DNA from: Oscillospiraceae bacterium
Lineage (GTDB): Bacteria; Bacillota; Clostridia; Oscillospirales; Oscillospiraceae
Assembly (NCBI GenBank): GCA_902761635.1
Contig: CACWLG010000028.1
Span: forward strand, 1 to 56,029
Reading direction: 5' to 3'
Length of the DNA stretch: 56,029 bases
Below the pieces are notes generated by a model. It saw only the letters and a list, made by a program, of their open reading frames with translations, was not told where the DNA came from and did no database searches. Made by a program: the position numbers and the translations under genes. Positions 1 through 56,029 of this stretch are shown here, piece after piece; position 1 is the stretch's first letter, and every line of letters starts with the position of its first letter.

Positions 1-16
1 AGCGAAGCGAATCGTA

Positions 17-96
17 TTGTGTACCTCAAGAAAAAGGCTCGAAATCAGGGCACAAATTTTCCAGGAGATGCCGAAGGCGGATTGTGCGGTGTTGCC
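17..96 (+). repeat. MITE-like element, copy 1 (left part missing)
   Basis: This is the right-hand half of the dispersed element described at 4582-4740. It matches that copy from TTGTGTACCTC to the right terminus TGCGGTGTTGCC, and TTAG follows. The left terminus is absent; bases 1-16 do not match the element, so the copy was broken or recombined before the window edge. Confidence 0.75.
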
Positions 97-134
97 TTAG
101 AACTGTGTCATGCCCGGCACACTATATAAAGAAA

Positions 135-159
135 AGCGCCCCGCACTTGGCGGGACGCT
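135..159 (-). terminator. Intrinsic terminator of hsp20
   Basis: On the minus strand an AGCGTCCCGC stem pairs with GCGGGGCGCT around a 5-nt loop, with one internal mismatch, and TTTTCTTTA follows. It lies just downstream of the hsp20 stop codon. Confidence 0.8.
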
Positions 160-168
160 CAATCTGTA

Positions 169-615
169 TTATCCCTGAATCTGAATGGTCTTGCGCTCCG
201 GGAGAGCCACCGGCTTCTCCTTCGGGAAGTCCAGCGTCAGGACACCGTCTTCAAACTTGGCTTGAACGTCTTCTTCCTTTACATTCTCGCCAATATAAAA
301 GCTTCTCGTCATGGAGCCCTCATATCGCTCCTGATGAACGACACGGCCTTTCTTGTCCTTGCCCTCTTCTTCCAGCCCTTTGGCTGCGCTGATGGTCAGA
401 TAACCGTTCTGAAGCTGCAGTTCGATCTGATCCTTCTTGAAGCCCGGCAAATCAACCTTGAGCTGATAACCGTCATCCTGTTCCTTCAGATCTGTCTTCA
501 TCACATGCGCGGCATGTTTGCCGTACAGCTTGCGATCCATGTCAGTTCCAAAGTCTCTGAACGGAAAGCCCATCCAGTCATCAAACAAACTCTCTCCAAA
601 AATACTCGGTAACAT
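169..615 (-). CDS. hsp20: Hsp20/alpha-crystallin family small heat-shock protein
   Basis: A 148-residue cytoplasmic ATP-independent chaperone that holds unfolding proteins during heat or acid stress. The alpha-crystallin domain spans about residues 38-135 and ends in the family motif DGVLTLDFPK (123-132). A C-terminal I-x-I anchor (I144, I146) for oligomer assembly is present. The N-terminal arm (LPSIFGESLFDDW) is typical of clostridial Hsp18/Hsp20. A spaced SD (GGAGGCATGACTT) precedes the ATG. The gene is monocistronic between its own promoter and terminator. The promoter at 715-742 is overlapped by a CIRCE operator, so heat control by HrcA is expected; many Hsp20 genes use other regulators, so this is worth noting. 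Confidence 0.95.
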   Translation of the reverse strand: MLPSIFGESLFDDWMGFPFRDFGTDMDRKLYGKHAAHVMKTDLKEQDDGYQLKVDLPGFKKDQIELQLQNGYLTISAAKGLEEEGKDKKGRVVHQERYEGSMTRSFYIGENVKEEDVQAKFEDGVLTLDFPKEKPVALPERKTIQIQG

Positions 616-714
616 AAGTCATGCCTCCTTTGACATCTGCAATCATTTTGTTTGTTACCTGAGCAAGGGGGATGGAGGTCATCTATTCGATCTTCGTTCC
701 TCTGTTCGATTATG

Positions 715-742
715 ATTATATCACCATTTTTAGCACTGTCAA
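715..742 (-). promoter_or_regulatory. Sigma-A type promoter of hsp20
   Basis: On the minus strand TTGACA (737-742) is followed by a 16-bp spacer and TATAAT (715-720). Both hexamers match consensus perfectly. The transcript would carry a leader of about 95 nt before the hsp20 ATG. Confidence 0.85.
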
Positions 743-756
743 GCTGTGAGTGCTAA
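730..756. promoter_or_regulatory. CIRCE operator (HrcA site)
   Basis: Inverted arms TTAGCACTG (730-738) and GAGTGCTAA (748-756) are separated by 9 bp. The known CIRCE is TTAGCACTC-N9-GAGTGCTAA, so there is one mismatch. The left arm overlaps the -35 box of the hsp20 promoter, as expected for HrcA repression. Confidence 0.9.
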
Positions 757-954
757 TCCTCGTGTGAATTTTTTGTTAACTGTTTTATATAACATAATTG
801 TCAACTTATACTATTCCTCAGCAAAACAATTGGAAATTGTTTTGTTGTCTGGGAGCCGGTATGCTCACAGGCAATGGCGCACCGCGCCTTTGCAGAAGCC
901 GTGCAATACGGATCCTGGGCAAAGCAAGAGCTTTGAGCTGCGCATGCTGCGAAT
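757..954. other. Intergenic stretch without a recognised gene
   Basis: The first 80 bp are AT-rich, then composition returns to GC-rich. Short open frames here lack a convincing SD and resemble nothing I know. Upstream of the CIRCE on the minus strand there is a second weak TTGACA/TATATA-like pair. No tRNA fold was found. Confidence 0.4.
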
Positions 955-978
955 AAAACGCTGAAAAGTAAGCGTTTT
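955..978 (+). terminator. Hairpin with T-tract
   Basis: AAAACGCT (955-962) pairs with AGCGTTTT (971-978) and a T-run follows on the plus strand. It has no clear plus-strand gene upstream, so it may simply stop transcripts in either direction. Confidence 0.5.
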
Positions 979-985
979 TAAAACC

Positions 986-1020
986 AAAAGGCCTCAAGAG
1001 TCCAGCTCTCAAGGCCTTTT
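986..1020 (-). terminator. Intrinsic terminator of greA-lysS
   Basis: A 9-bp stem, AAAAGGCCT (986-994) with AGGCCTTTT (1012-1020), has an inner paired part (AGAG/CTCT). On the minus strand it is followed by TTTTGGTTTT. It lies about 140 bp beyond the lysS stop; the bases between (1021-1157) show no gene. Confidence 0.7.
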
Positions 1021-1157
1021 ATGGTTCAAATGTGCGATTGTTTTTCCTGCGGGGGCGTTTTGAAAGCAATTGATGCAAGCGTGATGTAAGATGTACGATT
1101 CAGCACTCTCAGCAATCGCCGAAACCCGCATGGAATCAGGCTTTTTTTACAATCCGC

Positions 1158-2657
1158 TCAGTCCAGCGGCTTCATTGTCGGGAACAGGATCACGTCGCGG
1201 ATGGAGCTTGCGCCGGTGAGAAGCATCACACAGCGGTCGATGCCGATGCCGAGACCGCCCGTCGGAGGCATGCCGTACTCCAGGGCGTTGATGAAATCGT
1301 CGTCCATCATGCCCGCCTCATCATCGCCCTTGGCGCGCAGCTCCATCTGCTTCTGGAAGCGCTGCTTCTGGTCGATGGGGTCGTTGAGTTCAGAGAAGGC
1401 GTTGCCCATCTCACTGCAGCAGATAAAGAGTTCAAAGCGCTCGGTCAGTCGCGGGTCCTTCGGGCTGCGCTTGGCAAGGGGCGAAACGTCCACCGGGTGC
1501 ATGGTGATGAAGGTGGGCTGGATCATCTTTTCCTCCACCTTCTGGTCAAAGCACTCGTAGAGCGCATGGCCCCAGGTGGGCTCCACCTTGTCCATATCGA
1601 CGCCGACAGCCCTGGCCGCGGCGACAGCTTCCGCATCATCGGTGATGGCCATAAAGTCCACACCGAGATACTCCTTCACCGCCTCTGCCATGGTCAGGCG
1701 CCTGAAGCCGGGAGCGAGAGAAATCTGCTGGCCCTGCCATTCGACATCATAGGTGCCGAGGATCTCCATGGCGGCGCCGGAGAGAAGCTCCTCAAAGAGG
1801 TCCATCATGTCGTTAAAGTCGGCATAGGACTCATAGAGCTCAACCGTTGTAAACTCGGGGTTGTGACGGGTGTCCATGCCCTCATTGCGGAAGATGCGGC
1901 CGAGCTCATACACGCGCTCGATCCCGCCGACAATGAGTCGCTTGAGGTTCAGCTCCGTTGCGATGCGCATGTACATGTCGATGTCCAGCGTGTTGTGATG
2001 CGTGATGAACGGCCTTGCGGTGGCGCCGCCGGAGATGGTGTTCAGCACCGGGGTCTCCACTTCCATATAGCCGCGCCCGTCCAGATAACGGCGGACATAG
2101 GAGATAAAGCGGGAACGGATCTCGAAATTGCGGCGGCTGTCCTCATTCACGATCAGATCCACATAGCGCTGGCGATATTTGAGCTCGGTGCTGGTCATGC
2201 CGTGGAACTTCTCGGGCAGCGGGCGCAGGGACTTTGCCAGCAGTACAACGGACTGCACATGTACGGAGATCTCACCTGTCTTGGTTTTGAACACATAGCC
2301 GCCCACGCCGATAATGTCGCCGATGTCGTACTTGCGAAAGTCGGCAAATTCCGTTTCCGTCACGGCATCAGAGCGGATATAGAGCTGGATCAGGCCGCGG
2401 TCATCCTTGATATGGCAGAAGATGGCCTTGCCCATGCCGCGCTTGGAGAGGATGCGCCCGGCCACGCGAACCTGCTTTTCCTCAAAGCCATCGTAATTGT
2501 CCTTGATCTCCTGCGACCAGGCGGTGCGGGCAAACTTCGTCTGCTGGAAGGGATCGCGCCCCTCCTGCTGGAGAGCCGCCAGCTTATCCCGTCTTACCTG
2601 CAGGATCTCGGAAAGCTCCATCTCGGGGGCCTGCTGATTGTTTCTCTCTTCACTCAT
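1158..2657 (-). CDS. lysS: Lysyl-tRNA synthetase, class II
   Basis: A 499-residue cytoplasmic enzyme that charges tRNA-Lys with lysine using ATP. The length is normal for bacterial LysS. An N-terminal OB-fold anticodon-binding domain (about 55-155) precedes the class II catalytic core. Motif 2 is visible as FRNEGMDTRHNPEFTTVE and motif 3 as GLGIGIDRCVMLLTG near the C-terminus. The gene starts 15 bp after the greA stop, so the two are co-transcribed from the promoter at 3234-3262; a greA-lysS pair is common in Firmicutes. Confidence 0.98.
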   Translation of the reverse strand: MSEERNNQQAPEMELSEILQVRRDKLAALQQEGRDPFQQTKFARTAWSQEIKDNYDGFEEKQVRVAGRILSKRGMGKAIFCHIKDDRGLIQLYIRSDAVTETEFADFRKYDIGDIIGVGGYVFKTKTGEISVHVQSVVLLAKSLRPLPEKFHGMTSTELKYRQRYVDLIVNEDSRRNFEIRSRFISYVRRYLDGRGYMEVETPVLNTISGGATARPFITHHNTLDIDMYMRIATELNLKRLIVGGIERVYELGRIFRNEGMDTRHNPEFTTVELYESYADFNDMMDLFEELLSGAAMEILGTYDVEWQGQQISLAPGFRRLTMAEAVKEYLGVDFMAITDDAEAVAAARAVGVDMDKVEPTWGHALYECFDQKVEEKMIQPTFITMHPVDVSPLAKRSPKDPRLTERFELFICCSEMGNAFSELNDPIDQKQRFQKQMELRAKGDDEAGMMDDDFINALEYGMPPTGGLGIGIDRCVMLLTGASSIRDVILFPTMKPLD

Positions 2658-2672
2658 ACCCGGATACCCCGA

Positions 2673-3164
2673 TCACTTGTTTTCCACAGCCAGAATCTGC
2701 AGCTTGATTTCCCCGGCAGGAGCGGCGACGGTGACGGTGTCGCCGGCACGGTGGCTGTGCAGGGCGCGGCCGACAGGCGAGTCATCGGAGATACGGCCGG
2801 CCTTGGGATTGGCCTCCTGGGAGCCGACGATCTCATAGGTCTCTTCCTCATTGAACTCCAGATCCAGAACACGCACAATGCTGCCGAGGGTGACGCTGTC
2901 CTTGGGTACGTCCTGCTCGGCCTTATCGACGATCTCCGCGTTCTCGATGAGGACCTTGAGCTCGGCGATCTTGGAATAGAGCTTGCCCTGCTCGGTCTTG
3001 GCCTCGTCATATTCGCTGTTCTCGGACAGATCGCCGAAGCTTCTTGCCTCTTTGATCAGCTCCGAGACCTCTTTCTCGCGGACGGTCTCCAGATAGTAGA
3101 GCTCCTCCTTGAGTGCGTCAAGGCGCTCCTGACTCATTTTAAATCTGCTTGCATTCGTAGCCAT
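2673..3164 (-). CDS. greA: Transcription elongation factor GreA
   Basis: A 163-residue factor that enters the RNA polymerase secondary channel and stimulates cleavage of backtracked RNA. The N-terminal coiled-coil hairpin (about 10-80) carries the acidic tip motif GDLSENSEYDEAK; the C-terminal FKBP-like domain contains GSIVRVLD and SPVGRALHSHRAGD. The start at 3164 is chosen over an upstream in-frame ATG at 3188 because AGAAGGAGATC lies about 8 nt before it and the family begins just before this point. Confidence 0.97.
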   Translation of the reverse strand: MATNASRFKMSQERLDALKEELYYLETVREKEVSELIKEARSFGDLSENSEYDEAKTEQGKLYSKIAELKVLIENAEIVDKAEQDVPKDSVTLGSIVRVLDLEFNEEETYEIVGSQEANPKAGRISDDSPVGRALHSHRAGDTVTVAAPAGEIKLQILAVENK

Positions 3165-3233
3165 AATGTTGATCTCCTTCTGCCGCATATATTTGGAAAC
3201 GCAATTGTCTTTTCTCCATGAAATGCCTGATAG

Positions 3234-3262
3234 ATTATATTGGTTTTGCGCGTCCCTGTCAA
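3234..3262 (-). promoter_or_regulatory. Consensus promoter of greA-lysS
   Basis: On the minus strand TTGACA (3257-3262), a 17-bp spacer and TATAAT (3234-3239) match sigma-A consensus exactly. The -35 box overlaps the stop codon of the S41 gene upstream. Confidence 0.85.
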
Positions 3263-4503
3263 CTCAAAAGCTTCAAAGCGTACATGAGCTGTTCATCGTT
3301 CGAGGTGACGCCGCTGCCGGAGCTGTCGCCGGTGGTGCCGGCGGTGGTGCCGGTGGCGCTGGGGTCGGAGTTGTGCATGATATAGGCGGGCGAAACGCCG
3401 CCCCGGGCGCTGATGTCCACGCCCAGGCCGGTGAGATAGGTGCCGGTCGAAAGACGAATGGCACTGCCGTCGGTGAGGACTATGGTCTCCTGTGTTCTGG
3501 TCTTGCCGGTGGTCGGCTCCCCGATCAGGGTCGCCCACTGGAACTCCTGCAGCGCAGCGGCACAGACCTCCGCCTCGCCAAAGGTGTCGGCATTGATGAG
3601 CACGCACATGGGAAGCTGGATGCACATGCCGTCAGATTCCGAGATTTCCTGTTTGCCGTTTTTATTCTGCATCATAAAGAGCCTGCCGCTCGGCAGCAGG
3701 TAGTCGAGAAAGGCCGCGACCTCCGTATCCAGCCCGCCGGGATTGCCGCGCAGGTCGATGCACAGGGCGATCGCCCCCTGGTTAAGGAGTTTTTCGATAC
3801 CGTCCATGGCGTCCTGCGCTGTGCCGGCCTCAAAGTTTTTGATCTGCACATAGCCGGCCATGGTCTTCTCCAGACGGCAGCTCACAGAGCTTCTGTAAAC
3901 GCCGCTGCAGTCCACCTCGATCTCTCTCTTTCCCTTGCCGATGCCGAGGACGAACTTGGTATTCAGCCGGGAACGGATGAGCTTGCGCGCCTCGTCGAGG
4001 GTTTTATCGGTCAGGTCGATGTTGTCCACGCTTGTGATGATATCCCCTGCGGTAAGACCAGCCAACGCGGCAGGCGAGTCCATGTTGACGGAGATCACCT
4101 CAAAGCCGCCGCCCTCCTCCTTGAGGATAGCCATTCCGATGCCGGCGTATTCATTGGTGGAGTTGAGCTGATAGGCCTTGTACTCATTGGGTGACATGTA
4201 ATAGCTCCACTTGTCGCCGAGGCCGGAGATGATGGCAGCGGCCGCATTGTCCCCGAGGGTGCTGCGGTCGACCGGGTCGATGAAGCGCTCGTCCACCACA
4301 TCCTTGATCTCGATATAGCGCATGGCCTCGTCAAAGTCCTCCTTGCCGCCCACGGCATCCAGCATGCTGCGGTGCGTTGCCCACCAGACGCCGCCGCCCG
4401 TCAGCAGCAGCGCCAGGATCACAAATTTCAGACGGACCGGTATATTGAGTATGGCCGAAATAACACGCAGGATACCCTGCAGGATCCTTTGTCCGAGCCT
4501 CAT
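3259..4503 (-). CDS. CtpB-like S41 family protein lacking the catalytic serine
   Basis: A 414-residue membrane-anchored homologue of carboxyl-terminal processing proteases. It has one N-terminal membrane segment (about 25-43), a PDZ domain (about 115-195, with AGLTAGDIITSVDN), and an S41 core with LRGNPGG (251-257) and GEPTTGK. The general base lysine is present (K334), but the residue 25 positions before it, where the family has its nucleophilic serine, is Gly309 in the string TFGEAE; the codon read from the sequence is GGC. The protein ends in a Ser/Thr/Gly-rich tail. It is the last gene of ftsE-ftsX-M23-M23-S41, the place where Bacillus-type genomes keep ctpB. It may be an inactive scaffold or use another residue. 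Confidence 0.88.
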   Translation of the reverse strand: MRLGQRILQGILRVISAILNIPVRLKFVILALLLTGGGVWWATHRSMLDAVGGKEDFDEAMRYIEIKDVVDERFIDPVDRSTLGDNAAAAIISGLGDKWSYYMSPNEYKAYQLNSTNEYAGIGMAILKEEGGGFEVISVNMDSPAALAGLTAGDIITSVDNIDLTDKTLDEARKLIRSRLNTKFVLGIGKGKREIEVDCSGVYRSSVSCRLEKTMAGYVQIKNFEAGTAQDAMDGIEKLLNQGAIALCIDLRGNPGGLDTEVAAFLDYLLPSGRLFMMQNKNGKQEISESDGMCIQLPMCVLINADTFGEAEVCAAALQEFQWATLIGEPTTGKTRTQETIVLTDGSAIRLSTGTYLTGLGVDISARGGVSPAYIMHNSDPSATGTTAGTTGDSSGSGVTSNDEQLMYALKLLS

Positions 4504-4543
4504 GAAACCCCTCCAGGAAAAAGGTCATATAAAATCACTGTTT

Positions 4544-4571
4544 GCCGGGCAGCCATCTCTGACTGCCCGGC
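4544..4571. terminator. Strong hairpin between M23 and S41 genes
   Basis: GCCGGGCAG (4544-4552) pairs perfectly with CTGCCCGGC (4563-4571). A T-run (ATTGTTTT) follows on the plus strand; the minus strand has only a weak T-run. It may attenuate read-through from the ftsEX operon into the S41 gene, or act as an RNA-end protector. Confidence 0.5.
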
Positions 4572-4577
4572 ATTGTT

Positions 4578-5969
4578 TTAAGGCAACACCGCACAATCCG
4601 CCTTCGGCATCTCCTGGAAAATTCGTGCCCTGATTTCGTCACTCTTTCTTGAGGTACACAAAGTACATCTGCGAAAAAGTGCCTTTATCAGAACCCAAAT
4701 TTTCTCAGGATCTGCTCTTGCCGAATTATGCGGTATTGCCTTAAACTGCTCGGGATCAATACGCCCGCCGTTGAGATACACTTCAAAATGCAGATGAGGG
4801 CCTGTGGAATTGCCGGTGCTGCCCACCTGGCCGATCGCGTCGCCCTGATTGACAGTCTGCCCGTTTTTCACGCTGATGACAGAGAGGTGGCCGTACAGCG
4901 TCTTGTAGCCGTTGCCGTGCTCGATCATGATACAGTTGCCGTACCCGCCGTACCACTCGGCCAGCACGACCCTGCCGCCGTCAGCGGCATAGACCGTAGT
5001 GCCCATGTTGGAGGCGATATCCATGCCGTTATGGTTTTTAAGCTCCCCCGTAATGGGGTGGATGCGCTCGCCGAAACGGCTGGAAATATAAGTATAGCTC
5101 GCCACCGGGAAGATGAAGGAGCCCGTGGAATAGGCAGCGGCGCCGCTGTCCGGGGCCTCATCGCTGCCCGTGTAGGCGGCTGCGGCAGCCGCCGCAGCAC
5201 GCTCAGCCTCGAGCTTTGCCACCAGCACGGAGATCGCCATATTCGTGGCATCTTCCTGGGCTGCGATCTCGGCGATCTCAGCCTGCCGGTCATCGTAATC
5301 CGCCTTCAGGCCCAGCAGCAGCTCGGAGGCCTCGTCGATCTCAGCCTGGAGCTTTTCCTGCTCCAGACGCAGGGCGTCCTGCTTGCCGTTGACCTCCTCG
5401 CGGTAGCTCTCATACTCAGCCTTCAGCTCCTCGGTGTTCTCCCGGGCGTGGATGTAATCGTCCTCCAGCTTCTTGTCCCGCGTCATGATCTCCTCCACGT
5501 CGTCCATTGCCGTGAGCATTTCGCCCAGGTTATTGGATTTGAGGATCATCGCAAGGTAGTTGAGGGTCCCGTTTTCCTCCATGGCGCGCACACGGGCGCG
5601 GTAGCGCACAAGCTGTTCCTGCTCGCGCTCCTGGGCATTGAGGACTTCCTGTTCCTTATCGGCGATCATCTGATCATACAGGGCGATCTCCTCATTGTTA
5701 AGCTGGATCTGCTGCATGGTGTACATGTTGCGCTCATCCAGGGCGCGCTTCTGCACCAGAATGCCGACAGCGCTCTCGGTAAGCTCGTCGATCTCGGCCT
5801 GCTTTGCCTCGCGCTGAGCCTGGATCATGGCGCGCTCGGCCCGCAGGGATTCAAGCTCCGCCTGGGACACCTCCGCCCCGGCCTTTGCCGGCAGAAGTCC
5901 TGTCAGTACGCAGACTCCCAGAAGACTGCACAGGAGTCTCAGACGCCGTGTGGTTCTCTTTCTCTTCAT
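4578..5969 (-). CDS. PcsB/EnvC-like M23 peptidase with a transposon-derived C-terminal tail
   Basis: A 463-residue secreted protein of the FtsEX pathway. It has a signal peptide (about 1-33), a long coiled coil (about 35-225), an Ala-rich linker and a C-terminal LytM/M23 endopeptidase domain with intact zinc ligands: HNGMD, YGHL and HLHFEV. Such proteins cleave peptidoglycan cross-bridges at the septum when FtsEX cycles ATP. After DPEQFK, about where the paralogue upstream ends, the last 53 codons are the full 159-bp inverted-repeat element (4582-4740). The TAA stop lies in the target duplication. Without the insertion the frame would read 12 codons through the hairpin at 4544-4571 to TGA at 4535-4537. 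An in-frame TTG at 5975 is an alternative start. Confidence 0.9.
   Translation of the reverse strand: MKRKRTTRRLRLLCSLLGVCVLTGLLPAKAGAEVSQAELESLRAERAMIQAQREAKQAEIDELTESAVGILVQKRALDERNMYTMQQIQLNNEEIALYDQMIADKEQEVLNAQEREQEQLVRYRARVRAMEENGTLNYLAMILKSNNLGEMLTAMDDVEEIMTRDKKLEDDYIHARENTEELKAEYESYREEVNGKQDALRLEQEKLQAEIDEASELLLGLKADYDDRQAEIAEIAAQEDATNMAISVLVAKLEAERAAAAAAAAYTGSDEAPDSGAAAYSTGSFIFPVASYTYISSRFGERIHPITGELKNHNGMDIASNMGTTVYAADGGRVVLAEWYGGYGNCIMIEHGNGYKTLYGHLSVISVKNGQTVNQGDAIGQVGSTGNSTGPHLHFEVYLNGGRIDPEQFKAIPHNSARADPEKIWVLIKALFRRCTLCTSRKSDEIRARIFQEMPKADCAVLP
4582..4740 (-). repeat. MITE-like element, copy 2 (longest copy, 159 bp)
   Basis: The longest of five copies. The termini are inverted: one end reads GGCAACACCGCACAATCCG, the other (reverse complement) GGCAATACCGCATAATTCGG. 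It is flanked by a perfect 4-bp duplication TTAA (4578-4581 and 4741-4744). It encodes no transposase, so it is a non-autonomous element. Its length is a multiple of three and it is open in the frame of the host gene. Confidence 0.88.
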
Positions 5970-6023
5970 AAGCAAGGCGGAGTCAAACCGCGACCGCCCT
6001 GAAGCGGCCCATTGTGCCTGGGT

Positions 6024-7397
6024 TCAGCAGTTATAATACGAAATGCCCGAGAAATACTGGGCCGGGTCCACTCTTCCGTCGCCGACATAGACCTCAAAGT
6101 GCAGATGCGTACCGGTGGCGCGCCCTGTGGCGCCCACATAGCCGATCGTCTGTCCCTGGCCGACGGTCTGCCCTTCCGACACGGCAAGGCCCGACATATG
6201 GGCATATACCGTGGAGGTGCCGCCATGGTCGATGATGACATAGTTGCCGTAGGAACTGTCATAGGCAGCGGTGATCACCTCGCCGGAGGCTGCGGCCACC
6301 ACCGGGGCGCCGTCATTGCCGAAGCCGTCAATATCAATGCCGCTGTGATAGCGGGACTCCCCGGTGAAGGGATCGCTGCGGTTCCCGTAACGGCTCGTGA
6401 CGCGGGTGCTGCACGGCAGGGGCCAGACGAAGCCGCTCTCCTGCGTACCGGCGGCGTAACCCGTCTGGGCTTCTTCGGCCACCTGGCGTATCTGCTCCTC
6501 CGAATAGGCCGGTTCATAGCCAGCGGCAACAGCCTCCATATTGGCCTGCATCATCTCCTGCACCTGCGCCTTGGCCTGTTCGACTGCCTGGGCAGCGACA
6601 GCCTGCTCTGCTGCGCGCTCAGCCGCCTTGCGGGCGTTATAGCTGGCGATCGTGTTGGAGATGGCGGCGGCAGCGGCTTCCTGGGCAAGCTGAGCTTCCT
6701 TGTATTCGATAACGGCGCTTGCGACCTCGTCCTCCAGCTCTGACAGCAGGTCTTCCGCGCGCTGTACGTCCGCCAGGATCGTGGCCTGCTCACCGCGCAG
6801 CTCCTGCTGCTTGCCCTCATAGGCGCTCTTTTCTTCCTCATATTGGGCCTTGATCTGTTCGGTCTCTTCGCGGGCCTCTTCATAGTCATGCTGGATCTGT
6901 TTGTCGCTCTCCATGATCTGGCCCATATCGTCGATGGCGGAAAGAAGCTGGCCGACGTTCTCTGACTGCATGATCAGAGCCAGAATGTTGTAGCCGCCGC
7001 TCTCCTCCATGGCGCGCACACGGACACGGTAGCGCTCCAGCTGGAAATCCTCGCGGTTCTTCGCGGCCTCCACCTCCTGACCCTTGCTGCGGATCAGCTC
7101 TTCATATCGGCGGATCTCTTCCTCGATCAGTGCAAGCTGCTCCTCGGCAAGGCGGTTCTGCTCGTCCAGAGCAGCCTTCTGCTCAAGCACGTTTGCATGG
7201 GTTTCCGCGAGGCCTATGATGCGTTCCTTGATCTCCTGGACCTGATTGGTCAGCTCCTCTTTTCTTGCGCGCAGGGCTGCCAGCTCATCCGGTTCATCGG
7301 CATGAGCGCGCATGGGGATCACGCTGACGACAAGAGACAGCAGCATCAGCACGGCAAGCACAATCGCAATAATTGAAAATGCTCTTTTACGTTTCAT
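6024..7397 (-). CDS. PcsB/EnvC-like coiled-coil M23 peptidase
   Basis: A 457-residue secreted peptidoglycan hydrolase or hydrolase activator, paralogous to the next gene in the operon. It has a signal peptide (about 1-33, ending MRAHA), coiled coil (about 35-245), an Ala-rich hinge (AAAAISNTIASYNARKAAER) that resembles the hinge controlling PcsB-type proteins, and an M23 domain (about 325-450). The zinc and catalytic motifs HSGID, YAHM and HLHFEV are all present. It ends at VDPAQYFSGISYYNC, giving a reference for the natural end of the family here. It lies 46 bp after ftsX, so FtsX is the likely membrane partner. Confidence 0.93.
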   Translation of the reverse strand: MKRKRAFSIIAIVLAVLMLLSLVVSVIPMRAHADEPDELAALRARKEELTNQVQEIKERIIGLAETHANVLEQKAALDEQNRLAEEQLALIEEEIRRYEELIRSKGQEVEAAKNREDFQLERYRVRVRAMEESGGYNILALIMQSENVGQLLSAIDDMGQIMESDKQIQHDYEEAREETEQIKAQYEEEKSAYEGKQQELRGEQATILADVQRAEDLLSELEDEVASAVIEYKEAQLAQEAAAAAISNTIASYNARKAAERAAEQAVAAQAVEQAKAQVQEMMQANMEAVAAGYEPAYSEEQIRQVAEEAQTGYAAGTQESGFVWPLPCSTRVTSRYGNRSDPFTGESRYHSGIDIDGFGNDGAPVVAAASGEVITAAYDSSYGNYVIIDHGGTSTVYAHMSGLAVSEGQTVGQGQTIGYVGATGRATGTHLHFEVYVGDGRVDPAQYFSGISYYNC

Positions 7398-7443
7398 ATA
7401 TTATCTTGCTCCCGATCTGCAGAGAGCTGCAAAGCCCTCCCGG

Positions 7444-8322
7444 TCAGACCTTCAAATAATTCCTGATCGCATTGACGCCGCCGAACACGCCCACCAGGAT
7501 GCTTATTGCCATGAAGACGACAAACAACTCAAGCGCGACATTGCGAAACGGGATCACATTGAGAAGCGTACCCGCGGCAGAGTTGACAAGGCGGCCGGTG
7601 ACCAGATTGTACAGGCCCCACTCCGCAAGAAAGGCAATGGCGCCGCCCATCATGCCGAGGGCAAGGCCCTCCACCACAAAGGGCAGCCGGATAAAGCTGT
7701 TGGTCGCGCCGACCATCTTCATAATGGCGATCTCCTCGCGCCGGCCGAAGGTGGCAAGCTTGATGGTGTTGGACATGATGAAGAAGGACACGAACACCAG
7801 CATCACGATCAGCACCATGGACACAGCCGTGACCACATTTCGGATCGTCACAAAGTTCTTGGCATAGTCCAGATGTGCATTGACCTTGGCCACGCCGCGG
7901 ATCGCCTCAAGCTCCGTCTTGGTCTGGGACATGTAGGCGATATCGTTGAGATGGACAATGAAGCGGTGGCGGAAAACATCCTCGTCAATTCCCTCCATAA
8001 GAGTCGCATCGTACTTGCTCATGAAATTGTTCATTGCCTCGCCGCGGGAGACGAACTGGGCCGAGGAGACATTGTCGATCGCCTCGATATTGCGCTGCAG
8101 ATCGCGGGCCGCCGCCTCATCCGACAGCGATTCGTCCACAAAAACGACGATCTCGTTCTGGTTCTCGAGGTCCTTGATCAGCACGTCGATATTCATGGCG
8201 AGCAGCGAGACGCTGCCCATGATGATCAGGCACGCCACAATGATGGCAACGGTGGCAAAGGACATAAAGCCGTGGGTGGTAATGCTGCGAAAGCCCTCGC
8301 GTATCAGGTAACCGAGTCTCAT
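7444..8322 (-). CDS. ftsX: Cell division ABC transporter permease FtsX
   Basis: A 292-residue membrane protein with four predicted helices (about 22-45, then three after residue 165) and a large extracellular loop between helices 1 and 2, the FtsX topology. The external loop binds coiled-coil M23 proteins such as the two encoded just downstream; FtsE powers the conformational change. The start overlaps the ftsE stop by 4 bp (ATGA), giving translational coupling. Confidence 0.96.
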   Translation of the reverse strand: MRLGYLIREGFRSITTHGFMSFATVAIIVACLIIMGSVSLLAMNIDVLIKDLENQNEIVVFVDESLSDEAAARDLQRNIEAIDNVSSAQFVSRGEAMNNFMSKYDATLMEGIDEDVFRHRFIVHLNDIAYMSQTKTELEAIRGVAKVNAHLDYAKNFVTIRNVVTAVSMVLIVMLVFVSFFIMSNTIKLATFGRREEIAIMKMVGATNSFIRLPFVVEGLALGMMGGAIAFLAEWGLYNLVTGRLVNSAAGTLLNVIPFRNVALELFVVFMAISILVGVFGGVNAIRNYLKV

Positions 8323-9005
8323 ACGCCGTAGTACCCTCCTTCCGAGCTGTCGCCGGTCTTCTCGCCGCTGTCAATGGTGATGACGCGCTTGGAGAAGGCG
8401 TTGACGAGCTCCTTCTCATGGGTTACGACCACGACCGTGGTACCCATCTCGTTGATCTTTTCCAGCAGGAGCATGAGCTCCAGGCTGCGCACGGGGTCAA
8501 GGTTGCCGGTAGGCTCGTCCGCAACGATCATGCGGGGGCTGTTGACCAGGGCGCGGGCAATGGCGACACGCTGCTGCTCGCCGCCGGAGAGCTCGCCCGG
8601 CATTCTCTTTTCGCGGCCATCCAGGCCGACCAGCTCCAGTATGTACGGTACGCGCGTGCGGATCTCCCGGTTGGGGGCGCCGACGACACGCATGGCAAAG
8701 GCCACATTGTCATAAACGTTCATATTCTCGATCAGGCGGTAATCCTGGAACACCACACCGAGGGTCCTGCGCATCTTGGGGAGCTTGCGGCGCTTGATGG
8801 TGCCCATGTCAAAATCGTTGACCACGACCTTGCCGGAGGTGGGGCGCACCTCCCCGGTGATGAGCTTCATGAGCGTCGTCTTGCCGGAGCCGGAGGGACC
8901 CACGAGGAAAACAAACTCGCCGTCCTCGATCGTAAGGCTGACATTGTCGAGCGCAACGGTATTGCTGCTCTCATAGACCTTACGCACATTCTTCATCAAT
9001 ACCAT
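8319..9005 (-). CDS. ftsE: Cell division ATP-binding protein FtsE
   Basis: A 228-residue ABC ATPase. Walker A GPSGSGKTT, Q-loop FQDYRL, signature LSGGEQQR, Walker B MIVADEPTGNLD and the switch His (VVVVTHE) are all intact. It is the first gene of the ftsE-ftsX-M23-M23-S41 operon. A GGAGGATAGACT SD precedes the ATG. A hairpin with CAATTGCCGG arms and a G-run lies upstream (9030-9055). Confidence 0.97.
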   Translation of the reverse strand: MVLMKNVRKVYESSNTVALDNVSLTIEDGEFVFLVGPSGSGKTTLMKLITGEVRPTSGKVVVNDFDMGTIKRRKLPKMRRTLGVVFQDYRLIENMNVYDNVAFAMRVVGAPNREIRTRVPYILELVGLDGREKRMPGELSGGEQQRVAIARALVNSPRMIVADEPTGNLDPVRSLELMLLLEKINEMGTTVVVVTHEKELVNAFSKRVITIDSGEKTGDSSEGGYYGV

Positions 9006-9099
9006 AGTCTATCCTCCAAATAGCTGCAATTGCCGGCGAACTCCGCAATTGGGGGGGCTATTCTTGTATATCATAAAAGGCTGAAGGAGCGCTTAACGC

Positions 9100-10191
9100 T
9101 CAATACTTGCTGTTGAGAGAATCGAGGTACTGCTTGACCATCATAGCCACCTTAAAGACGATGGCGTGATCAAACTCCCGCAGGTCAAGGCCCGTCATCT
9201 TCTTGATCTTTTCCAGGCGGTAGACCAGCGTGTTGCGGTGGACATAGAGCTTTCTTGAGGTCTCGGAGACGTTGAGGTTATTCTCAAAGAAGCGGTTGAT
9301 GGTCTCAAGGGTATCCTCATCCAGCGTCTCGATGGGGTTTTTCTTGAAGACCTCGTTGAGGAACATCTCGCAGAGCGTGGTCGGGAGCTGATAGATGATG
9401 CGCCCGAGGCCGAGGCTCTCATAATTGATGATGGTCTTCTCACTCTCAAAGACGCGGCCCACGTCGATGGCCACCTGGGCCTCCTTATACTTGTCAGCAA
9501 GCTCACGCAGATGGCGGGCGTTGGTGCTCACGCCGATGACGGACTTGATGCCCATTTCCTCCAGGAGCGTGGTCTCGATACTGCGGGCGACCTTCTGCAC
9601 CTCCTCGGGGCAGTTGGCGCTCGGCAGGGCCTTGACCAGGACGATGTCCGTCTCGTTGATATTGAGCACGAAGTCCTTCTGCCGGTCGGGGAAGATGCGC
9701 TGGATAGCCTCGACCGCGGAGACATCCGGGTTTTCCATCTGGCGCACCAGCAGCACGACACGGGGCTCATCCGTCACGAAATGCAGCTCCTTGGCGCGCA
9801 CATACACGTCTCCGGGCAGAATGTTGTCGGAGATGATGTTCTTGATGAAGGCGGCCTTGTTGTGCTTCTCCTCGTAATTGTTCTTGGCCTCGTTGAAGGC
9901 CACGGCGGAGATGGCGCAGATCGTGCGGCTGAGCGCATCGGTCCCCTCCGCGAAGGCGGCATAGTCGAACTTGGCTCCGGGAGAATAGAGGGCATAATAG
10001 GTCCTCGACCCGGTGGTGACGGGCCGCTCGCTCCCGTCAAATTCATACAGGTGAAAATCGTCCAGTCTCGACCCGATCATGGCAAGCTCGCTGCTGGCCA
10101 CGACAAATCCCTGCTCGTCCACGACGCCGATGGTTCTGTCCACCGCGTCCTTCATCTGAATAATCACATTCTGAAATATTCTGCTGGACAT
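9100..10191 (-). CDS. CdaR/PucR-type transcriptional regulator
   Basis: A 363-residue regulator. The N-terminal sensor region (about 1-130) resembles the putative sugar-diacid recognition domain of CdaR (MKDAVDRTIGVVDEQGFVVASS). A GGDEF-like middle segment follows, and a C-terminal PucR-type helix-turn-helix (TSRKLYVHRNTLVYRLEKIKKMTG, split by its turn) lies at about 310-350. The start at 10191 is chosen because GGGAGAGAG lies before it and the family begins MSxRIxQxIxxxMKxxI. PucR relatives often control purine or sugar-acid catabolism, so a link to the purine island is possible but unproven. It has its own promoter at 10389-10417. Confidence 0.88.
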   Translation of the reverse strand: MSSRIFQNVIIQMKDAVDRTIGVVDEQGFVVASSELAMIGSRLDDFHLYEFDGSERPVTTGSRTYYALYSPGAKFDYAAFAEGTDALSRTICAISAVAFNEAKNNYEEKHNKAAFIKNIISDNILPGDVYVRAKELHFVTDEPRVVLLVRQMENPDVSAVEAIQRIFPDRQKDFVLNINETDIVLVKALPSANCPEEVQKVARSIETTLLEEMGIKSVIGVSTNARHLRELADKYKEAQVAIDVGRVFESEKTIINYESLGLGRIIYQLPTTLCEMFLNEVFKKNPIETLDEDTLETINRFFENNLNVSETSRKLYVHRNTLVYRLEKIKKMTGLDLREFDHAIVFKVAMMVKQYLDSLNSKY

Positions 10192-10388
10192 GTTTTCTCT
10201 CTCCCATTCTGCCGCTTGTTCTGCGCCGCTCTCTCCTATTGGCGGTGCGCGGCGGATCGCCCGGATTCCCATTCTCTCTGCTCCGGACCTGTTTTCTTTC
10301 CCAAAAAGATGGCAGGCGTGCCGGGTTTTGAGCAAATTGTCAAATATGCCCTGTCGCCGGGCACCCCCTGCTCAATGCGTCGCCTACC

Positions 10389-10417
10389 ATAATAACGCTT
10401 TTTTATGTAATTATCAA
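10389..10417 (-). promoter_or_regulatory. Putative promoter of the CdaR-like gene
   Basis: On the minus strand TTGATA (10412-10417), 17-bp spacer, TATTAT (10389-10394). The leader to the chosen ATG would be about 190 nt. The AT-rich bases 10395-10500 also serve as the 3' flank of rsuA; I saw no gene in 10192-10504. Confidence 0.6.
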
Positions 10418-10504
10418 TAGAAACAATACGGTTTTTTTGTGAATTTTTTTTGCTTTGTGTTGTTAACGCTCAAAAAACAACTGACAAAAGCTGCTGTTTT
10501 TCGA

Positions 10505-11227
10505 CTATTTGCCGATAGGATATTCCCTCAACACCTTGCACAAATCCGCTTCTTCGAGTTCGTAAAACTCGCCTGCCGCAAGGCTTTCCGGCATCGTGAG
10601 CGCGCCGACCGAGAGTCTGCGCAGCGCTCTCACGGGTTTTCCCCGGGCGGCCAGCATACGCTTGACCTGGTGGTATTTCCCCTCCATCACCGTAACGAAG
10701 CACACGCTGCCGCCCGTGATCTCGAGCTGTGCGGGCAGGCACTGCGTCCCGTCTCCCAGGATGATCCCCGCCCGGAAGGCGCGCACGTCCTCCTCGTCCG
10801 GGATTCCCTCCACCTCGGCCCGGTAACGCTTTTCAACGCCGGACTTCGGGGAGATGACCCGGTGGGCAAAGTCCCCGTCGTTCGTCAGCAGCAAGAGCCC
10901 GCTCGTATCTTTGTCCAGCCTTCCCACCGGGAAGAGGCCGAGGCGCCGGAGCGCCGGCGGCAGCAGGTCCAGCACAGTCTGCTGCTTCCGATCCTCCGTG
11001 ACGCTCAGCACGCCCGCAGGCTTATCCATCATAAAATAGCGGTACTGCCTGTAAAGAAGCGCTTCTCCATCCAGGCATATGTGCTGCGTCCCGGGATCGA
11101 CACGCTTTTCCGGCGCGGTGACGGCAGCGCCGTCGACACTGACCCGGCCGCTGCGGATGATACTGCGCAGCTCGCTGCGGGTAGCAACCCCAAGCTCGGA
11201 GAGCAGTCTGTCCAGTCTCATTGTCAT
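10505..11227 (-). CDS. RsuA/RluB-family pseudouridine synthase
   Basis: A 240-residue enzyme that isomerises a uridine in ribosomal RNA. An N-terminal S4 RNA-binding domain (about 1-48, RLDRLLSELGVATRSELR) is followed by the catalytic domain with GRLDKDTSGLLLLTNDGDF, whose Asp is the nucleophile, and KRYRAEV. The motif KYHQVKRM near the C-terminus is typical of the RsuA subgroup. The start at 11227 has AGAAGGAG about 8 nt upstream. An upstream open frame to 11512 is not supported. The exact target base (16S or 23S) cannot be read from sequence. Confidence 0.93.
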   Translation of the reverse strand: MTMRLDRLLSELGVATRSELRSIIRSGRVSVDGAAVTAPEKRVDPGTQHICLDGEALLYRQYRYFMMDKPAGVLSVTEDRKQQTVLDLLPPALRRLGLFPVGRLDKDTSGLLLLTNDGDFAHRVISPKSGVEKRYRAEVEGIPDEEDVRAFRAGIILGDGTQCLPAQLEITGGSVCFVTVMEGKYHQVKRMLAARGKPVRALRRLSVGALTMPESLAAGEFYELEEADLCKVLREYPIGK

Positions 11228-11381
11228 GCTTGTTCTCCTTCTGCCGGGATTGCAGGCAGTTTGGCAATCGCCGGCGGTCATAGTCTCGGCAGCGGCGGAA
11301 TAGGATGTTCCATGAGGCGGCCACGGATCTGCCGCGCGAAGGCCGCCCTCCGACAGACCGCGCGGCGGAATGGAGAAGGCT

Positions 11382-11864
11382 ATGGCACAGAAAACCCGTG
11401 GATTCACGCGAAAAAAGGCGCTGACGTTTCTTCTGATCTGCGGCATCATCCTGCTGCTGATCTTCACGGCGCACAGTGTTTTCGGAAAAGAGAAGCCATT
11501 GGATCTCAACACGCCCGAAGGCCGCGAGGCCTATCTCAACTCCCTCGGCTGGGAGATCGACCGGGACAGCGAGAGCTTCCGCAGCGTCCTGGTCCCTCAG
11601 AAGCTGGAGGGGATCATGGCCCAATACAACAAGATCCAGCTCAGGCAGGGCTACGACCTGAATAAGCATCTCGGCGAGAGCTGCCGGCAATACTGCTACG
11701 ATGTCACAAACTATCCCGGAGGTGCGGGTAAGGTCATCGTCTCACTCTATCTGCAGGATGGAAAAATCATCGCCGGGGATGTCCACTCCACTGCGGTCAA
11801 CGGCTTCATGCACGGGCTGAGCCGCACGGACGTGAGCCCCAGTCCCGGCCCGACAGCGCAGTAG
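11382..11864 (+). CDS. Membrane-anchored DUF4830-like protein
   Basis: A 160-residue protein with one N-terminal membrane segment (about 14-34) and an outside domain. The domain contains SLGWEIDRDSES, ESCRQYCYDVTNYPGG and VIVSLYLQDGKIIAGDVHST, a pattern I associate with clostridial DUF4830. The function is unknown. The start at 11382 is preferred (GGAGAAGGCT before it) over an in-frame ATG at 11370. It diverges from rsuA and is followed by a strong bidirectional terminator. Confidence 0.75.
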   Translation: MAQKTRGFTRKKALTFLLICGIILLLIFTAHSVFGKEKPLDLNTPEGREAYLNSLGWEIDRDSESFRSVLVPQKLEGIMAQYNKIQLRQGYDLNKHLGESCRQYCYDVTNYPGGAGKVIVSLYLQDGKIIAGDVHSTAVNGFMHGLSRTDVSPSPGPTAQ

Positions 11865-11871
11865 ACACCGA

Positions 11872-11900
11872 AAATCCACGGAACACGTGTCCGTGGATTT
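11872..11900. terminator. Bidirectional intrinsic terminator
   Basis: AAATCCACGGA (11872-11882) pairs perfectly with TCCGTGGATTT (11890-11900) around a 7-nt loop. It separates the convergent DUF4830 gene and asnA. Confidence 0.85.
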
Positions 11901-11914
11901 CCGTATTCATTCGG

Positions 11915-12928
11915 TTACAGCAGCATCACGCCGGCCTTTTCACAGGTCTCTTCCGTTTCCTTATCCCAGATGGAGGCCTGCACCTCGCCGATATGCGCCT
12001 TGCCAAGAAGAAGCATTGACACGCGCGACTGGCCCACGCCGCCGCCGATGGTCAGAGGCAGTTCCCCTGCCAGCAGGGCCTTGTGATAGGGGAGCTTGCG
12101 CCGCTCGTCACAGCCGGCAAGCCGGAGCTGGCGGCCGAGCGATTCCGGGTCAACCCGGATGCCCATGGAGGAGATCTCCATGGCGCAGCCCAGCAGATCG
12201 TCCCAGAACATGATGTCCCCGTTGAGCTCCCAGTCGTCATAGTCGGGTGCGCGTCCGTCATGCTTTTGGCCTGACTTGAGAGTCTTGCCGATGCCGATGA
12301 TGAAGACAGTCCTGTGTTCCTTCACATAAGCATTCTCCCGCTGCTTGGGCGTAAGCTCGGGATACATGTCCTCAAGCTGCTGGGTAGTCACAAAGCTCAC
12401 GCGCTTTTCCAGCTTCGGCAGTACCGCGAGCTGGGGGTAGATGGCCTGCATGGTGCTCTGCGTGTCGCAGATGGCGGTGACGATATCCATGACCGTGAGC
12501 TTGAGATAGTCAAGGTTCCGGTTCTCCGGCAGGATGACCTTTTCCCAGTCCCACTGATCCACATAGACGGAATGGAGATTGTCCAGCTCGTCCTCGTCCC
12601 GGCGGATGGCATTCATATCGGTGTAGATGCCCTTGCCCGGCCAGAAGCTGTAGCGCTTGAGCGCCATGCGCTTCCACTTGGCCAGGGACTGCACCACCTC
12701 GGCACGGGCGTCGGCATGCAGGATGTCAAAGGAGACCGGCCGCTCATAGCCGTTGAGGTTGTCGTTCAGGCCGGAATTTTCGTCCACGAACAGCGGCGCC
12801 GAAACCCGGTACAGGTCCAGCTTCGCGCCGAGATTGTCAGCGAAAATGCGCTTGAGCAGGCTGATGGCCTTTTGGGTGTCATAGATGGACAGCAGGCTCT
12901 TGTAGCCCTCGGGGATGTAAGTATGCAT
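11915..12928 (-). CDS. asnA: Aspartate--ammonia ligase (asparagine synthetase A)
   Basis: A 337-residue cytoplasmic enzyme making asparagine from aspartate, ammonia and ATP. It is related to class II aminoacyl-tRNA synthetases. Recognised by the family strings GLNDNLNGYERPVSFD, DQWDWEKVI and the C-terminal GGGVGQSRVSMLLL. The length equals E. coli AsnA within a few residues. GGAGGCGATATAC precedes the ATG. The DUF4364 gene ends 39 bp upstream and may be co-transcribed. Confidence 0.96.
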   Translation of the reverse strand: MHTYIPEGYKSLLSIYDTQKAISLLKRIFADNLGAKLDLYRVSAPLFVDENSGLNDNLNGYERPVSFDILHADARAEVVQSLAKWKRMALKRYSFWPGKGIYTDMNAIRRDEDELDNLHSVYVDQWDWEKVILPENRNLDYLKLTVMDIVTAICDTQSTMQAIYPQLAVLPKLEKRVSFVTTQQLEDMYPELTPKQRENAYVKEHRTVFIIGIGKTLKSGQKHDGRAPDYDDWELNGDIMFWDDLLGCAMEISSMGIRVDPESLGRQLRLAGCDERRKLPYHKALLAGELPLTIGGGVGQSRVSMLLLGKAHIGEVQASIWDKETEETCEKAGVMLL

Positions 12929-12967
12929 GTATATCGCCTCCGTTGGAATGGACGCAAAAATGCCGAA

Positions 12968-13492
12968 TCATTCACTCAGCATTTCAACGATACGCTGGTA
13001 ATAACGCTCCGCGCCTTTGCGAAAGTTCTTTTCAATTTTTTTGGCCTGCTCCTCGCCGCCGCACAGAAGCTGCAGGCGGATCACATCGCCCTCACCGTCG
13101 GACATGGCGAGCGAGACATAGCAGCCGTCCTTCTCCATGCGGTGCTCGGCCTTGATCATGGCCTGGCGTCTCAGGCGCTCCCGCTCCGGGGTCAGCAGCT
13201 TGACGGCTTTTGTACGCACGGAATAGGGGATGCTGGTCTCCACAAGGTCCACGTTTTTCGCGCCCTTGTCGGTGATGCAGAAGCCCTCCTCATTCTCAGC
13301 GACCAGGCCGTTTTGTATGAGCTCATCCAGGCAGTCAGTATAATCGAAGTAACCGAAGCCGTCATCACAGGAGCGGCACAGATCGCTCAGCACGTTCGGG
13401 TCCACCACGCCGGGCAGACGGCGCAGGATAAAGAGGATCAGGATCTTGATATCCAGCTCTTCATGAATAAAACCGAGATGGTCCATGCCCAA
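12968..13492 (-). CDS. DUF4364 family protein
   Basis: A 174-residue soluble protein conserved in Clostridia. The N-terminal part (about 10-80) looks like a winged helix of the transcription-regulator type (LDIKILILFILRRLPGVVDPNVLSDLC...); the C-terminal half is alpha/beta (CYVSLAMSDGEGDVIRLQLLCGG). No catalytic motif is visible. It precedes asnA by 39 bp and has a good promoter. A second Met at position 3 is an alternative start. Confidence 0.85.
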   Translation of the reverse strand: MGMDHLGFIHEELDIKILILFILRRLPGVVDPNVLSDLCRSCDDGFGYFDYTDCLDELIQNGLVAENEEGFCITDKGAKNVDLVETSIPYSVRTKAVKLLTPERERLRRQAMIKAEHRMEKDGCYVSLAMSDGEGDVIRLQLLCGGEEQAKKIEKNFRKGAERYYQRIVEMLSE

Positions 13493-13522
13493 ATCCCCTC
13501 CTCATTCAAATCGAACTACTGT

Positions 13523-13551
13523 ATTATACACAGTTGCCCCGGCCTTTTCAA
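13523..13551 (-). promoter_or_regulatory. Promoter of the DUF4364 gene
   Basis: On the minus strand TTGAAA (13546-13551), a 17-bp spacer and a perfect TATAAT (13523-13528). The start codon is only about 30 bp downstream, so the leader is short. Confidence 0.75.
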
Positions 13552-13691
13552 GTCTTCTTTTCCCACACGCACGCCGCCCATTGCTTCCGTATCCAGGTGC
13601 GCAGCTCCGCTTCGTGAGGTGTCCCCGCAGGCGGCACCGTTTTTTTCAGTCTCTCCGTGTTGGTACGCGCCGTATTCTGTACGGCCAGGGC

Positions 13692-14313
13692 TTATGCCTG
13701 CGGCTGCATGGCTGTTCTGTCTGACAGTGTCGGTTTCTCCGTTGCCGCGGGCTGCGGGGACGGCACAACGCCGCCATCCTCCAGCGCTCCGCACACACGG
13801 CAGACACGCACACTGCCGGGCTCCGCCTGCATCCAGTCATGGCCTGTGGCCGGGATCTCCTCCTGTGCAGTCAGTACTTCACCGCAGACGGAGCAGTGCT
13901 TTCCTTCCGTCAGGCCCGCCTTCGTGCATGTTGCCTCCACCGCGGGATCCATGACCTCGGTATGGCCCAGCGCAGGGATCTCCTCCTGTGCAGTCAGTAC
14001 TTCACCGCAGACGGAGCAGTGCTTTCCTTCCGTCAGGCCCGCCTTCGTGCATGTTGCCTCCACTGCGGGATCTATGACCTCGGTATGGCCCAGCGCAGGG
14101 ATCTCCTCCTGTGCAGTCAGCACTTCGCTGCAGACGGAGCAGTGCTTTCCTTCCGTCAAGCCCGCCTAGGGGATCCCCTTTTGTCTTTCCGCACGTGCTG
14201 CATGTGGCAGGCTCGGTACAGGTAGCCGGCTTCATATCGTGCTTCCAATGGCTCGTCGCCACGAGCAGCAACACCAGTACGATCGCCAGCAGAATGATAA
14301 GCATGCGTTTCAT
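13692..14313 (-). pseudogene. Frame-broken exported CxxC-repeat protein
   Basis: The 5' frame (14313 downward) encodes a signal anchor (MKRMLIILLAIVLVLLLVATS) and a start of a Cys-rich domain (TCTEPATCSTCGKTKGDP). Around 14165-14170 the coding frame shifts, and the other frame has an in-frame TAG exactly where sister repeats have AAG (Lys). The shifted frame continues with three 41-residue repeats (GLTEGKHCSVCGEVLTAQEE...) and a Pro-rich end. The break sits at a GGGGATCCCC palindrome at the repeat junction, so a repeat-mediated deletion is the simplest cause. Intact relatives in gut Clostridia are secreted and uncharacterised. As written, the product would be a short peptide or depend on frameshifting. 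Confidence 0.75.
13852..14167 (-). repeat. Tandem 123-bp coding repeats
   Basis: Repeat units begin at 13852, 13975 and 14098, a period of exactly 123 bp (41 codons); the last is partial. Units are almost identical in DNA, which indicates recent duplication or gene conversion. Each unit encodes HCSVCGEV and ATCTKAGL, two Cys-containing blocks that could form a small zinc-ribbon-like module. Confidence 0.9.
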
Positions 14314-14464
14314 TTCTGTTTCTCCTTCCCAACTAAAATAAAAACCGATTTCTTTGTCGCTATTTTATCACGCCCGGGCTCACAAGTAAAGAAGGGATCT
14401 TTTTTACACCAATGCCGGGGAGCGCGCATACACTGTAGTGAATACCGGAACAGGAGGTATCTGT

Positions 14465-15250
14465 ATGGCCGACAGAGTTACGGCCGGGCCAAAGGAAAGC
14501 CCGGCGTCCATTCGGGAAGCCGTCTGCGTCAATACGCGCAAGATTTTTGACAGCTGCCGTGACAAGGACTGCGTGGACGATCTGCGCGTCTATCCCACCG
14601 AGAGATCCCAGAGCTACATAGAAAACGCCCTGAGTATCCGTCCGAAAAGCGCAAAGCTTCTGAGTGTCAACGTGAGTGTAGAGCCGGTGAGCTTTAACCG
14701 AGGCTACTACACCGTAGACTGCACCTATTTCTACTCTATCAGCGGTGAGACCTTCCCTGCCGCGGAGACCGTCACGGGCCTGTGTGTGTTTGACAAGCGC
14801 GTCATGCTCTTCGGCAGCGTCGGCAGCGTGCGCACCTACAGCTCCGACGGCAGCACAGAGGGCGGGGACGATCTGCCGGTGGCGGTGGTGAGCGCGGTGG
14901 ACCCCATCTGCCTGCACTGCCGCCTCAGCGATGCCGAGACCGTGATCGCAACCGAACTTGAGCACCGCAGCATCCCTGAAGAGATCCGCGGGGCGTTCGA
15001 CGAAAAGCTCATCTTCAACGACACCGCGCGCCGCTGGTTTGCCACCATGGGCCAGTTCAGCATCATCCGCCTTGAGCGGGATACCCAGTTTGTCGTCCCC
15101 GCCTACGACTACTACATGCCGGAAAAGGAGTGCCCCGGCACCATCACGGACGATCCCTGCACGCTCTTCAGCCGTATCCACTTCCCGGTGGAGGAGTTTT
15201 TCCCGCCCGACAGCATCAGCGAGGCCGAGGATTACCGCAGTCTCAAATGA
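14465..15250 (+). CDS. Conserved clostridial protein of unknown function
   Basis: A 261-residue soluble protein. The pattern AVCVNTRKIFDSCRDKDCVDDLRVY near the N-terminus (about 22-46) with closely spaced cysteines recalls a family of uncharacterised clostridial proteins; I cannot name a domain. There is no signal peptide or membrane segment. The middle is beta-rich (LLSVNVSVEPVSFNRGYYTVD). The start at 14465 has a perfect AGGAGG 7 nt before it; an in-frame ATG at 14438 is less likely. It is monocistronic and ends at a clear terminator. Confidence 0.8.
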   Translation: MADRVTAGPKESPASIREAVCVNTRKIFDSCRDKDCVDDLRVYPTERSQSYIENALSIRPKSAKLLSVNVSVEPVSFNRGYYTVDCTYFYSISGETFPAAETVTGLCVFDKRVMLFGSVGSVRTYSSDGSTEGGDDLPVAVVSAVDPICLHCRLSDAETVIATELEHRSIPEEIRGAFDEKLIFNDTARRWFATMGQFSIIRLERDTQFVVPAYDYYMPEKECPGTITDDPCTLFSRIHFPVEEFFPPDSISEAEDYRSLK

Positions 15251-15253
15251 GCA

Positions 15254-15275
15254 AAGCCGCCCAAAAGGGCGGCCT
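15254..15275. terminator. Bidirectional terminator
   Basis: GCCGCCC (15256-15262) and GGGCGGC (15267-15273) pair around AAAA, separating the convergent 14465-15250 gene and mtnN. Confidence 0.75.
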
Positions 15276-15291
15276 TGTCGTATTGACAGCA

Positions 15292-16041
15292 TCAGCTGTG
15301 GAAATTTTCCAGCATGTCGATGACAATTGCGGCAGAACGGCGGGCAACGGCATCGGCAAAGGCGGAGAAGGAAACCTTCCCGCTGTCGTCAGCCTTATCC
15401 GAAATGGCGCGGATGATGACGAACGGCACTTCGTTGAGACTGCATGCCTGGGCGACGGCTGCGCCTTCCATCTCGCAGCAGAGGCCGCCATGGTGTTCAA
15501 CAATAGACTGTTTTTTTGCATGCCCTGCGATGAACTGGTCGCCGGAGCAGATGCGCCCCTCAAAGACCTGCACATTTGCCGCAACCTTCTTCGCAGCCCG
15601 CAGCGCCTTTTTCCGCAGCTCGGGGTCGGCCCTGGTGGCGCCTTGAGCAGGTTCCCCTTCTGCAAGGCTGAGACCGCCGAGGTCAAAGTCATGCTGCACC
15701 GTATCCGTGGATATGATGATATCCCCCAGGTTCACATGCTTGTCGAGCGCTCCGGCTACGCCGATGTTGATGACCTGCTCCACCCCGTAGCGCAGAATCA
15801 GCGTCTGGGTGCAGATGGCGGCATTGACCTTGCCGACGCCGCACCTCACCAGTACCAGCGGATGCCTGTTGATGTATCCCTGGTAAAAAACCATGCCTGC
15901 GATGGTCGCCGTCTGCAGGACCTGCATGGCGTCCCGGAGAAGGCTGATCTCGCTCTCCATGGCGCCGATCACACCGGTGACCTTCTCCTGGCTCAGCTCC
16001 GGGATATGCTTGTCAAATATGATATCGTCAATCTTAAACAT
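15292..16041 (-). CDS. mtnN: 5'-methylthioadenosine/S-adenosylhomocysteine nucleosidase
   Basis: A 249-residue cytoplasmic enzyme that releases adenine from MTA and SAH. The motifs are in order: GAMESEI (substrate Glu), GVAGALD, CCEMEGAAVAQ (ribose-binding Met-Glu) and IRAISDKADD (catalytic Asp). It carries an N-terminal extension of about 20 residues compared with E. coli Pfs. It recycles the products of SAM use, including radical SAM enzymes such as the one at 43793-45088. Confidence 0.95.
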   Translation of the reverse strand: MFKIDDIIFDKHIPELSQEKVTGVIGAMESEISLLRDAMQVLQTATIAGMVFYQGYINRHPLVLVRCGVGKVNAAICTQTLILRYGVEQVINIGVAGALDKHVNLGDIIISTDTVQHDFDLGGLSLAEGEPAQGATRADPELRKKALRAAKKVAANVQVFEGRICSGDQFIAGHAKKQSIVEHHGGLCCEMEGAAVAQACSLNEVPFVIIRAISDKADDSGKVSFSAFADAVARRSAAIVIDMLENFHS

Positions 16042-16063
16042 CGTTCTACCTCACCTCATAAAC

Positions 16064-16630
16064 TCAAGCGTCTCTGCGCACACCCGGGATCCGGGGCCGG
16101 AGACGATATTCATACAGGATTGCAAGATTGCCAAGGGCCACATCATAGATCAGCATGGACACGATCAGCAGCACATAAAAGCCGATCCCCGCAATTTTGC
16201 CGAGTTCCTCCAGCTCCTCCATGCCGATATCAAGGCCGAACACATACCAGATGAGCCCGTACATCAGCGCAATGGCCGCCGTGAAAAACAGAAGCTTTGA
16301 GAAAAAGGACAGTGCCTTCGGACGTATCCTGTCAAAGCCGCGCTTGAGGATCGGGTAGAAGCCGAGGAACAGGTAGAAAAAAGCGGCCTCCTTGTCTGCC
16401 GACAGGATCATGGACAGCACCGCCGTCACGATCCATACCATCCAGGCCCATTTTACGCCGCACTCGCGCATGACCGGGATCAACAGCACACCGGTCAGCA
16501 GCGGCGAGCAGTAGGTCATGACCGGGATCAGCCCGCCCGTCATCATCAGCACGACCCCCAGCGCCGCCATCAGGCTGCAAAACGCCACAAGAAAGCTGGG
16601 GCTGTATTGTGTTTTGGATTCGTTTTTCAT
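16064..16630 (-). CDS. Multi-pass membrane protein, possibly ECF S-component-like
   Basis: A 188-residue protein with about five hydrophobic segments (roughly 12-35, 42-52, 61-77, 107-128, 145-165). Size, topology and the N-terminal string FCSLMAALGVVLMMTGG resemble substrate-binding (S) components of energy-coupling-factor vitamin transporters, but I see no diagnostic motif, so the family is uncertain. It lies just upstream of mtnN and may be co-transcribed with it. Confidence 0.6.
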   Translation of the reverse strand: MKNESKTQYSPSFLVAFCSLMAALGVVLMMTGGLIPVMTYCSPLLTGVLLIPVMRECGVKWAWMVWIVTAVLSMILSADKEAAFFYLFLGFYPILKRGFDRIRPKALSFFSKLLFFTAAIALMYGLIWYVFGLDIGMEELEELGKIAGIGFYVLLIVSMLIYDVALGNLAILYEYRLRPRIPGVRRDA

Positions 16631-16767
16631 GGTCTCTTTCCGGTATCTTTTTTCTCATCATATTATACAGACCGCCGCTTGTCAAGCATCCTTTCCCGTC
16701 CCTGCAAGGCGTCAAAAAGGAGGGGCGCCCGGTCGGGTACCCCTCCTGTGACATACGCTTTGAAAGC

Positions 16768-19497
16768 TCAGGCAGCCTTGATCTTGATTTTCGGGCGCTT
16801 GGTGTCTGCCGGGCGCTTGACGTCCGTATGCGTCTGAGCGGACGAGTCGGCGTCAGCCGCAGTCTCAGCCGCAGCTTCGGCGGGTGCCTGCTCCGCCGCT
16901 GCGGGAGCCACTTCATAGATCACGATACGGCCTTCGCCGTAGGGATCGGCATATTGCTCACCGATGACGCCTCCGAGATTGTCGATCAGATAGTCGATCA
17001 GGGACTGGGTGTCCGCCTTGAGCTGCTCACGCAGCACGATCGCGCCCTGGAAGGCTGTGTTCCCGCCGCCGTTATTGAGCAGGAGAAAGTCGGGCCCTGC
17101 CACAAGATAGACTTTTTCCGGGTCCAGAGCTTCCCCGCCGACTGTGACGTTTCTGACGCGGCGCTCACCCTCAACGCCGGCAAACTGATCGTTTTCATCC
17201 ACGATGCAGCTGCTTTCGATATAGCTGTGGATCTCATAGCTCAGGCCGGAAACCTGCAGGAAGCCGCCGTATTCATACGGAACCGCCCGGCTGCCCCACT
17301 CCAGGGCATCCAGGATCTGCTGACCGCTTGCTGCAATCAGGCAGAGATTGTCCTCATAGGGGAGAACCGCCTGGATACCGCCGCTGGTGATATCGCCCAT
17401 CGCGATATCGGCACAGATGGCGCCGGCATCAATCAGACCGATGTCCGCATGGGCCTGGACGCGGAAGGCATCGGCACAGAGGTCGCCGAGATTTGTCTCG
17501 CCGGTGCGCACAAGACGCACCGCCTTCCCGTCTGCATCCACGGCGAAGGGATCATGAATGGCAAGGGTATAGTCCGTGCTTGTCACAACAGCACTCTCAT
17601 CCGCCTCAGCGGCAGGAGCAGCAGTCTCTGCAGGCTCGGAGCTTACAGCAGGGGCTGCGGGTTCAGCAGGGACTGCGGGCTCAGCGGGGGCTACAGTCAC
17701 TTCATCGGCAGGGGCAGACGCTTCGGCCTCCGGGACAGGAGCAGCCTGCTCCTCTGAAGCAAAAGGGACGTTTTCGAAAGCGCTGTCGCTGAGGGTCTTT
17801 GCCTGCATCCCGAGCACGACGGATTTAAGCTCCGCCGCGGTCAGGCCTGCGCCCTCATGCCCCGGGGCGCAGGACAGCGCAAAAGCCAGCTCGCCTCTTC
17901 TGAAGCAGGCCACGTTGATCTTCTCGCCGTCGCCAAGGCAGCGCACACTGAGACCCTTGATGTTCTCTTTCCATTCCTTGCTGTACTTGTTGTAATCGCC
18001 GGAGAGGCTGTTGCCCTCGTTCACCAGGGAGGCGCGGATCGTCAGCTCTTCCTCACCGTTGGAATAATCGGCTTCGATTGTGCCGTCCATGGCGCCAAAC
18101 TGCCTGAGCTGCATGTTTCTCGGCAGAGTCCCGGCTGCGGGGGGATCCAGAGCGATGCCGGAGATCTTTTCAGCCTCCTCCAGGGAGTCGGTCCTTGTCC
18201 AGGGGTTCGGTATCCCGATCAGGGGGTCGGCCCCGGAGGCGGGCATGCCGGGATTTTCCACGAAATGATCCTGATCCAGACCGGGCTTCGTATCCTCAAG
18301 CCAGGTTTCAACCGGCTTGTGATGATGTCCGTTCCCGCCAAAGGAATATGCCTCGGACCAGTCGGCCATCTCATCCTTGAAATCTCCCGAGAGATAGGGG
18401 TCGTCGCAGGTATAGCTATCGAGGTAAATATCCTCAGTGATGGGCTCGACATTGGCATCGCCGTTGAGCACCAGATCCATATACGCATTCCAGATCGCGT
18501 CGGCATCGGCATACAGCGCTGCGCGCACATAGGGATTCCGCTCAGTCTCGGCGGCATCCACGTACAGCAGATAATACATCAGAAGCTTCTCGCGCAGGGC
18601 GCTGATCTCTTCCTCTGCTTCGGGCAGCACCGCAGCAGGCTCCGCTGCCGCAGGTTCTGCTGCTGCGAACTCTGCTGCCGCGGGTTCTGCTGCGGTCAGG
18701 ATTGTATCCTCGTTTTGCACGAGATACATATAGGCTTCCCAGATTTCATCCGCATCCGCATACAATGCCTCACGGACATAAGGGTCCTGCTCGGCATTGG
18801 CTGCGTTGAGGCACAGCATGTAATAGGACAGCAGCTCTGTGCGCATGTCTTTGAACGTATTCTGATCAACAGCGGGCTCCACTGCAGCAGGCTGTACGGG
18901 CGCGGCCTGTTCTGTGACAGGCACAGGCTCCATCGCAGCAGGCTGTACGGGCACAGGCGCTTCTGCCACAGGCGCTGCGGCAGCTTTTTCCACTGCCTGT
19001 TCGTCGATCACCAGAGACATATAGGCATCCCAGATCGCATCCGCATTGGCTTTGAGAACCATGCGGGTATAGGGGTCTTGCTCGGCATTGGCTGCATTTA
19101 CGTACAGCAGGTAGTTGGTCAAAAGCTCCGTGCGAAGCTTCTCGACATCCTCAAGGTCCGCTTCGGCTTCCACCGGGGCGGGGTCGGGTTCTGCGGTCTT
19201 CCACTGGCTGCGCACCATATCAGAATAGCACTTCCAGAGTTCTTCCGCCATGAGGAGCAGCTGCTCCTGCTCTGCCTGGGTATCTGCCTTGTCCGCGGTC
19301 ATGACGCATGCCATATAGTCAAGCAGCATCTGCTCCCGCGAGAGGGTCTGGGCCGCCTGGGGTGCAGGCTGAGCCGCCGCATCCGGAGTCAGCGGCGCGC
19401 CGCTGCCCTCATCCGCCCATGCCGCAGGGCCGAAGGCACTCAGCAGCAGGACAAGCATCAGGACGCACATGATCCGAATGACGTTCCGATTTTTCAT
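16768..19497 (-). CDS. Secreted modular protein with a lone 5'-nucleotidase C-terminal domain
   Basis: A 909-residue exported protein. It has a signal peptide (about 1-28), three homologous helical modules of about 50 residues (each LRTELLxxYxLxxNAANAEQDPYxRxxLxADADxIWxAYM) separated by Pro/Ala-rich linkers, a mixed domain (about 400-590), another Pro/Ala linker, and a C-terminal 5'-nucleotidase C-like domain (about 660-880) with GETNLGDLCADAFR and LLNNGGGNTAF. The catalytic metallophosphoesterase half that normally precedes this domain is absent. It ends in an Ala-rich tail and a basic KRPKIKIKA. No LPXTG is visible. The C-domain supplies the nucleoside-binding surface in true 5'-nucleotidases, so ligand binding rather than hydrolysis is the likelier role. 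Confidence 0.8.
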   Translation of the reverse strand: MKNRNVIRIMCVLMLVLLLSAFGPAAWADEGSGAPLTPDAAAQPAPQAAQTLSREQMLLDYMACVMTADKADTQAEQEQLLLMAEELWKCYSDMVRSQWKTAEPDPAPVEAEADLEDVEKLRTELLTNYLLYVNAANAEQDPYTRMVLKANADAIWDAYMSLVIDEQAVEKAAAAPVAEAPVPVQPAAMEPVPVTEQAAPVQPAAVEPAVDQNTFKDMRTELLSYYMLCLNAANAEQDPYVREALYADADEIWEAYMYLVQNEDTILTAAEPAAAEFAAAEPAAAEPAAVLPEAEEEISALREKLLMYYLLYVDAAETERNPYVRAALYADADAIWNAYMDLVLNGDANVEPITEDIYLDSYTCDDPYLSGDFKDEMADWSEAYSFGGNGHHHKPVETWLEDTKPGLDQDHFVENPGMPASGADPLIGIPNPWTRTDSLEEAEKISGIALDPPAAGTLPRNMQLRQFGAMDGTIEADYSNGEEELTIRASLVNEGNSLSGDYNKYSKEWKENIKGLSVRCLGDGEKINVACFRRGELAFALSCAPGHEGAGLTAAELKSVVLGMQAKTLSDSAFENVPFASEEQAAPVPEAEASAPADEVTVAPAEPAVPAEPAAPAVSSEPAETAAPAAEADESAVVTSTDYTLAIHDPFAVDADGKAVRLVRTGETNLGDLCADAFRVQAHADIGLIDAGAICADIAMGDITSGGIQAVLPYEDNLCLIAASGQQILDALEWGSRAVPYEYGGFLQVSGLSYEIHSYIESSCIVDENDQFAGVEGERRVRNVTVGGEALDPEKVYLVAGPDFLLLNNGGGNTAFQGAIVLREQLKADTQSLIDYLIDNLGGVIGEQYADPYGEGRIVIYEVAPAAAEQAPAEAAAETAADADSSAQTHTDVKRPADTKRPKIKIKAA

Positions 19498-19770
19498 ATG
19501 TACATCTCCTTTTCAAGCACAGCTTGCTTATAACAAGCCATAGTATACCATATAGAATATGTCATTTCTGCAAACAAAGCGCCGGCAGCGGGTTTGCAAA
19601 GGACGCAGATACGGAAATCAATTTACATAATACATTGTATCATAAGCCTTGACCCATGTCCAGTACAGATTTCCGATTCTTTTTCTGTTTTTCCCTGCAG
19701 GCTTTCTCTGCGGCGTGATACATCGCGCCTCTCCCCCTCTGAGGCTATGGAAAAAACGCTTGCCTCCGCG

Positions 19771-19799
19771 TTGACACAGGCCTCTTTCTGTGCTAAATT
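19771..19799 (+). promoter_or_regulatory. Putative promoter of the bactofilin-like gene
   Basis: TTGACA (19771-19776), a 17-bp spacer, TAAATT (19794-19799). The leader of about 110 nt contains an inverted repeat CAATTGCCGG...CCGGCAATTG (19840-19864). The rest of the gap 19498-19770 shows no gene on either strand; the long minus-strand frame across it is a shadow of the gene below. Confidence 0.65.
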
Positions 19800-19917
19800 G
19801 AACAGTAAGTTGTCACAAAAGGTTTGAAAAAGGCCAGCGCAATTGCCGGTACGTCTCCGGCAATTGCGGCAGAGGAGCCTGATTCGGCCGGAAAAATCTT
19901 TACAGGAGGATATTGAT

Positions 19918-21255
19918 ATGAAAACGCGCAAAATACTTTCTGTTTTACTGATCATGATCCTGCTCGTCTCCCTCTCTCCCGCCGCCTTTGCGGCTGTGGA
20001 ATTTGCCTCCGATGAAGCAAGCTTCACCGGCGAGCACGATGCCACCGTCTTTCTCGCAGGTTCAAACCCCGTGACCGACGCAAATATCCGCGGCGTCCTC
20101 TTCACCGCAGGCAACACGATCACTGCCGACGGCTCCTGTGAGTATGCCTTTGTCGCCGGCAACGTCCTGAGCTTCGGCACCAGCTGTGCCAAGGATGCCT
20201 TTATCGGCGGCAACAGCGTTGCGGTCAGCGGCAGCGTGGGCCGTGATCTGATGAGCGCGGCAAACACCCTGAACCTGAGCGGCAGCGTTGGGCGCGACCT
20301 CTTTGCCGGTGCCAAAACCGTGACCATCAGCGGCGAGATCGGCGGCAATGTGCTGCTTGCGGCCAATGAGATCCGCATCGCCGACGGCGCAAAGATCGGC
20401 GGCACCCTCCACTACAACAGCGATGCCGTGATCACCGGTCCCGATGCGATCCTCTCCGCAGCAAGTGTCTACGATAACAGCGGCGAGGACGCAAACAACT
20501 ACTCCGCCCTGTTCAGTTACATCCAGGAGTACAGCGCTGTACAGGACAGCCACATCGCTGCCGAAGGCAGCGCCGCCCCGGCTGACAGCTCTGCCCCCGC
20601 CGAGAGCACGACCACAACCACCAGCACGACCACAACCACCACGACAACCACGACGACCACGACGGCGAGCACTCCCGCACCGACTCCGAGCAGCGCCGAC
20701 GACGGCTCTTCCCGCTCCTCCGTCGGCCCGAAGATCAAATCCAGAGTGTTCAGCTATATCGGTCTGGTGCTGCTGGCCTTTGCCCTGCTCTGGCTTACCC
20801 CGCTGTGGGAGAAGCTTGACAGCGTCTATACCGGCGCGGACTTCAGCAAGTACGCCGCTGCCTTCGGCATCGGCTTCGGTGTTATGGTGGCCCTGCCCAT
20901 CGCGGTCATCATCCTGATGATCACCGGGTTTGGCATGCGCCCTGCCCTCGTTCTGCTGTTTGTCTACTTTGCAGTCCTTGCCGCAGCGCCCATCTTCCTC
21001 GGCTTCTTTGTGGGTGTGCTGATCTGGCGCAGACTGTGCAAACGCCCCGTCAATTACTGGGCAGAGCTCGCCATCGGCATTCTGGTCTGGCGTCTGGCAA
21101 GCCTGATCCCCTTCGTGAAGCTCGCCACGGGCCTTGTGACCGTGCCTCTCGCCCTCGGTGTGCTGACACGCCTGCTCGGCAAGAAGAAGGCCGCGCCGAC
21201 TGTCCCGGCCCTTGCGGACACGGCCGATTCCCAAAACAAGCCCCAGAAGGTATAA
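19918..21255 (+). CDS. Exported bactofilin-like (polymer-forming) protein with poly-Thr linker and membrane tail
   Basis: A 445-residue protein with a signal peptide (1-25, ending AFA). A right-handed beta-helix region (about 40-185) is made of short repeats such as GSVGRDL and GEIGGNV, the pattern of DUF583/bactofilin domains. A run of about 25 threonines broken by single serines follows, then a C-terminal domain with four to five membrane helices (about 275-425). The start at 19918 has a perfect AGGAGG 8 nt upstream. The beta-helix is predicted outside the cell, unlike cytoplasmic bactofilins, and probably assembles on the surface. The function is unknown. Confidence 0.82.
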   Translation: MKTRKILSVLLIMILLVSLSPAAFAAVEFASDEASFTGEHDATVFLAGSNPVTDANIRGVLFTAGNTITADGSCEYAFVAGNVLSFGTSCAKDAFIGGNSVAVSGSVGRDLMSAANTLNLSGSVGRDLFAGAKTVTISGEIGGNVLLAANEIRIADGAKIGGTLHYNSDAVITGPDAILSAASVYDNSGEDANNYSALFSYIQEYSAVQDSHIAAEGSAAPADSSAPAESTTTTTSTTTTTTTTTTTTTASTPAPTPSSADDGSSRSSVGPKIKSRVFSYIGLVLLAFALLWLTPLWEKLDSVYTGADFSKYAAAFGIGFGVMVALPIAVIILMITGFGMRPALVLLFVYFAVLAAAPIFLGFFVGVLIWRRLCKRPVNYWAELAIGILVWRLASLIPFVKLATGLVTVPLALGVLTRLLGKKKAAPTVPALADTADSQNKPQKV

Positions 21256-21265
21256 ATATAATTAT

Positions 21266-21306
21266 GATAATCGGACGATCGCACAGCCTGCGATCGTCCG
21301 ATTATC
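21266..21306. terminator. Strong bidirectional terminator
   Basis: An 18-bp perfect stem (21266-21283 with 21289-21306, core CGGACGATCGCA) around a 5-nt loop. It follows the bactofilin-like gene and faces the ABC ATPase gene from the other side. Confidence 0.85.
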
Positions 21307-21311
21307 TTACA

Positions 21312-21424
21312 GGCAATACCGCATAATTCGGCAAGAGCAGATCCTGAGAAAATTTGGGTTCTGATAAAGGCACTTTTTCGCAGATGTACTTTGTGTACCT
21401 CAAGAAAAATTGTGCGGTGTTGCC
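21312..21424 (+). repeat. MITE-like element, copy 3 (113 bp, internal deletion)
   Basis: Both termini are present (GGCAATACCGCATAATTCGG and TTGTGCGGTGTTGCC), but about 45 bp of the interior between CCTCAAGAAA and the right terminus are missing relative to copy 2. The flanks TACA and TTTA do not form a duplication, so either the flanks have mutated or the copy has recombined. Confidence 0.85.
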
Positions 21425-21452
21425 TTTATGCTTTTATTCTGCGTCTGTCCCG

Positions 21453-22634
<1,182 letters not shown>

Positions 22635-22675
22635 GCTTTTCTCCCTTTATATTCTTTCAGGATCATTCGGGCATA

Positions 22676-23407
22676 TCAGTCTACCCGGTCGCCGTTGCCG
22701 TAGGTCTCGCAGAAGCGGGCGGCAAAGGAGGGCTCAAGCCCCGCGGCATAGAGGTGGGACACATCCCCGATGGACGCCGCGCGGAAGGAGGCATAGCCGG
22801 GCCGCCGCTCCTCGGTATGCACGACGGAGACGGAGCTCGGCGCCATCACGGTACCCTGCCAGAGCACCATGGGCGAGCAGTTCATCAGATGGCTCAGCAG
22901 TACGCATCCGAGCCCTAAGTGGCAGAAGAAGACGAGCGTGTCCTCATTCGGCTCTCTGACGCGGTAGAGGAGTCCTTCGCGCTCATAGCCATAGCGGGCC
23001 AGCAGCGCGTCGAACGCCCGGGTCACATGCTCGAAAGCCTCCCCTACGCGGCCTCCCCGCATGACCTCGTTTTCCATCCAGTGCTCCGCCGACATAAGGC
23101 GCGTGTCCCGCAGCCAGTCCTGGGGCAGCCAATCCCAGGGGACACGGCTCAGCTCCCCGTTTTTATCCGGCCGGGCGACCGGGATCGACAGTTCCCGCAG
23201 CCAATCGTATTCCGTGGCCTGCCGTCCCGCTTTTTCCAGCGTCGGCGCGGCGGTGGCTTTGGCCCTGCCCAGCGGAGAGACAAAGTATTCCCTGACCTTC
23301 ATCGGTGCTATGCGTGCGGCAAGGCACTGCGCCTCCCGCTTTCCGACCTCGGTCAGATCGTCGTGCTCATAGTCCGGGTCCCCATGCCGGATGATCAGAA
23401 GCTTCAT
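22676..23407 (-). CDS. Histidine phosphatase family protein
   Basis: A 243-residue protein of the phosphoglycerate-mutase-like superfamily. The phosphate pocket motif LIIRHGDPDY is at the N-terminus and FVSPLGRAKATA (second Arg) follows; a FFCHLGLG segment near 180 supplies the later catalytic His. The start at 23407 has GGGGGAGG about 7 nt upstream; a longer upstream frame is not supported. The substrate is unknown. Confidence 0.88.
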   Translation of the reverse strand: MKLLIIRHGDPDYEHDDLTEVGKREAQCLAARIAPMKVREYFVSPLGRAKATAAPTLEKAGRQATEYDWLRELSIPVARPDKNGELSRVPWDWLPQDWLRDTRLMSAEHWMENEVMRGGRVGEAFEHVTRAFDALLARYGYEREGLLYRVREPNEDTLVFFCHLGLGCVLLSHLMNCSPMVLWQGTVMAPSSVSVVHTEERRPGYASFRAASIGDVSHLYAAGLEPSFAARFCETYGNGDRVD

Positions 23408-23587
23408 GTGCTGTCCTCCCCCGTTTGTTTTTTCTATTTTAATACACACAGACGTGAATTGCAAGAAATCCTGCTCCTGCGCAGCTTCGATAATTCTTCG
23501 GCTCTTCATTTTTTCCTCTTGCGTGTTGGCGCTGCGGAACGTATAATAGAAGCATCCAGCGCAATTGACTTAAAAGGAGATAAAGCT

Positions 23588-25597
23588 ATGTACTGCACGA
23601 GAAAAGTTACCGACGATCTGGTCTGGGTCGGCGCAGATGATCGGCGGCTCCCCTTTTTTGAGGGGGTTTACGGCGTCCCCGACGGCGTTTCCTATAACTC
23701 CTATCTGCTGATGGATGAAAAGACAGTGCTCTTCGACACCGTGGACAAGGCTGTTTACGGCGTGTTCCTCGAAAACCTGGCGCATGAGCTGGGCGGAAGA
23801 AGCCTCGACTATGTGGTGGTCCACCACATGGAGCCGGACCACGCCGCTACGCTGGAGCTGGTGCTGCAGCGCCATCCCGAGGCGACCGTGATCTGCAACG
23901 CCAAAATCAAGACCATGATCGCCCAGTTTTTCCCCATGGACCTGACTGACCGCTTCCTGATCGTCAAGGAGGGCGACACCTTCTCCTCCGGCCGGCACAG
24001 CTTCACCTTCGTCATGGCGCCCATGGTACACTGGCCCGAGGTCATGATGAGCTATGACACCACGGCGAAAATGCTCTTCTCCGCCGACGCCTTCGGTACC
24101 TTCGGCGCGCTCAACGGCCGTCTCTTCGCCGACGAGGTGGACTTTTTCTCCGAGTGTGTCGACGAGGCCCGCCGCTACTATACGAACATCGTGGGCAAAT
24201 ACGGTCCCCAGGTGCAGGCCGTGCTGAAAAAAGCCGCAAAGCTGGAGCTTGACTATGTCTGCCCGCTGCACGGCTATGTTTGGCGCAGCCACTTCGGCGA
24301 TTATCTGGAAAAGTACCTGCTCTGGTCCAGCTATGTGCCCGAGGAGAAAAGCGTTCTGCTCGCCTACGCCTCTGTCTACGGCCACACCGAGAACGCCGCC
24401 AACATCCTGGCTGCGCGCCTGTGCGAAAAGGGCGTGAAGGTGCGCATGTATGACACCTCCGTCACCCCCGCAAGCTATATCGTCTCCGACGCTTTCCGCT
24501 GCAGCCACCTCGTCTTTGCCGCCACCACCTATAACGCCGGTGTGTTTGTGACGATGGAAAACCTGCTGCACGACATTGCCGCTCACAATCTCCAGAACCG
24601 CAAGGTCGCGCTGATCGAGAACGGCTCCTGGGCCGCTACCTCCGGCAAAGTCATGACCGAGATCCTCTCCGGCCTCAAGGGCATCGAGTTTTACGATCAG
24701 AAGCTCTCCCTCAAGTCCGCCCTGAACGAGGGGCAGATGAGCGAGATCGACGCGCTGGCCCTGACCATCGCCGACGAGCTTGCCCCCGTGAGCGTTGTCT
24801 CCGCATCCGCTCCTGCCGCCGCTGCCGCGGCAAAGGCCGGGGATGTGGACAAGAAGGCCTTCAACAAGCTCAGCTACGGCGTGGAGGTACTGACCACGAA
24901 CGCCGACGGCAGAGACTATGGCTGCATCATCAACACCGCCTGCCAGGTCGGCTCCGGTGATCCCAAGGTCGTCACCATCTCCGTCATCAAGAAAAACCAC
25001 AGCTGCGACATGGTGATGAAGGCCGGGCGCTTCAACATCTCCATCCTCACCGAGGACGCGCCCTACAGTCTCTTCCAGCGCTTCGGCTTCCAGAGCGGGC
25101 GGGATGTGGACAAGTTCGCCGACGTCGCTTATACCGAACGCACCGCCAACGGCATCCGCTACATCCCCGAATATACCAACGCCGTTCTCTCCTGCGAGGT
25201 CGTGGAGACCCGGGATCTCGACACCCAGATGCTCTTTATCGCAAACGTGGTCGAGGCGAAGGTCCTCTCCTCCGCTCCCTCCTGCACCTACAGCTATTAC
25301 CACGCCCACATCAAGCCCAAGAAGAATCCCGCGCCCGAGCAGAAGGAATGCTGGGTCTGCAAGATTTGCGGCTATGTCTATGAGGGCGCGGAGCTGCCCG
25401 CCGATTTTGTCTGCCCCCTGTGCAAGCACGGCAGGGATGATTTTGAGCATGTGGTGCCCGAAGTCAAGCCCAGGCAGAAGGGGTATGTCTGCAGCATCTG
25501 CGGTCACTTTGAGCCCTGTGAGGGCGAGCTGCCCGCCGATTACGTCTGCCCCCTGTGCAAGCACGGCAGGGATGATTTTACCCCGGCGGAGCAGTAA
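23588..25597 (+). CDS. Flavodiiron protein fused to flavin reductase and two rubredoxin domains
   Basis: A 669-residue cytoplasmic enzyme that reduces O2 to water or NO to N2O, protecting anaerobes. Domains in order: metallo-beta-lactamase diiron domain (about 1-250) with all ligands (H80, E82, D84, H85, H148, D167, H225); flavodoxin (about 255-400, with ASVYGHTENAA for FMN); flavin-reductase-like domain (about 425-590); then two rubredoxin-like modules with CKICGYVYEG/CPLCKHG and CSICGHFEP/CPLCKHG. The second rubredoxin is shorter. Having electron entry and transfer domains in one chain could remove the need for separate NADH:rubredoxin partners. The start at 23588 has AAGGAG upstream. It is monocistronic with its own terminator. 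Confidence 0.93.
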   Translation: MYCTRKVTDDLVWVGADDRRLPFFEGVYGVPDGVSYNSYLLMDEKTVLFDTVDKAVYGVFLENLAHELGGRSLDYVVVHHMEPDHAATLELVLQRHPEATVICNAKIKTMIAQFFPMDLTDRFLIVKEGDTFSSGRHSFTFVMAPMVHWPEVMMSYDTTAKMLFSADAFGTFGALNGRLFADEVDFFSECVDEARRYYTNIVGKYGPQVQAVLKKAAKLELDYVCPLHGYVWRSHFGDYLEKYLLWSSYVPEEKSVLLAYASVYGHTENAANILAARLCEKGVKVRMYDTSVTPASYIVSDAFRCSHLVFAATTYNAGVFVTMENLLHDIAAHNLQNRKVALIENGSWAATSGKVMTEILSGLKGIEFYDQKLSLKSALNEGQMSEIDALALTIADELAPVSVVSASAPAAAAAAKAGDVDKKAFNKLSYGVEVLTTNADGRDYGCIINTACQVGSGDPKVVTISVIKKNHSCDMVMKAGRFNISILTEDAPYSLFQRFGFQSGRDVDKFADVAYTERTANGIRYIPEYTNAVLSCEVVETRDLDTQMLFIANVVEAKVLSSAPSCTYSYYHAHIKPKKNPAPEQKECWVCKICGYVYEGAELPADFVCPLCKHGRDDFEHVVPEVKPRQKGYVCSICGHFEPCEGELPADYVCPLCKHGRDDFTPAEQ

Positions 25598-25613
25598 CAG
25601 ACTCCATACACAA

Positions 25614-25642
25614 AAGGCCCGCGCCTTCACGGTGCGGGCCTT
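25614..25642 (+). terminator. Intrinsic terminator of the flavodiiron gene
   Basis: AAGGCCCGC (25614-25622) pairs with GCGGGCCTT (25634-25642); a T-rich stretch follows. Confidence 0.8.
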
Positions 25643-25661
25643 CTGTTATTCATTTTGTTAG

Positions 25662-25758
25662 GGCAACACCGCATAATTCGGCAAGAGCAGATCCTGAGAA
25701 AATTTGGGTTCTGATAAAGGCACTTTTTCGCAGATGTACTTTGTGTACCTCAAGAAAA
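25662..25758 (+). repeat. MITE-like element, copy 4 (right end missing)
   Basis: It matches copies 2 and 3 from the left terminus (GGCAACACCGCATAATTCGG, preceded by TTAG) to CCTCAAGAAAA, where homology stops abruptly inside the coding region of the neighbouring ABC ATPase gene. The right terminus is lost, so no target duplication can be tested. Confidence 0.85.
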
Positions 25759-26322
25759 TCGCAGCACCTTGCAGCCGAGAGCCAGGGCCTCGTCCTCGCT
25801 GTGGGTGGCAAGCAGGAGCGCGCTGTCCTTTACCCGCTCCGCCGTCAGGCCCATCACCCGCTCACGCAGGGTGCTGTCCATGGCCTTGAAGGGCTCGTCC
25901 AGCACCAGGAGCGCCGGTAAAACCGCGAGCGCCCGGGCGATGGAGACGCGCTGCTGCATGCCCCCGGAGAGTTCGGCGGGGTACAGATCCCGGGCGTCAT
26001 CCAGCTCCAGCCTCTTGAGCCAAGCGTGAGCTTCCGGCAGGGTCTCTTCCCCGTCGGAGAGGACCAGGTTCACATTCTCTGCCGCCGTCCGCCATGGCAG
26101 AAGCCGCGGCTCCTGAAAAACCGCAGCGGCCCGTTCGGCTTTGCTTCGCACCGTCCCGCCGTCCGGGACCTGCAAGCCCAGGGCAACGCGCAGCAGCGTG
26201 GTTTTCCCGCAGCCAGAGGGGCCCATCAGGGCGATATGCTCCCCCGCCTTGAGGCAAAGCGTACACCCGTCCAGCACCTGCTTGTCGCCAAAGCGCAGCG
26301 AGACCTCATTCAGTTCCAGCAT
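25750..26322 (-). CDS. SsuB/TauB-type ABC ATPase, short, ending inside a MITE remnant
   Basis: A 190-residue ATPase. Walker A GPSGCGKTT, signature LSGGMQQR, Walker B LLVLDEPFKAMD and the switch His in LLATHSEDEALAL are intact, so ATP hydrolysis is expected. Relatives of the nitrate/sulfonate/thiamine-precursor importer class are usually 230-260 residues; this one stops soon after the switch region. The last three codons and the TGA (RFS-stop) lie in the repeat at 25662-25758, so the natural 3' end was replaced. The start at 26322 has GGAAAGGAG upstream and overlaps the permease gene by 17 bp. Confidence 0.85.
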   Translation of the reverse strand: MLELNEVSLRFGDKQVLDGCTLCLKAGEHIALMGPSGCGKTTLLRVALGLQVPDGGTVRSKAERAAAVFQEPRLLPWRTAAENVNLVLSDGEETLPEAHAWLKRLELDDARDLYPAELSGGMQQRVSIARALAVLPALLVLDEPFKAMDSTLRERVMGLTAERVKDSALLLATHSEDEALALGCKVLRFS

Positions 26323-27064
26323 GGGTGCTCTCCTTTCCCACGAGCCGCAGCAAAAGCTTTTCGATTGCGAGACTAACCAGCACCACTGCCGCTGTCCAGG
26401 CAAAAAGCTCCGTGGTCTCCAGATAGAGCTTCGCCTCATAGATGCGCTTGCCGATGGACAGCGCGGGCACGGTCAGCACCTCCGCCGCGATCCCGGCCTT
26501 CCAGCCGAGGCCGAGAGCGGAGCGCAGCGCCGCGCGCAGATGAGGCCGCACCGAGGGCCAGGTGATGCGCCGCAGGATGCGCAGGCGCGGCAGCTCATAG
26601 ACCCGCGCAAGCTCCAGAAGCCCGGCGTCAATGCCCCGGAGCCCGGCGGTGACGTTCGCCCACACCACGGGAAGCACCATCAGCGCCGCAATGAAGACCG
26701 GCACCGCGCCGCGCCCCAGCCACACCAGGGCGAGGATAATAAAGGACGCCACGGGTGTGCTCTTCACCAGGGTCATGAGCGGGCTCAGAAGGGCCATGCA
26801 CAGCGAGCTCCGGTGTGTGAGCAGCGCGAGCAGGATGCCCCCCAGCACTGCCGCAAGGATGCCCGTCAGCACTCGCAGCACGCTCTTTCCCACAGTGAGC
26901 CAGAACTCTGCCGTGCCCCCGAGCTCGAGAAGCTTCCGGCCTGTCTGCACCGGAGAGGGCAGGAGCAGCTCCTGCCCCACCAGGGCGGCCGCGCCTGCCC
27001 AGACAAGCAGCCAGAACACCAGCACGGCCAGGGTCCGGAAAAAGCTTTGGACACGGGGATTCAT
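26306..27064 (-). CDS. ABC transporter permease, SsuC/TauC/ThiX class
   Basis: A 252-residue inner membrane protein with about six helices (first at 8-28). The EAA-type cytoplasmic loop is at ELARVYELPRLRILRRITWPSVRPH. It partners the ATPase downstream and the binding protein upstream, whose gene overlaps by 4 bp. The substrate is not determined; the class carries sulfonates, nitrate, taurine or pyrimidine thiamine precursors. Confidence 0.92.
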   Translation of the reverse strand: MNPRVQSFFRTLAVLVFWLLVWAGAAALVGQELLLPSPVQTGRKLLELGGTAEFWLTVGKSVLRVLTGILAAVLGGILLALLTHRSSLCMALLSPLMTLVKSTPVASFIILALVWLGRGAVPVFIAALMVLPVVWANVTAGLRGIDAGLLELARVYELPRLRILRRITWPSVRPHLRAALRSALGLGWKAGIAAEVLTVPALSIGKRIYEAKLYLETTELFAWTAAVVLVSLAIEKLLLRLVGKESTHAGTE

Positions 27065-28011
27065 TTCAGGATGCAGTAGAAATCATCGCCGGGGAGCTTG
27101 CCGCCCACGGACTGAGGCGCCTTCTCGAACATGATCTCCAGGAACGCGCCGAGCTCACGCTGCATCTGCTCGCCGGTGACGAAGCAGACATTGCAGTTGG
27201 GGATGGCCTTGGCGGCGACGGCAGCCTTGTTGAAGATGCCGGCGGCCTCGATCTTCCCGGCGGCAGCCTGCACGTCCTCGCTCAGGAGCCTGACGGATGC
27301 CTCATAGTCCGCGAGAAAGGCCTTGACGGCATCGGGGTTCTGCTCGACAAAATCACGGCGCACGACGACGCAGCCCTGTACCAGGCTGCCCGGCTCCATG
27401 ACCTTGTCCCATTCCTTGGTAAGGTCGAGGGCGACGACGAGATCCTGGTTCTGGCTCTTTGCCACGGTCACCATGGGCTCGGGCAGGACGGCAAGGCCGA
27501 CCTTCCCGGCCGCAACGGCAGCGTTCAGCTCTGCCGGTTGGGCGTAGCTGGTGTCAATGTCGAACTCAATGCCGCACTTGCTGCAGAGCGCGGCAAAAAT
27601 GAAGCTGGGGTTCTGCGCCGGGGCGTAGACCGTCTTGCCGTTGAGATCGGAGATGCTCTCGATCTTCTCCTTGCCGTCCGTCACGAGGTACAGGACGCCC
27701 CGGGTGTTGAGGGCCAGCACCTGCACCTTGCCCTCGGTCTTGTTGTAGAGGGCAGCGGCGGCGTTGGTGGGCAGGGCCGCGATATCGCAGTCGCCGCTGA
27801 CCAGCGCGGCGGTCACGACAGAGGGATCGGTCTCCACGGTAAAGCTGTAGCCGGGCTTTGCGTCCGCGATCATGCCCGCCATGCCGAAGCCGGTGGTGCC
27901 GTTGAGGGTGTAAACGCGGGTATTCACTGCCTCATCCGCAAAAGCAGCGCCTGCGAAAAGGCAAAGGACAAGCAGCAGGACAGCGGTTAACATAACAACA
28001 TTCTTTTTCAT
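27061..28011 (-). CDS. ABC transporter substrate-binding protein, NMT1/SsuA-like
   Basis: A 316-residue exported protein. The signal peptide (1-25) ends AFADE; no lipobox Cys is seen at the cleavage site, unusual for a Gram-positive binding protein, so it may stay attached by an uncleaved signal. The fold pattern matches NMT1/THI5-like proteins (DCDIAALPTNAAAALYNKTEG, NGKTVYAPAQNPSFIF). It lies 15 bp downstream of the TM1266-type regulator, in the same operon. Confidence 0.9.
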   Translation of the reverse strand: MKKNVVMLTAVLLLVLCLFAGAAFADEAVNTRVYTLNGTTGFGMAGMIADAKPGYSFTVETDPSVVTAALVSGDCDIAALPTNAAAALYNKTEGKVQVLALNTRGVLYLVTDGKEKIESISDLNGKTVYAPAQNPSFIFAALCSKCGIEFDIDTSYAQPAELNAAVAAGKVGLAVLPEPMVTVAKSQNQDLVVALDLTKEWDKVMEPGSLVQGCVVVRRDFVEQNPDAVKAFLADYEASVRLLSEDVQAAAGKIEAAGIFNKAAVAAKAIPNCNVCFVTGEQMQRELGAFLEIMFEKAPQSVGGKLPGDDFYCILK

Positions 28012-28026
28012 TTTTGTTTCCTTTCT

Positions 28027-28290
28027 TTATTCCGTTTTGTTTTTGGCGTTTTTCGGGGTGACAGCCTTGGCGCTGACTCCCGGGAGCCGCCCGAGCTTCC
28101 CGCTCAGGGCGTTGATGACGTCCATCGGCGCGTCCAGCACAAGGCAGATCACATTGATACCCTTGTCGTGATCCGGGATGCCCATGCGCCCGCGGATATA
28201 CGGGGCGTAATCATGCAGCAGGGCGTTGAGCGTGTCCACCGACTCCGGCACTTCCACCAGAATGGCGATGGCGGCGATGCGTGTTTCCAT
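28027..28290 (-). CDS. TM1266-type putative iron-only hydrogenase system regulator
   Basis: An 87-residue protein resembling NikR/ACT-type ligand-binding domains (TRIAAIAILVEVPESVDTLNALLHDYAPYIRGRMGIPDHDKGINVICLVLDAP, broken into family blocks). Members of this family occur next to [FeFe] hydrogenase and maturase genes, and here hydABC is divergent 330 bp away. There is no DNA-binding domain, so a ligand-sensing role is more likely than direct repression. It is the first gene of the ABC operon and follows a leader with a terminator. The start at 28290 has AGAAAGGAG upstream. Confidence 0.88.
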   Translation of the reverse strand: METRIAAIAILVEVPESVDTLNALLHDYAPYIRGRMGIPDHDKGINVICLVLDAPMDVINALSGKLGRLPGVSAKAVTPKNAKNKTE

Positions 28291-28306
28291 GTCTCTCCTT
28301 TCTGCC

Positions 28307-28440
28307 AAAAGAAAAAACCATGCCGGAAGGCATGGCGACAGCACAAGTACATTGTGTATTCACGGCCTTCCGCTTCAGGGATCCTTCGGCGTCAGATGTT
28401 CGGCTTTTGCCTTACCGAAAGCACAGCTCGCGGCTCGGAC
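28307..28440 (-). promoter_or_regulatory. Candidate riboswitch or attenuator leader
   Basis: Between the promoter at 28448-28475 and the SD of the regulator gene lies a structured leader of about 150 nt. It ends in a canonical intrinsic terminator: CCATGCC and GGCATGG around TTCC, then TTTTTTCTTTT (28307-28335). An upstream octamer CGGAAGGC (plus-strand 28365-28372) is perfectly complementary to GCCTTCCG within the terminator (28324-28331), so the two pairings exclude each other. Further upstream is a hairpin TTCGG/CCGAA. I cannot match it to TPP, SAM, FMN, cobalamin, Moco or THF consensus by eye. Confidence 0.65.
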
Positions 28441-28447
28441 CGGGCCT

Positions 28448-28475
28448 ATTGTATCAGAATCGCCCCGGAAGTCAA
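28448..28475 (-). promoter_or_regulatory. Promoter of the regulator-ABC operon
   Basis: On the minus strand TTGACT (28470-28475), 16-bp spacer, TACAAT (28448-28453). Transcription would start near 28441 and give a leader of about 150 nt. Confidence 0.75.
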
Positions 28476-28534
28476 GCAATTTTGTGTAAAGGAAGAATTT
28501 ATCGGATTTGATCAGATTATCTTGTCAAAACGTG

Positions 28535-28563
28535 TTGCATTCTCCGCGAAAATATAGTAGAAT
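28535..28563 (+). promoter_or_regulatory. Putative promoter of hydABC
   Basis: TTGCAT (28535-28540), 17-bp spacer, TAGAAT (28558-28563), in an AT-rich segment. It diverges from the regulator-ABC promoter about 60 bp away. Confidence 0.65.
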
Positions 28564-28627
28564 AATTAAAGCGTGTGTTAGTTTTTTGTCAGATCACGCG
28601 CACAATCATCGAAAGGATGTGTTCCCT

Positions 28628-29101
28628 TTGGAATCTGTTGATCTCGGATTCATTGATTCCGTTCTCGAAAAATACGCCTGTGACAAGGCAAAGATCATTG
28701 CCATCATGCAGGACGTGCAGGAGAAGTACCGCTACCTTCCCCAGGAAGCGCTGGAGTACATTGCCGGGAAGGTCGGCATGAGCGAGTCGAAGCTCTACGG
28801 CGTGGCAACGTTCTACGGCAACTTCTCCCTGGACGCCAAGGGCAAGTACGTCATGAAGGTCTGCCGCGGCACGGCCTGTCATGTGCGCAAGAGCAGCAAT
28901 GTTCTCCAGGCTCTCTATGACGCCACCGGCACCAATGAGCACAAGCCCAGCTCCGACGACGGTCTGTTTACGCTGGAGATCGTCTCCTGCCTCGGCGCCT
29001 GCGGTCTGAGCCCCGTGGTCATGGTCAACGACACCGTGCACGCGGCCATGACGCCGGAGAAGGCCCGGGCCCTGGTCGAGCAGCTCAGAGAGGAGGCATG
29101 A
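28628..29101 (+). CDS. hydC: [FeFe] hydrogenase subunit HydC (NuoE-like)
   Basis: A 157-residue thioredoxin-fold [2Fe-2S] protein. Cluster ligands appear as CRGTAC (C-x4-C) and CLGAC (C-x3-C); ATFYGNFS is typical of NuoE. It passes electrons in a trimeric NAD-dependent, probably ferredoxin-linked bifurcating hydrogenase. No ATG fits the family start. TTG at 28628 (10 nt after AAAGGA) is preferred; GTG at 28619 is possible but too close to the SD. Confidence 0.93.
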   Translation: MESVDLGFIDSVLEKYACDKAKIIAIMQDVQEKYRYLPQEALEYIAGKVGMSESKLYGVATFYGNFSLDAKGKYVMKVCRGTACHVRKSSNVLQALYDATGTNEHKPSSDDGLFTLEIVSCLGACGLSPVVMVNDTVHAAMTPEKARALVEQLREEA

Positions 29102-29105
29102 GGCG

Positions 29106-30989
29106 ATGCGTAAGAAGATCAAAAATCTGGAAGAGTTTCGCGCTCTGCAGGAAAAATTCACCCAGGCCCGCAGCCATGAGAAGCGCAAGGTCCTGGTCTG
29201 CTGCGGCACCGGCTGCGCAGCCGGCGGCAACCTCGCCGTATACGAGGAGCTGAAGGCACAGATGGAAGCCCACGGCGCGGCCTTTGAGCTCAGTCTCAAC
29301 GACAGCTGCGGAGGCGACGCCACCGGCATCAAGAAGTCCGGCTGCCACGGTTTCTGCGAGATGGGCCCCCTGGTGCGCATCGAGCCGGAGGGATGGCTTT
29401 ATACCAAGGTCCACGCGAGCGACGTGGCCGAGATCGTGGAGAAGACGATCATCGGCGGCGAGTTCATCGAGCGACTGGGCTACAAGCAGGGCGGCCAGCT
29501 CTACAAGCGTCAGGAGGATATTCCCTTCTACAAGAAGCAGACCCGCCGCGTGCTCGAGCACTGCGGCCACATCGACGCCGAGAGCATTGAGGAATATTTC
29601 TCCATCGGCGGCTACGCTGCCCTCGCCAAGGCTCTCTTTGAGATGAGCGGGGACGAGGTCATTCAGGAGGTCACGGATTCCGGTCTTCGCGGGCGCGGCG
29701 GCGCAGGCTTCCCCACCGGCAAGAAGTGGGCCCAGGTCGCGGCGCACACCGATGAGCCGGTCAAATATATCGTCTGCAACGGCGACGAGGGCGACCCCGG
29801 CGCGTTCATGGACCGCTCCTGCATGGAGGGCGACCCCCACAAGATCCTGGAGGGCATGATCATCGCAGGCGTGGCCACCGGCTCCACCGAGGGTTATATC
29901 TACGTGCGCGCCGAGTACCCGCTGGCAGTCTCCCGCCTCACCATCGCCATCGGACAGGCTGAGGAATACGGCCTGATCGGCGATGATATTCTCGGCAGCG
30001 GCAAGAGCTTCCATATGCACATCAACAAGGGCGCCGGCGCCTTCGTCTGCGGCGAGGGCTCCGCCATGACCGCCTCGATTGAGGGCAACCGCGGCATGCC
30101 GCGCACCAAGCCCCCCAGAAGCGTGGACAAGGGTCTGTTCGGCAAGCCCACCTGCCTCAATAACGTTGAGACCTTTGCCAATGTCCCCGACATCATCAAG
30201 AAGGGCGCAGCCTGGTTCCGCTCCGTCGGCACCGAGAAGAGCCCCGGCACCAAGGCCTTTGCCCTGACCGGCAACGTGGTCAACACCGGCCTCATCGAGG
30301 TCCCCATGGGCACGACGCTGCGCGAGGTCGTATACGACATCGGCGGCGGCATCAAAAACGGCAAGAAGTTCAAAGCCGTGCAGATCGGCGGCCCCTCCGG
30401 CGGATGTCTTACCGAAGAGCACCTGGACCTGCCGATGGACTTTGACTCCCTCAAGAAGGTCGGCGCGATCATCGGCTCCGGCGGCCTCGTCGTCATGGAC
30501 GAGGACAGCTGCATGGTCAACATCGCCCAGTTCTTCATGAACTTCATCTGCGAGGAATCCTGCGGCAAGTGCACCCCCTGCCGTGAAGGCACCACCCGCA
30601 TGAACGAGATTCTCACCCGCATCACCCAGGGCAAGGGCCGCATGAGCGATATCGACGAGCTCAGAGACCTTGCCGAGATGATCCAGGTCTCCTCCCTCTG
30701 CGGCCTCGGCAAGACGGCTCCGAACCCCGTCCTGTCCACGCTGCAGAACTTTGAGGAGGAATATATCGAGCACATCCGTGACAAGCGCTGCCACTGCGGC
30801 ACCTGCAAGGCGCTGAGCCAGTACGTCATCACGGACAAGTGCATCGGCTGCACCAAGTGCGCGCGCAACTGCCCGGTTGAGGCCATCACCGGTACGCCGC
30901 GGCATAAGCACGTTATCGACACCACAAGGTGCATCAAGTGCGGCACCTGCAAAGAAAACTGCCCGGTCGGCGCTATCAGGGAGGGTTAA
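29106..30989 (+). CDS. hydB: [FeFe] hydrogenase subunit HydB (NuoF-like)
   Basis: A 627-residue flavoprotein that exchanges electrons with NAD(H). Domains: an N-terminal thioredoxin-like [2Fe-2S] domain (about 20-115, CCGTGCAAGG), the NuoF FMN/NAD core (GRGGAGFPTGKKW, CNGDEGDPGAF, ...GAGAYICGEG-type string GAGAFVCGEGSAM), a [4Fe-4S] motif CGKCTPCREG, and a C-terminal two-cluster ferredoxin (CIGCTKCARNCP, CIKCGTCKENCP). This arrangement is that of bifurcating HydB rather than respiratory NuoF. It starts 4 bp after hydC. Confidence 0.95.
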   Translation: MRKKIKNLEEFRALQEKFTQARSHEKRKVLVCCGTGCAAGGNLAVYEELKAQMEAHGAAFELSLNDSCGGDATGIKKSGCHGFCEMGPLVRIEPEGWLYTKVHASDVAEIVEKTIIGGEFIERLGYKQGGQLYKRQEDIPFYKKQTRRVLEHCGHIDAESIEEYFSIGGYAALAKALFEMSGDEVIQEVTDSGLRGRGGAGFPTGKKWAQVAAHTDEPVKYIVCNGDEGDPGAFMDRSCMEGDPHKILEGMIIAGVATGSTEGYIYVRAEYPLAVSRLTIAIGQAEEYGLIGDDILGSGKSFHMHINKGAGAFVCGEGSAMTASIEGNRGMPRTKPPRSVDKGLFGKPTCLNNVETFANVPDIIKKGAAWFRSVGTEKSPGTKAFALTGNVVNTGLIEVPMGTTLREVVYDIGGGIKNGKKFKAVQIGGPSGGCLTEEHLDLPMDFDSLKKVGAIIGSGGLVVMDEDSCMVNIAQFFMNFICEESCGKCTPCREGTTRMNEILTRITQGKGRMSDIDELRDLAEMIQVSSLCGLGKTAPNPVLSTLQNFEEEYIEHIRDKRCHCGTCKALSQYVITDKCIGCTKCARNCPVEAITGTPRHKHVIDTTRCIKCGTCKENCPVGAIREG

Positions 30990-30992
30990 GCC

Positions 30993-32684
30993 ATGACAGA
31001 AAAGAAAATGATCATCGACGGCATCGAGTGTCCGTTTACCGACGAGCGCAATGTGCTTGAGGTTGCCCGTCACAACGGCATCGACATTCCCTCGCTGTGC
31101 TACTGCGAAAATCTCTCCATCTACGGCGGCTGCCGCCTGTGCCTCGTGGAAAACGAGAAGGGCGTGCTGGACGCGGCCTGCTCCATGCAGCCGAGAAACG
31201 GCCTTGTGGTCTACACCCACTCGGAAAAGGTCCTCAAGAGCCGTCACACCACCCTGCAGCTTCTGATGAACAGCCACAGGGCCGAGTGCCTGACCTGCGA
31301 GCAGAGCGGCCGCTGCAAGCTGCAGGAATACGCCCACCGCTACAACGTGGTGGAGCCGCGCTTCAAGGAGAACACCTTCTCCCACGAGCGGCTTGACGTC
31401 TCCTCCCCCTGCATCACCCGCGACCCCTCCAAGTGCATCCTCTGCGGCCTTTGCGTGCGCATGTGCTCCGAGGTGCAGAACATCGGCGCTATCGACTTTA
31501 CCAAGCGCGGCAAGAAGGCCATCGTGGCTCCGGGCTTCGGTAAGATGCTGATCGAGACCGGCTGCGTCGGCTGCGGCCAGTGCGCGGCTGTATGTCCCAC
31601 GGGCGCTCTCACCATCAACCGCCAGATCCCCGAGATGTGGCGCATGCTCAACGATCCGAACAAGCGCGTCGTGGTGCAGTATGCTCCCAGCGTGCGTGTC
31701 GGCCTTGCCGAGGAGTTCGGCATGCCCGCCAATGAGCCTGTCACCGGCAAGCTCGTCACGGCTCTGCGCCGCCTGGGCGTGGACGTGGTGTACGACACCA
31801 ACCTCTCTGCCGACCTCACCATCATGGAGGAGAGCGCGGAGTTCCTCGAGAAGGTCAAAACCGGCGCAAAGCTGCCCATGTTCACCTCCTGCTGCCCCGG
31901 CTGGATTCAGCATGTCGAAAAGGCCCATCCGCACCTGATGCCCCAGGTTTCCACCTGCGGAAGCCCCATGGAGATGCTGGGCGCGCTCATCCGCAAGCAG
32001 TTTAAGGATGAGGACGTGTACTCTGTCGCCATCATGCCCTGCACCGCAAAGAAGTTTGAAGCCCAGCGTCCGGAACTGGAGAAGGACGGACAGCGCCTGA
32101 TCGACCTCGTCCTCACCACCGACGAGCTGGCCCGCCTCATCAAGGCCGCCGGCATCGACCTGAAGGACCTGCCCGACTCCGAGCCGGACAGCCCCCTCGG
32201 CGACTATACCGGCGCGGGCGTCATCTTCGGCGTCACGGGCGGCGTGACCGAGGCCGTTATCCGCCGCGTGCTGGACGACGCCTCCCCCAATACGCTCAAG
32301 ACCATTGCCGAGTGCGGCGTGCGCGGGCTGGAAGGCATCAAGGCCTTCACCGTCACGGCGGGCGATCTGTCCATCCGCATCGCGGTTGCAAACGGTCTCG
32401 CCAATGCGGACAAGCTCATCGAGAAGGTTGAGAGCGGCGAAGAGCAGTTTGACTTCATTGAGGTCATGGCCTGCCCCAACGGCTGCATCGGCGGCGGCGG
32501 GCAGCCCCCCGCTTCCAATGCCCGCAAGCGTGAACGCATGGATGCCATCTTCAAAGCAGACGAGGCCTGCGAGCTCAAGATCCCGCAGCAGAACCCGGCC
32601 CTCGGCTACGTCTATGACGAGCTGCTTAAAGGCCGCGCCCATGAGCTGCTGCACATCCACTATCCCACCCACGGCCACCATTGA
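30993..32684 (+). CDS. hydA: [FeFe] hydrogenase catalytic subunit HydA
   Basis: A 563-residue enzyme that makes or oxidises H2. It has an N-terminal [2Fe-2S] domain (CYCENLSIYGGCRLC), a His-ligated cluster domain (HRAECLTCEQSGRCKLQ, split), two [4Fe-4S] clusters (CILCGLCVRMC, CVGCGQCAAVCP) and the H-cluster signatures FTSCCPGWI, MPCTAKKFEA and EVMACPNGCIGGGGQP, all intact. The C-terminus lacks the extra domains of Thermotoga-type HydA. No maturases (hydE, hydF, hydG) are in the window. Operon hydC-hydB-hydA ends at a strong terminator. Confidence 0.96.
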   Translation: MTEKKMIIDGIECPFTDERNVLEVARHNGIDIPSLCYCENLSIYGGCRLCLVENEKGVLDAACSMQPRNGLVVYTHSEKVLKSRHTTLQLLMNSHRAECLTCEQSGRCKLQEYAHRYNVVEPRFKENTFSHERLDVSSPCITRDPSKCILCGLCVRMCSEVQNIGAIDFTKRGKKAIVAPGFGKMLIETGCVGCGQCAAVCPTGALTINRQIPEMWRMLNDPNKRVVVQYAPSVRVGLAEEFGMPANEPVTGKLVTALRRLGVDVVYDTNLSADLTIMEESAEFLEKVKTGAKLPMFTSCCPGWIQHVEKAHPHLMPQVSTCGSPMEMLGALIRKQFKDEDVYSVAIMPCTAKKFEAQRPELEKDGQRLIDLVLTTDELARLIKAAGIDLKDLPDSEPDSPLGDYTGAGVIFGVTGGVTEAVIRRVLDDASPNTLKTIAECGVRGLEGIKAFTVTAGDLSIRIAVANGLANADKLIEKVESGEEQFDFIEVMACPNGCIGGGGQPPASNARKRERMDAIFKADEACELKIPQQNPALGYVYDELLKGRAHELLHIHYPTHGHH

Positions 32685-32692
32685 GTCTTTCG

Positions 32693-32726
32693 CGCCTCCC
32701 GGACAGGGTCCGGGAGGCGTTTTCTT
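32693..32726 (+). terminator. Intrinsic terminator of hydABC
   Basis: CGCCTCCCGGA pairs with TCCGGGAGGCG around a short loop, then TTTTCTTTT. Confidence 0.9.
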
Positions 32727-32731
32727 TTCCT

Positions 32732-32760
32732 TTGCCATTCTCCCCGCTTTATGGTATAAT
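32732..32760 (+). promoter_or_regulatory. Promoter of the small membrane protein gene
   Basis: TTGCCA (32732-32737), 17-bp spacer, perfect TATAAT (32755-32760). The leader of about 62 nt ends in AAAGGAG. Confidence 0.75.
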
Positions 32761-32828
32761 CGCGGCAGAACAGTCGATACCCCCCTGCGGCGGCTTCCGC
32801 CGCATTCAAATGAAAGGAGTCGTTCAGA

Positions 32829-32975
32829 ATGGAAGGAACACGCAGACGTCTGGCAGGGTCCGGCGTAAGCTCACTGGTACTGGGGATCCTGACACTGCTT
32901 TTCGGCCTGGCCGTCGGCATTCTCGGCATCATCAACGGCGGCAGGCTGCTCGGAGAGAGCAGAAAGCTCAAATAA
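32829..32975 (+). CDS. Small single-pass membrane protein, 48 residues
   Basis: The frame starts with ATG 9 nt after AAAGGAG, codes for a basic N-terminus (MEGTRRRLAGSG), one membrane helix (about 14-36, LVLGILTLLFGLAVGILGI) and a short basic tail (GESRKLK). A near-consensus promoter and a downstream hairpin (GCGGTTC...GGAGCCGC, 32984-33004) bracket it as its own unit. The function is unknown. Confidence 0.7.
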   Translation: MEGTRRRLAGSGVSSLVLGILTLLFGLAVGILGIINGGRLLGESRKLK

Positions 32976-33047
32976 CGTGTTTTGCGGCGGTTCCCAAGCG
33001 GAGCCGCTTTTTCGTGTCAAAAATCCGTAGTCCGATACAGGTTTTCG

Positions 33048-33076
33048 TTGACGTGCTGCGGTAATCGTGTTAAAAT
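33048..33076 (+). promoter_or_regulatory. Promoter of the secreted flavoprotein gene
   Basis: TTGACG (33048-33053), 17-bp spacer, TAAAAT (33071-33076), about 50 bp before the ATG. Confidence 0.7.
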
Positions 33077-33125
33077 TTGAATAGATTTCAACATATTATT
33101 TTAAAAGTTGAAAGGAGTATAAAGA

Positions 33126-35144
33126 ATGAGTGAAAAGAAACTTTCCCGCCGCGATTTTCTGAAGGGCGCGCTGGCCGGCTCTGCCGCCGTTGCCCTGGGC
33201 TCCGTCACTGGTGCCGCCGCCTTTGCCGAGGAGAAGGGCATCTACACGCCCGGTACCTACTCCGCCTCTGCCGAGGGCATGGGCAAGGTCGTCGTCACCG
33301 CCACCTTTGACGCGAACTCCATCCTGAGTGTGGAGCTGGACGTCTCCGGTGAGACCCCCACCATCGGCCAGGCCGCCAAGGAGGATCTGGTGCGTCAGGT
33401 TCTGGACGCCCAGAGCCCCGAAATCGACGGCGTGACCGGCGCTACCATCACCAGCACCGCTGTCAAGCAGGCCCTGAAAAACTGCATTGCGCAGGCCAAG
33501 GGTGAGACCGTCGATTCCGGCAGCGTTAAGCCCCAGGTTGCCTCCGACGGCGCCTTCATCCTCACCGACATCACGGCGGACGACATCAACGCTTCCGCTG
33601 TCATCCTGGAGCCCATTACCGATTTTGCCCAGGAGATCACCGTTGACGTAGTTGTCTGCGGCGCCGGCGCTGCAGGCGTGCCTGCCGCTGTCCGCGCGCT
33701 GGACCTCGGCGCTACCGTCGCTGTCCTCCAGAAGGAGGCCGTCGCCGTCTCCCAGGGCAACTGCTCCTCCTGCATCGTAAAGAGCGAGTCCACCGAGGCC
33801 GGCCTCAAAAAGTGGCTGACCTTCGCCACCGCCGTGAACTGCTGGCGCAATAACCGCAAGCTTCTGGAGGCGTATGTCGACCGCTCCGAGGAAGCCATCC
33901 GCTTCCTCGTCGCCAAGGGCGGCCTCACGGAGGAGAACGAGTGGAAGAACGAGAAGACCGGCGTCTCCATCTACCAGTACTCCAACGATCCCTTCACCGG
34001 CGTCAAGCACGACGGCACGCAGACCTACGATTTCGGCGAGGATACCGTCGCTATCTACGGCCCCTGGTTCGGCCCCAAGCCCAATAACTACGGCACTCTC
34101 GTCTCCGGCATCCTCAAGGATGCGCAGGAGGAATACGGCGACAAGCTGCAGGTCTTCTTCAGCACCCCGGTCGTCCAGCTTCTCAAGGACGCGGACGGCT
34201 GCGTGGTCGGCTGCGTAGGACAGAACGCGGACGGCAAGTTCATCAAGGTCAACGCCAAATCCGTCATCCTCGCCACCGGCGCCTATGAGAACAATGCCAC
34301 CATGGTCCGCCGTTTCTGCCCGGATATCGAGAACTTCGACAAGAAGGTCGTCCACCGCACCGGCGACGGCAACATCCTTGCCATCGAAGCCGGCGGCGTG
34401 ATGGAGCCCGTGGCCCACAGCCGCGTCATGCATGACTTTGATGCGGGCCTCATGTGGGACGAGCCTCCCTTCCTCACCCTCAATATGGAGGGCAAGCGCT
34501 TTATCGACGAGGAAGTGGATATGGCCTACATCTCCAACGCCCTGCGCTGGCAGCCCTGGTTCAAGGGTGAGAACATGGACCCCGAGCATCAGGAGACCGG
34601 CTCCGCCGGCTGGTACTGCCAGATCTATGACAACGACTACATGAGCTATGCCGTCGCAGGCGTGCCCGACTTCGTCATGGCACGCTACCTGAAGGAAGAG
34701 GATCCCAGCCTGCACGTCAGCGTCTTCCCCGAGCTCATCGACACCTTCCGTGCCGACACCATCGAGGAGCTGGCTGAGAAGCTTGGTCTGCCTGTTGAGG
34801 CGACTGTTGAGTCTCTCAAGCGCTATAACGAGCTGTGCGATAAGGGTGAGGACCTTGACTTCGGCAAGCCCTCCAAGTATCTGCACAAGATCGAGCATGC
34901 TCCCTTCTGGGGCACCCGCCGTCATATCCGCTGCTCGTCCATCACCGCGGGCGTTCTGACCGACGAGTTCGGCCGTGTCGTCACCGAGAAGGGTGAGGTC
35001 ATCAAGGGCCTCTACGCCGCAGGCAACCTGGGCGGCCAGTTCTTCGGTGCGCCCGACTATCCCTTCTTCCATCCCGGCCTGTCCCTCGGCCACGCCGTCA
35101 CCTTCGGCTACATCGCCGGTGAGCACGCAGCCCAGAACAAATAA
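33126..35144 (+). CDS. Secreted flavinylated FAD-dependent reductase (fumarate/urocanate reductase-like)
   Basis: A 672-residue extracytoplasmic enzyme. A twin-arginine signal (SRRDFLKGALAG, 1-36) suggests export folded with FAD. An FMN_bind domain (about 40-125) carries the covalent flavinylation motif DGVTGATITS used by ApbE transferases. The FAD-binding domain (about 175-665) has VVVCGAGAAGVPAA and LYAAGNLGGQFFG. The heme domain of Shewanella-type enzymes is absent. The HHTMGG-like motif of fumarate reductases is not present; the equivalent region reads RRHIRCSSITAG, so the acceptor is probably not fumarate. Electrons may come from a membrane flavin system. AAAGGAG precedes the ATG. Confidence 0.9.
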   Translation: MSEKKLSRRDFLKGALAGSAAVALGSVTGAAAFAEEKGIYTPGTYSASAEGMGKVVVTATFDANSILSVELDVSGETPTIGQAAKEDLVRQVLDAQSPEIDGVTGATITSTAVKQALKNCIAQAKGETVDSGSVKPQVASDGAFILTDITADDINASAVILEPITDFAQEITVDVVVCGAGAAGVPAAVRALDLGATVAVLQKEAVAVSQGNCSSCIVKSESTEAGLKKWLTFATAVNCWRNNRKLLEAYVDRSEEAIRFLVAKGGLTEENEWKNEKTGVSIYQYSNDPFTGVKHDGTQTYDFGEDTVAIYGPWFGPKPNNYGTLVSGILKDAQEEYGDKLQVFFSTPVVQLLKDADGCVVGCVGQNADGKFIKVNAKSVILATGAYENNATMVRRFCPDIENFDKKVVHRTGDGNILAIEAGGVMEPVAHSRVMHDFDAGLMWDEPPFLTLNMEGKRFIDEEVDMAYISNALRWQPWFKGENMDPEHQETGSAGWYCQIYDNDYMSYAVAGVPDFVMARYLKEEDPSLHVSVFPELIDTFRADTIEELAEKLGLPVEATVESLKRYNELCDKGEDLDFGKPSKYLHKIEHAPFWGTRRHIRCSSITAGVLTDEFGRVVTEKGEVIKGLYAAGNLGGQFFGAPDYPFFHPGLSLGHAVTFGYIAGEHAAQNK

Positions 35145-35162
35145 GAGAATATGCACATACCG

Positions 35163-35193
35163 AAAAAGGAAGCCGTTCGCGGCTTCCTTTTTT
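35163..35193. terminator. Bidirectional terminator
   Basis: AAAAAGGAAGCCG (35163-35175), TTCG tetraloop, CGGCTTCC plus T-run (35180-35193). It separates the convergent flavoprotein gene and topB. Confidence 0.9.
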
Positions 35194-35195
35194 CG

Positions 35196-37373
35196 TCACT
35201 TCTTTTTATTCGCGTCCAGCCATTTGGCCATGGCCTCTGCCATGGCGCTGCTGCCGGGCTTGTCCTCCTGATTGGCGAGATAGCGCTGCACCTCCCGCTT
35301 GTTGGCGCCGGCGGTGCTGCGCCGCTCTTTGAAATCGGAGAGTTTTTCCCGATAGCCGCAGACGCAGGCGAAGGTCTGTTTATCCCCTTCCCCGCGCAGC
35401 TCCATCTTCTTGTGGCAGTTGGGGCAGCGGGCATTGGTGATCTGGGTGAGGCTCCTGCGGTAGCCGCATTCCCGGTCCGGGCAGACCAGCATCTCACCGC
35501 GCTTTCCCTTGACCTTCAGCAGATACTTGCCGCACTCCGGGCAGGGAGAGCGGGTCTGATTGTCATGGTGGTAGGTCTTGTCGCTGGCCTTGACCTGGGT
35601 CACAAGCTCGGCGGCGTACCTGCGCATGCCGCTGATAAAGTCCCGGTCGCTGGCCCTGCCCTTGGCAATGCCTGCAAGGGTATCCTCCCAGCGGGCGGTA
35701 AGCTCGGCAGAGCGCAGCTCCTCCGGCACGAGCTCCACAAGCTGGATGCCCTTGGAGGTGGGCACCAGCTCCTTGCCGTGCCGCTCCATATAAAAAGCGG
35801 AGAAGAGCTTTTCGATGATGTCCGCCCGGGTGGCGGGGGTGCCGAGGCCGGAGGTCTCCTCCAGGATCTTGGACAGGCTCCTGTCGCTGACGCTTGCGGA
35901 AGGGTGCTCCATGGCGGAGAGCAGCGTCGCCTCCGTATAGCGGGCGGGCGGACTGGTCTTGCCCGGGCGAAGCTGCACAGCCGAGACAGGGAATTTATCC
36001 CCCTGCTTCAAGGCGGGCAGGTTCTGCTCTCCCTCGTCCTCCGCTTCCTCCTCAAGGCTGAAGCTGCGGTCATAGGCCGAGCGCCAGCCGTTTTGCAGTA
36101 CGTGGCGGCCCTTGGCCACGAAGGTCTCGCCGCCGATATCGAGGGTCATCTTGATCTCCTCATACTCATAAGGCGGCATCAGCACCGCAAGGAAGCGGCG
36201 CACCACAAGGTCGTAGATGTTCCGCTCCGGCCCCGTGAGGTTATAGAGATAGGGCTGCTCCTCCGTGGGGATGATGGCGTGATGGTCCGTGACCCTGGCG
36301 TTATTGACGATATATTTCGTCTGCAGCGGGCGCTTTCGCAGCACCTCCTGGGCAAGGGGCGTGTACACGTCCACCATGCAGCTTCGAAGGCGCTCCGGCA
36401 GGGTGGCGACCACGTCGTCGGAGATATAGCGGGAATCGGTGCGCGGATAGGTCAGCAGCTTGTGGCGTTCATAGAGGCTCTGCATCAGGGACAGAGTCTC
36501 CTTGGCAGAGTAGGCGTATTTTTTGTTTGCGTCCCGCTGGAGCTCTGTGAGGTCGTAGGCCGCGGGGGGCGGTGTCTGCTTCCAGGTCTTCTCCACCTTT
36601 GTCAGCACGGCGCCCTTGCCCTTGAGCTTTGCCGCAAGCGCCTCCATGCGCGCCTTGTCAAAGCTGCTGGCGTTCCCCTTCGCGTCCCGCCAGTAGGCCA
36701 TGAAGCCCGGGAGCTTCGCCGTGACGCCCCAGAACTCCTTCGGGACAAAGCGGCGGATTTCCTCCTCCCGCCGCACGATCATGGCGAGGGTCGGCGTCTG
36801 CACCCGCCCGGCGGAGAGCTGCGCGCCCCATTTGCAGGTGAGCGCCCGCGTCACGTTCAGGCCCACCAGCCAGTCGGCTTCGCTCCTGGCCTGGGCGGAG
36901 CGATAGAGCGCGTCGTATTCTGCGGCAGGGCGCAGATTGCGAAAGCCGTCCCTGATGGCCTTGTCCGTCTGAGACGAGATCCAGAGGCGGCGGGTCTTCC
37001 CCTTCCAGCCCGCCTTCTGCATGATCCAGCGGGCTACAAGCTCCCCCTCCCGCCCGGCGTCGGTCGCAATAACCAGCTCAGACACGTCCGGCCGCTTCAT
37101 GAGGCCCGCAACGGTCTGATACTGCCGACGGGATTCGGGGATGACAACAAGCTTCATATTCTGTGGAAGCATGGGCAGCGTGTCCATCTCCCATTTCTCC
37201 CACTGCTTGTCATAGGCCTCCGGGTCTGCCAGGGTCACAAGGTGACCGAGTGCCCAGGTTACGATATAGTTTGCCCCCTCCAGATAGCCGTTTGCGCCGC
37301 GGGTGCAGCCCAGCACCCGGGCAAGCTCCTTGCCGACGGAGGGTTTCTCTGCCAGTACCAGTGTTTTTCCCAT
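35196..37373 (-). CDS. topB: DNA topoisomerase III
   Basis: A 725-residue type IA topoisomerase that decatenates single-strand linked DNA. The TOPRIM domain (about 1-150) has LAEKPSVGKEL and DAGREGELVARW; the active-site Tyr is in LLTYPRTDSRYIS (about 330). Two C-terminal zinc motifs follow (CPECGKYLLK...CPDRECGY and CPNCHKKM...CVCGY). The length is typical for TopB of Firmicutes. An upstream frame to 37658 is rejected; the SD for the ATG at 37373 is weak. Confidence 0.93.
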   Translation of the reverse strand: MGKTLVLAEKPSVGKELARVLGCTRGANGYLEGANYIVTWALGHLVTLADPEAYDKQWEKWEMDTLPMLPQNMKLVVIPESRRQYQTVAGLMKRPDVSELVIATDAGREGELVARWIMQKAGWKGKTRRLWISSQTDKAIRDGFRNLRPAAEYDALYRSAQARSEADWLVGLNVTRALTCKWGAQLSAGRVQTPTLAMIVRREEEIRRFVPKEFWGVTAKLPGFMAYWRDAKGNASSFDKARMEALAAKLKGKGAVLTKVEKTWKQTPPPAAYDLTELQRDANKKYAYSAKETLSLMQSLYERHKLLTYPRTDSRYISDDVVATLPERLRSCMVDVYTPLAQEVLRKRPLQTKYIVNNARVTDHHAIIPTEEQPYLYNLTGPERNIYDLVVRRFLAVLMPPYEYEEIKMTLDIGGETFVAKGRHVLQNGWRSAYDRSFSLEEEAEDEGEQNLPALKQGDKFPVSAVQLRPGKTSPPARYTEATLLSAMEHPSASVSDRSLSKILEETSGLGTPATRADIIEKLFSAFYMERHGKELVPTSKGIQLVELVPEELRSAELTARWEDTLAGIAKGRASDRDFISGMRRYAAELVTQVKASDKTYHHDNQTRSPCPECGKYLLKVKGKRGEMLVCPDRECGYRRSLTQITNARCPNCHKKMELRGEGDKQTFACVCGYREKLSDFKERRSTAGANKREVQRYLANQEDKPGSSAMAEAMAKWLDANKKK

Positions 37374-37630
37374 GATCGTTTCTCGTTTCTTCAGGATGGG
37401 TGAGCATGGCGCCGTCGAGCAATGCGCACGACGCTGCGATGCTTCGGTACAGAGCCGCAAAGCGGCTCTGCGGAACGCCTTGCGGCGCTGCGTCCTTATT
37501 ATAAATGCTGCTCCCCGGAAAGTCAATTTTCCCGACAGCCTGTTGCCGCCTGGAAACCGACTGTCTTTTGCGGGGCTTTCTGAACGCGCTGAAATCGAAA
37601 TACTTTTGCCTGCCGCAGAAAAAGGATCTG
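37374..37630. other. Intergenic region upstream of topB
   Basis: It contains the hairpin CAGAGCCGC-AAA-GCGGCTCTG (37450-37470) and a second small stem CGCC/GGCG (37477-37488), both on the topB leader side. I see no gene here. Confidence 0.5.
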
Positions 37631-37659
37631 TTGACAGCGCATTGTTAATTTTGTACAAT
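37631..37659 (+). promoter_or_regulatory. Promoter of the xanthine dehydrogenase gene
   Basis: TTGACA (37631-37636), 17-bp spacer, TACAAT (37654-37659). The leader to the ATG at 37843 is about 175 nt and contains the palindrome at 37770-37798. Confidence 0.8.
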
Positions 37660-37769
37660 TCTATTGGGACTGCATCCGACAGATCTTTCGCAAACTTCCG
37701 AAGCTGCCGTTCTGAAAGCGGTACGCGCGTTTCGCCCGGCAGCAGGAATCATTGCTCCTGAAAATCGTT

Positions 37770-37798
37770 CCGGATATGCCGCATGGCTCAATATCCGG
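37770..37798. promoter_or_regulatory. Perfect inverted repeat in the xdh leader
   Basis: CCGGATAT (37770-37777) and ATATCCGG (37791-37798) with a 13-bp spacer. No T-run follows, so it is not a terminator. It could be a protein-binding operator or an RNA stem controlling the downstream hydroxylase gene. Confidence 0.5.
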
Positions 37799-37842
37799 AT
37801 TCAAGCCTGCAGCCATCAAATACTGCGGAAAGGGAATACACA

Positions 37843-40407
37843 ATGTTTACTGTCAACGTCAATGGAAATGATTATACCTCCGAACAGGATAAGAAGCTCC
37901 TCCGTTTTCTGCGCGACGACCTGCATCTGACCGCGGCAAAGGACGGCTGCAGCGAGGGTGTCTGCGGAGCCTGCACCGTTCTCGTTGACGGGAAAAAGGT
38001 CAAAGCCTGCACGATGCCCCTCAGCAAGCTGACCGGGAAAAGAATTGTCACGGTGGAGGGAATCGCGCCGGAGGAGATGCGCGTCTATGAGCACTGCTTT
38101 GCTGAGGCAGGCGCCGTTCAGTGCGGCTTCTGCATCCCCGGCATGATTATCTCCGCGAAGAGTCTTCTCGACGGAAACCTGAACCCCACACCTGAGGATG
38201 TGAAGAAAGCGATCCGGGGAAATCTGTGCCGCTGCACCGGCTATAAGAAGATCGAAGAGGCCATCCTGATGGCGGCAGAGTTTTTCCGTGAGAAGCGGGA
38301 GATCCCGGAGCAGCCCCATACGCTGAAGATCGACCAGCGCGCCAAGCGCATAGATGCCGACGAGAAGATCAACGGCACAGGCATCTATGCCGACGACCTT
38401 TACTATGACGGGATGCTCTATGCCAAGGGCGTCTATTCCAGGTATCCCCGCGCCCGGATCGACCGGGTCGATGTTTCAAAAGCAGAGGCGCACCCGGCCT
38501 GCTTTCGTGTACTGACGAAGAAGGATGTGCCCTGCAATACCATCGGACATCTGAAGCAGGACTGGGATGTGATGATGGGCGAGGGCGACATTACCAAGTA
38601 TGTGGGCAACGTGCTGGCCGTGGTGGCGAGTGAAGACCCGGACGCGCTGCAGGAGATCGCCGCGCTGGTGGAGGTGGACTATACCCCGCTTGAGCCCATT
38701 ACAACGCCGGAGGACGCCCTGAAATACGATGCACCGCTGATACACGCAGACGGCAATGTGATGAGCCGTGAAAGCCTGAAGCGCGGAAACGCAGATGAAG
38801 CCATACGCGCGTCCAAATATGTGGTGACGCGAAAATATAAAACCGGCTGGCAGGAGCACGGCTTCATGGAGCCGGAGTGCGCCGTGGCTCTTCCCGAGGG
38901 GGAAGACGGCATCCTGGTCTATACCTCCAGTCAGTCCGTCTACGATGTGCAGCGGGAGTGCGCCAGGATGCTGAATGTGCCCCCCGAGAAGGTCCACGCG
39001 AGAGCCGCGCTGGTTGGCGGCGGCTTCGGCGGCAAGGAGGACATGTCCGTTCAGCCCTACGCAGTGCTGACGGCCTACCTGACCAAGCGCCCCGTGAAGG
39101 TGAAGTATTCGCGTCAGGAGTCTCTGGATTACCACGTCAAGCGCCATCCGATGACCATGGAATTCACTACGGCCTGTGATGAAAACGGCAAGCTCACCGC
39201 CATGAAGGGCGTCATTATCGCGGATACCGGCGCTTACGCCTCTCTGGGCGGGCCGGTCCTCGCCAGAGCCTGTACCCATGCGGCCGGCCCATACAACTAT
39301 CAGAATCTCGATATCTTCGGCATGAGCGTCTATACCAACAACGTGGTCTCCGGCGCGTACCGGGGCTTCGGCGTGACCCAGAGCTGCTTTGCCACCGAGC
39401 AGAACATCAATCTGCTGGCGGAGATGGTGGGCCTCGACCCCTGGGAGTTCCGCCGCCGCAACGTCATCCGTCCGGGTGACAGGCTTCCCAACGGGCAGCT
39501 GGCAGATCCCAACTGCAAAATGGCGCAGTGCCTGGACGCCGTGAAGGACGCCTTTTACAGCAGTCCTTATGCGGGTCTGGCCATCGGCTTCAAAAATGCC
39601 GGCACCGGCATGGGCATGCCCGATACCGGCCGCTGTCTCCTGAGTGTGGAGGACGGAAAAATCCGCATCCGCACCTCCGCCTCCTGCATGGGTCAGGGGA
39701 TCGGCCAGATGTGCCTGACGCAGATCTGCGACGTAACCGGGCTGGATCCCCGGCTCTTTGTCCACGAGACTGCCGATACTGTCCGGACGCCGGACGCCGG
39801 GACCTCCACCGCATCCCGCCAGACCACGGTGACCGGCGAGGCGGCAAGACGGGCGGGTCTGCTTCTGAAGGCGGCGCTGGACGAGGGCAGGACCCTTGCC
39901 GAGCTGGAGGGCCGCGAGTTTTCCGGCGAGTTCTCCCCCAAGACCGACAAGCTGGGCACCATCAGTGATAACCCCATCAGCCACGTGGCCTACTCCTATG
40001 CCGCGCAGGTCATCATCCTGAACGAAGAGGGCAAGATCCGCAAGGCGGTTTCGGCCTTTGACATCGGCACCCCGGTGAACATTCAGGCGGCGGATGGGCA
40101 GATCGAGGGCGGCCTTGTGATGGGCATCGGTTACGGCGTAACGGAGAAATATGAGTGTGTGGACGGCTTTCCAAAGAGCCGCTTTGCCACGATCGGCTTC
40201 ATGCGCGCCGATGAGGTGCCGGAGATGGAGACCCTTCTGATCCGGCCCTCCGATGACGAAAAGTCCCCCTATTCAAACGGCGCCAAGGGCTGCGGCGAGC
40301 TGTGCATGATCCCGGCAGCCCCGGCCTGCGCCCTGGCCTATTACCGCTATGACGGGGAGTTCCGCCAGAGCCTGCCCATTGCTCACACCCCGTATCGGAA
40401 AGATTGA
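37843..40407 (+). CDS. xdhD: Selenium-type xanthine dehydrogenase (fused Fe-S and molybdenum subunits)
   Basis: An 854-residue molybdenum hydroxylase that oxidises purines such as xanthine, hypoxanthine or urate precursors. The N-terminal part (1-165) has two [2Fe-2S] clusters: CSEGVCGAC with a fourth Cys near 60, then CGFC and CRC. The molybdopterin part (about 175-850) has GGGFGGKED, GAYRGFGVTQ and GCGEL, the last holding the catalytic Glu. The length and single-chain layout match the selenium-dependent xanthine dehydrogenase family. There is no FAD domain, so a separate electron acceptor is required. No in-frame TGA; the selenium in such enzymes is a labile cofactor ligand, not selenocysteine. 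The start has GGAAAGGG upstream; an earlier in-frame ATG is rejected. Confidence 0.92.
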   Translation: MFTVNVNGNDYTSEQDKKLLRFLRDDLHLTAAKDGCSEGVCGACTVLVDGKKVKACTMPLSKLTGKRIVTVEGIAPEEMRVYEHCFAEAGAVQCGFCIPGMIISAKSLLDGNLNPTPEDVKKAIRGNLCRCTGYKKIEEAILMAAEFFREKREIPEQPHTLKIDQRAKRIDADEKINGTGIYADDLYYDGMLYAKGVYSRYPRARIDRVDVSKAEAHPACFRVLTKKDVPCNTIGHLKQDWDVMMGEGDITKYVGNVLAVVASEDPDALQEIAALVEVDYTPLEPITTPEDALKYDAPLIHADGNVMSRESLKRGNADEAIRASKYVVTRKYKTGWQEHGFMEPECAVALPEGEDGILVYTSSQSVYDVQRECARMLNVPPEKVHARAALVGGGFGGKEDMSVQPYAVLTAYLTKRPVKVKYSRQESLDYHVKRHPMTMEFTTACDENGKLTAMKGVIIADTGAYASLGGPVLARACTHAAGPYNYQNLDIFGMSVYTNNVVSGAYRGFGVTQSCFATEQNINLLAEMVGLDPWEFRRRNVIRPGDRLPNGQLADPNCKMAQCLDAVKDAFYSSPYAGLAIGFKNAGTGMGMPDTGRCLLSVEDGKIRIRTSASCMGQGIGQMCLTQICDVTGLDPRLFVHETADTVRTPDAGTSTASRQTTVTGEAARRAGLLLKAALDEGRTLAELEGREFSGEFSPKTDKLGTISDNPISHVAYSYAAQVIILNEEGKIRKAVSAFDIGTPVNIQAADGQIEGGLVMGIGYGVTEKYECVDGFPKSRFATIGFMRADEVPEMETLLIRPSDDEKSPYSNGAKGCGELCMIPAAPACALAYYRYDGEFRQSLPIAHTPYRKD

Positions 40408-40485
40408 TCCCCGCTTAAAGGGCGCGTTGCAAAACAGCGGCCGCAGGCCCTCATCAGCCCGTCAGCACAGCCTGTAATTCAGCAC

Positions 40486-40531
40486 AATTCCCGGATAAAT
40501 ATGTGAAACAGCACACATTTATCCGGGAATT
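40486..40531. terminator. Bidirectional terminator between xdh and ygfK
   Basis: AATTCCCGGATAAAT (40486-40500) and ATTTATCCGGGAATT (40517-40531) form a long perfect stem, followed by TTTTCATTTTT. A second stem, GGGTCGATC/GATCGACCC (40558-40579), lies next to the ygfK stop. Confidence 0.9.
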
Positions 40532-40596
40532 TTTCATTTTTGGCAGGATTATCAATCGGGTCGATCCGGGGATCGACCCCTTCAGAGCTGCGTCTT

Positions 40597-42294
40597 TCAT
40601 TTTGCAGCGCTCCCCTTCTTGTACAAAAGCCAGGGGTAATGATCCCGCACGGCGGCGATCACTTCCCCGATCTCCGGGGCAAGATCGCTGTCCTCCGGCA
40701 ATACCCGGCGCAGCTCGCCGTCCCAGCGGAGCAGGAAGCGCCCGTCCGGCAGCGGGGCAAACCCGGAATTGCAGCTCTCGGAGAGCGCCTTCTCCGTGCA
40801 GAACACAGTCAGCTTTTCCAGATACGGCGCGCTTTTCTCCGCGCAGAAGCTGGCACAGTTGCCGCACTCGTTGCACAGGCCGTCGATATGGAGCATCTGC
40901 TTTCTGCCGTTTACCTGGATAACCACGTTTGCCCGGTTGGGGCATACGGAGGCGCAGCCGCCGCATACGACTCGGCAGTTCGCGCGCGCTTTCGGCGCCT
41001 TCGGACGCGGGTCTCGGCGGGGTTCATGCTCTGCCCGCGCCTTTATGCCGAGGGTTCGGGACAGCTCGTCCAGCGCAGCGCTGTCAGGCCTTGTTCCGGT
41101 GCTCTGCAGGCCCTCCAGAGCCTCTGCCATGGCGTTCAGCTTCCCGTAGCCGCCCGGCTTCAGAAGCTCCGTGCAGACGGTGATGGGAAAGAGACCGGCC
41201 CGGCGCAGCGCTGCGATGTTCTTTGCATCCGCGCCGCCGCAGTAGGAGATGGGGAGTTCCCCGTCAAAGTCCCGGCTGAGTCTGGCCGCCGTCTGCAGGC
41301 TGAGAGGCAGCAGCGCGCGGCCGCTCATGTACATGTTCTCATCGGGCAGCTCATCATGCCTGGCCTTCACGGCAAAGGTGTTCGTCAGCTTGACGCCGAA
41401 GTACAGGCCCAGCTCCTTCGCCCGGGTCTGGATGCGCCGCAGCATGGGAACGGCGTCGGCGTACCGGAGATCGTGCTCGAAGGACTCCCGCCCAAACTGA
41501 ATGTAATCAAAGCCCAGGTCATCCAGCGCCCTGCGGGCATACGCATACCCCACCAGCGTGGGATTGCATTTGAGCAGCAGATTCAGCTTTTTATTCTCCA
41601 GCAGGTGCAGGGCGATCTTTTCGATTTCGACCGAGGGGCAGCCGTGCATGGTGGAGACGGTCACGCTGCTGCAGATTGCCGGGGAGACGGCGTCCAGATC
41701 GGCCCTGCCGAAGCGCCGGAAGCTGCCGAGGCGCTGCTCCAGAACCGCCCTGCAGTGCTGATATTCCGCCGTTTGCGCGGCGTCCTTCAGGTTCTCCAGG
41801 AAGTCGTCGATCTTCTTGCTCCGGATACCCGCAAGATCATAGCCCACGCTCATATTGAACACGAATCCGTCCGCCCGGCCGAGCTCCAGCTCTCTCGACA
41901 GCACGTGGATCAGGAACCAGGCCTTGATGTACTCCTTCTGCGCCTGCGGGACTGTCAGCTCCGTGGACCACTCGCAGTTGTAGCCCTCATCCTCAGCCAG
42001 GATACAGGGCTTGGACACTGTCAGATCCTCCCCGTCGATGATCTGCACGGTTTTCAGCTCGATCATTCTGGCGCCGCTGAGATAGGCGGCAGCAATGTTC
42101 TGGGCAAGCTGCGTATGGGGACCCGCAGCGGGACCGACAGCGCTTTCCAGCGTGCGGCCCATATAGGGCTGCGCTGCGTCCGCGGGCGCATGGTAGAGAT
42201 TGGAGCATCCGAAGATGCTGTTTTCCGTCTTCCATTCCCCGAGGGCCCAGTCCAAAAGCGCCTCAAAGGGGATGGGATGCATTCTGTCGCTCAT
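40597..42294 (-). CDS. ygfK: YgfK-like protein lacking the FAD/NAD(P) domain
   Basis: A 565-residue protein. The N-terminal two thirds (about 1-390) match the dihydroorotate-dehydrogenase-like part of YgfK (ENSIFGCSNLYHA, STMHGCPSVEIEKIA, LLLKCNPTLVGY, CTELLKPGGYGKL). The C-terminus has ferredoxin-type Cys motifs CGGCASVCPNRAN and CNECGNCASFC. Full-length YgfK is about 1000 residues and carries a glutamate-synthase-like FAD/NAD(P) oxidoreductase between these parts; here the linker is only about 40 residues. It could pass electrons between the hydroxylase and ferredoxin without NAD(P)H. Relatives occur in purine and urate degradation clusters. Last gene of the minus-strand block. Confidence 0.87.
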   Translation of the reverse strand: MSDRMHPIPFEALLDWALGEWKTENSIFGCSNLYHAPADAAQPYMGRTLESAVGPAAGPHTQLAQNIAAAYLSGARMIELKTVQIIDGEDLTVSKPCILAEDEGYNCEWSTELTVPQAQKEYIKAWFLIHVLSRELELGRADGFVFNMSVGYDLAGIRSKKIDDFLENLKDAAQTAEYQHCRAVLEQRLGSFRRFGRADLDAVSPAICSSVTVSTMHGCPSVEIEKIALHLLENKKLNLLLKCNPTLVGYAYARRALDDLGFDYIQFGRESFEHDLRYADAVPMLRRIQTRAKELGLYFGVKLTNTFAVKARHDELPDENMYMSGRALLPLSLQTAARLSRDFDGELPISYCGGADAKNIAALRRAGLFPITVCTELLKPGGYGKLNAMAEALEGLQSTGTRPDSAALDELSRTLGIKARAEHEPRRDPRPKAPKARANCRVVCGGCASVCPNRANVVIQVNGRKQMLHIDGLCNECGNCASFCAEKSAPYLEKLTVFCTEKALSESCNSGFAPLPDGRFLLRWDGELRRVLPEDSDLAPEIGEVIAAVRDHYPWLLYKKGSAAK

Positions 42295-42334
42295 GTCAGA
42301 TCCTTTCCGCCCCGGTTCGGAGCTGTTTGTTTTC

Positions 42335-43675
42335 TCAATACGCTCTGTGGTTCAGTTCGCCCCAGAGCTTTTTGCTCTGCTCCAGCGTCCAGGCCAGGAG
42401 GCGCTCCTCGTCGATATCCACGAACGCCCGGTCCTTATAGAGGACCCGGCCGTTGATGACGGTGGTGCGGCAGCTTCTGCCCATCATGCCGAAGAGGATA
42501 TGGCCGTCCGCGTTCTCCTCCGAGAACGGCGTGAAAACGGGATAGTCCATGACCGCTACATCCGCCGCGGCGCCGGGCTTTAAGACGCCCAGCGGCTTTT
42601 TGAATATTTTAGCGGCGATGCGGGCGTTGTTTTCAAACAGCATGGTCTTGGCTTCGTTCCAGCCCACATTGGGCTGGGCAGCCTGGTGCCGCTGTATGAT
42701 GAGCAAAACCTTCAGGCTCTCCAGCATGTCGTGCGTATAGGCATCGGTCCCGAGGCCCACGGTGATCCCCTTCTGCATCATCTGCAGCACCGGGGCACAG
42801 CCTACGGCATTGCCCATATTGGATTCGGGATTGTTGACCACCATCGTCCCGGTCTCCCGGATGATGTCCATCTCGGCGGGGCTGATATGGATGCAGTGAC
42901 CAAGCAGCGTCTTCTCCCCAAGGATGCCGTTGTAGAGCAGCCGGTTCACCGGCCTGCAGCCGTAATGGCGCAGGCTGTCATAGACATCGTTCATGCCCTC
43001 TGCGACATGGATGTGAAAGCCCGTCATGCCGTCGTTGGCCTTGACCATCTTCTCAAACGTCCTGTCCGAGATCGTAAAGAGGGCATGCCCGCCGAACATG
43101 GCTTGGATCATGTCATCGTCCTCGTCCCTGCACCAGCGTGCAAATTCCGCGTTCTCCCGGATGCTCTCGTCGCACTTGGCCTCTCCGTCCCTCTCCGAGA
43201 CCTCATAGCACAGGCAGGCGCGCATGCCGAGCTCCCGGGCGACATCCCTGATCGTAAAGAGAGAGCCGGAGATCTCAAAGAAAGAGGCATGGTGATCAAA
43301 GATCGTGGTGACGCCGTTGCGGATGCATTCCAGGATCGTGGCATAGGCGCTGGCCCTGGTCCCGTCCAGACTCAGGCGGCGGTCGATATTCCACCAGGTG
43401 CCCTCCAGGATCTCCAGGAAGTTGTGCGGATCATTCCCCTTGATGGCAAGACCGCGGGCAAGCCCGGAATAGATGTGCGTATGGGCGTTGATAAGTCCCG
43501 GCATGATGACGCCGCCGCAGGCGTCAAGCCATTCGGCGTCCGGGTACTGTTCGCGGAGCTCCAGGCATGCGCCCACGGCGAGGATCTGATCCCCGTCGAT
43601 CAGCACTGCGCCGTCCGGGAGATAGGGCCTGCCGGGGTCGCGGGTCAATACTCTTCCGTTTCCGATCAGCAGCAT
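42335..43675 (-). CDS. ssnA: SsnA-type amidohydrolase (chlorohydrolase/guanine deaminase-like)
   Basis: A 446-residue metal-dependent hydrolase. Metal ligands are seen as NAHTH (about 67-71), GHCIHIS and GTDAY; FHIHVAEG supplies the third His. It resembles E. coli SsnA, a conserved companion of selenium-dependent hydroxylases in purine catabolism, and probably deaminates or opens a purine-derived ring. The exact substrate is unproven. The start at 43675 has GGAGG 7 nt upstream. In the 117-bp gap before it lie a GC-rich stem and a TTGCAC/TATCAT pair with a 17-bp spacer that could be a secondary promoter. Confidence 0.9.
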   Translation of the reverse strand: MLLIGNGRVLTRDPGRPYLPDGAVLIDGDQILAVGACLELREQYPDAEWLDACGGVIMPGLINAHTHIYSGLARGLAIKGNDPHNFLEILEGTWWNIDRRLSLDGTRASAYATILECIRNGVTTIFDHHASFFEISGSLFTIRDVARELGMRACLCYEVSERDGEAKCDESIRENAEFARWCRDEDDDMIQAMFGGHALFTISDRTFEKMVKANDGMTGFHIHVAEGMNDVYDSLRHYGCRPVNRLLYNGILGEKTLLGHCIHISPAEMDIIRETGTMVVNNPESNMGNAVGCAPVLQMMQKGITVGLGTDAYTHDMLESLKVLLIIQRHQAAQPNVGWNEAKTMLFENNARIAAKIFKKPLGVLKPGAAADVAVMDYPVFTPFSEENADGHILFGMMGRSCRTTVINGRVLYKDRAFVDIDEERLLAWTLEQSKKLWGELNHRAY

Positions 43676-43792
43676 GGATTCTGCCTCCAGTCTTTTTGCG
43701 GTTTTCGCGTCTTCTGTTTCCCAGTGATTACGTATAATGATATCCCCTCGGGACCGGCTGTGCAAGCCCCCGGGGGGATTTTTGAAGAAAAA

Positions 43793-45088
43793 CTATCGTT
43801 CTTCCGCGCGCATCCCCGTCAGATACTTTGCGCAGAAGGGTTTGATTTTTCCGCCGTCGTACACGTGCAGACTGCAGCGGCGCAGGCGTTCGACATTGAG
43901 GTTCATGGCATCCTGAAACGCCATGGCCGAGAGGGTCAGGCTCTCATGCCGCAGGCGGTAGAGAAAGGTATCAAAGTCCATTTCGTCCGAAAAGCGCCCC
44001 GCCGGCGCCGCTTCCTCCGGCGAGCGCCGCCAGTGCCGGGCCACATACTCCCGGTTGTCCTTTGCCGATCCCCGGCTGCGGGAGGAATGCGTGATGGAGG
44101 AGAGCGGCTTCAGCCCGCCGTCCGGATCGATCAGAAAGCTTGCATGGAATCCGCACAGCGGATGGTCGCAGCGGGAGGGCATGAAGCTTTCAACGGGGAT
44201 CTGCGCCTGATCGGCGAGATCCGTCATGAGCATGTCAAGGGTATAACGCTCCTTCCCCTCCGGCTCTGTGGGATAGCGGCCGAAGTAGGACACCGGCTGG
44301 AAGTGTATCCCGCGAACACCGGGGGCAAGCCGGGCGGCAAGCTTCACGATCTCGCCAAGGTTTTCATCGTTTATCCCCCTGACCACCGTCGGCACCAGTG
44401 TCACGCCGATCTGAAGCTCCGAGCAGACGCGGATCGCCTCGAGCTTGGTTTCCAGCAGTTCCCGGCCGCGCAGAGCGCGGTAAATGTCATCCCGCGTACC
44501 GTCAAACTGGAGGAACACGATATCCAGCCCCGCCTCGGCAAGGCGTTTTGCGTAAGCCCTGTCCTCTGCCAGGCGGATGCCGTTGGTGTTCACCTGGGTA
44601 TAGCTGCACCCGGCTTCTCCGGCAAACTGCACGAGCTCGGGCAGATCGTCGCGCAGGGTCGGCTCGCCCCCGGAAAACTGCAAAAGCGGCTTTCCGCACT
44701 GCCGGACGATTTCGCGTATAGCGGCCCTGCACGCCTCGGCCGGCAGATCCTCTCCCTTACCCCCGTCGGCGAAGCAATAGCGGCAGCAGAGATTGCAGCG
44801 GTGTGTGACCTCCAGAAGCGCGCAGCATGTGCCGCTCTCATGCTCCGGACATATGCCGCAGCTTTCGGGGCAGCCGAGGCCGCAGCCGGAGGGCAGCGCC
44901 GAAGTTCCGAGGAGCCACTTGTCAAAGTCCATCCGCCCCTGCCAGACGGGAACCGCAAAAAAGCCGTGGGCCGGGCAGGTCTTTTCCAGCCGGATCTGAC
45001 CGCCCTCCCCGCGGGTGAGGACAGCTGGCAGATTATGCAGGCACACCGGACAGACGGAACGTGTCCGGCGGATGATCTGCGCCCCCAT
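43793..45088 (-). CDS. TrsS-like radical SAM protein
   Basis: A 431-residue radical SAM enzyme. The SAM-binding cluster motif is C98-x3-C102-x2-C105 (CNLCCRYC), followed by FSGGEPTLRDDLP. The N-terminal region has extra Cys pairs: CPVC (13-16), TCPAHG (37-42) and the dense group C69, C73, C77, C80, C88, C89, likely a metal site. IHFQPVSYFGR and FLIDPDGGLKPLSS are further landmarks. It resembles the family annotated as radical SAM (seleno)protein TrsS, seen near molybdenum hydroxylase genes; no TGA codon is present, so this copy uses Cys. It overlaps the GTPase gene by one base. The reaction is unknown. Its operon makes a role in cofactor or hydroxylase maturation plausible. Confidence 0.85.
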   Translation of the reverse strand: MGAQIIRRTRSVCPVCLHNLPAVLTRGEGGQIRLEKTCPAHGFFAVPVWQGRMDFDKWLLGTSALPSGCGLGCPESCGICPEHESGTCCALLEVTHRCNLCCRYCFADGGKGEDLPAEACRAAIREIVRQCGKPLLQFSGGEPTLRDDLPELVQFAGEAGCSYTQVNTNGIRLAEDRAYAKRLAEAGLDIVFLQFDGTRDDIYRALRGRELLETKLEAIRVCSELQIGVTLVPTVVRGINDENLGEIVKLAARLAPGVRGIHFQPVSYFGRYPTEPEGKERYTLDMLMTDLADQAQIPVESFMPSRCDHPLCGFHASFLIDPDGGLKPLSSITHSSRSRGSAKDNREYVARHWRRSPEEAAPAGRFSDEMDFDTFLYRLRHESLTLSAMAFQDAMNLNVERLRRCSLHVYDGGKIKPFCAKYLTGMRAEER

Positions 45089-46149
45089 CAGCCGCCCATG
45101 GCGAGGCCTTCCTTTTGGAAGACCGTGAGTTCCAGCTGGTACTTGTCCGACACGCTGTTCATCGCGCCCGTAACGATCGCCTCCAGCGTGTCCGCCGGGC
45201 AGACGGCGCTTGCGTTGAGCAGGACGGCGATGTCCGTACAGGGTCTTTCAAAGCGGCGCGTGACCTCAACGTCCCGCTCTGTGCCGATGAGGTCCACCCT
45301 GCCAAAGTCTCCCTCAGGCTCCCAGGCAAGGAGCTTGAGATGGGGAATGCGCTGCCCGGCGGCCTTGATCCCATCCCGCACCGCTGAGGCCATGTCCATC
45401 AGGTAGGCATTGCCGTCAAAATCGCTGCAGCAGACCAGCGCGCGGTACTGGACGTAAAGCTCGCTGAGCCCGGCCATGGCATGCCGGAAGGCATCGCCCC
45501 CGTAGCCGATGTCCGGGCGGCGCATGGAGGCTGTGCCCTCAGTCAGCGCCCGGGACAATTTTTCCAGCCCCTCCCCTTTCCGCGCGCTGATGGCAAGGAC
45601 CATGGCCTCCGGGTAGTGTTCCCTGAGCCAGGTGAGATCGGCCTCGCGCCGCGTATCGTCCAGCAGGTCGCACTTATTGAGCACGATCAGGTCAGCCTCC
45701 ATAAGCTGGGCGTTGTACAGGTATTCCAGATCGCCGCCCTCACCGCGCCGCAGGAGCTCGACCGTGCGGGGCTCTATCAGTACCGTGAAGGGTGCAAGCT
45801 CGAACTGGCCTGGGTATTTCTCCTTGAGGCCATGGTACACATGCTCCAGCGCTCCGACGCCGAAGCCGGGGATATCCGACATCACCAGCTCAAAGCCGTC
45901 GTCATAAAGGCTGTCAAGGCGCCCGGCAAGCTGCTCGTTCACATAGCAGATGCAGTTGTCCGTGATCTGGGACGCGCTGCAGCCGCTGAGCCTGGCAAAG
46001 CGGTCGTCTGCAAGGCTCACGCCGTGGCCGAGGTCGTTGGAGATCATGGCGGCTTTGCCGCATCGGGCGCTGTGATACCGGGTCAGGGCCATCATGGTCG
46101 TTGTCTTGCCGGAGCCGAGAAAGCCGCTGATCACCGCAAATTTTTTCAT
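45088..46149 (-). CDS. G3E-family (CobW/HypB/UreG-like) GTPase
   Basis: A 353-residue P-loop GTPase. Walker A is GFLGSGKTTT (9-18), G3 is DIPGFG and G4 NKCDLL. The metal-binding CxCC motif of COG0523 chaperones is replaced by C66-I-C68-Y (in DNCICYV). The C-terminal domain (about 225-350) is diverged from CobW_C. Such proteins insert metals or cofactors into enzymes (HypB for nickel, UreG, MeaB). It is coupled to the radical SAM gene by a one-base overlap and follows modC, so an insertion or gating role for the molybdenum enzyme is a reasonable inference. Confidence 0.85.
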   Translation of the reverse strand: MKKFAVISGFLGSGKTTTMMALTRYHSARCGKAAMISNDLGHGVSLADDRFARLSGCSASQITDNCICYVNEQLAGRLDSLYDDGFELVMSDIPGFGVGALEHVYHGLKEKYPGQFELAPFTVLIEPRTVELLRRGEGGDLEYLYNAQLMEADLIVLNKCDLLDDTRREADLTWLREHYPEAMVLAISARKGEGLEKLSRALTEGTASMRRPDIGYGGDAFRHAMAGLSELYVQYRALVCCSDFDGNAYLMDMASAVRDGIKAAGQRIPHLKLLAWEPEGDFGRVDLIGTERDVEVTRRFERPCTDIAVLLNASAVCPADTLEAIVTGAMNSVSDKYQLELTVFQKEGLAMGG

Positions 46150-46203
46150 GTGTGTCCCTCCTTGCTGAAGGCGCAGGTCTCCCTCAAGAGCGGGAAGCCT
46201 CTC

Positions 46204-47247
46204 TCATTCATACAGCAGCAGGATATTGGCTCCCGCGATCCCGAGCTCCTGCGGGAAGCTTGCGGGCCGTTTTTCCTTGGGCAGCCGCCACCAGACGGGC
46301 GTGCTGTCCTTTTTCTGCTTCTGGTAGCGAAATTGCAGGATGAGCTCAAAGGGCTCCTCCATCTCCTCGACAAAGCATACCGGGAAGCGGTTCTGCGGCG
46401 CGGCGGGGCTGAAATAGTGCGCCCGGAGGCCGACAGCACAGAGGCCTTCCCTAACCTCCTGCCTCGTCTCCATCCGCACCCCCCAGTCTGGGATCTCCAC
46501 TGTATGGGCGTCCACGCGCCGGGCAGGGACTACGTTCTTGCAGCCCGTCAGGATCGCCGCGCGGACGCTGCCGGGGTCGGCGAAGAGCGCCTTGGTGGGC
46601 TTGACGGTCAGGAGTCTTCCCTCGTCCATGACCGCGATGGCGGCGCTCATGTTATACGCCTCGGTGCGGTCATGGGTCACCATCAGCACCTCGCGCCCGA
46701 AACGGGCGAGAAGGTCGCGAAGCTCGATCTTCAGCGCGTCGCGCAGGTGGCCGTCAAGGGCTGAGAAGGGCTCATCCAGCAGAAGCAGCTGCGGGTCGCT
46801 GACCAGGATGCGGGCCAGGGCGGCGCGCTGCTGCTGCCCGCCGGAGAGCTGGTGCGGTCTGTGGTTTTCCAGTCCCTCCAAACGCATGAGGGCAATCATC
46901 TCAGAGGCCCGCCGCTCCTTCGCCGCGCGATCCTTTTCCCGGCAGAGACCGCAGAGGATGTTCTGCCGCACGGTCATATTCGGGAACAGGGCATAATTCT
47001 GAAACAGATAGCCCACGCGCCGCTGCTGCGGCTTAAGGTCAATATGCGCCTGCGAATCAAACAGCACGCGCCCGTCAAGCTCGATGCGGCCGCGATCCGG
47101 TCTCTCGATCCCGGCGATGCATTTCAAGGTCATGCTCTTTCCGCAGCCGGAGGCGCCCAGCAGGCTCGTCACACCGTTTTCCGCCGTCAGGCGCACGTTC
47201 AGTTGAAATGCTCCGAGCTGCTTTTGAATATCCACATAAAGGCTCAT
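46204..47247 (-). CDS. modC: Molybdate ABC transporter ATPase
   Basis: A 347-residue ATPase. Walker A GASGCGKSMT, Q-loop FQNYALFPNMTV, signature LSGGQQQR, Walker B LLLDEPFSALD and MVTHDRTEAYNM are intact. The C-terminal region (about 240-345) is regulatory-like but not an obvious pair of Mop repeats. It overlaps modB by 4 bp. Confidence 0.92.
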   Translation of the reverse strand: MSLYVDIQKQLGAFQLNVRLTAENGVTSLLGASGCGKSMTLKCIAGIERPDRGRIELDGRVLFDSQAHIDLKPQQRRVGYLFQNYALFPNMTVRQNILCGLCREKDRAAKERRASEMIALMRLEGLENHRPHQLSGGQQQRAALARILVSDPQLLLLDEPFSALDGHLRDALKIELRDLLARFGREVLMVTHDRTEAYNMSAAIAVMDEGRLLTVKPTKALFADPGSVRAAILTGCKNVVPARRVDAHTVEIPDWGVRMETRQEVREGLCAVGLRAHYFSPAAPQNRFPVCFVEEMEEPFELILQFRYQKQKKDSTPVWWRLPKEKRPASFPQELGIAGANILLLYE

Positions 47248-47915
47248 TTCGCCACCGCCTCTTTCTGCCGCGTCTCCAGCATGTTCACGGTCAGCAGCAC
47301 CACCGTGGAGATGGCGAGGTTTACCATGACCCAGAAGAAGGCGCCGCGCTCGTCATTGGTTCGCCAGAGCTGGTAGACCGTGGTGGAGATGGTGGCGGTG
47401 CGCCCGGGTGTATAGCCGATAAGCATGCTGGTGGCACCGTACTCCCCCAGCGCCCGCGCAAAAGCCAGCACCGTGCCCGCCAGGATCCCCTGACGGCAGG
47501 CAGGCAGGCGGATGCGCCAGAAAATATAGGCGTCGGAAAGACCCAGAGTCTGCCCGGACCAGGCAAGATTTTCGTCAAAGCTTTCAAACGCGCCTCGCAC
47601 CGTGCGGTACATGAGCGGAAAGGACACCACCGCCGCAGCGAGGATCCCGCCGTACCAGGTCATGACGAACTTGATGCCGTACCGCAGCAGAAACGCGCCG
47701 ACGGGGCGCTTCACACCGAAAACAAGCAGCAGAAAGTAACCGCACACCGTGGGCGGCAGCACCATCGGCAGCGTAAGGATCACGTCCAGGATGCCCTTCA
47801 CCGCGCGCGGAAGCCTCGCCGCGTAATAAGCAGCGCAGATGCCCGTAAAGAATACCAGCACCGAACTCACGGCGGCGATGCGCAGGGAATTGAATAAGGG
47901 ATACCAGTCGATCAT
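47244..47915 (-). CDS. modB: Molybdate ABC transporter permease
   Basis: A 223-residue membrane protein with about five helices. The ModB signature is visible: TLPMVLPPTVCGYFLLLVFG and LARALGEYGAT-type string FARALGEYGATSML (the EAA loop contacting ModC). The start at 47915 has GGAG upstream, overlapping the nifS end region; a longer upstream frame is rejected. Confidence 0.94.
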   Translation of the reverse strand: MIDWYPLFNSLRIAAVSSVLVFFTGICAAYYAARLPRAVKGILDVILTLPMVLPPTVCGYFLLLVFGVKRPVGAFLLRYGIKFVMTWYGGILAAAVVSFPLMYRTVRGAFESFDENLAWSGQTLGLSDAYIFWRIRLPACRQGILAGTVLAFARALGEYGATSMLIGYTPGRTATISTTVYQLWRTNDERGAFFWVMVNLAISTVVLLTVNMLETRQKEAVAK

Positions 47916-47928
47916 ATGTTTTCTCCGT

Positions 47929-49119
47929 TCAGCACAGGTGCTCCCGCCTGCCCTCGGCATACTCCTTCCAGAGCGGGGACAGGCTGCGCAGGCTCTCCAC
48001 CGTGCGGGGTACGGTTTCAAGGATGCAGTCGATCTCTTCATCGCTGTTGTATTCACCTATGGATAAGCGCAGGGAGCCGCGTGCGAGCTCATAGGGGATG
48101 CCGAGGCTCAAAAGCACATGGCTCGGGTCCAGAGAACCGGAGGCGCAGGCGCTGCCGGAGGAGGCGCAGATCCCCTCTCTGTCCAGCGCGAGCAGCAGAT
48201 TCTCCCCTTCGATGCCCTCAAAGCAGAGGTTCACCGTGCCGGGGACTCGGCGCTCCGGGCTGCCGTTCACGCGGCTGTGCGGGATCTTGCTCAGGCCCGT
48301 GATCAGGCGGTCTCGCATGGCGGTGACGCGCGCCATGTTTTCGTCCAGCTTAGCGCAGGCTTCCTGCAGCGCCGCGGCGAGCGCCAGGATGCCCGCCACG
48401 TTCTCCGTCCCGGCGCGCTTGCCGCGCTCCTGGGCCCCGCCCTCGAGAAAGGGCAGGAGCGGGATGCCCCTGCGCACATACAGCGCCCCAACGCCCTTGG
48501 GCGCGTGGAACTTGTGCCCCGAGAGAGAGAGCAGATCAATGTTCATTTTCGCAACATCGACAGGGATGTGCCCCACGGCCTGCACCGCGTCGGTGTGGAA
48601 AGGGATCCCCCGCTCCCGGCAGAGCGCGCCGATCTCCGCGACGGGCTGGATGGTGCCGACCTCATTGTTGGCAAGCATGACGGTGACAAGGCAGGTGTCA
48701 TCCCGGATGGCGGCGGCGGCTTCCTCCGGGCGCACGACGCCGTCGTCACGCACGTCCAGAAGCGTCACCTCGAAGCCGTCCTTCTCCAGCTTTTTGAGCG
48801 TGTGGAGGACGGCATGGTGCTCAAAGCGGGTGGAGAGGATGTGTTTCTTTCCCTTCCGCGCGCCGAGGCGGGCACAGGAGGTGATGGCCTGGTTGTCGCT
48901 CTCCGTGCCGCAGGAGGTGAAACAGATCTCCCCTGCCGAGGCGGCTCCCAGGCAGGAGGCCACCGTCCGGCGGGCTTTCTCTACCGCCTCGCGCGCCTCC
49001 TGCCCGAAGCCGTACAGGCTCGAGGGGTTGCCGTATTTTTCCGTAAGCCACGGGAGCATGGCCTCAAGGGCGAAGCTGCTGACGGCAGTGGTCGCCGCAT
49101 TGTCCGCGTATACAAACAT
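47929..49119 (-). CDS. nifS: Cysteine desulfurase / selenocysteine lyase, NifS class
   Basis: A 396-residue PLP enzyme. The PLP lysine is in SLSGHKFHAPKG and the catalytic Cys in SSGSACASGS on the extended loop. NADNAATT-type start is seen as YADNAATTAVS. It releases S or Se from cysteine or selenocysteine. Its position between modA and modB, and the known requirement of selenium-type hydroxylases and of sulfido-Mo enzymes for a NifS-like donor, suggest it supplies the terminal Mo ligand. A Cys is the very last residue (HLC). The start codon is preceded by AGGAGGAC. Confidence 0.93.
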   Translation of the reverse strand: MFVYADNAATTAVSSFALEAMLPWLTEKYGNPSSLYGFGQEAREAVEKARRTVASCLGAASAGEICFTSCGTESDNQAITSCARLGARKGKKHILSTRFEHHAVLHTLKKLEKDGFEVTLLDVRDDGVVRPEEAAAAIRDDTCLVTVMLANNEVGTIQPVAEIGALCRERGIPFHTDAVQAVGHIPVDVAKMNIDLLSLSGHKFHAPKGVGALYVRRGIPLLPFLEGGAQERGKRAGTENVAGILALAAALQEACAKLDENMARVTAMRDRLITGLSKIPHSRVNGSPERRVPGTVNLCFEGIEGENLLLALDREGICASSGSACASGSLDPSHVLLSLGIPYELARGSLRLSIGEYNSDEEIDCILETVPRTVESLRSLSPLWKEYAEGRREHLC

Positions 49120-49163
49120 TGTCTTGTCCTCCTGAAATCAGTAGCTTCGCCCGGCGGATGCGC

Positions 49164-49994
49164 TTATGCCGCTCTGGAGAAGCCGACGCCCTCAAACACC
49201 TTCATGGCCTCGTCGCCGCACAGGTAGTCGAGGAAGGCGCGGGCGGCTTCGGGATGGGCGCTGTTTTTCATGACGGCGGCGGGGTAGATGACCTGGCCGC
49301 ACATCTCCTTGTCGGCAGTGTCCACGACCTCAAGGCCGGCGGAAAAGGCGTCGGTCCCGTAGACCACGCCGCAGTCGACGCTTGCCTCCTTGACCTGGGT
49401 GGTGACCTCCTTGACGTTGGATCCGTAGGTAATGAGGCCCGCTTTGGCAAGCTCCTCTTCCTTGAGCCCATAGAAGGCCAGGATCTTCTGGGTGTACTGG
49501 CCGACAGGCACATCGCTGTTGCCCATGGCAAAGAGTACATCGCCGGATTTGAGCAGCTCCACAAGCCGGTCAAAACTCGTGATACCCCTGGGGTTGCCAT
49601 CGGGGACGACAAGCGCGACCTTGTTCTCCAGCAGATCGACGCGGCTGCCCTGAAGGACAAAGTCCAGGCCGTCGGGATTGGCGTCCTTATCCCTGGAGGC
49701 GTCGAGCTGGTTCATCTGCCTGGGGGCGGCAGAGATGAACAGATCACAGTCCGCGCCCTCCTGGATCTGGGTCTTGAGCGTGCCGGAGGAGTCGAAGTTG
49801 CAGAGGATGGTGACGCCGGGGTTTGCGGCCTCGTACTTGTCCTTGAGCTCGGTGAGCGTCTCGGTCATGGAGGCGGCGGCAAAGACGATGAGCTCCGTCT
49901 TCTCGGGAGCTGCCGCAAGCGCGGCGGGGGATGCTGCGAGCGCGAGGACAAGCGCCATCGCCAGCAGCAGCGCCAGGGTTTTTCTCGCTTTCAT
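49164..49994 (-). CDS. modA: Molybdate-binding protein
   Basis: A 276-residue exported protein. The signal peptide (1-28) ends AALAAA without lipobox. The ModA fold is recognised by LIVFAAASMTETLTELKDKYE, NFDSSGTLKTQIQEGADCDLFISA and ASVDCGVVYGTDA. It captures molybdate or tungstate for ModBC. It is the first gene of the modA-nifS-modB-modC-GTPase-radical SAM stretch; the MITE copy lies 43 bp upstream. Confidence 0.95.
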   Translation of the reverse strand: MKARKTLALLLAMALVLALAASPAALAAAPEKTELIVFAAASMTETLTELKDKYEAANPGVTILCNFDSSGTLKTQIQEGADCDLFISAAPRQMNQLDASRDKDANPDGLDFVLQGSRVDLLENKVALVVPDGNPRGITSFDRLVELLKSGDVLFAMGNSDVPVGQYTQKILAFYGLKEEELAKAGLITYGSNVKEVTTQVKEASVDCGVVYGTDAFSAGLEVVDTADKEMCGQVIYPAAVMKNSAHPEAARAFLDYLCGDEAMKVFEGVGFSRAA

Positions 49995-50031
49995 GTGCGT
50001 TTCCTCCTTTTCCCGTTTTTCAGGGAAAATA

Positions 50032-50059
50032 ATTATGGCAATACCGCATAATTCGGCAA
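50032..50059 (-). promoter_or_regulatory. Possible hybrid promoter made by the MITE upstream of modA
   Basis: On the minus strand TTGCCG (50054-50059), within the element, is followed by a 16-bp spacer and CATAAT (50032-50037), which spans the element end and the target duplication. The modA SD (GGAGG) lies about 25 bp downstream. No better promoter is seen between the element and modA. Confidence 0.4.
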
Positions 50060-50163
50060 GAGCAGATCCTGAGAAAATTTGGGTTCTGATAAAGGCACTT
50101 TTTCGCAGATGTACTTAAGTGAGCGTCCAAATCTTTGCCGAAGGCGGATTGTGCGGTGTTGCC
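50037..50163 (+). repeat. MITE-like element, copy 5 (127 bp)
   Basis: Both termini are present and the element is flanked by a perfect 4-bp duplication TTAT (50033-50036, 50164-50167). The interior differs from copy 2 between GATGTACTT and the right terminus (AAGTGAGCGTCC), showing internal rearrangement. It separates the moeA-like gene from modA. Confidence 0.87.
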
Positions 50164-50207
50164 TTATATAAACGTGGATTTACACGTCTATACCGAAGGA
50201 AAGTATT

Positions 50208-50228
50208 GCCTCCCTCAAAGAGGGAGCC
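50208..50228 (-). terminator. Weak terminator after the moeA-like gene
   Basis: On the minus strand GGCTCCCTC and GAGGGAGGC pair with one mismatch around a short loop, followed by AATACTTTCC. With the MITE behind it, the moeA-like transcript may end here. Confidence 0.45.
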
Positions 50229-50236
50229 AAAGAGGC

Positions 50237-51265
50237 TTACATGCCCTTCCCGAATCCGCAGTTGGGGAAATGACAAACCTTGCAGTTGAGGCAAAGACCG
50301 CCGTGGCCGAGGCCCGCGAGCATGTCGCGTGTGATGGGGGTGTCGGTCACCAGATACGGCAGCAGCAGATCAAAGATCGTGCGCTTTGCGTACATCACGC
50401 AGCCGGGCAGGCCGCAGACCGGGCGCCCGTCCGGCATGTAGGAGACAAGGAACATCGCCCCCGGCAGCACGGGAGCGCCATAGGAGACGATTCGCGCCCC
50501 GGTGTTTTTGATCGCCAGCGGGGTTTTGTCATCGGGGTCGACGCTCATGCCGCCGCTGCACAGGACCATCTCGCAGCCATGCTCCAGCATGCTCCGCACA
50601 GCGGCGGTGATCTTTTCATGATCGTCGTTCAAAACCACATGCTCCACCATTTCACTGCCGCCGAACTCGCGCAGCTTCTCGACGATGACAGGGGTGAAGC
50701 TGTCCTGAATGCGGCCGTAATATACCTCGTTGCCGGTGGTGACGACCCCGACCCTTTTGGACTTGAGCGGTACCAGGCGCAAAAGCGGTTCCTGGCCTGC
50801 GGCCTCCCTTGCCTTCTCCATGCGCGCCTTCTCGATCACCAGCGGGATGACACGCGTGCCGCAGAGCTTTTCGCCCTTTTTCACCACAAAGCCCGAGGCG
50901 CGCGCTGCGATCATCATGTCGCCCAGGGCATTGACGGCGCGAAGGCGCTCCACGTCGATGAGCAGCAGCCCGTCAATATCGGCGATGAGCTCGATCTTGC
51001 CCTCCCGGGGCTCGGTGGCGTGCATGTTCCCGCCCATGCACAGATCGCGCAGGATCATCGCCGCCTCGTCCTCGTGCAGCATGGTCTCGTCGTTTTCCCA
51101 GATATAGATGTGATCCTTGCCGACGCTTAAAAGCACCGGCACATCCTCCGGCCGTATGATATGGCCCTTGCGGAAGACCGGGCCCTTTTTCTCGTCCCGG
51201 ATGATCTGTGTGATGTCATGGCACAGCACATGGCCTATGGCATCTTCGGTTTTCATAAGCTTCAT
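50237..51265 (-). CDS. MoeA-like molybdopterin-binding protein with C-terminal Cys motif
   Basis: A 342-residue protein. The N-terminal part (about 1-165) resembles MoeA substrate domains (GKDHIYIW, KGHIIRPEDV). The MoCF/MogA-type domain (about 170-310) has GVVTTGNEVYYGR, LCSGGMSVDPDDKTP and LPGCVMY, the molybdopterin-binding loops. The C-terminus carries CLNCKVCHFPNCGFGKG, a four-Cys motif not in E. coli MoeA. It probably catalyses or assists molybdenum insertion for the hydroxylases. It resembles the molybdopterin-binding proteins that accompany selenium-type hydroxylase genes. The start at 51265 has AGGAGG upstream; a longer upstream frame is rejected. Confidence 0.88.
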   Translation of the reverse strand: MKLMKTEDAIGHVLCHDITQIIRDEKKGPVFRKGHIIRPEDVPVLLSVGKDHIYIWENDETMLHEDEAAMILRDLCMGGNMHATEPREGKIELIADIDGLLLIDVERLRAVNALGDMMIAARASGFVVKKGEKLCGTRVIPLVIEKARMEKAREAAGQEPLLRLVPLKSKRVGVVTTGNEVYYGRIQDSFTPVIVEKLREFGGSEMVEHVVLNDDHEKITAAVRSMLEHGCEMVLCSGGMSVDPDDKTPLAIKNTGARIVSYGAPVLPGAMFLVSYMPDGRPVCGLPGCVMYAKRTIFDLLLPYLVTDTPITRDMLAGLGHGGLCLNCKVCHFPNCGFGKGM

Positions 51266-51279
51266 CAGTCGGCCTCCTG

Positions 51280-52323
51280 TCAAAGAATCGTTTCGCCGCA
51301 AAGGCGTCTGATTTCGTTTCGGATACGCATGGCCGTCTGCCGCCGTCTTTCGTGAGCGGCAAGGGCTTCGGGCGTTTTGCACTTCAAAAGGCTCCGGTCA
51401 AAGCGCTCGGAGATCGACACACGCTTGCTCCCCTGCACGGCCTTGTCGGCGAGGAAGACGAGGGCGGCCTCCGTGATCTCAGAGGAATCCGGGTCGTGGT
51501 GCTGACGGACGATTTCCGCAAGCTCCGGATATCCCAGCTCCCTGAGCCATGCAGCGCCGACGGCGGCGTGCTCCTTCTCCGTCCGCGCAAGATCGTGCAG
51601 CAGCGCCGCGCGGTGAACAAGGTCCGCATCCAAAGCGATCCCCCTCCCCCGGAGCGCCGTGCAAAGCTCGTCGGCCAGCGCCGCCGCAGCTTTACAGTGG
51701 GCGATCAGGTCCGCATCCGCCCCGGCTGCTTCGAGCAGGGCAAAACAGACCGCGTCGTCCAAGTCCGGTTTACATAATGTTCCTATCTCTTTGACCGCCA
51801 AATTCTCCCCATCCGCTTCCAGCACGGAGACAGAGGTATAGCCCAGTTTGTTCCGCTGCCCTGTGATGGAGGCGATGGCGGATTTATGACTGACAACGGC
51901 AATGTCACCGCTGCTCTGCCGCAGGCAGCGCAGCAGCGCGGCCTGCATCCTGTCCCGCACGGCCCCGTCCGCCTCCGCGCCCTCGGGAAGCAGGCTCGAA
52001 TCCTCCTCCCGTGCGGCATAGAGCGCCGGGAAGCGCCGCATGATCTCGGTAAACCTGAGGCCGTCCCACACGCCCATGCGCTGCTCCTCAAGGCCCTCGA
52101 CCGCAACAGGGTCGGGACACAGCGGCAGGGCCGTTTCGCGCGCGCGGATGAGCGTGCTGCAAAAGACCGTATCAAGTCCCTGCAGCCGGGGTACAAAGGG
52201 CAGCAGCGCCGCCTGGAGCCGACCTGCTTTTCCCAGCGGAATGTCCGTTTGCCCGCCGATGCACCAGCGCTCCCCGATCGGGATATCCGGCATGGCATGG
52301 CGGATCAGATAGATTTTTCTCAT
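51280..52323 (-). CDS. Histidine phosphatase - HD domain fusion protein
   Basis: A 347-residue fusion. The N-terminal histidine phosphatase (about 1-195) has YLIRHAMPD and FCSTLIRARETA, and VVSHKSAIASI with the late His. The C-terminal HD-type domain (about 205-345) has a metal-site pattern (LIAHCKAAAALADEL...LLHDLARTEKEH...VRQHHDPD). The gene overlaps the MobA-ModE gene by 4 bp, so the proteins work together. A dual phosphohydrolase acting on a nucleotide or pterin intermediate of the molybdenum cofactor is a possible role, but this is inference. A similar gene lies near the DVU_155x molybdenum hydroxylase cluster in Desulfovibrio as I recall it. Confidence 0.85.
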   Translation of the reverse strand: MRKIYLIRHAMPDIPIGERWCIGGQTDIPLGKAGRLQAALLPFVPRLQGLDTVFCSTLIRARETALPLCPDPVAVEGLEEQRMGVWDGLRFTEIMRRFPALYAAREEDSSLLPEGAEADGAVRDRMQAALLRCLRQSSGDIAVVSHKSAIASITGQRNKLGYTSVSVLEADGENLAVKEIGTLCKPDLDDAVCFALLEAAGADADLIAHCKAAAALADELCTALRGRGIALDADLVHRAALLHDLARTEKEHAAVGAAWLRELGYPELAEIVRQHHDPDSSEITEAALVFLADKAVQGSKRVSISERFDRSLLKCKTPEALAAHERRRQTAMRIRNEIRRLCGETIL

Positions 52324-53246
52324 TTCAGCTCCTCCCCGAAGTATTCCTCAAAGAGCGCTGCCGCCTCCTGCCGCAGATGGGCGGTATAGCGCAGGTAGCA
52401 GTCCAGCAGGCGTCTCCCCTTTTCATTCAGCCTGCTCTCACCGCCGTTGGCCCCGCCCTGGCTGCGCTCGAGAAGAGGAAAATGAAGCTGAGATTCCAGG
52501 GCCCGGATGATGTTCCATCCGCTGGAGTAAGAGATCTGCATGCGCTGGCAGGCAAGTCGCACTGAGCCTGTCTCATCCACCAGCTCCAGGAGCATGGCGG
52601 TCCGCTCGTCAAAGAAGGGCTTCTCCCGCGCAAGAGATACCGAGAGCTCCGGGCGGACGAGGTGTGCGTTGTGGTAGCGCAGGAGCGCAGCGTAATCCGC
52701 GGGGGTGTCCGCATCGTGAAGGACACCGGGGTCAGATACCTCCACGCGCGTCACATTCGTCCCGCAGCGGCTGATCGCCCCCTGCAGTCCTCCATCGCCG
52801 GGATCGGCAAGCAGCGCGTCGATCAGCCCCGCAGACAGCAGCAGCGGATGCCCGGTCTTCCCCTCGCAGACGGGGCAGGCCAGGGCCGCGTCCGTCTCCA
52901 TGAGCCGCGTCACCGTGAGCGCGGTAAAAAGCGGGATATCCACCGGAGTGAAGAAAATGCGGCCGCACTTGTCCCGCAGGTACCGCAGGCCGATCTTTGC
53001 CGAGTCGAACATCTGGGTCTCGGCATAGCGCTCGTTTCTCAGGAACACGAGACCGAGATTGCCCAGATGCCGTTCAAGCTGCTGCGCGTTGTAGCCCGTG
53101 ACCACGGCGATCTTCGTCACACCCGCCTGGTGAAAGGTGGCGACAATGCGCTGGGCAATGGAGATGGAGCCGATATTGAGCATGGGCTTAAACTCCCCCA
53201 TGCGCGAGGACATGCCCGCCGCCACAATGACCGCGCCGAACTGCAC
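52320..53246 (-). CDS. MobA/MocA-like nucleotidyltransferase fused to a ModE-type DNA-binding domain
   Basis: A 308-residue fusion. The N-terminal domain (about 1-195) has the NTP-transferase signature VIVAAGMSSRMGEFKPML and FTPVDIPLF, the type that attaches CMP or GMP to molybdopterin. The C-terminal domain (about 215-305) is a ModE N-terminal winged helix (SVRLACQRMQISYSSGWN, then a wing with RSQGGANGG). So cofactor synthesis and transcriptional control are in one chain. GTG at 53246 is preferred (GGAAGG 8 nt upstream, family start); GTG at 53255 is possible. No E. coli-type molybdate box is apparent in the 200-bp region upstream. Confidence 0.88.
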   Translation of the reverse strand: MQFGAVIVAAGMSSRMGEFKPMLNIGSISIAQRIVATFHQAGVTKIAVVTGYNAQQLERHLGNLGLVFLRNERYAETQMFDSAKIGLRYLRDKCGRIFFTPVDIPLFTALTVTRLMETDAALACPVCEGKTGHPLLLSAGLIDALLADPGDGGLQGAISRCGTNVTRVEVSDPGVLHDADTPADYAALLRYHNAHLVRPELSVSLAREKPFFDERTAMLLELVDETGSVRLACQRMQISYSSGWNIIRALESQLHFPLLERSQGGANGGESRLNEKGRRLLDCYLRYTAHLRQEAAALFEEYFGEELK

Positions 53247-53452
53247 AGGTATCACCTTCCGATCCTTGCGAATTGTATTTTTTTAATCTTCGATTGTTTT
53301 AAGTATACATGCGCTGTAGGAAAAAGGCAAGACTAATATCTTTACATTTTTGTTTTTCCGTTCTAAACTGTACGCAGCGCCTCATCCCGAGCGGCAGCGA
53401 CACAAACGCGCCTGCGGCCGGAAACGGCCCAGGCGGATCGGAGGCATCACAC

Positions 53453-54427
53453 ATGAAGCTATACGTCTGGGGCACCGGCTGCGGCGCGGGCGACCTTGCC
53501 GATCACGGGCTGGAGATATCGCAGGTCTGCGCCTTTCTCGATTCCGCGCCCCTGTCGGACCGCTTTCTCGGCTGTCCGGTGCTGCGCCCGGAGGAAGTCG
53601 AAAATGAGGAGATCGACCTGATTCTGGTCGCAAGCCGCCATGCCGATGCCATTGCGCAGAAAGCGGAAGAGCTGGGGATCGACAGGGAAAAGCTGGTTTT
53701 TTTGAAAAACAACTGGGCGCTCACCGATCGGAACCGGGATTATACGGCGGCTGAGAGTGTTCTCGACCCCCGGTACCTGGACGGTGTGCGCGCGCCGCAT
53801 CACGCCGTGCGGGACCCGCTGTGGACGGAGGCTTCCCCTCTCGCGCCGCGTGATCTGGAAAACGACTATGTCCGCGTGCGTTCCCTGGAGGTCCTGTGCC
53901 GGGGGCTTGACGAGGTGCCCGGCGCGGCGGCAGAGCTGGGCGTCTACTGCGGCGGCTTTGCAGGGTGCATCAATGCCCTGCTGCCGGAGCGGACGCTCTA
54001 CCTCTTTGACACCTTTGCGGGCTTTGATGAGGCGGAAGCAGGCGGCGACAATGCCGGCTTTGTTCAGGCGCATCGGAACACCGGGGCTGATCGGGTCCTG
54101 CGATGCATGCCGCATCCGGAAAAGATCATCGTAAGGCAGGGGCTGTTCCCGGCAAGCCTCGGCAGGCTCGAGGAGCGCTTTGCACTGGTATCGCTGGATG
54201 TGGATCTGGAGGAGAGCACGCTTGCCGGGCTGCGCTGGTTTTACCCGCGCCTCAATCCCGGCGGGTATATCCTGCTGCACGACTTTCATTCCCCGCGCCT
54301 GCCCGGCGTAAAGCGGGCCTTGCGGCGCTATGAAGCAGAGCTGGGAGTACGCCTGCCCGCCGTGCCCCTGTGTGATATAAACGGCACGCTGGTCCTGTGC
54401 AGGAATCTGGAATTAAATACAAAATAA
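53453..54427 (+). CDS. TylF/macrocin O-methyltransferase-like protein with N-terminal Rossmann-like domain
   Basis: A 324-residue soluble protein. The N-terminal domain (about 1-85, YVWGTGCGAGDLAD ... FLDSAPLSDRFLG) resembles nucleotide-sugar or nucleoside-diphosphate binding modules often found in clostridial glycan genes. The C-terminal domain (about 130-320) matches macrocin-O-methyltransferase (AELGVYCGGFAGCINALLPERTLYLFDTFAGFDE, SLDVDLEESTLAGLRWFYPRLNPGGYILLHDF). It is SAM-dependent; the substrate is unknown. The gene is plus strand, alone, between the minus-strand molybdenum block and the aldehyde oxidoreductase, with its own SD (GGAGG). Confidence 0.85.
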   Translation: MKLYVWGTGCGAGDLADHGLEISQVCAFLDSAPLSDRFLGCPVLRPEEVENEEIDLILVASRHADAIAQKAEELGIDREKLVFLKNNWALTDRNRDYTAAESVLDPRYLDGVRAPHHAVRDPLWTEASPLAPRDLENDYVRVRSLEVLCRGLDEVPGAAAELGVYCGGFAGCINALLPERTLYLFDTFAGFDEAEAGGDNAGFVQAHRNTGADRVLRCMPHPEKIIVRQGLFPASLGRLEERFALVSLDVDLEESTLAGLRWFYPRLNPGGYILLHDFHSPRLPGVKRALRRYEAELGVRLPAVPLCDINGTLVLCRNLELNTK

Positions 54428-54464
54428 TTGGCTGATCTTTCCTGTTATTTATGCAGCTTGTTCA

Positions 54465-54497
54465 AAAAGCAGCTCGTATTTTCTGCGAGTTGCTTTT
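54465..54497 (+). terminator. Intrinsic terminator of the methyltransferase gene
   Basis: AAAAGCAGCTCG (54465-54476) pairs with CGAGTTGCTTTT (54486-54497) with one G-U pair, then CTTTG. Confidence 0.75.
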
Positions 54498-54506
54498 CTT
54501 TGTAAT

Positions 54507-54536
54507 TTGAAACCCGCACACTCTTGGGGTTACAAT
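54507..54536 (+). promoter_or_regulatory. Promoter of the aldehyde oxidoreductase operon
   Basis: TTGAAA (54507-54512), 18-bp spacer, TACAAT (54531-54536), about 36 bp before the small gene. Confidence 0.7.
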
Positions 54537-54571
54537 GTATTTGAAAGATTTTGAGTATCGGAGGCATCGTC

Positions 54572-54835
54572 ATGGATGAGGCGCTGTTTGAGCTGACCGC
54601 CAGCGAGGTGACGGTGGAGATCAGGGATCCCGTCACCGGGAAGGTTTACCGGCGGGAGCTGCCCATCGACTACTACGAAAACGCAAACTTTCTGCGCCTC
54701 GGCGGCGAGGATATGGACGGCAGCCCCGCGCAGCTTGTCTTCTACACCCAGCGCGGCATCGAGCGGGCGAAGGACATCACCGGCAAGGGTCCCGATCACG
54801 ATCGCTGCGGCGGGCACGGTCATTCAGGAGCATAA
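54572..54835 (+). CDS. Small protein with His/Cys-rich tail, upstream of aldehyde oxidoreductase
   Basis: An 87-residue protein of unknown family. The first 65 residues form an alpha/beta-like segment (FELTASEVTVEIRDPVTGKVYRREL ... GSPAQLVFYTQRG). The tail GKGPDHDRCGGHGHS has four His and one Cys, a likely metal site. GGAGG lies 7 nt before the ATG at 54572. It is 50 bp upstream of the aldehyde oxidoreductase start and probably translated from the same mRNA. It could be a metallochaperone or redox partner for that enzyme; this is inference. Confidence 0.75.
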   Translation: MDEALFELTASEVTVEIRDPVTGKVYRRELPIDYYENANFLRLGGEDMDGSPAQLVFYTQRGIERAKDITGKGPDHDRCGGHGHSGA

Positions 54836-54885
54836 ACCCGAAAAAGGGTCATTCATATAACGGAAACAGATGAGGAGGTTAACAC

Positions 54886-56029
<1,144 letters not shown>

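Follow-up and report, generated by a model that had tools for sequence, protein, structure and literature searches.

This locus of a gut-type Oscillospiraceae bacterium raises the question of which enzyme is served by a dense series of molybdenum-related genes, and what a GTPase and a radical SAM protein contribute to it. The window, i.e. the whole stretch of DNA analysed here, comprises 56,029 nucleotides (contig CACWLG010000028.1, assembly GCA_902761635.1). The initial annotation had read the series as a molybdenum/selenium hydroxylase maturation block with three unexplained members, namely a radical SAM protein, a G3E GTPase and a phosphatase–HD protein.

A block divergent from an aldehyde oxidoreductase gene

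The tight packing of the series is real and most of the names given to its members were right: eleven neighbouring open reading frames occupy positions 40597–53255 of the minus strand (distances to the upstream gene are given below in bp). The first encodes a MobA-like nucleotidyltransferase fused to a ModE-type HTH domain (52320–53255; PF12804, PF00126; TIGR03310 109.9 bits, cut-off 186.45; TIGR00637 for ModE 62.3 bits, cut-off 98.5). Its annotated start at 53246 is a GTG where the reading frame of the relative L152 begins, 53255 is the outermost start, and either may hold. It is followed by a histidine phosphatase–HD fusion (51280–52323, −4; PF00300 99.8 bits, PF01966 39.6 bits), a MoeA-like protein with a MoCF_biosynth domain (50237–51265, +14; PF00994 83.9 bits; TIGR00177 67.1 bits, cut-off 85.35), the molybdate-binding protein ModA (49164–49994, +242; TIGR01256 119.8 bits, cut-off 62.5), a NifS-type cysteine desulfurase (47929–49119, +44; TIGR03402 552 bits, cut-off 530.75) and the molybdate permease ModB (47244–47915, +10, with its start placed at the ATG at 47915; TIGR02141 199.3 bits, cut-off 182.6). 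The ModC-like ABC ATPase (46204–47247, −4; TIGR02142 202.2 bits, cut-off 285.05) is named also from PF00005 and from its place between ModB and the GTPase. The GTPase (45088–46149, +54), the radical SAM protein (43793–45088, −1), the amidohydrolase SsnA (42335–43675, +117) and a shortened YgfK (40597–42294, +40) complete the series. The several overlaps reported before amount to three (−4, −4 and −1), including the single base common to the GTPase and radical SAM genes.

The initial annotation had missed a second molybdenum hydroxylase gene. It is an aldehyde oxidoreductase (AOR) of the NF045668 type that starts at 54886 on the plus strand and leaves the window after 381 N-terminal residues (54886–56029); the last 41 bases of the window are exactly the first 41 of contig C63, where the gene goes on. 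Split by the contig end, its halves score 629.7 bits (window, profile 1–378) and 858.8 bits (C63 fragment, profile 367–905) with a model whose cut-off is 1100 bits, and the L152 AOR, 97% identical to that of the window, reaches 1498.7 bits. On C63 the AOR is followed by partner genes of the NCBIfam set named for DVU_1551–1556. The layout is divergent, with a supply half at 43793–53255 facing a catalytic half that starts at 54886 and encodes AOR, a dicluster flavoprotein, a DVU_1556-type methyltransferase, a C-GCAxxG-C-C protein and a CoA ligase. The same divergent layout is found in RUG13650 (L070/L152), and of the 16 TrsS loci taken from class genomes, 10 have most of the set (L047–L052, L054, L056–L058). 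A TylF-like methyltransferase gene lies between the two operons (53309–54427, plus strand; PF05711 53.3 bits); it occupies the same place in L069, L070 and L152 with 78–79% identity.

Comparison with the DVU_1551–1556/AOR set (NF045646, NF045663–NF045669) also places the phosphatase–HD protein. The MobA part of the MobA–ModE fusion matches NF045665 (DVU_1551) with 194.8 bits over profile positions 2–202, and the HD part of the phosphatase–HD fusion with 133.8 bits over positions 201–358, i.e. two genes cover adjoining halves of a profile whose cut-off of 315 bits is meant for one protein and is reached by neither. On these matches both fusions represent re-fused modules of the known set, and the supposedly unexplained phosphatase–HD protein turns into a rearranged known module of putative function. 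The unfused arrangement, DVU_1551 (NTP transferase–HD) plus a separate phosphatase-like gene, occurs e.g. in L047, L048 and L052; five of those 16 TrsS loci (L048, L049, L051, L052, L057) hold a match to the MoeA-like gene of the window. TrsS, AOR, the dicluster flavoprotein, the C-GCAxxG-C-C protein and the CoA ligase are shared with the set, as are the NTP-transferase, HD and phosphatase modules and the DVU_1556-type methyltransferase (here below cut-off). In contrast with the set, the NTP transferase module is here separate from the HD module, the one being joined to ModE and the other to the phosphatase, the GTPase is extra, and XdhC is encoded outside the block. A literature search found no published function for the set. 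Judged from sequence and synteny, the genes from MobA–ModE to the radical SAM protein most likely form the divergent half of the AOR system, and they probably supply molybdenum and finishing enzymes to this aldehyde-oxidising enzyme.

XdhD, SsnA, YgfK and selenium

On its other side the series meets a convergent XdhD-type hydroxylase gene (37783–40407, plus strand; TIGR03311 1213.9 bits, cut-off 830.45), which encodes a different enzyme from AOR. SsnA is well supported (NF005540 636.7 bits, cut-off 444; TIGR03314 569 bits, cut-off 455.5). For YgfK the family match holds (TIGR03315 668.6 bits, cut-off 835.3) but not the full length: the protein has 565 residues against 1012 model positions, with its best stretch at profile positions 1–411. 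In 26 loci with a GTPase gene followed by TrsS, no reading frame matched the SsnA or YgfK of the window at 40 bits within the available flanking sequence. Because of this and of its gap to TrsS, SsnA was judged to stand outside the AOR system, and so was YgfK; both look, together with XdhD, like separate neighbours of the AOR block.

These neighbours recall the selenium-dependent molybdenum hydroxylase (SDMH) loci known from E. coli, E. faecalis and C. difficile as far as the accessible parts of PMC2276186, PMC2432076 and PMC11448449 describe them, with SsnA, a YgfK-like protein and XdhD next door. Unlike there, the block goes with AOR, and SelD and YqeB, rightly reported as missing from the window, were not found in the rest of its own genome (G000, 85.8% complete) either; their genes are neighbours in G035 of the same family. 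SelD occurs in 6 of 38 genomes with a close relative of the GTPase and in 6 of 12 with a distant one, compared with 54 of 245 class genomes (close versus class p 0.5). This means that SelD is not enriched and that selenium is not generally involved with the GTPase block. As to XdhD as the target, AOR was the best query in 18 of the 18 hydroxylase loci read in relatives, never XdhD, a count that refers to loci rather than whole genomes (18 of the 34 hydroxylase genomes, with matches of 171–216 bits; all 34 have 112–216 bits). With AOR as the divergent neighbour of the block, XdhD is an unlikely target, and it is very improbable that the block serves selenium-dependent maturation of XdhD, the reading to which the adjoining XdhD, SsnA and partial YgfK had pointed.

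The radical SAM protein and the GTPase

The radical SAM protein, formerly without an assigned step, belongs to an already named family, NCBIfam NF045646 TrsS (494 bits, barely over the cut-off of 490; 493.7 bits in the genome search). It is a near whole-length homologue of the archaeal tetraether lipid synthase Tes/GDGT-MAS (MJ0619, PDB 7TOL): the TrsS family profile matches 7tol with E 1.6e-105, whereas TrsS scores 283.3 bits with the Tes model NF045702, under its cut-off of 450. Residues C13, C16, C38 and H41; C73, C77, C80 and H83; C98, C102 and C105; and C312, C405, C419 and M389 align with 7tol ligands, and each is conserved in 49 to 51 of the 51 sequences, so TrsS retains ligands of all four metallocofactors, i.e. 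of the rubredoxin-type iron and of the clusters termed N-terminal, radical SAM and C-terminal; the counterpart of the labile Met439 is among them. The Tes ligands at the rubredoxin-type and N-terminal sites are described in the accessible text of PMC9433317, as are Met439 and the CX3CX2C motif; the three C-terminal-cluster cysteines of TrsS were read from the 7tol alignment. Tyr459 of Tes, conserved in 1,000 archaeal homologues according to the same text, corresponds in a by-eye alignment to V409 of TrsS (V in 46, A in 2, I in 2 and E in 1 of 51 sequences). Since Tes variants at Tyr459 stayed active, as stated there, the missing tyrosine does not exclude Tes-like chemistry. The bacterial AOR setting is a further difference from Tes. 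The idea that the radical SAM protein modifies a pterin has lost a precedent, as the authors of the structure, in the accessible part of PMC9433317, could not corroborate the pterin-methylase assignment of MJ0619/Tes.

The GTPase is the new part of the block and belongs to an undescribed family with G3E fold. Its motifs are a P-loop GFLGSGKT, SDIPG at G3, CICY and NKCD at G4; nucleotide-binding domain and fold are those of G3E proteins, with UreG and HypB as best fold matches. G-domain fold, P-loop and NKxD are shared with UreG, HypB, MeaB and COG0523 (CobW, YjiA, Nha3), and the cysteine motif sits where CxCC does. In the accessible text of PMC9164220, however, the name G3E derives from a D-to-E change in G3, and CxCC is the hallmark of COG0523 (PMC2770081, PMC9164220), while this GTPase has D92 in place of E, CxC(Y/F/H) in place of CxCC, and a radical SAM neighbour. 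All 44 aligned sequences have D92, and SDIPG could be located in 77 of the 80 loci. The counts for CIC with a following Y, F or H are the same (44/44 and 77/80, the other 3 not located), partly by construction, as CICY stood in one of the two scan patterns. Control GTPases carry ExxG (L001, L003, L008–L011, L149) and CxCC (L001, L008–L011, L149; not located in L003).

GTPase–radical SAM pairing across genomes

The linked pair proposed initially is borne out. TrsS is the direct neighbour of the GTPase at 30 of the 80 loci, on the downstream side in 26 and on the upstream side in 4, with flanks that vary, and it lies elsewhere in the locus in 4 more. At E ≤1e-50 TrsS was found in 46 of the 50 GTPase genomes tested (38 close, 12 distant) versus 13 of 245 class genomes, with 32 of the 46 and 9 of the 13 matches above the curated cut-off; five distant matches reach 295–353 bits, under it. 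Without G000 the contrast is 36 of 38 close genomes against 12 of 244 (Fisher p 1e-32, with relatives that are not independent, being mostly rumen Clostridia MAGs). No TrsS was detected at this threshold in two close (G499, G513) and two distant genomes (G519, G520), and in G041 GTPase and TrsS lie on separate contigs. Neither TrsS nor ArsM–ArsS was found in 22 of the 80 loci, in 9 of which the sequence ends at most 300 bases past the GTPase gene (in 4 of these at most 3). The GTPase is absent from 11 of 13 TrsS-bearing class genomes and is therefore not essential to TrsS in general.

Co-occurrence with molybdenum hydroxylases was confirmed too (34 of 38 close GTPase genomes versus 43 of 245 class genomes), and the GTPase lies inside AOR clusters in L076, L107, L117, L119, L132 and L141. 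Together with its UreG/HypB/MeaB fold this would suit a GTPase that gates cofactor insertion into AOR as those proteins do for their targets, the TrsS link then reflecting a shared role in AOR maturation. We regard this as unlikely. Several of the TrsS genomes without GTPase have near-complete AOR clusters, and no GTPase match (E ≤1e-15) goes with the near-complete clusters of G111, G179, G157, G090 and G056; 7 of 12 distant GTPase genomes lack any hydroxylase match; and of 14 genomes searched for XdhC, the known insertion factor, 12 have it, that of the window among them. The earlier proposal of a GTPase gating hydroxylase insertion is weakened further by a second neighbour, an ArsM–ArsS fusion, in 23 of the 80 loci.

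In 21 of these 23 loci the fusion follows downstream on the same strand. The one fusion scanned against NCBIfam exceeds the TIGR04167 cut-off (317.7 bits, cut-off 300), and five scanned against Pfam contain methyltransferase, radical SAM and DUF3641 domains. A common metal cargo of TrsS and ArsM–ArsS is not evident, since the latter shows no conserved counterpart of the rubredoxin-type site in TrsS. The fusion, the CxC dithiol of the GTPase and an ArsR-type regulator after the G041 GTPase could suggest that the GTPase supplies ArsM/ArsS-type chemistry with arsenic, or with some other thiophilic element, that it binds, with the ArsM-like DVU_1556 methyltransferase and TrsS of AOR loci as a diverged copy of the ArsM/ArsS pair. 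This is decidedly improbable: none of the 14 DVU_1556-type methyltransferases has a cysteine at fusion position 53 or 80, and cysteine 175 is kept by all 14 and cysteine 225 by 7 of them. These four we take to be the arsenic-binding positions of ArsM, and arsenic methylation by these methyltransferases is on that assumption unlikely.

HydF, a GTPase likewise paired with radical SAM maturases, acts as scaffold between HydE/HydG and [FeFe] hydrogenase. By this analogy TrsS might make a small ligand or cofactor piece that the GTPase carries to AOR. The pair and a metalloenzyme do occur in the same genomes, and the nearby methyltransferase, CoA ligase and C-GCAxxG-C-C genes suggest a small-molecule pathway; against this, the best matches among the folds compared are UreG and HypB, and AOR systems without GTPase exist, which leaves a HydF-like hand-over quite unlikely.

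The preferred reading, held with about even confidence, is that 43793–53255 is the half of an NF045668-type AOR system that supplies molybdenum and finishing enzymes, with the GTPase as accessory of TrsS. From family knowledge, ModABC would import molybdate, the MoeA-like protein would insert molybdenum, MobA–ModE would make the dinucleotide cofactor, and NifS together with the XdhC encoded elsewhere in the genome would provide the terminal sulfur. By homology TrsS, with the four metal sites of tetraether synthase, would probably form a C–C or C–S bond by radical chemistry via its C-terminal [4Fe-4S] cluster. The GTPase would be dedicated to the radical SAM enzyme, not to the hydroxylase: the pairing itself is observed, and a UreG/HypB-like GTP-gated chaperone may bind metal through its CxC pair and hand it to TrsS (ArsS in Coriobacteria) or activate the latter conformationally. 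More tentative, and rather doubtful as a whole, is the joint proposal that the family comprises GTP-gated chaperones for radical SAM enzymes (TrsS, ArsS) with which bacterial tetraether synthase homologues build a modified cofactor or ligand for AORs by C–C or C–S coupling.

In its accessible part, the structure paper (PMC9433317) left open the role of bacterial tetraether synthase homologues. Selenium-dependent purine catabolism was a tempting assignment for the present locus, which is hereby corrected; the locus ties one bacterial branch of these homologues to a molybdenum AOR and a paired GTPase. As this GTPase accompanies the TrsS branch in several bacterial families, it offers a concrete and testable partner, and possibly a loading or activation step, for the radical SAM enzyme.

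A two-operon arrangement around an aldehyde oxidoreductase

The block at 40597 to 53255 comprises 11 minus-strand genes, which the initial annotation had mostly named right and for which some names are corrected here (the names of the TrsS/AOR partner set come from NCBIfam): MobA-ModE, phosphatase-HD, MoeA-like, ModA, NifS, ModB, ModC, the GTPase (45088..46149), the radical SAM protein TrsS (43793..45088, NF045646), SsnA and YgfK. No RNA family reached its gathering score in an Rfam scan of the window, which is the complete contig C28 (56,029 bases). Divergently from the operon, a molybdenum aldehyde oxidoreductase gene (AOR) starts at 54886 (+). Its 381 residues in the window cover positions 1-378 of the NF045668 profile (629.7 bits) and show a 97% match to the AOR of locus L152. 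The first 41 bases of contig C63 are the last 41 of the window, and there the AOR continues (858.8 bits, profile positions 367-905), followed by genes matching NF045663 (773.9 bits, cut-off 530), NF045667 (134.7 bits, under the cut-off of 155), NF045669 (148.1 bits, cut-off 103) and NF045666 (321.9 bits, cut-off 300). Because of this overlap and the synteny with L152 both contigs are taken as neighbours, in a draft genome of 3.59 Mb and 176 contigs with 85.8% completeness and 4.7% estimated contamination.

The same arrangement is found in RUG13650 (L070, L152), where MobA-ModE, phosphatase-HD, MoeA-like, ModA, NifS, ModB, ModC, XdhC (on the opposite strand), GTPase and TrsS face a divergent series of AOR, dicluster protein, methyltransferase, C-GCAxxG-C-C protein and CoA ligase. 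Together with the AOR across the contig join this makes the block one half of a two-operon system, the hydroxylase of which is the AOR at the window edge. XdhD (37783..40407, +), to which the block had previously been assigned, is an unlikely client, given this AOR and the loci of the relatives. A third hydroxylase gene of the genome is located on C14 and one XdhC on C13.

Several neighbouring genes are mentioned for completeness. A small ORF of 94 amino acids (54551-54832, +) lies 5' of the AOR gene; it has no NCBIfam match and is conserved in L152 and L070 (87% identity over 91 residues). An ORF of 750 amino acids (35151-37403, +), flanked by a gene for a TAT-signal FAD/FMN-binding protein (33126-35144) and by XdhD, has no NCBIfam or Pfam match at E 0.001. 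Upstream of the XdhD region, at 29106-32684 (+), there are a NuoF-like gene and a [FeFe] hydrogenase gene, the latter above the cut-off of TIGR02512 and nearest to, but under the cut-off of, the NADH-dependent A6 model.

Among 16 TrsS-like loci taken from 12 class genomes, ten (L047-L052, L054, L056-L058) combine TrsS with most of a set comprising AOR, dicluster, methyltransferase, C-GCAxxG-C-C, CoA ligase, XdhC and DVU_1551-like modules; in the stretch read, for example, the AOR was not seen in L057 and the CoA ligase not in L049. The set was not seen in L053, L055 and L059-L062. Since DVU_1551-like modules accompany the AOR set in such loci, phosphatase-HD and MobA-ModE, the former previously left without an assigned step, are re-fused modules of this known gene set. 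In L053 and L055 two TrsS-like genes stand in tandem ahead of a CoA ligase gene, and the sequence examined there shows no AOR.

Distribution of the GTPase and its partners

The G3E-fold GTPase (the fold comparison covers the fold families among the matches listed) departs from the canonical CxCC and ExxG motifs by showing CICY and SDIPG, respectively. At E <= 1e-15 matches occur in 6 of 245 class-sample and 2 of 245 order-sample genomes, own genome included in both; four and one of these, respectively, match at 24-28%, all five with the canonical motifs, and the sole true relative besides the own genome is G041 (36%). The closest relatives in named genomes (82-84% identity) come from MAGs labelled Clostridia and Ruminococcaceae.

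A scan of genome contigs kept 80 of 119 relatives, and the locus counts given here refer to this set. In 30 loci the gene next to the GTPase on the same strand is TrsS (26 downstream; upstream in L120, L126, L127 and L141), and four more have TrsS farther off in the locus. Hosts of the loci with TrsS are Oscillospiraceae/Ruminococcaceae and Lachnospiraceae MAGs, Clostridium ragsdalei, Clostridiaceae, Peptococcaceae and Mogibacterium. An ArsM-ArsS fusion adjoins the GTPase in 23 loci (21 same strand, 2 convergent) and is farther away in one (L146); five scanned fusions have methyltransferase, radical SAM and DUF3641 domains. In the DNA available neither partner was seen in 22 loci. The GTPase of Synergistaceae L132 lies within an AOR cluster, and the sequence available there contains no TrsS.

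The fusion-bearing loci (L109, L115, L121, L124, L144 and 18 others) belong mostly to Eggerthellaceae and other Coriobacteria, and a shorter ORF matching the fusion is present in 15 of the 80. Clostridium ragsdalei has two TrsS copies on separate contigs (L178, L179), one within an AOR cluster without GTPase, the other paired with GTPase near an ABC transporter (pair locus L111). In L117 an ORF between CoA ligase and GTPase (9506-9919) shows a weak match (25.5 bits, under the cut-off of 26.3) to the dinitrogenase iron-molybdenum cofactor domain.

Co-occurrence was scored in 50 of the 79 genomes underlying the 80 loci. The close group of 38 genomes (L069-L107 minus L097, same assembly as L084; GTPase identity at least 42%) contains TrsS in 36, a hydroxylase in 34 and SelD in 6, compared with 13 (E <= 1e-50; 9 above cut-off), 43 and 54 of 245 in the class background. 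Fisher values against the class without the own genome (p 1e-32, 2e-18 and 0.5, respectively) are descriptive because the relatives are non-independent. An association is seen for TrsS and hydroxylase but not for SelD, and the selenium route once proposed for the block gained no support from searches for SelD and YqeB. Of the 12 genomes in the distant group, 10 have TrsS (five with scores of 295-353 bits, under the cut-off), 5 a hydroxylase and 6 SelD. Among the 13 class genomes with TrsS only 2 also carry the GTPase; in one of these, G041, it is on a different contig from TrsS and beside an ArsR-type gene. Presence of the GTPase usually implies TrsS, and the reverse does not hold.

TrsS and its putative chemistry

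The TrsS family profile finds tetraether lipid synthase (Tes, PDB 7tol) at E 1.6e-105, far ahead of MoaA (1e-16). Depending on the position, 49 to 51 of the 51 sequences keep the ligands of a rubredoxin-type Fe site (C13, C16, C38, H41), an N-terminal cluster (C73, C77, C80, H83), the radical SAM cluster (C98, C102, C105) and a C-terminal cluster (C312, C405, C419, M389). The position of Tes Tyr459, in contrast, is Val in 46 of 51. According to PMC9433317, in Tes a substrate carbon bonds to a sulfur of one cluster with C-C coupling afterwards, and its earlier assignment as a pterin methylase could not be corroborated. By analogy TrsS would catalyze C-C or C-S bond formation.

The window TrsS has no in-frame stop and therefore no sign of selenocysteine; in the literature examined TrsS was found solely as a row of a selenoprotein table (PMC13188914). 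Among partly examined literature matches no study was found on what TrsS does or on the pairing of a G3E/COG0523-type GTPase with any radical SAM enzyme.

Three further candidates were rejected. A rubredoxin-type site common to TrsS and ArsM-ArsS as shared cargo target is not found among the conserved cysteines of 23 fusions of at least 600 amino acids. Arsenic methylation by the AOR-linked methyltransferase is unlikely, as all 14 sequences compared lack cysteine at positions 53 and 80 (fusion numbering). C89 is a weak marker of GTPase-linked TrsS as it tracks phylogeny: it occurs in 36 of 36 sequences with GTPase in genome or locus (G041 included) and 5 of 12 from GTPase-free genomes. The comparison leaves out one L178 and two L180 sequences, which have no C89 though GTPase is present in their genomes.

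The data show the operon with its divergent AOR, the pairing of GTPase and TrsS, the departures from the canonical motifs and the missing link to SelD. The proposed mechanism as a whole has about even chances of being right. Within it, a role of the GTPase in support of the radical SAM enzyme, the manner of this support and the product of TrsS are all inferred.
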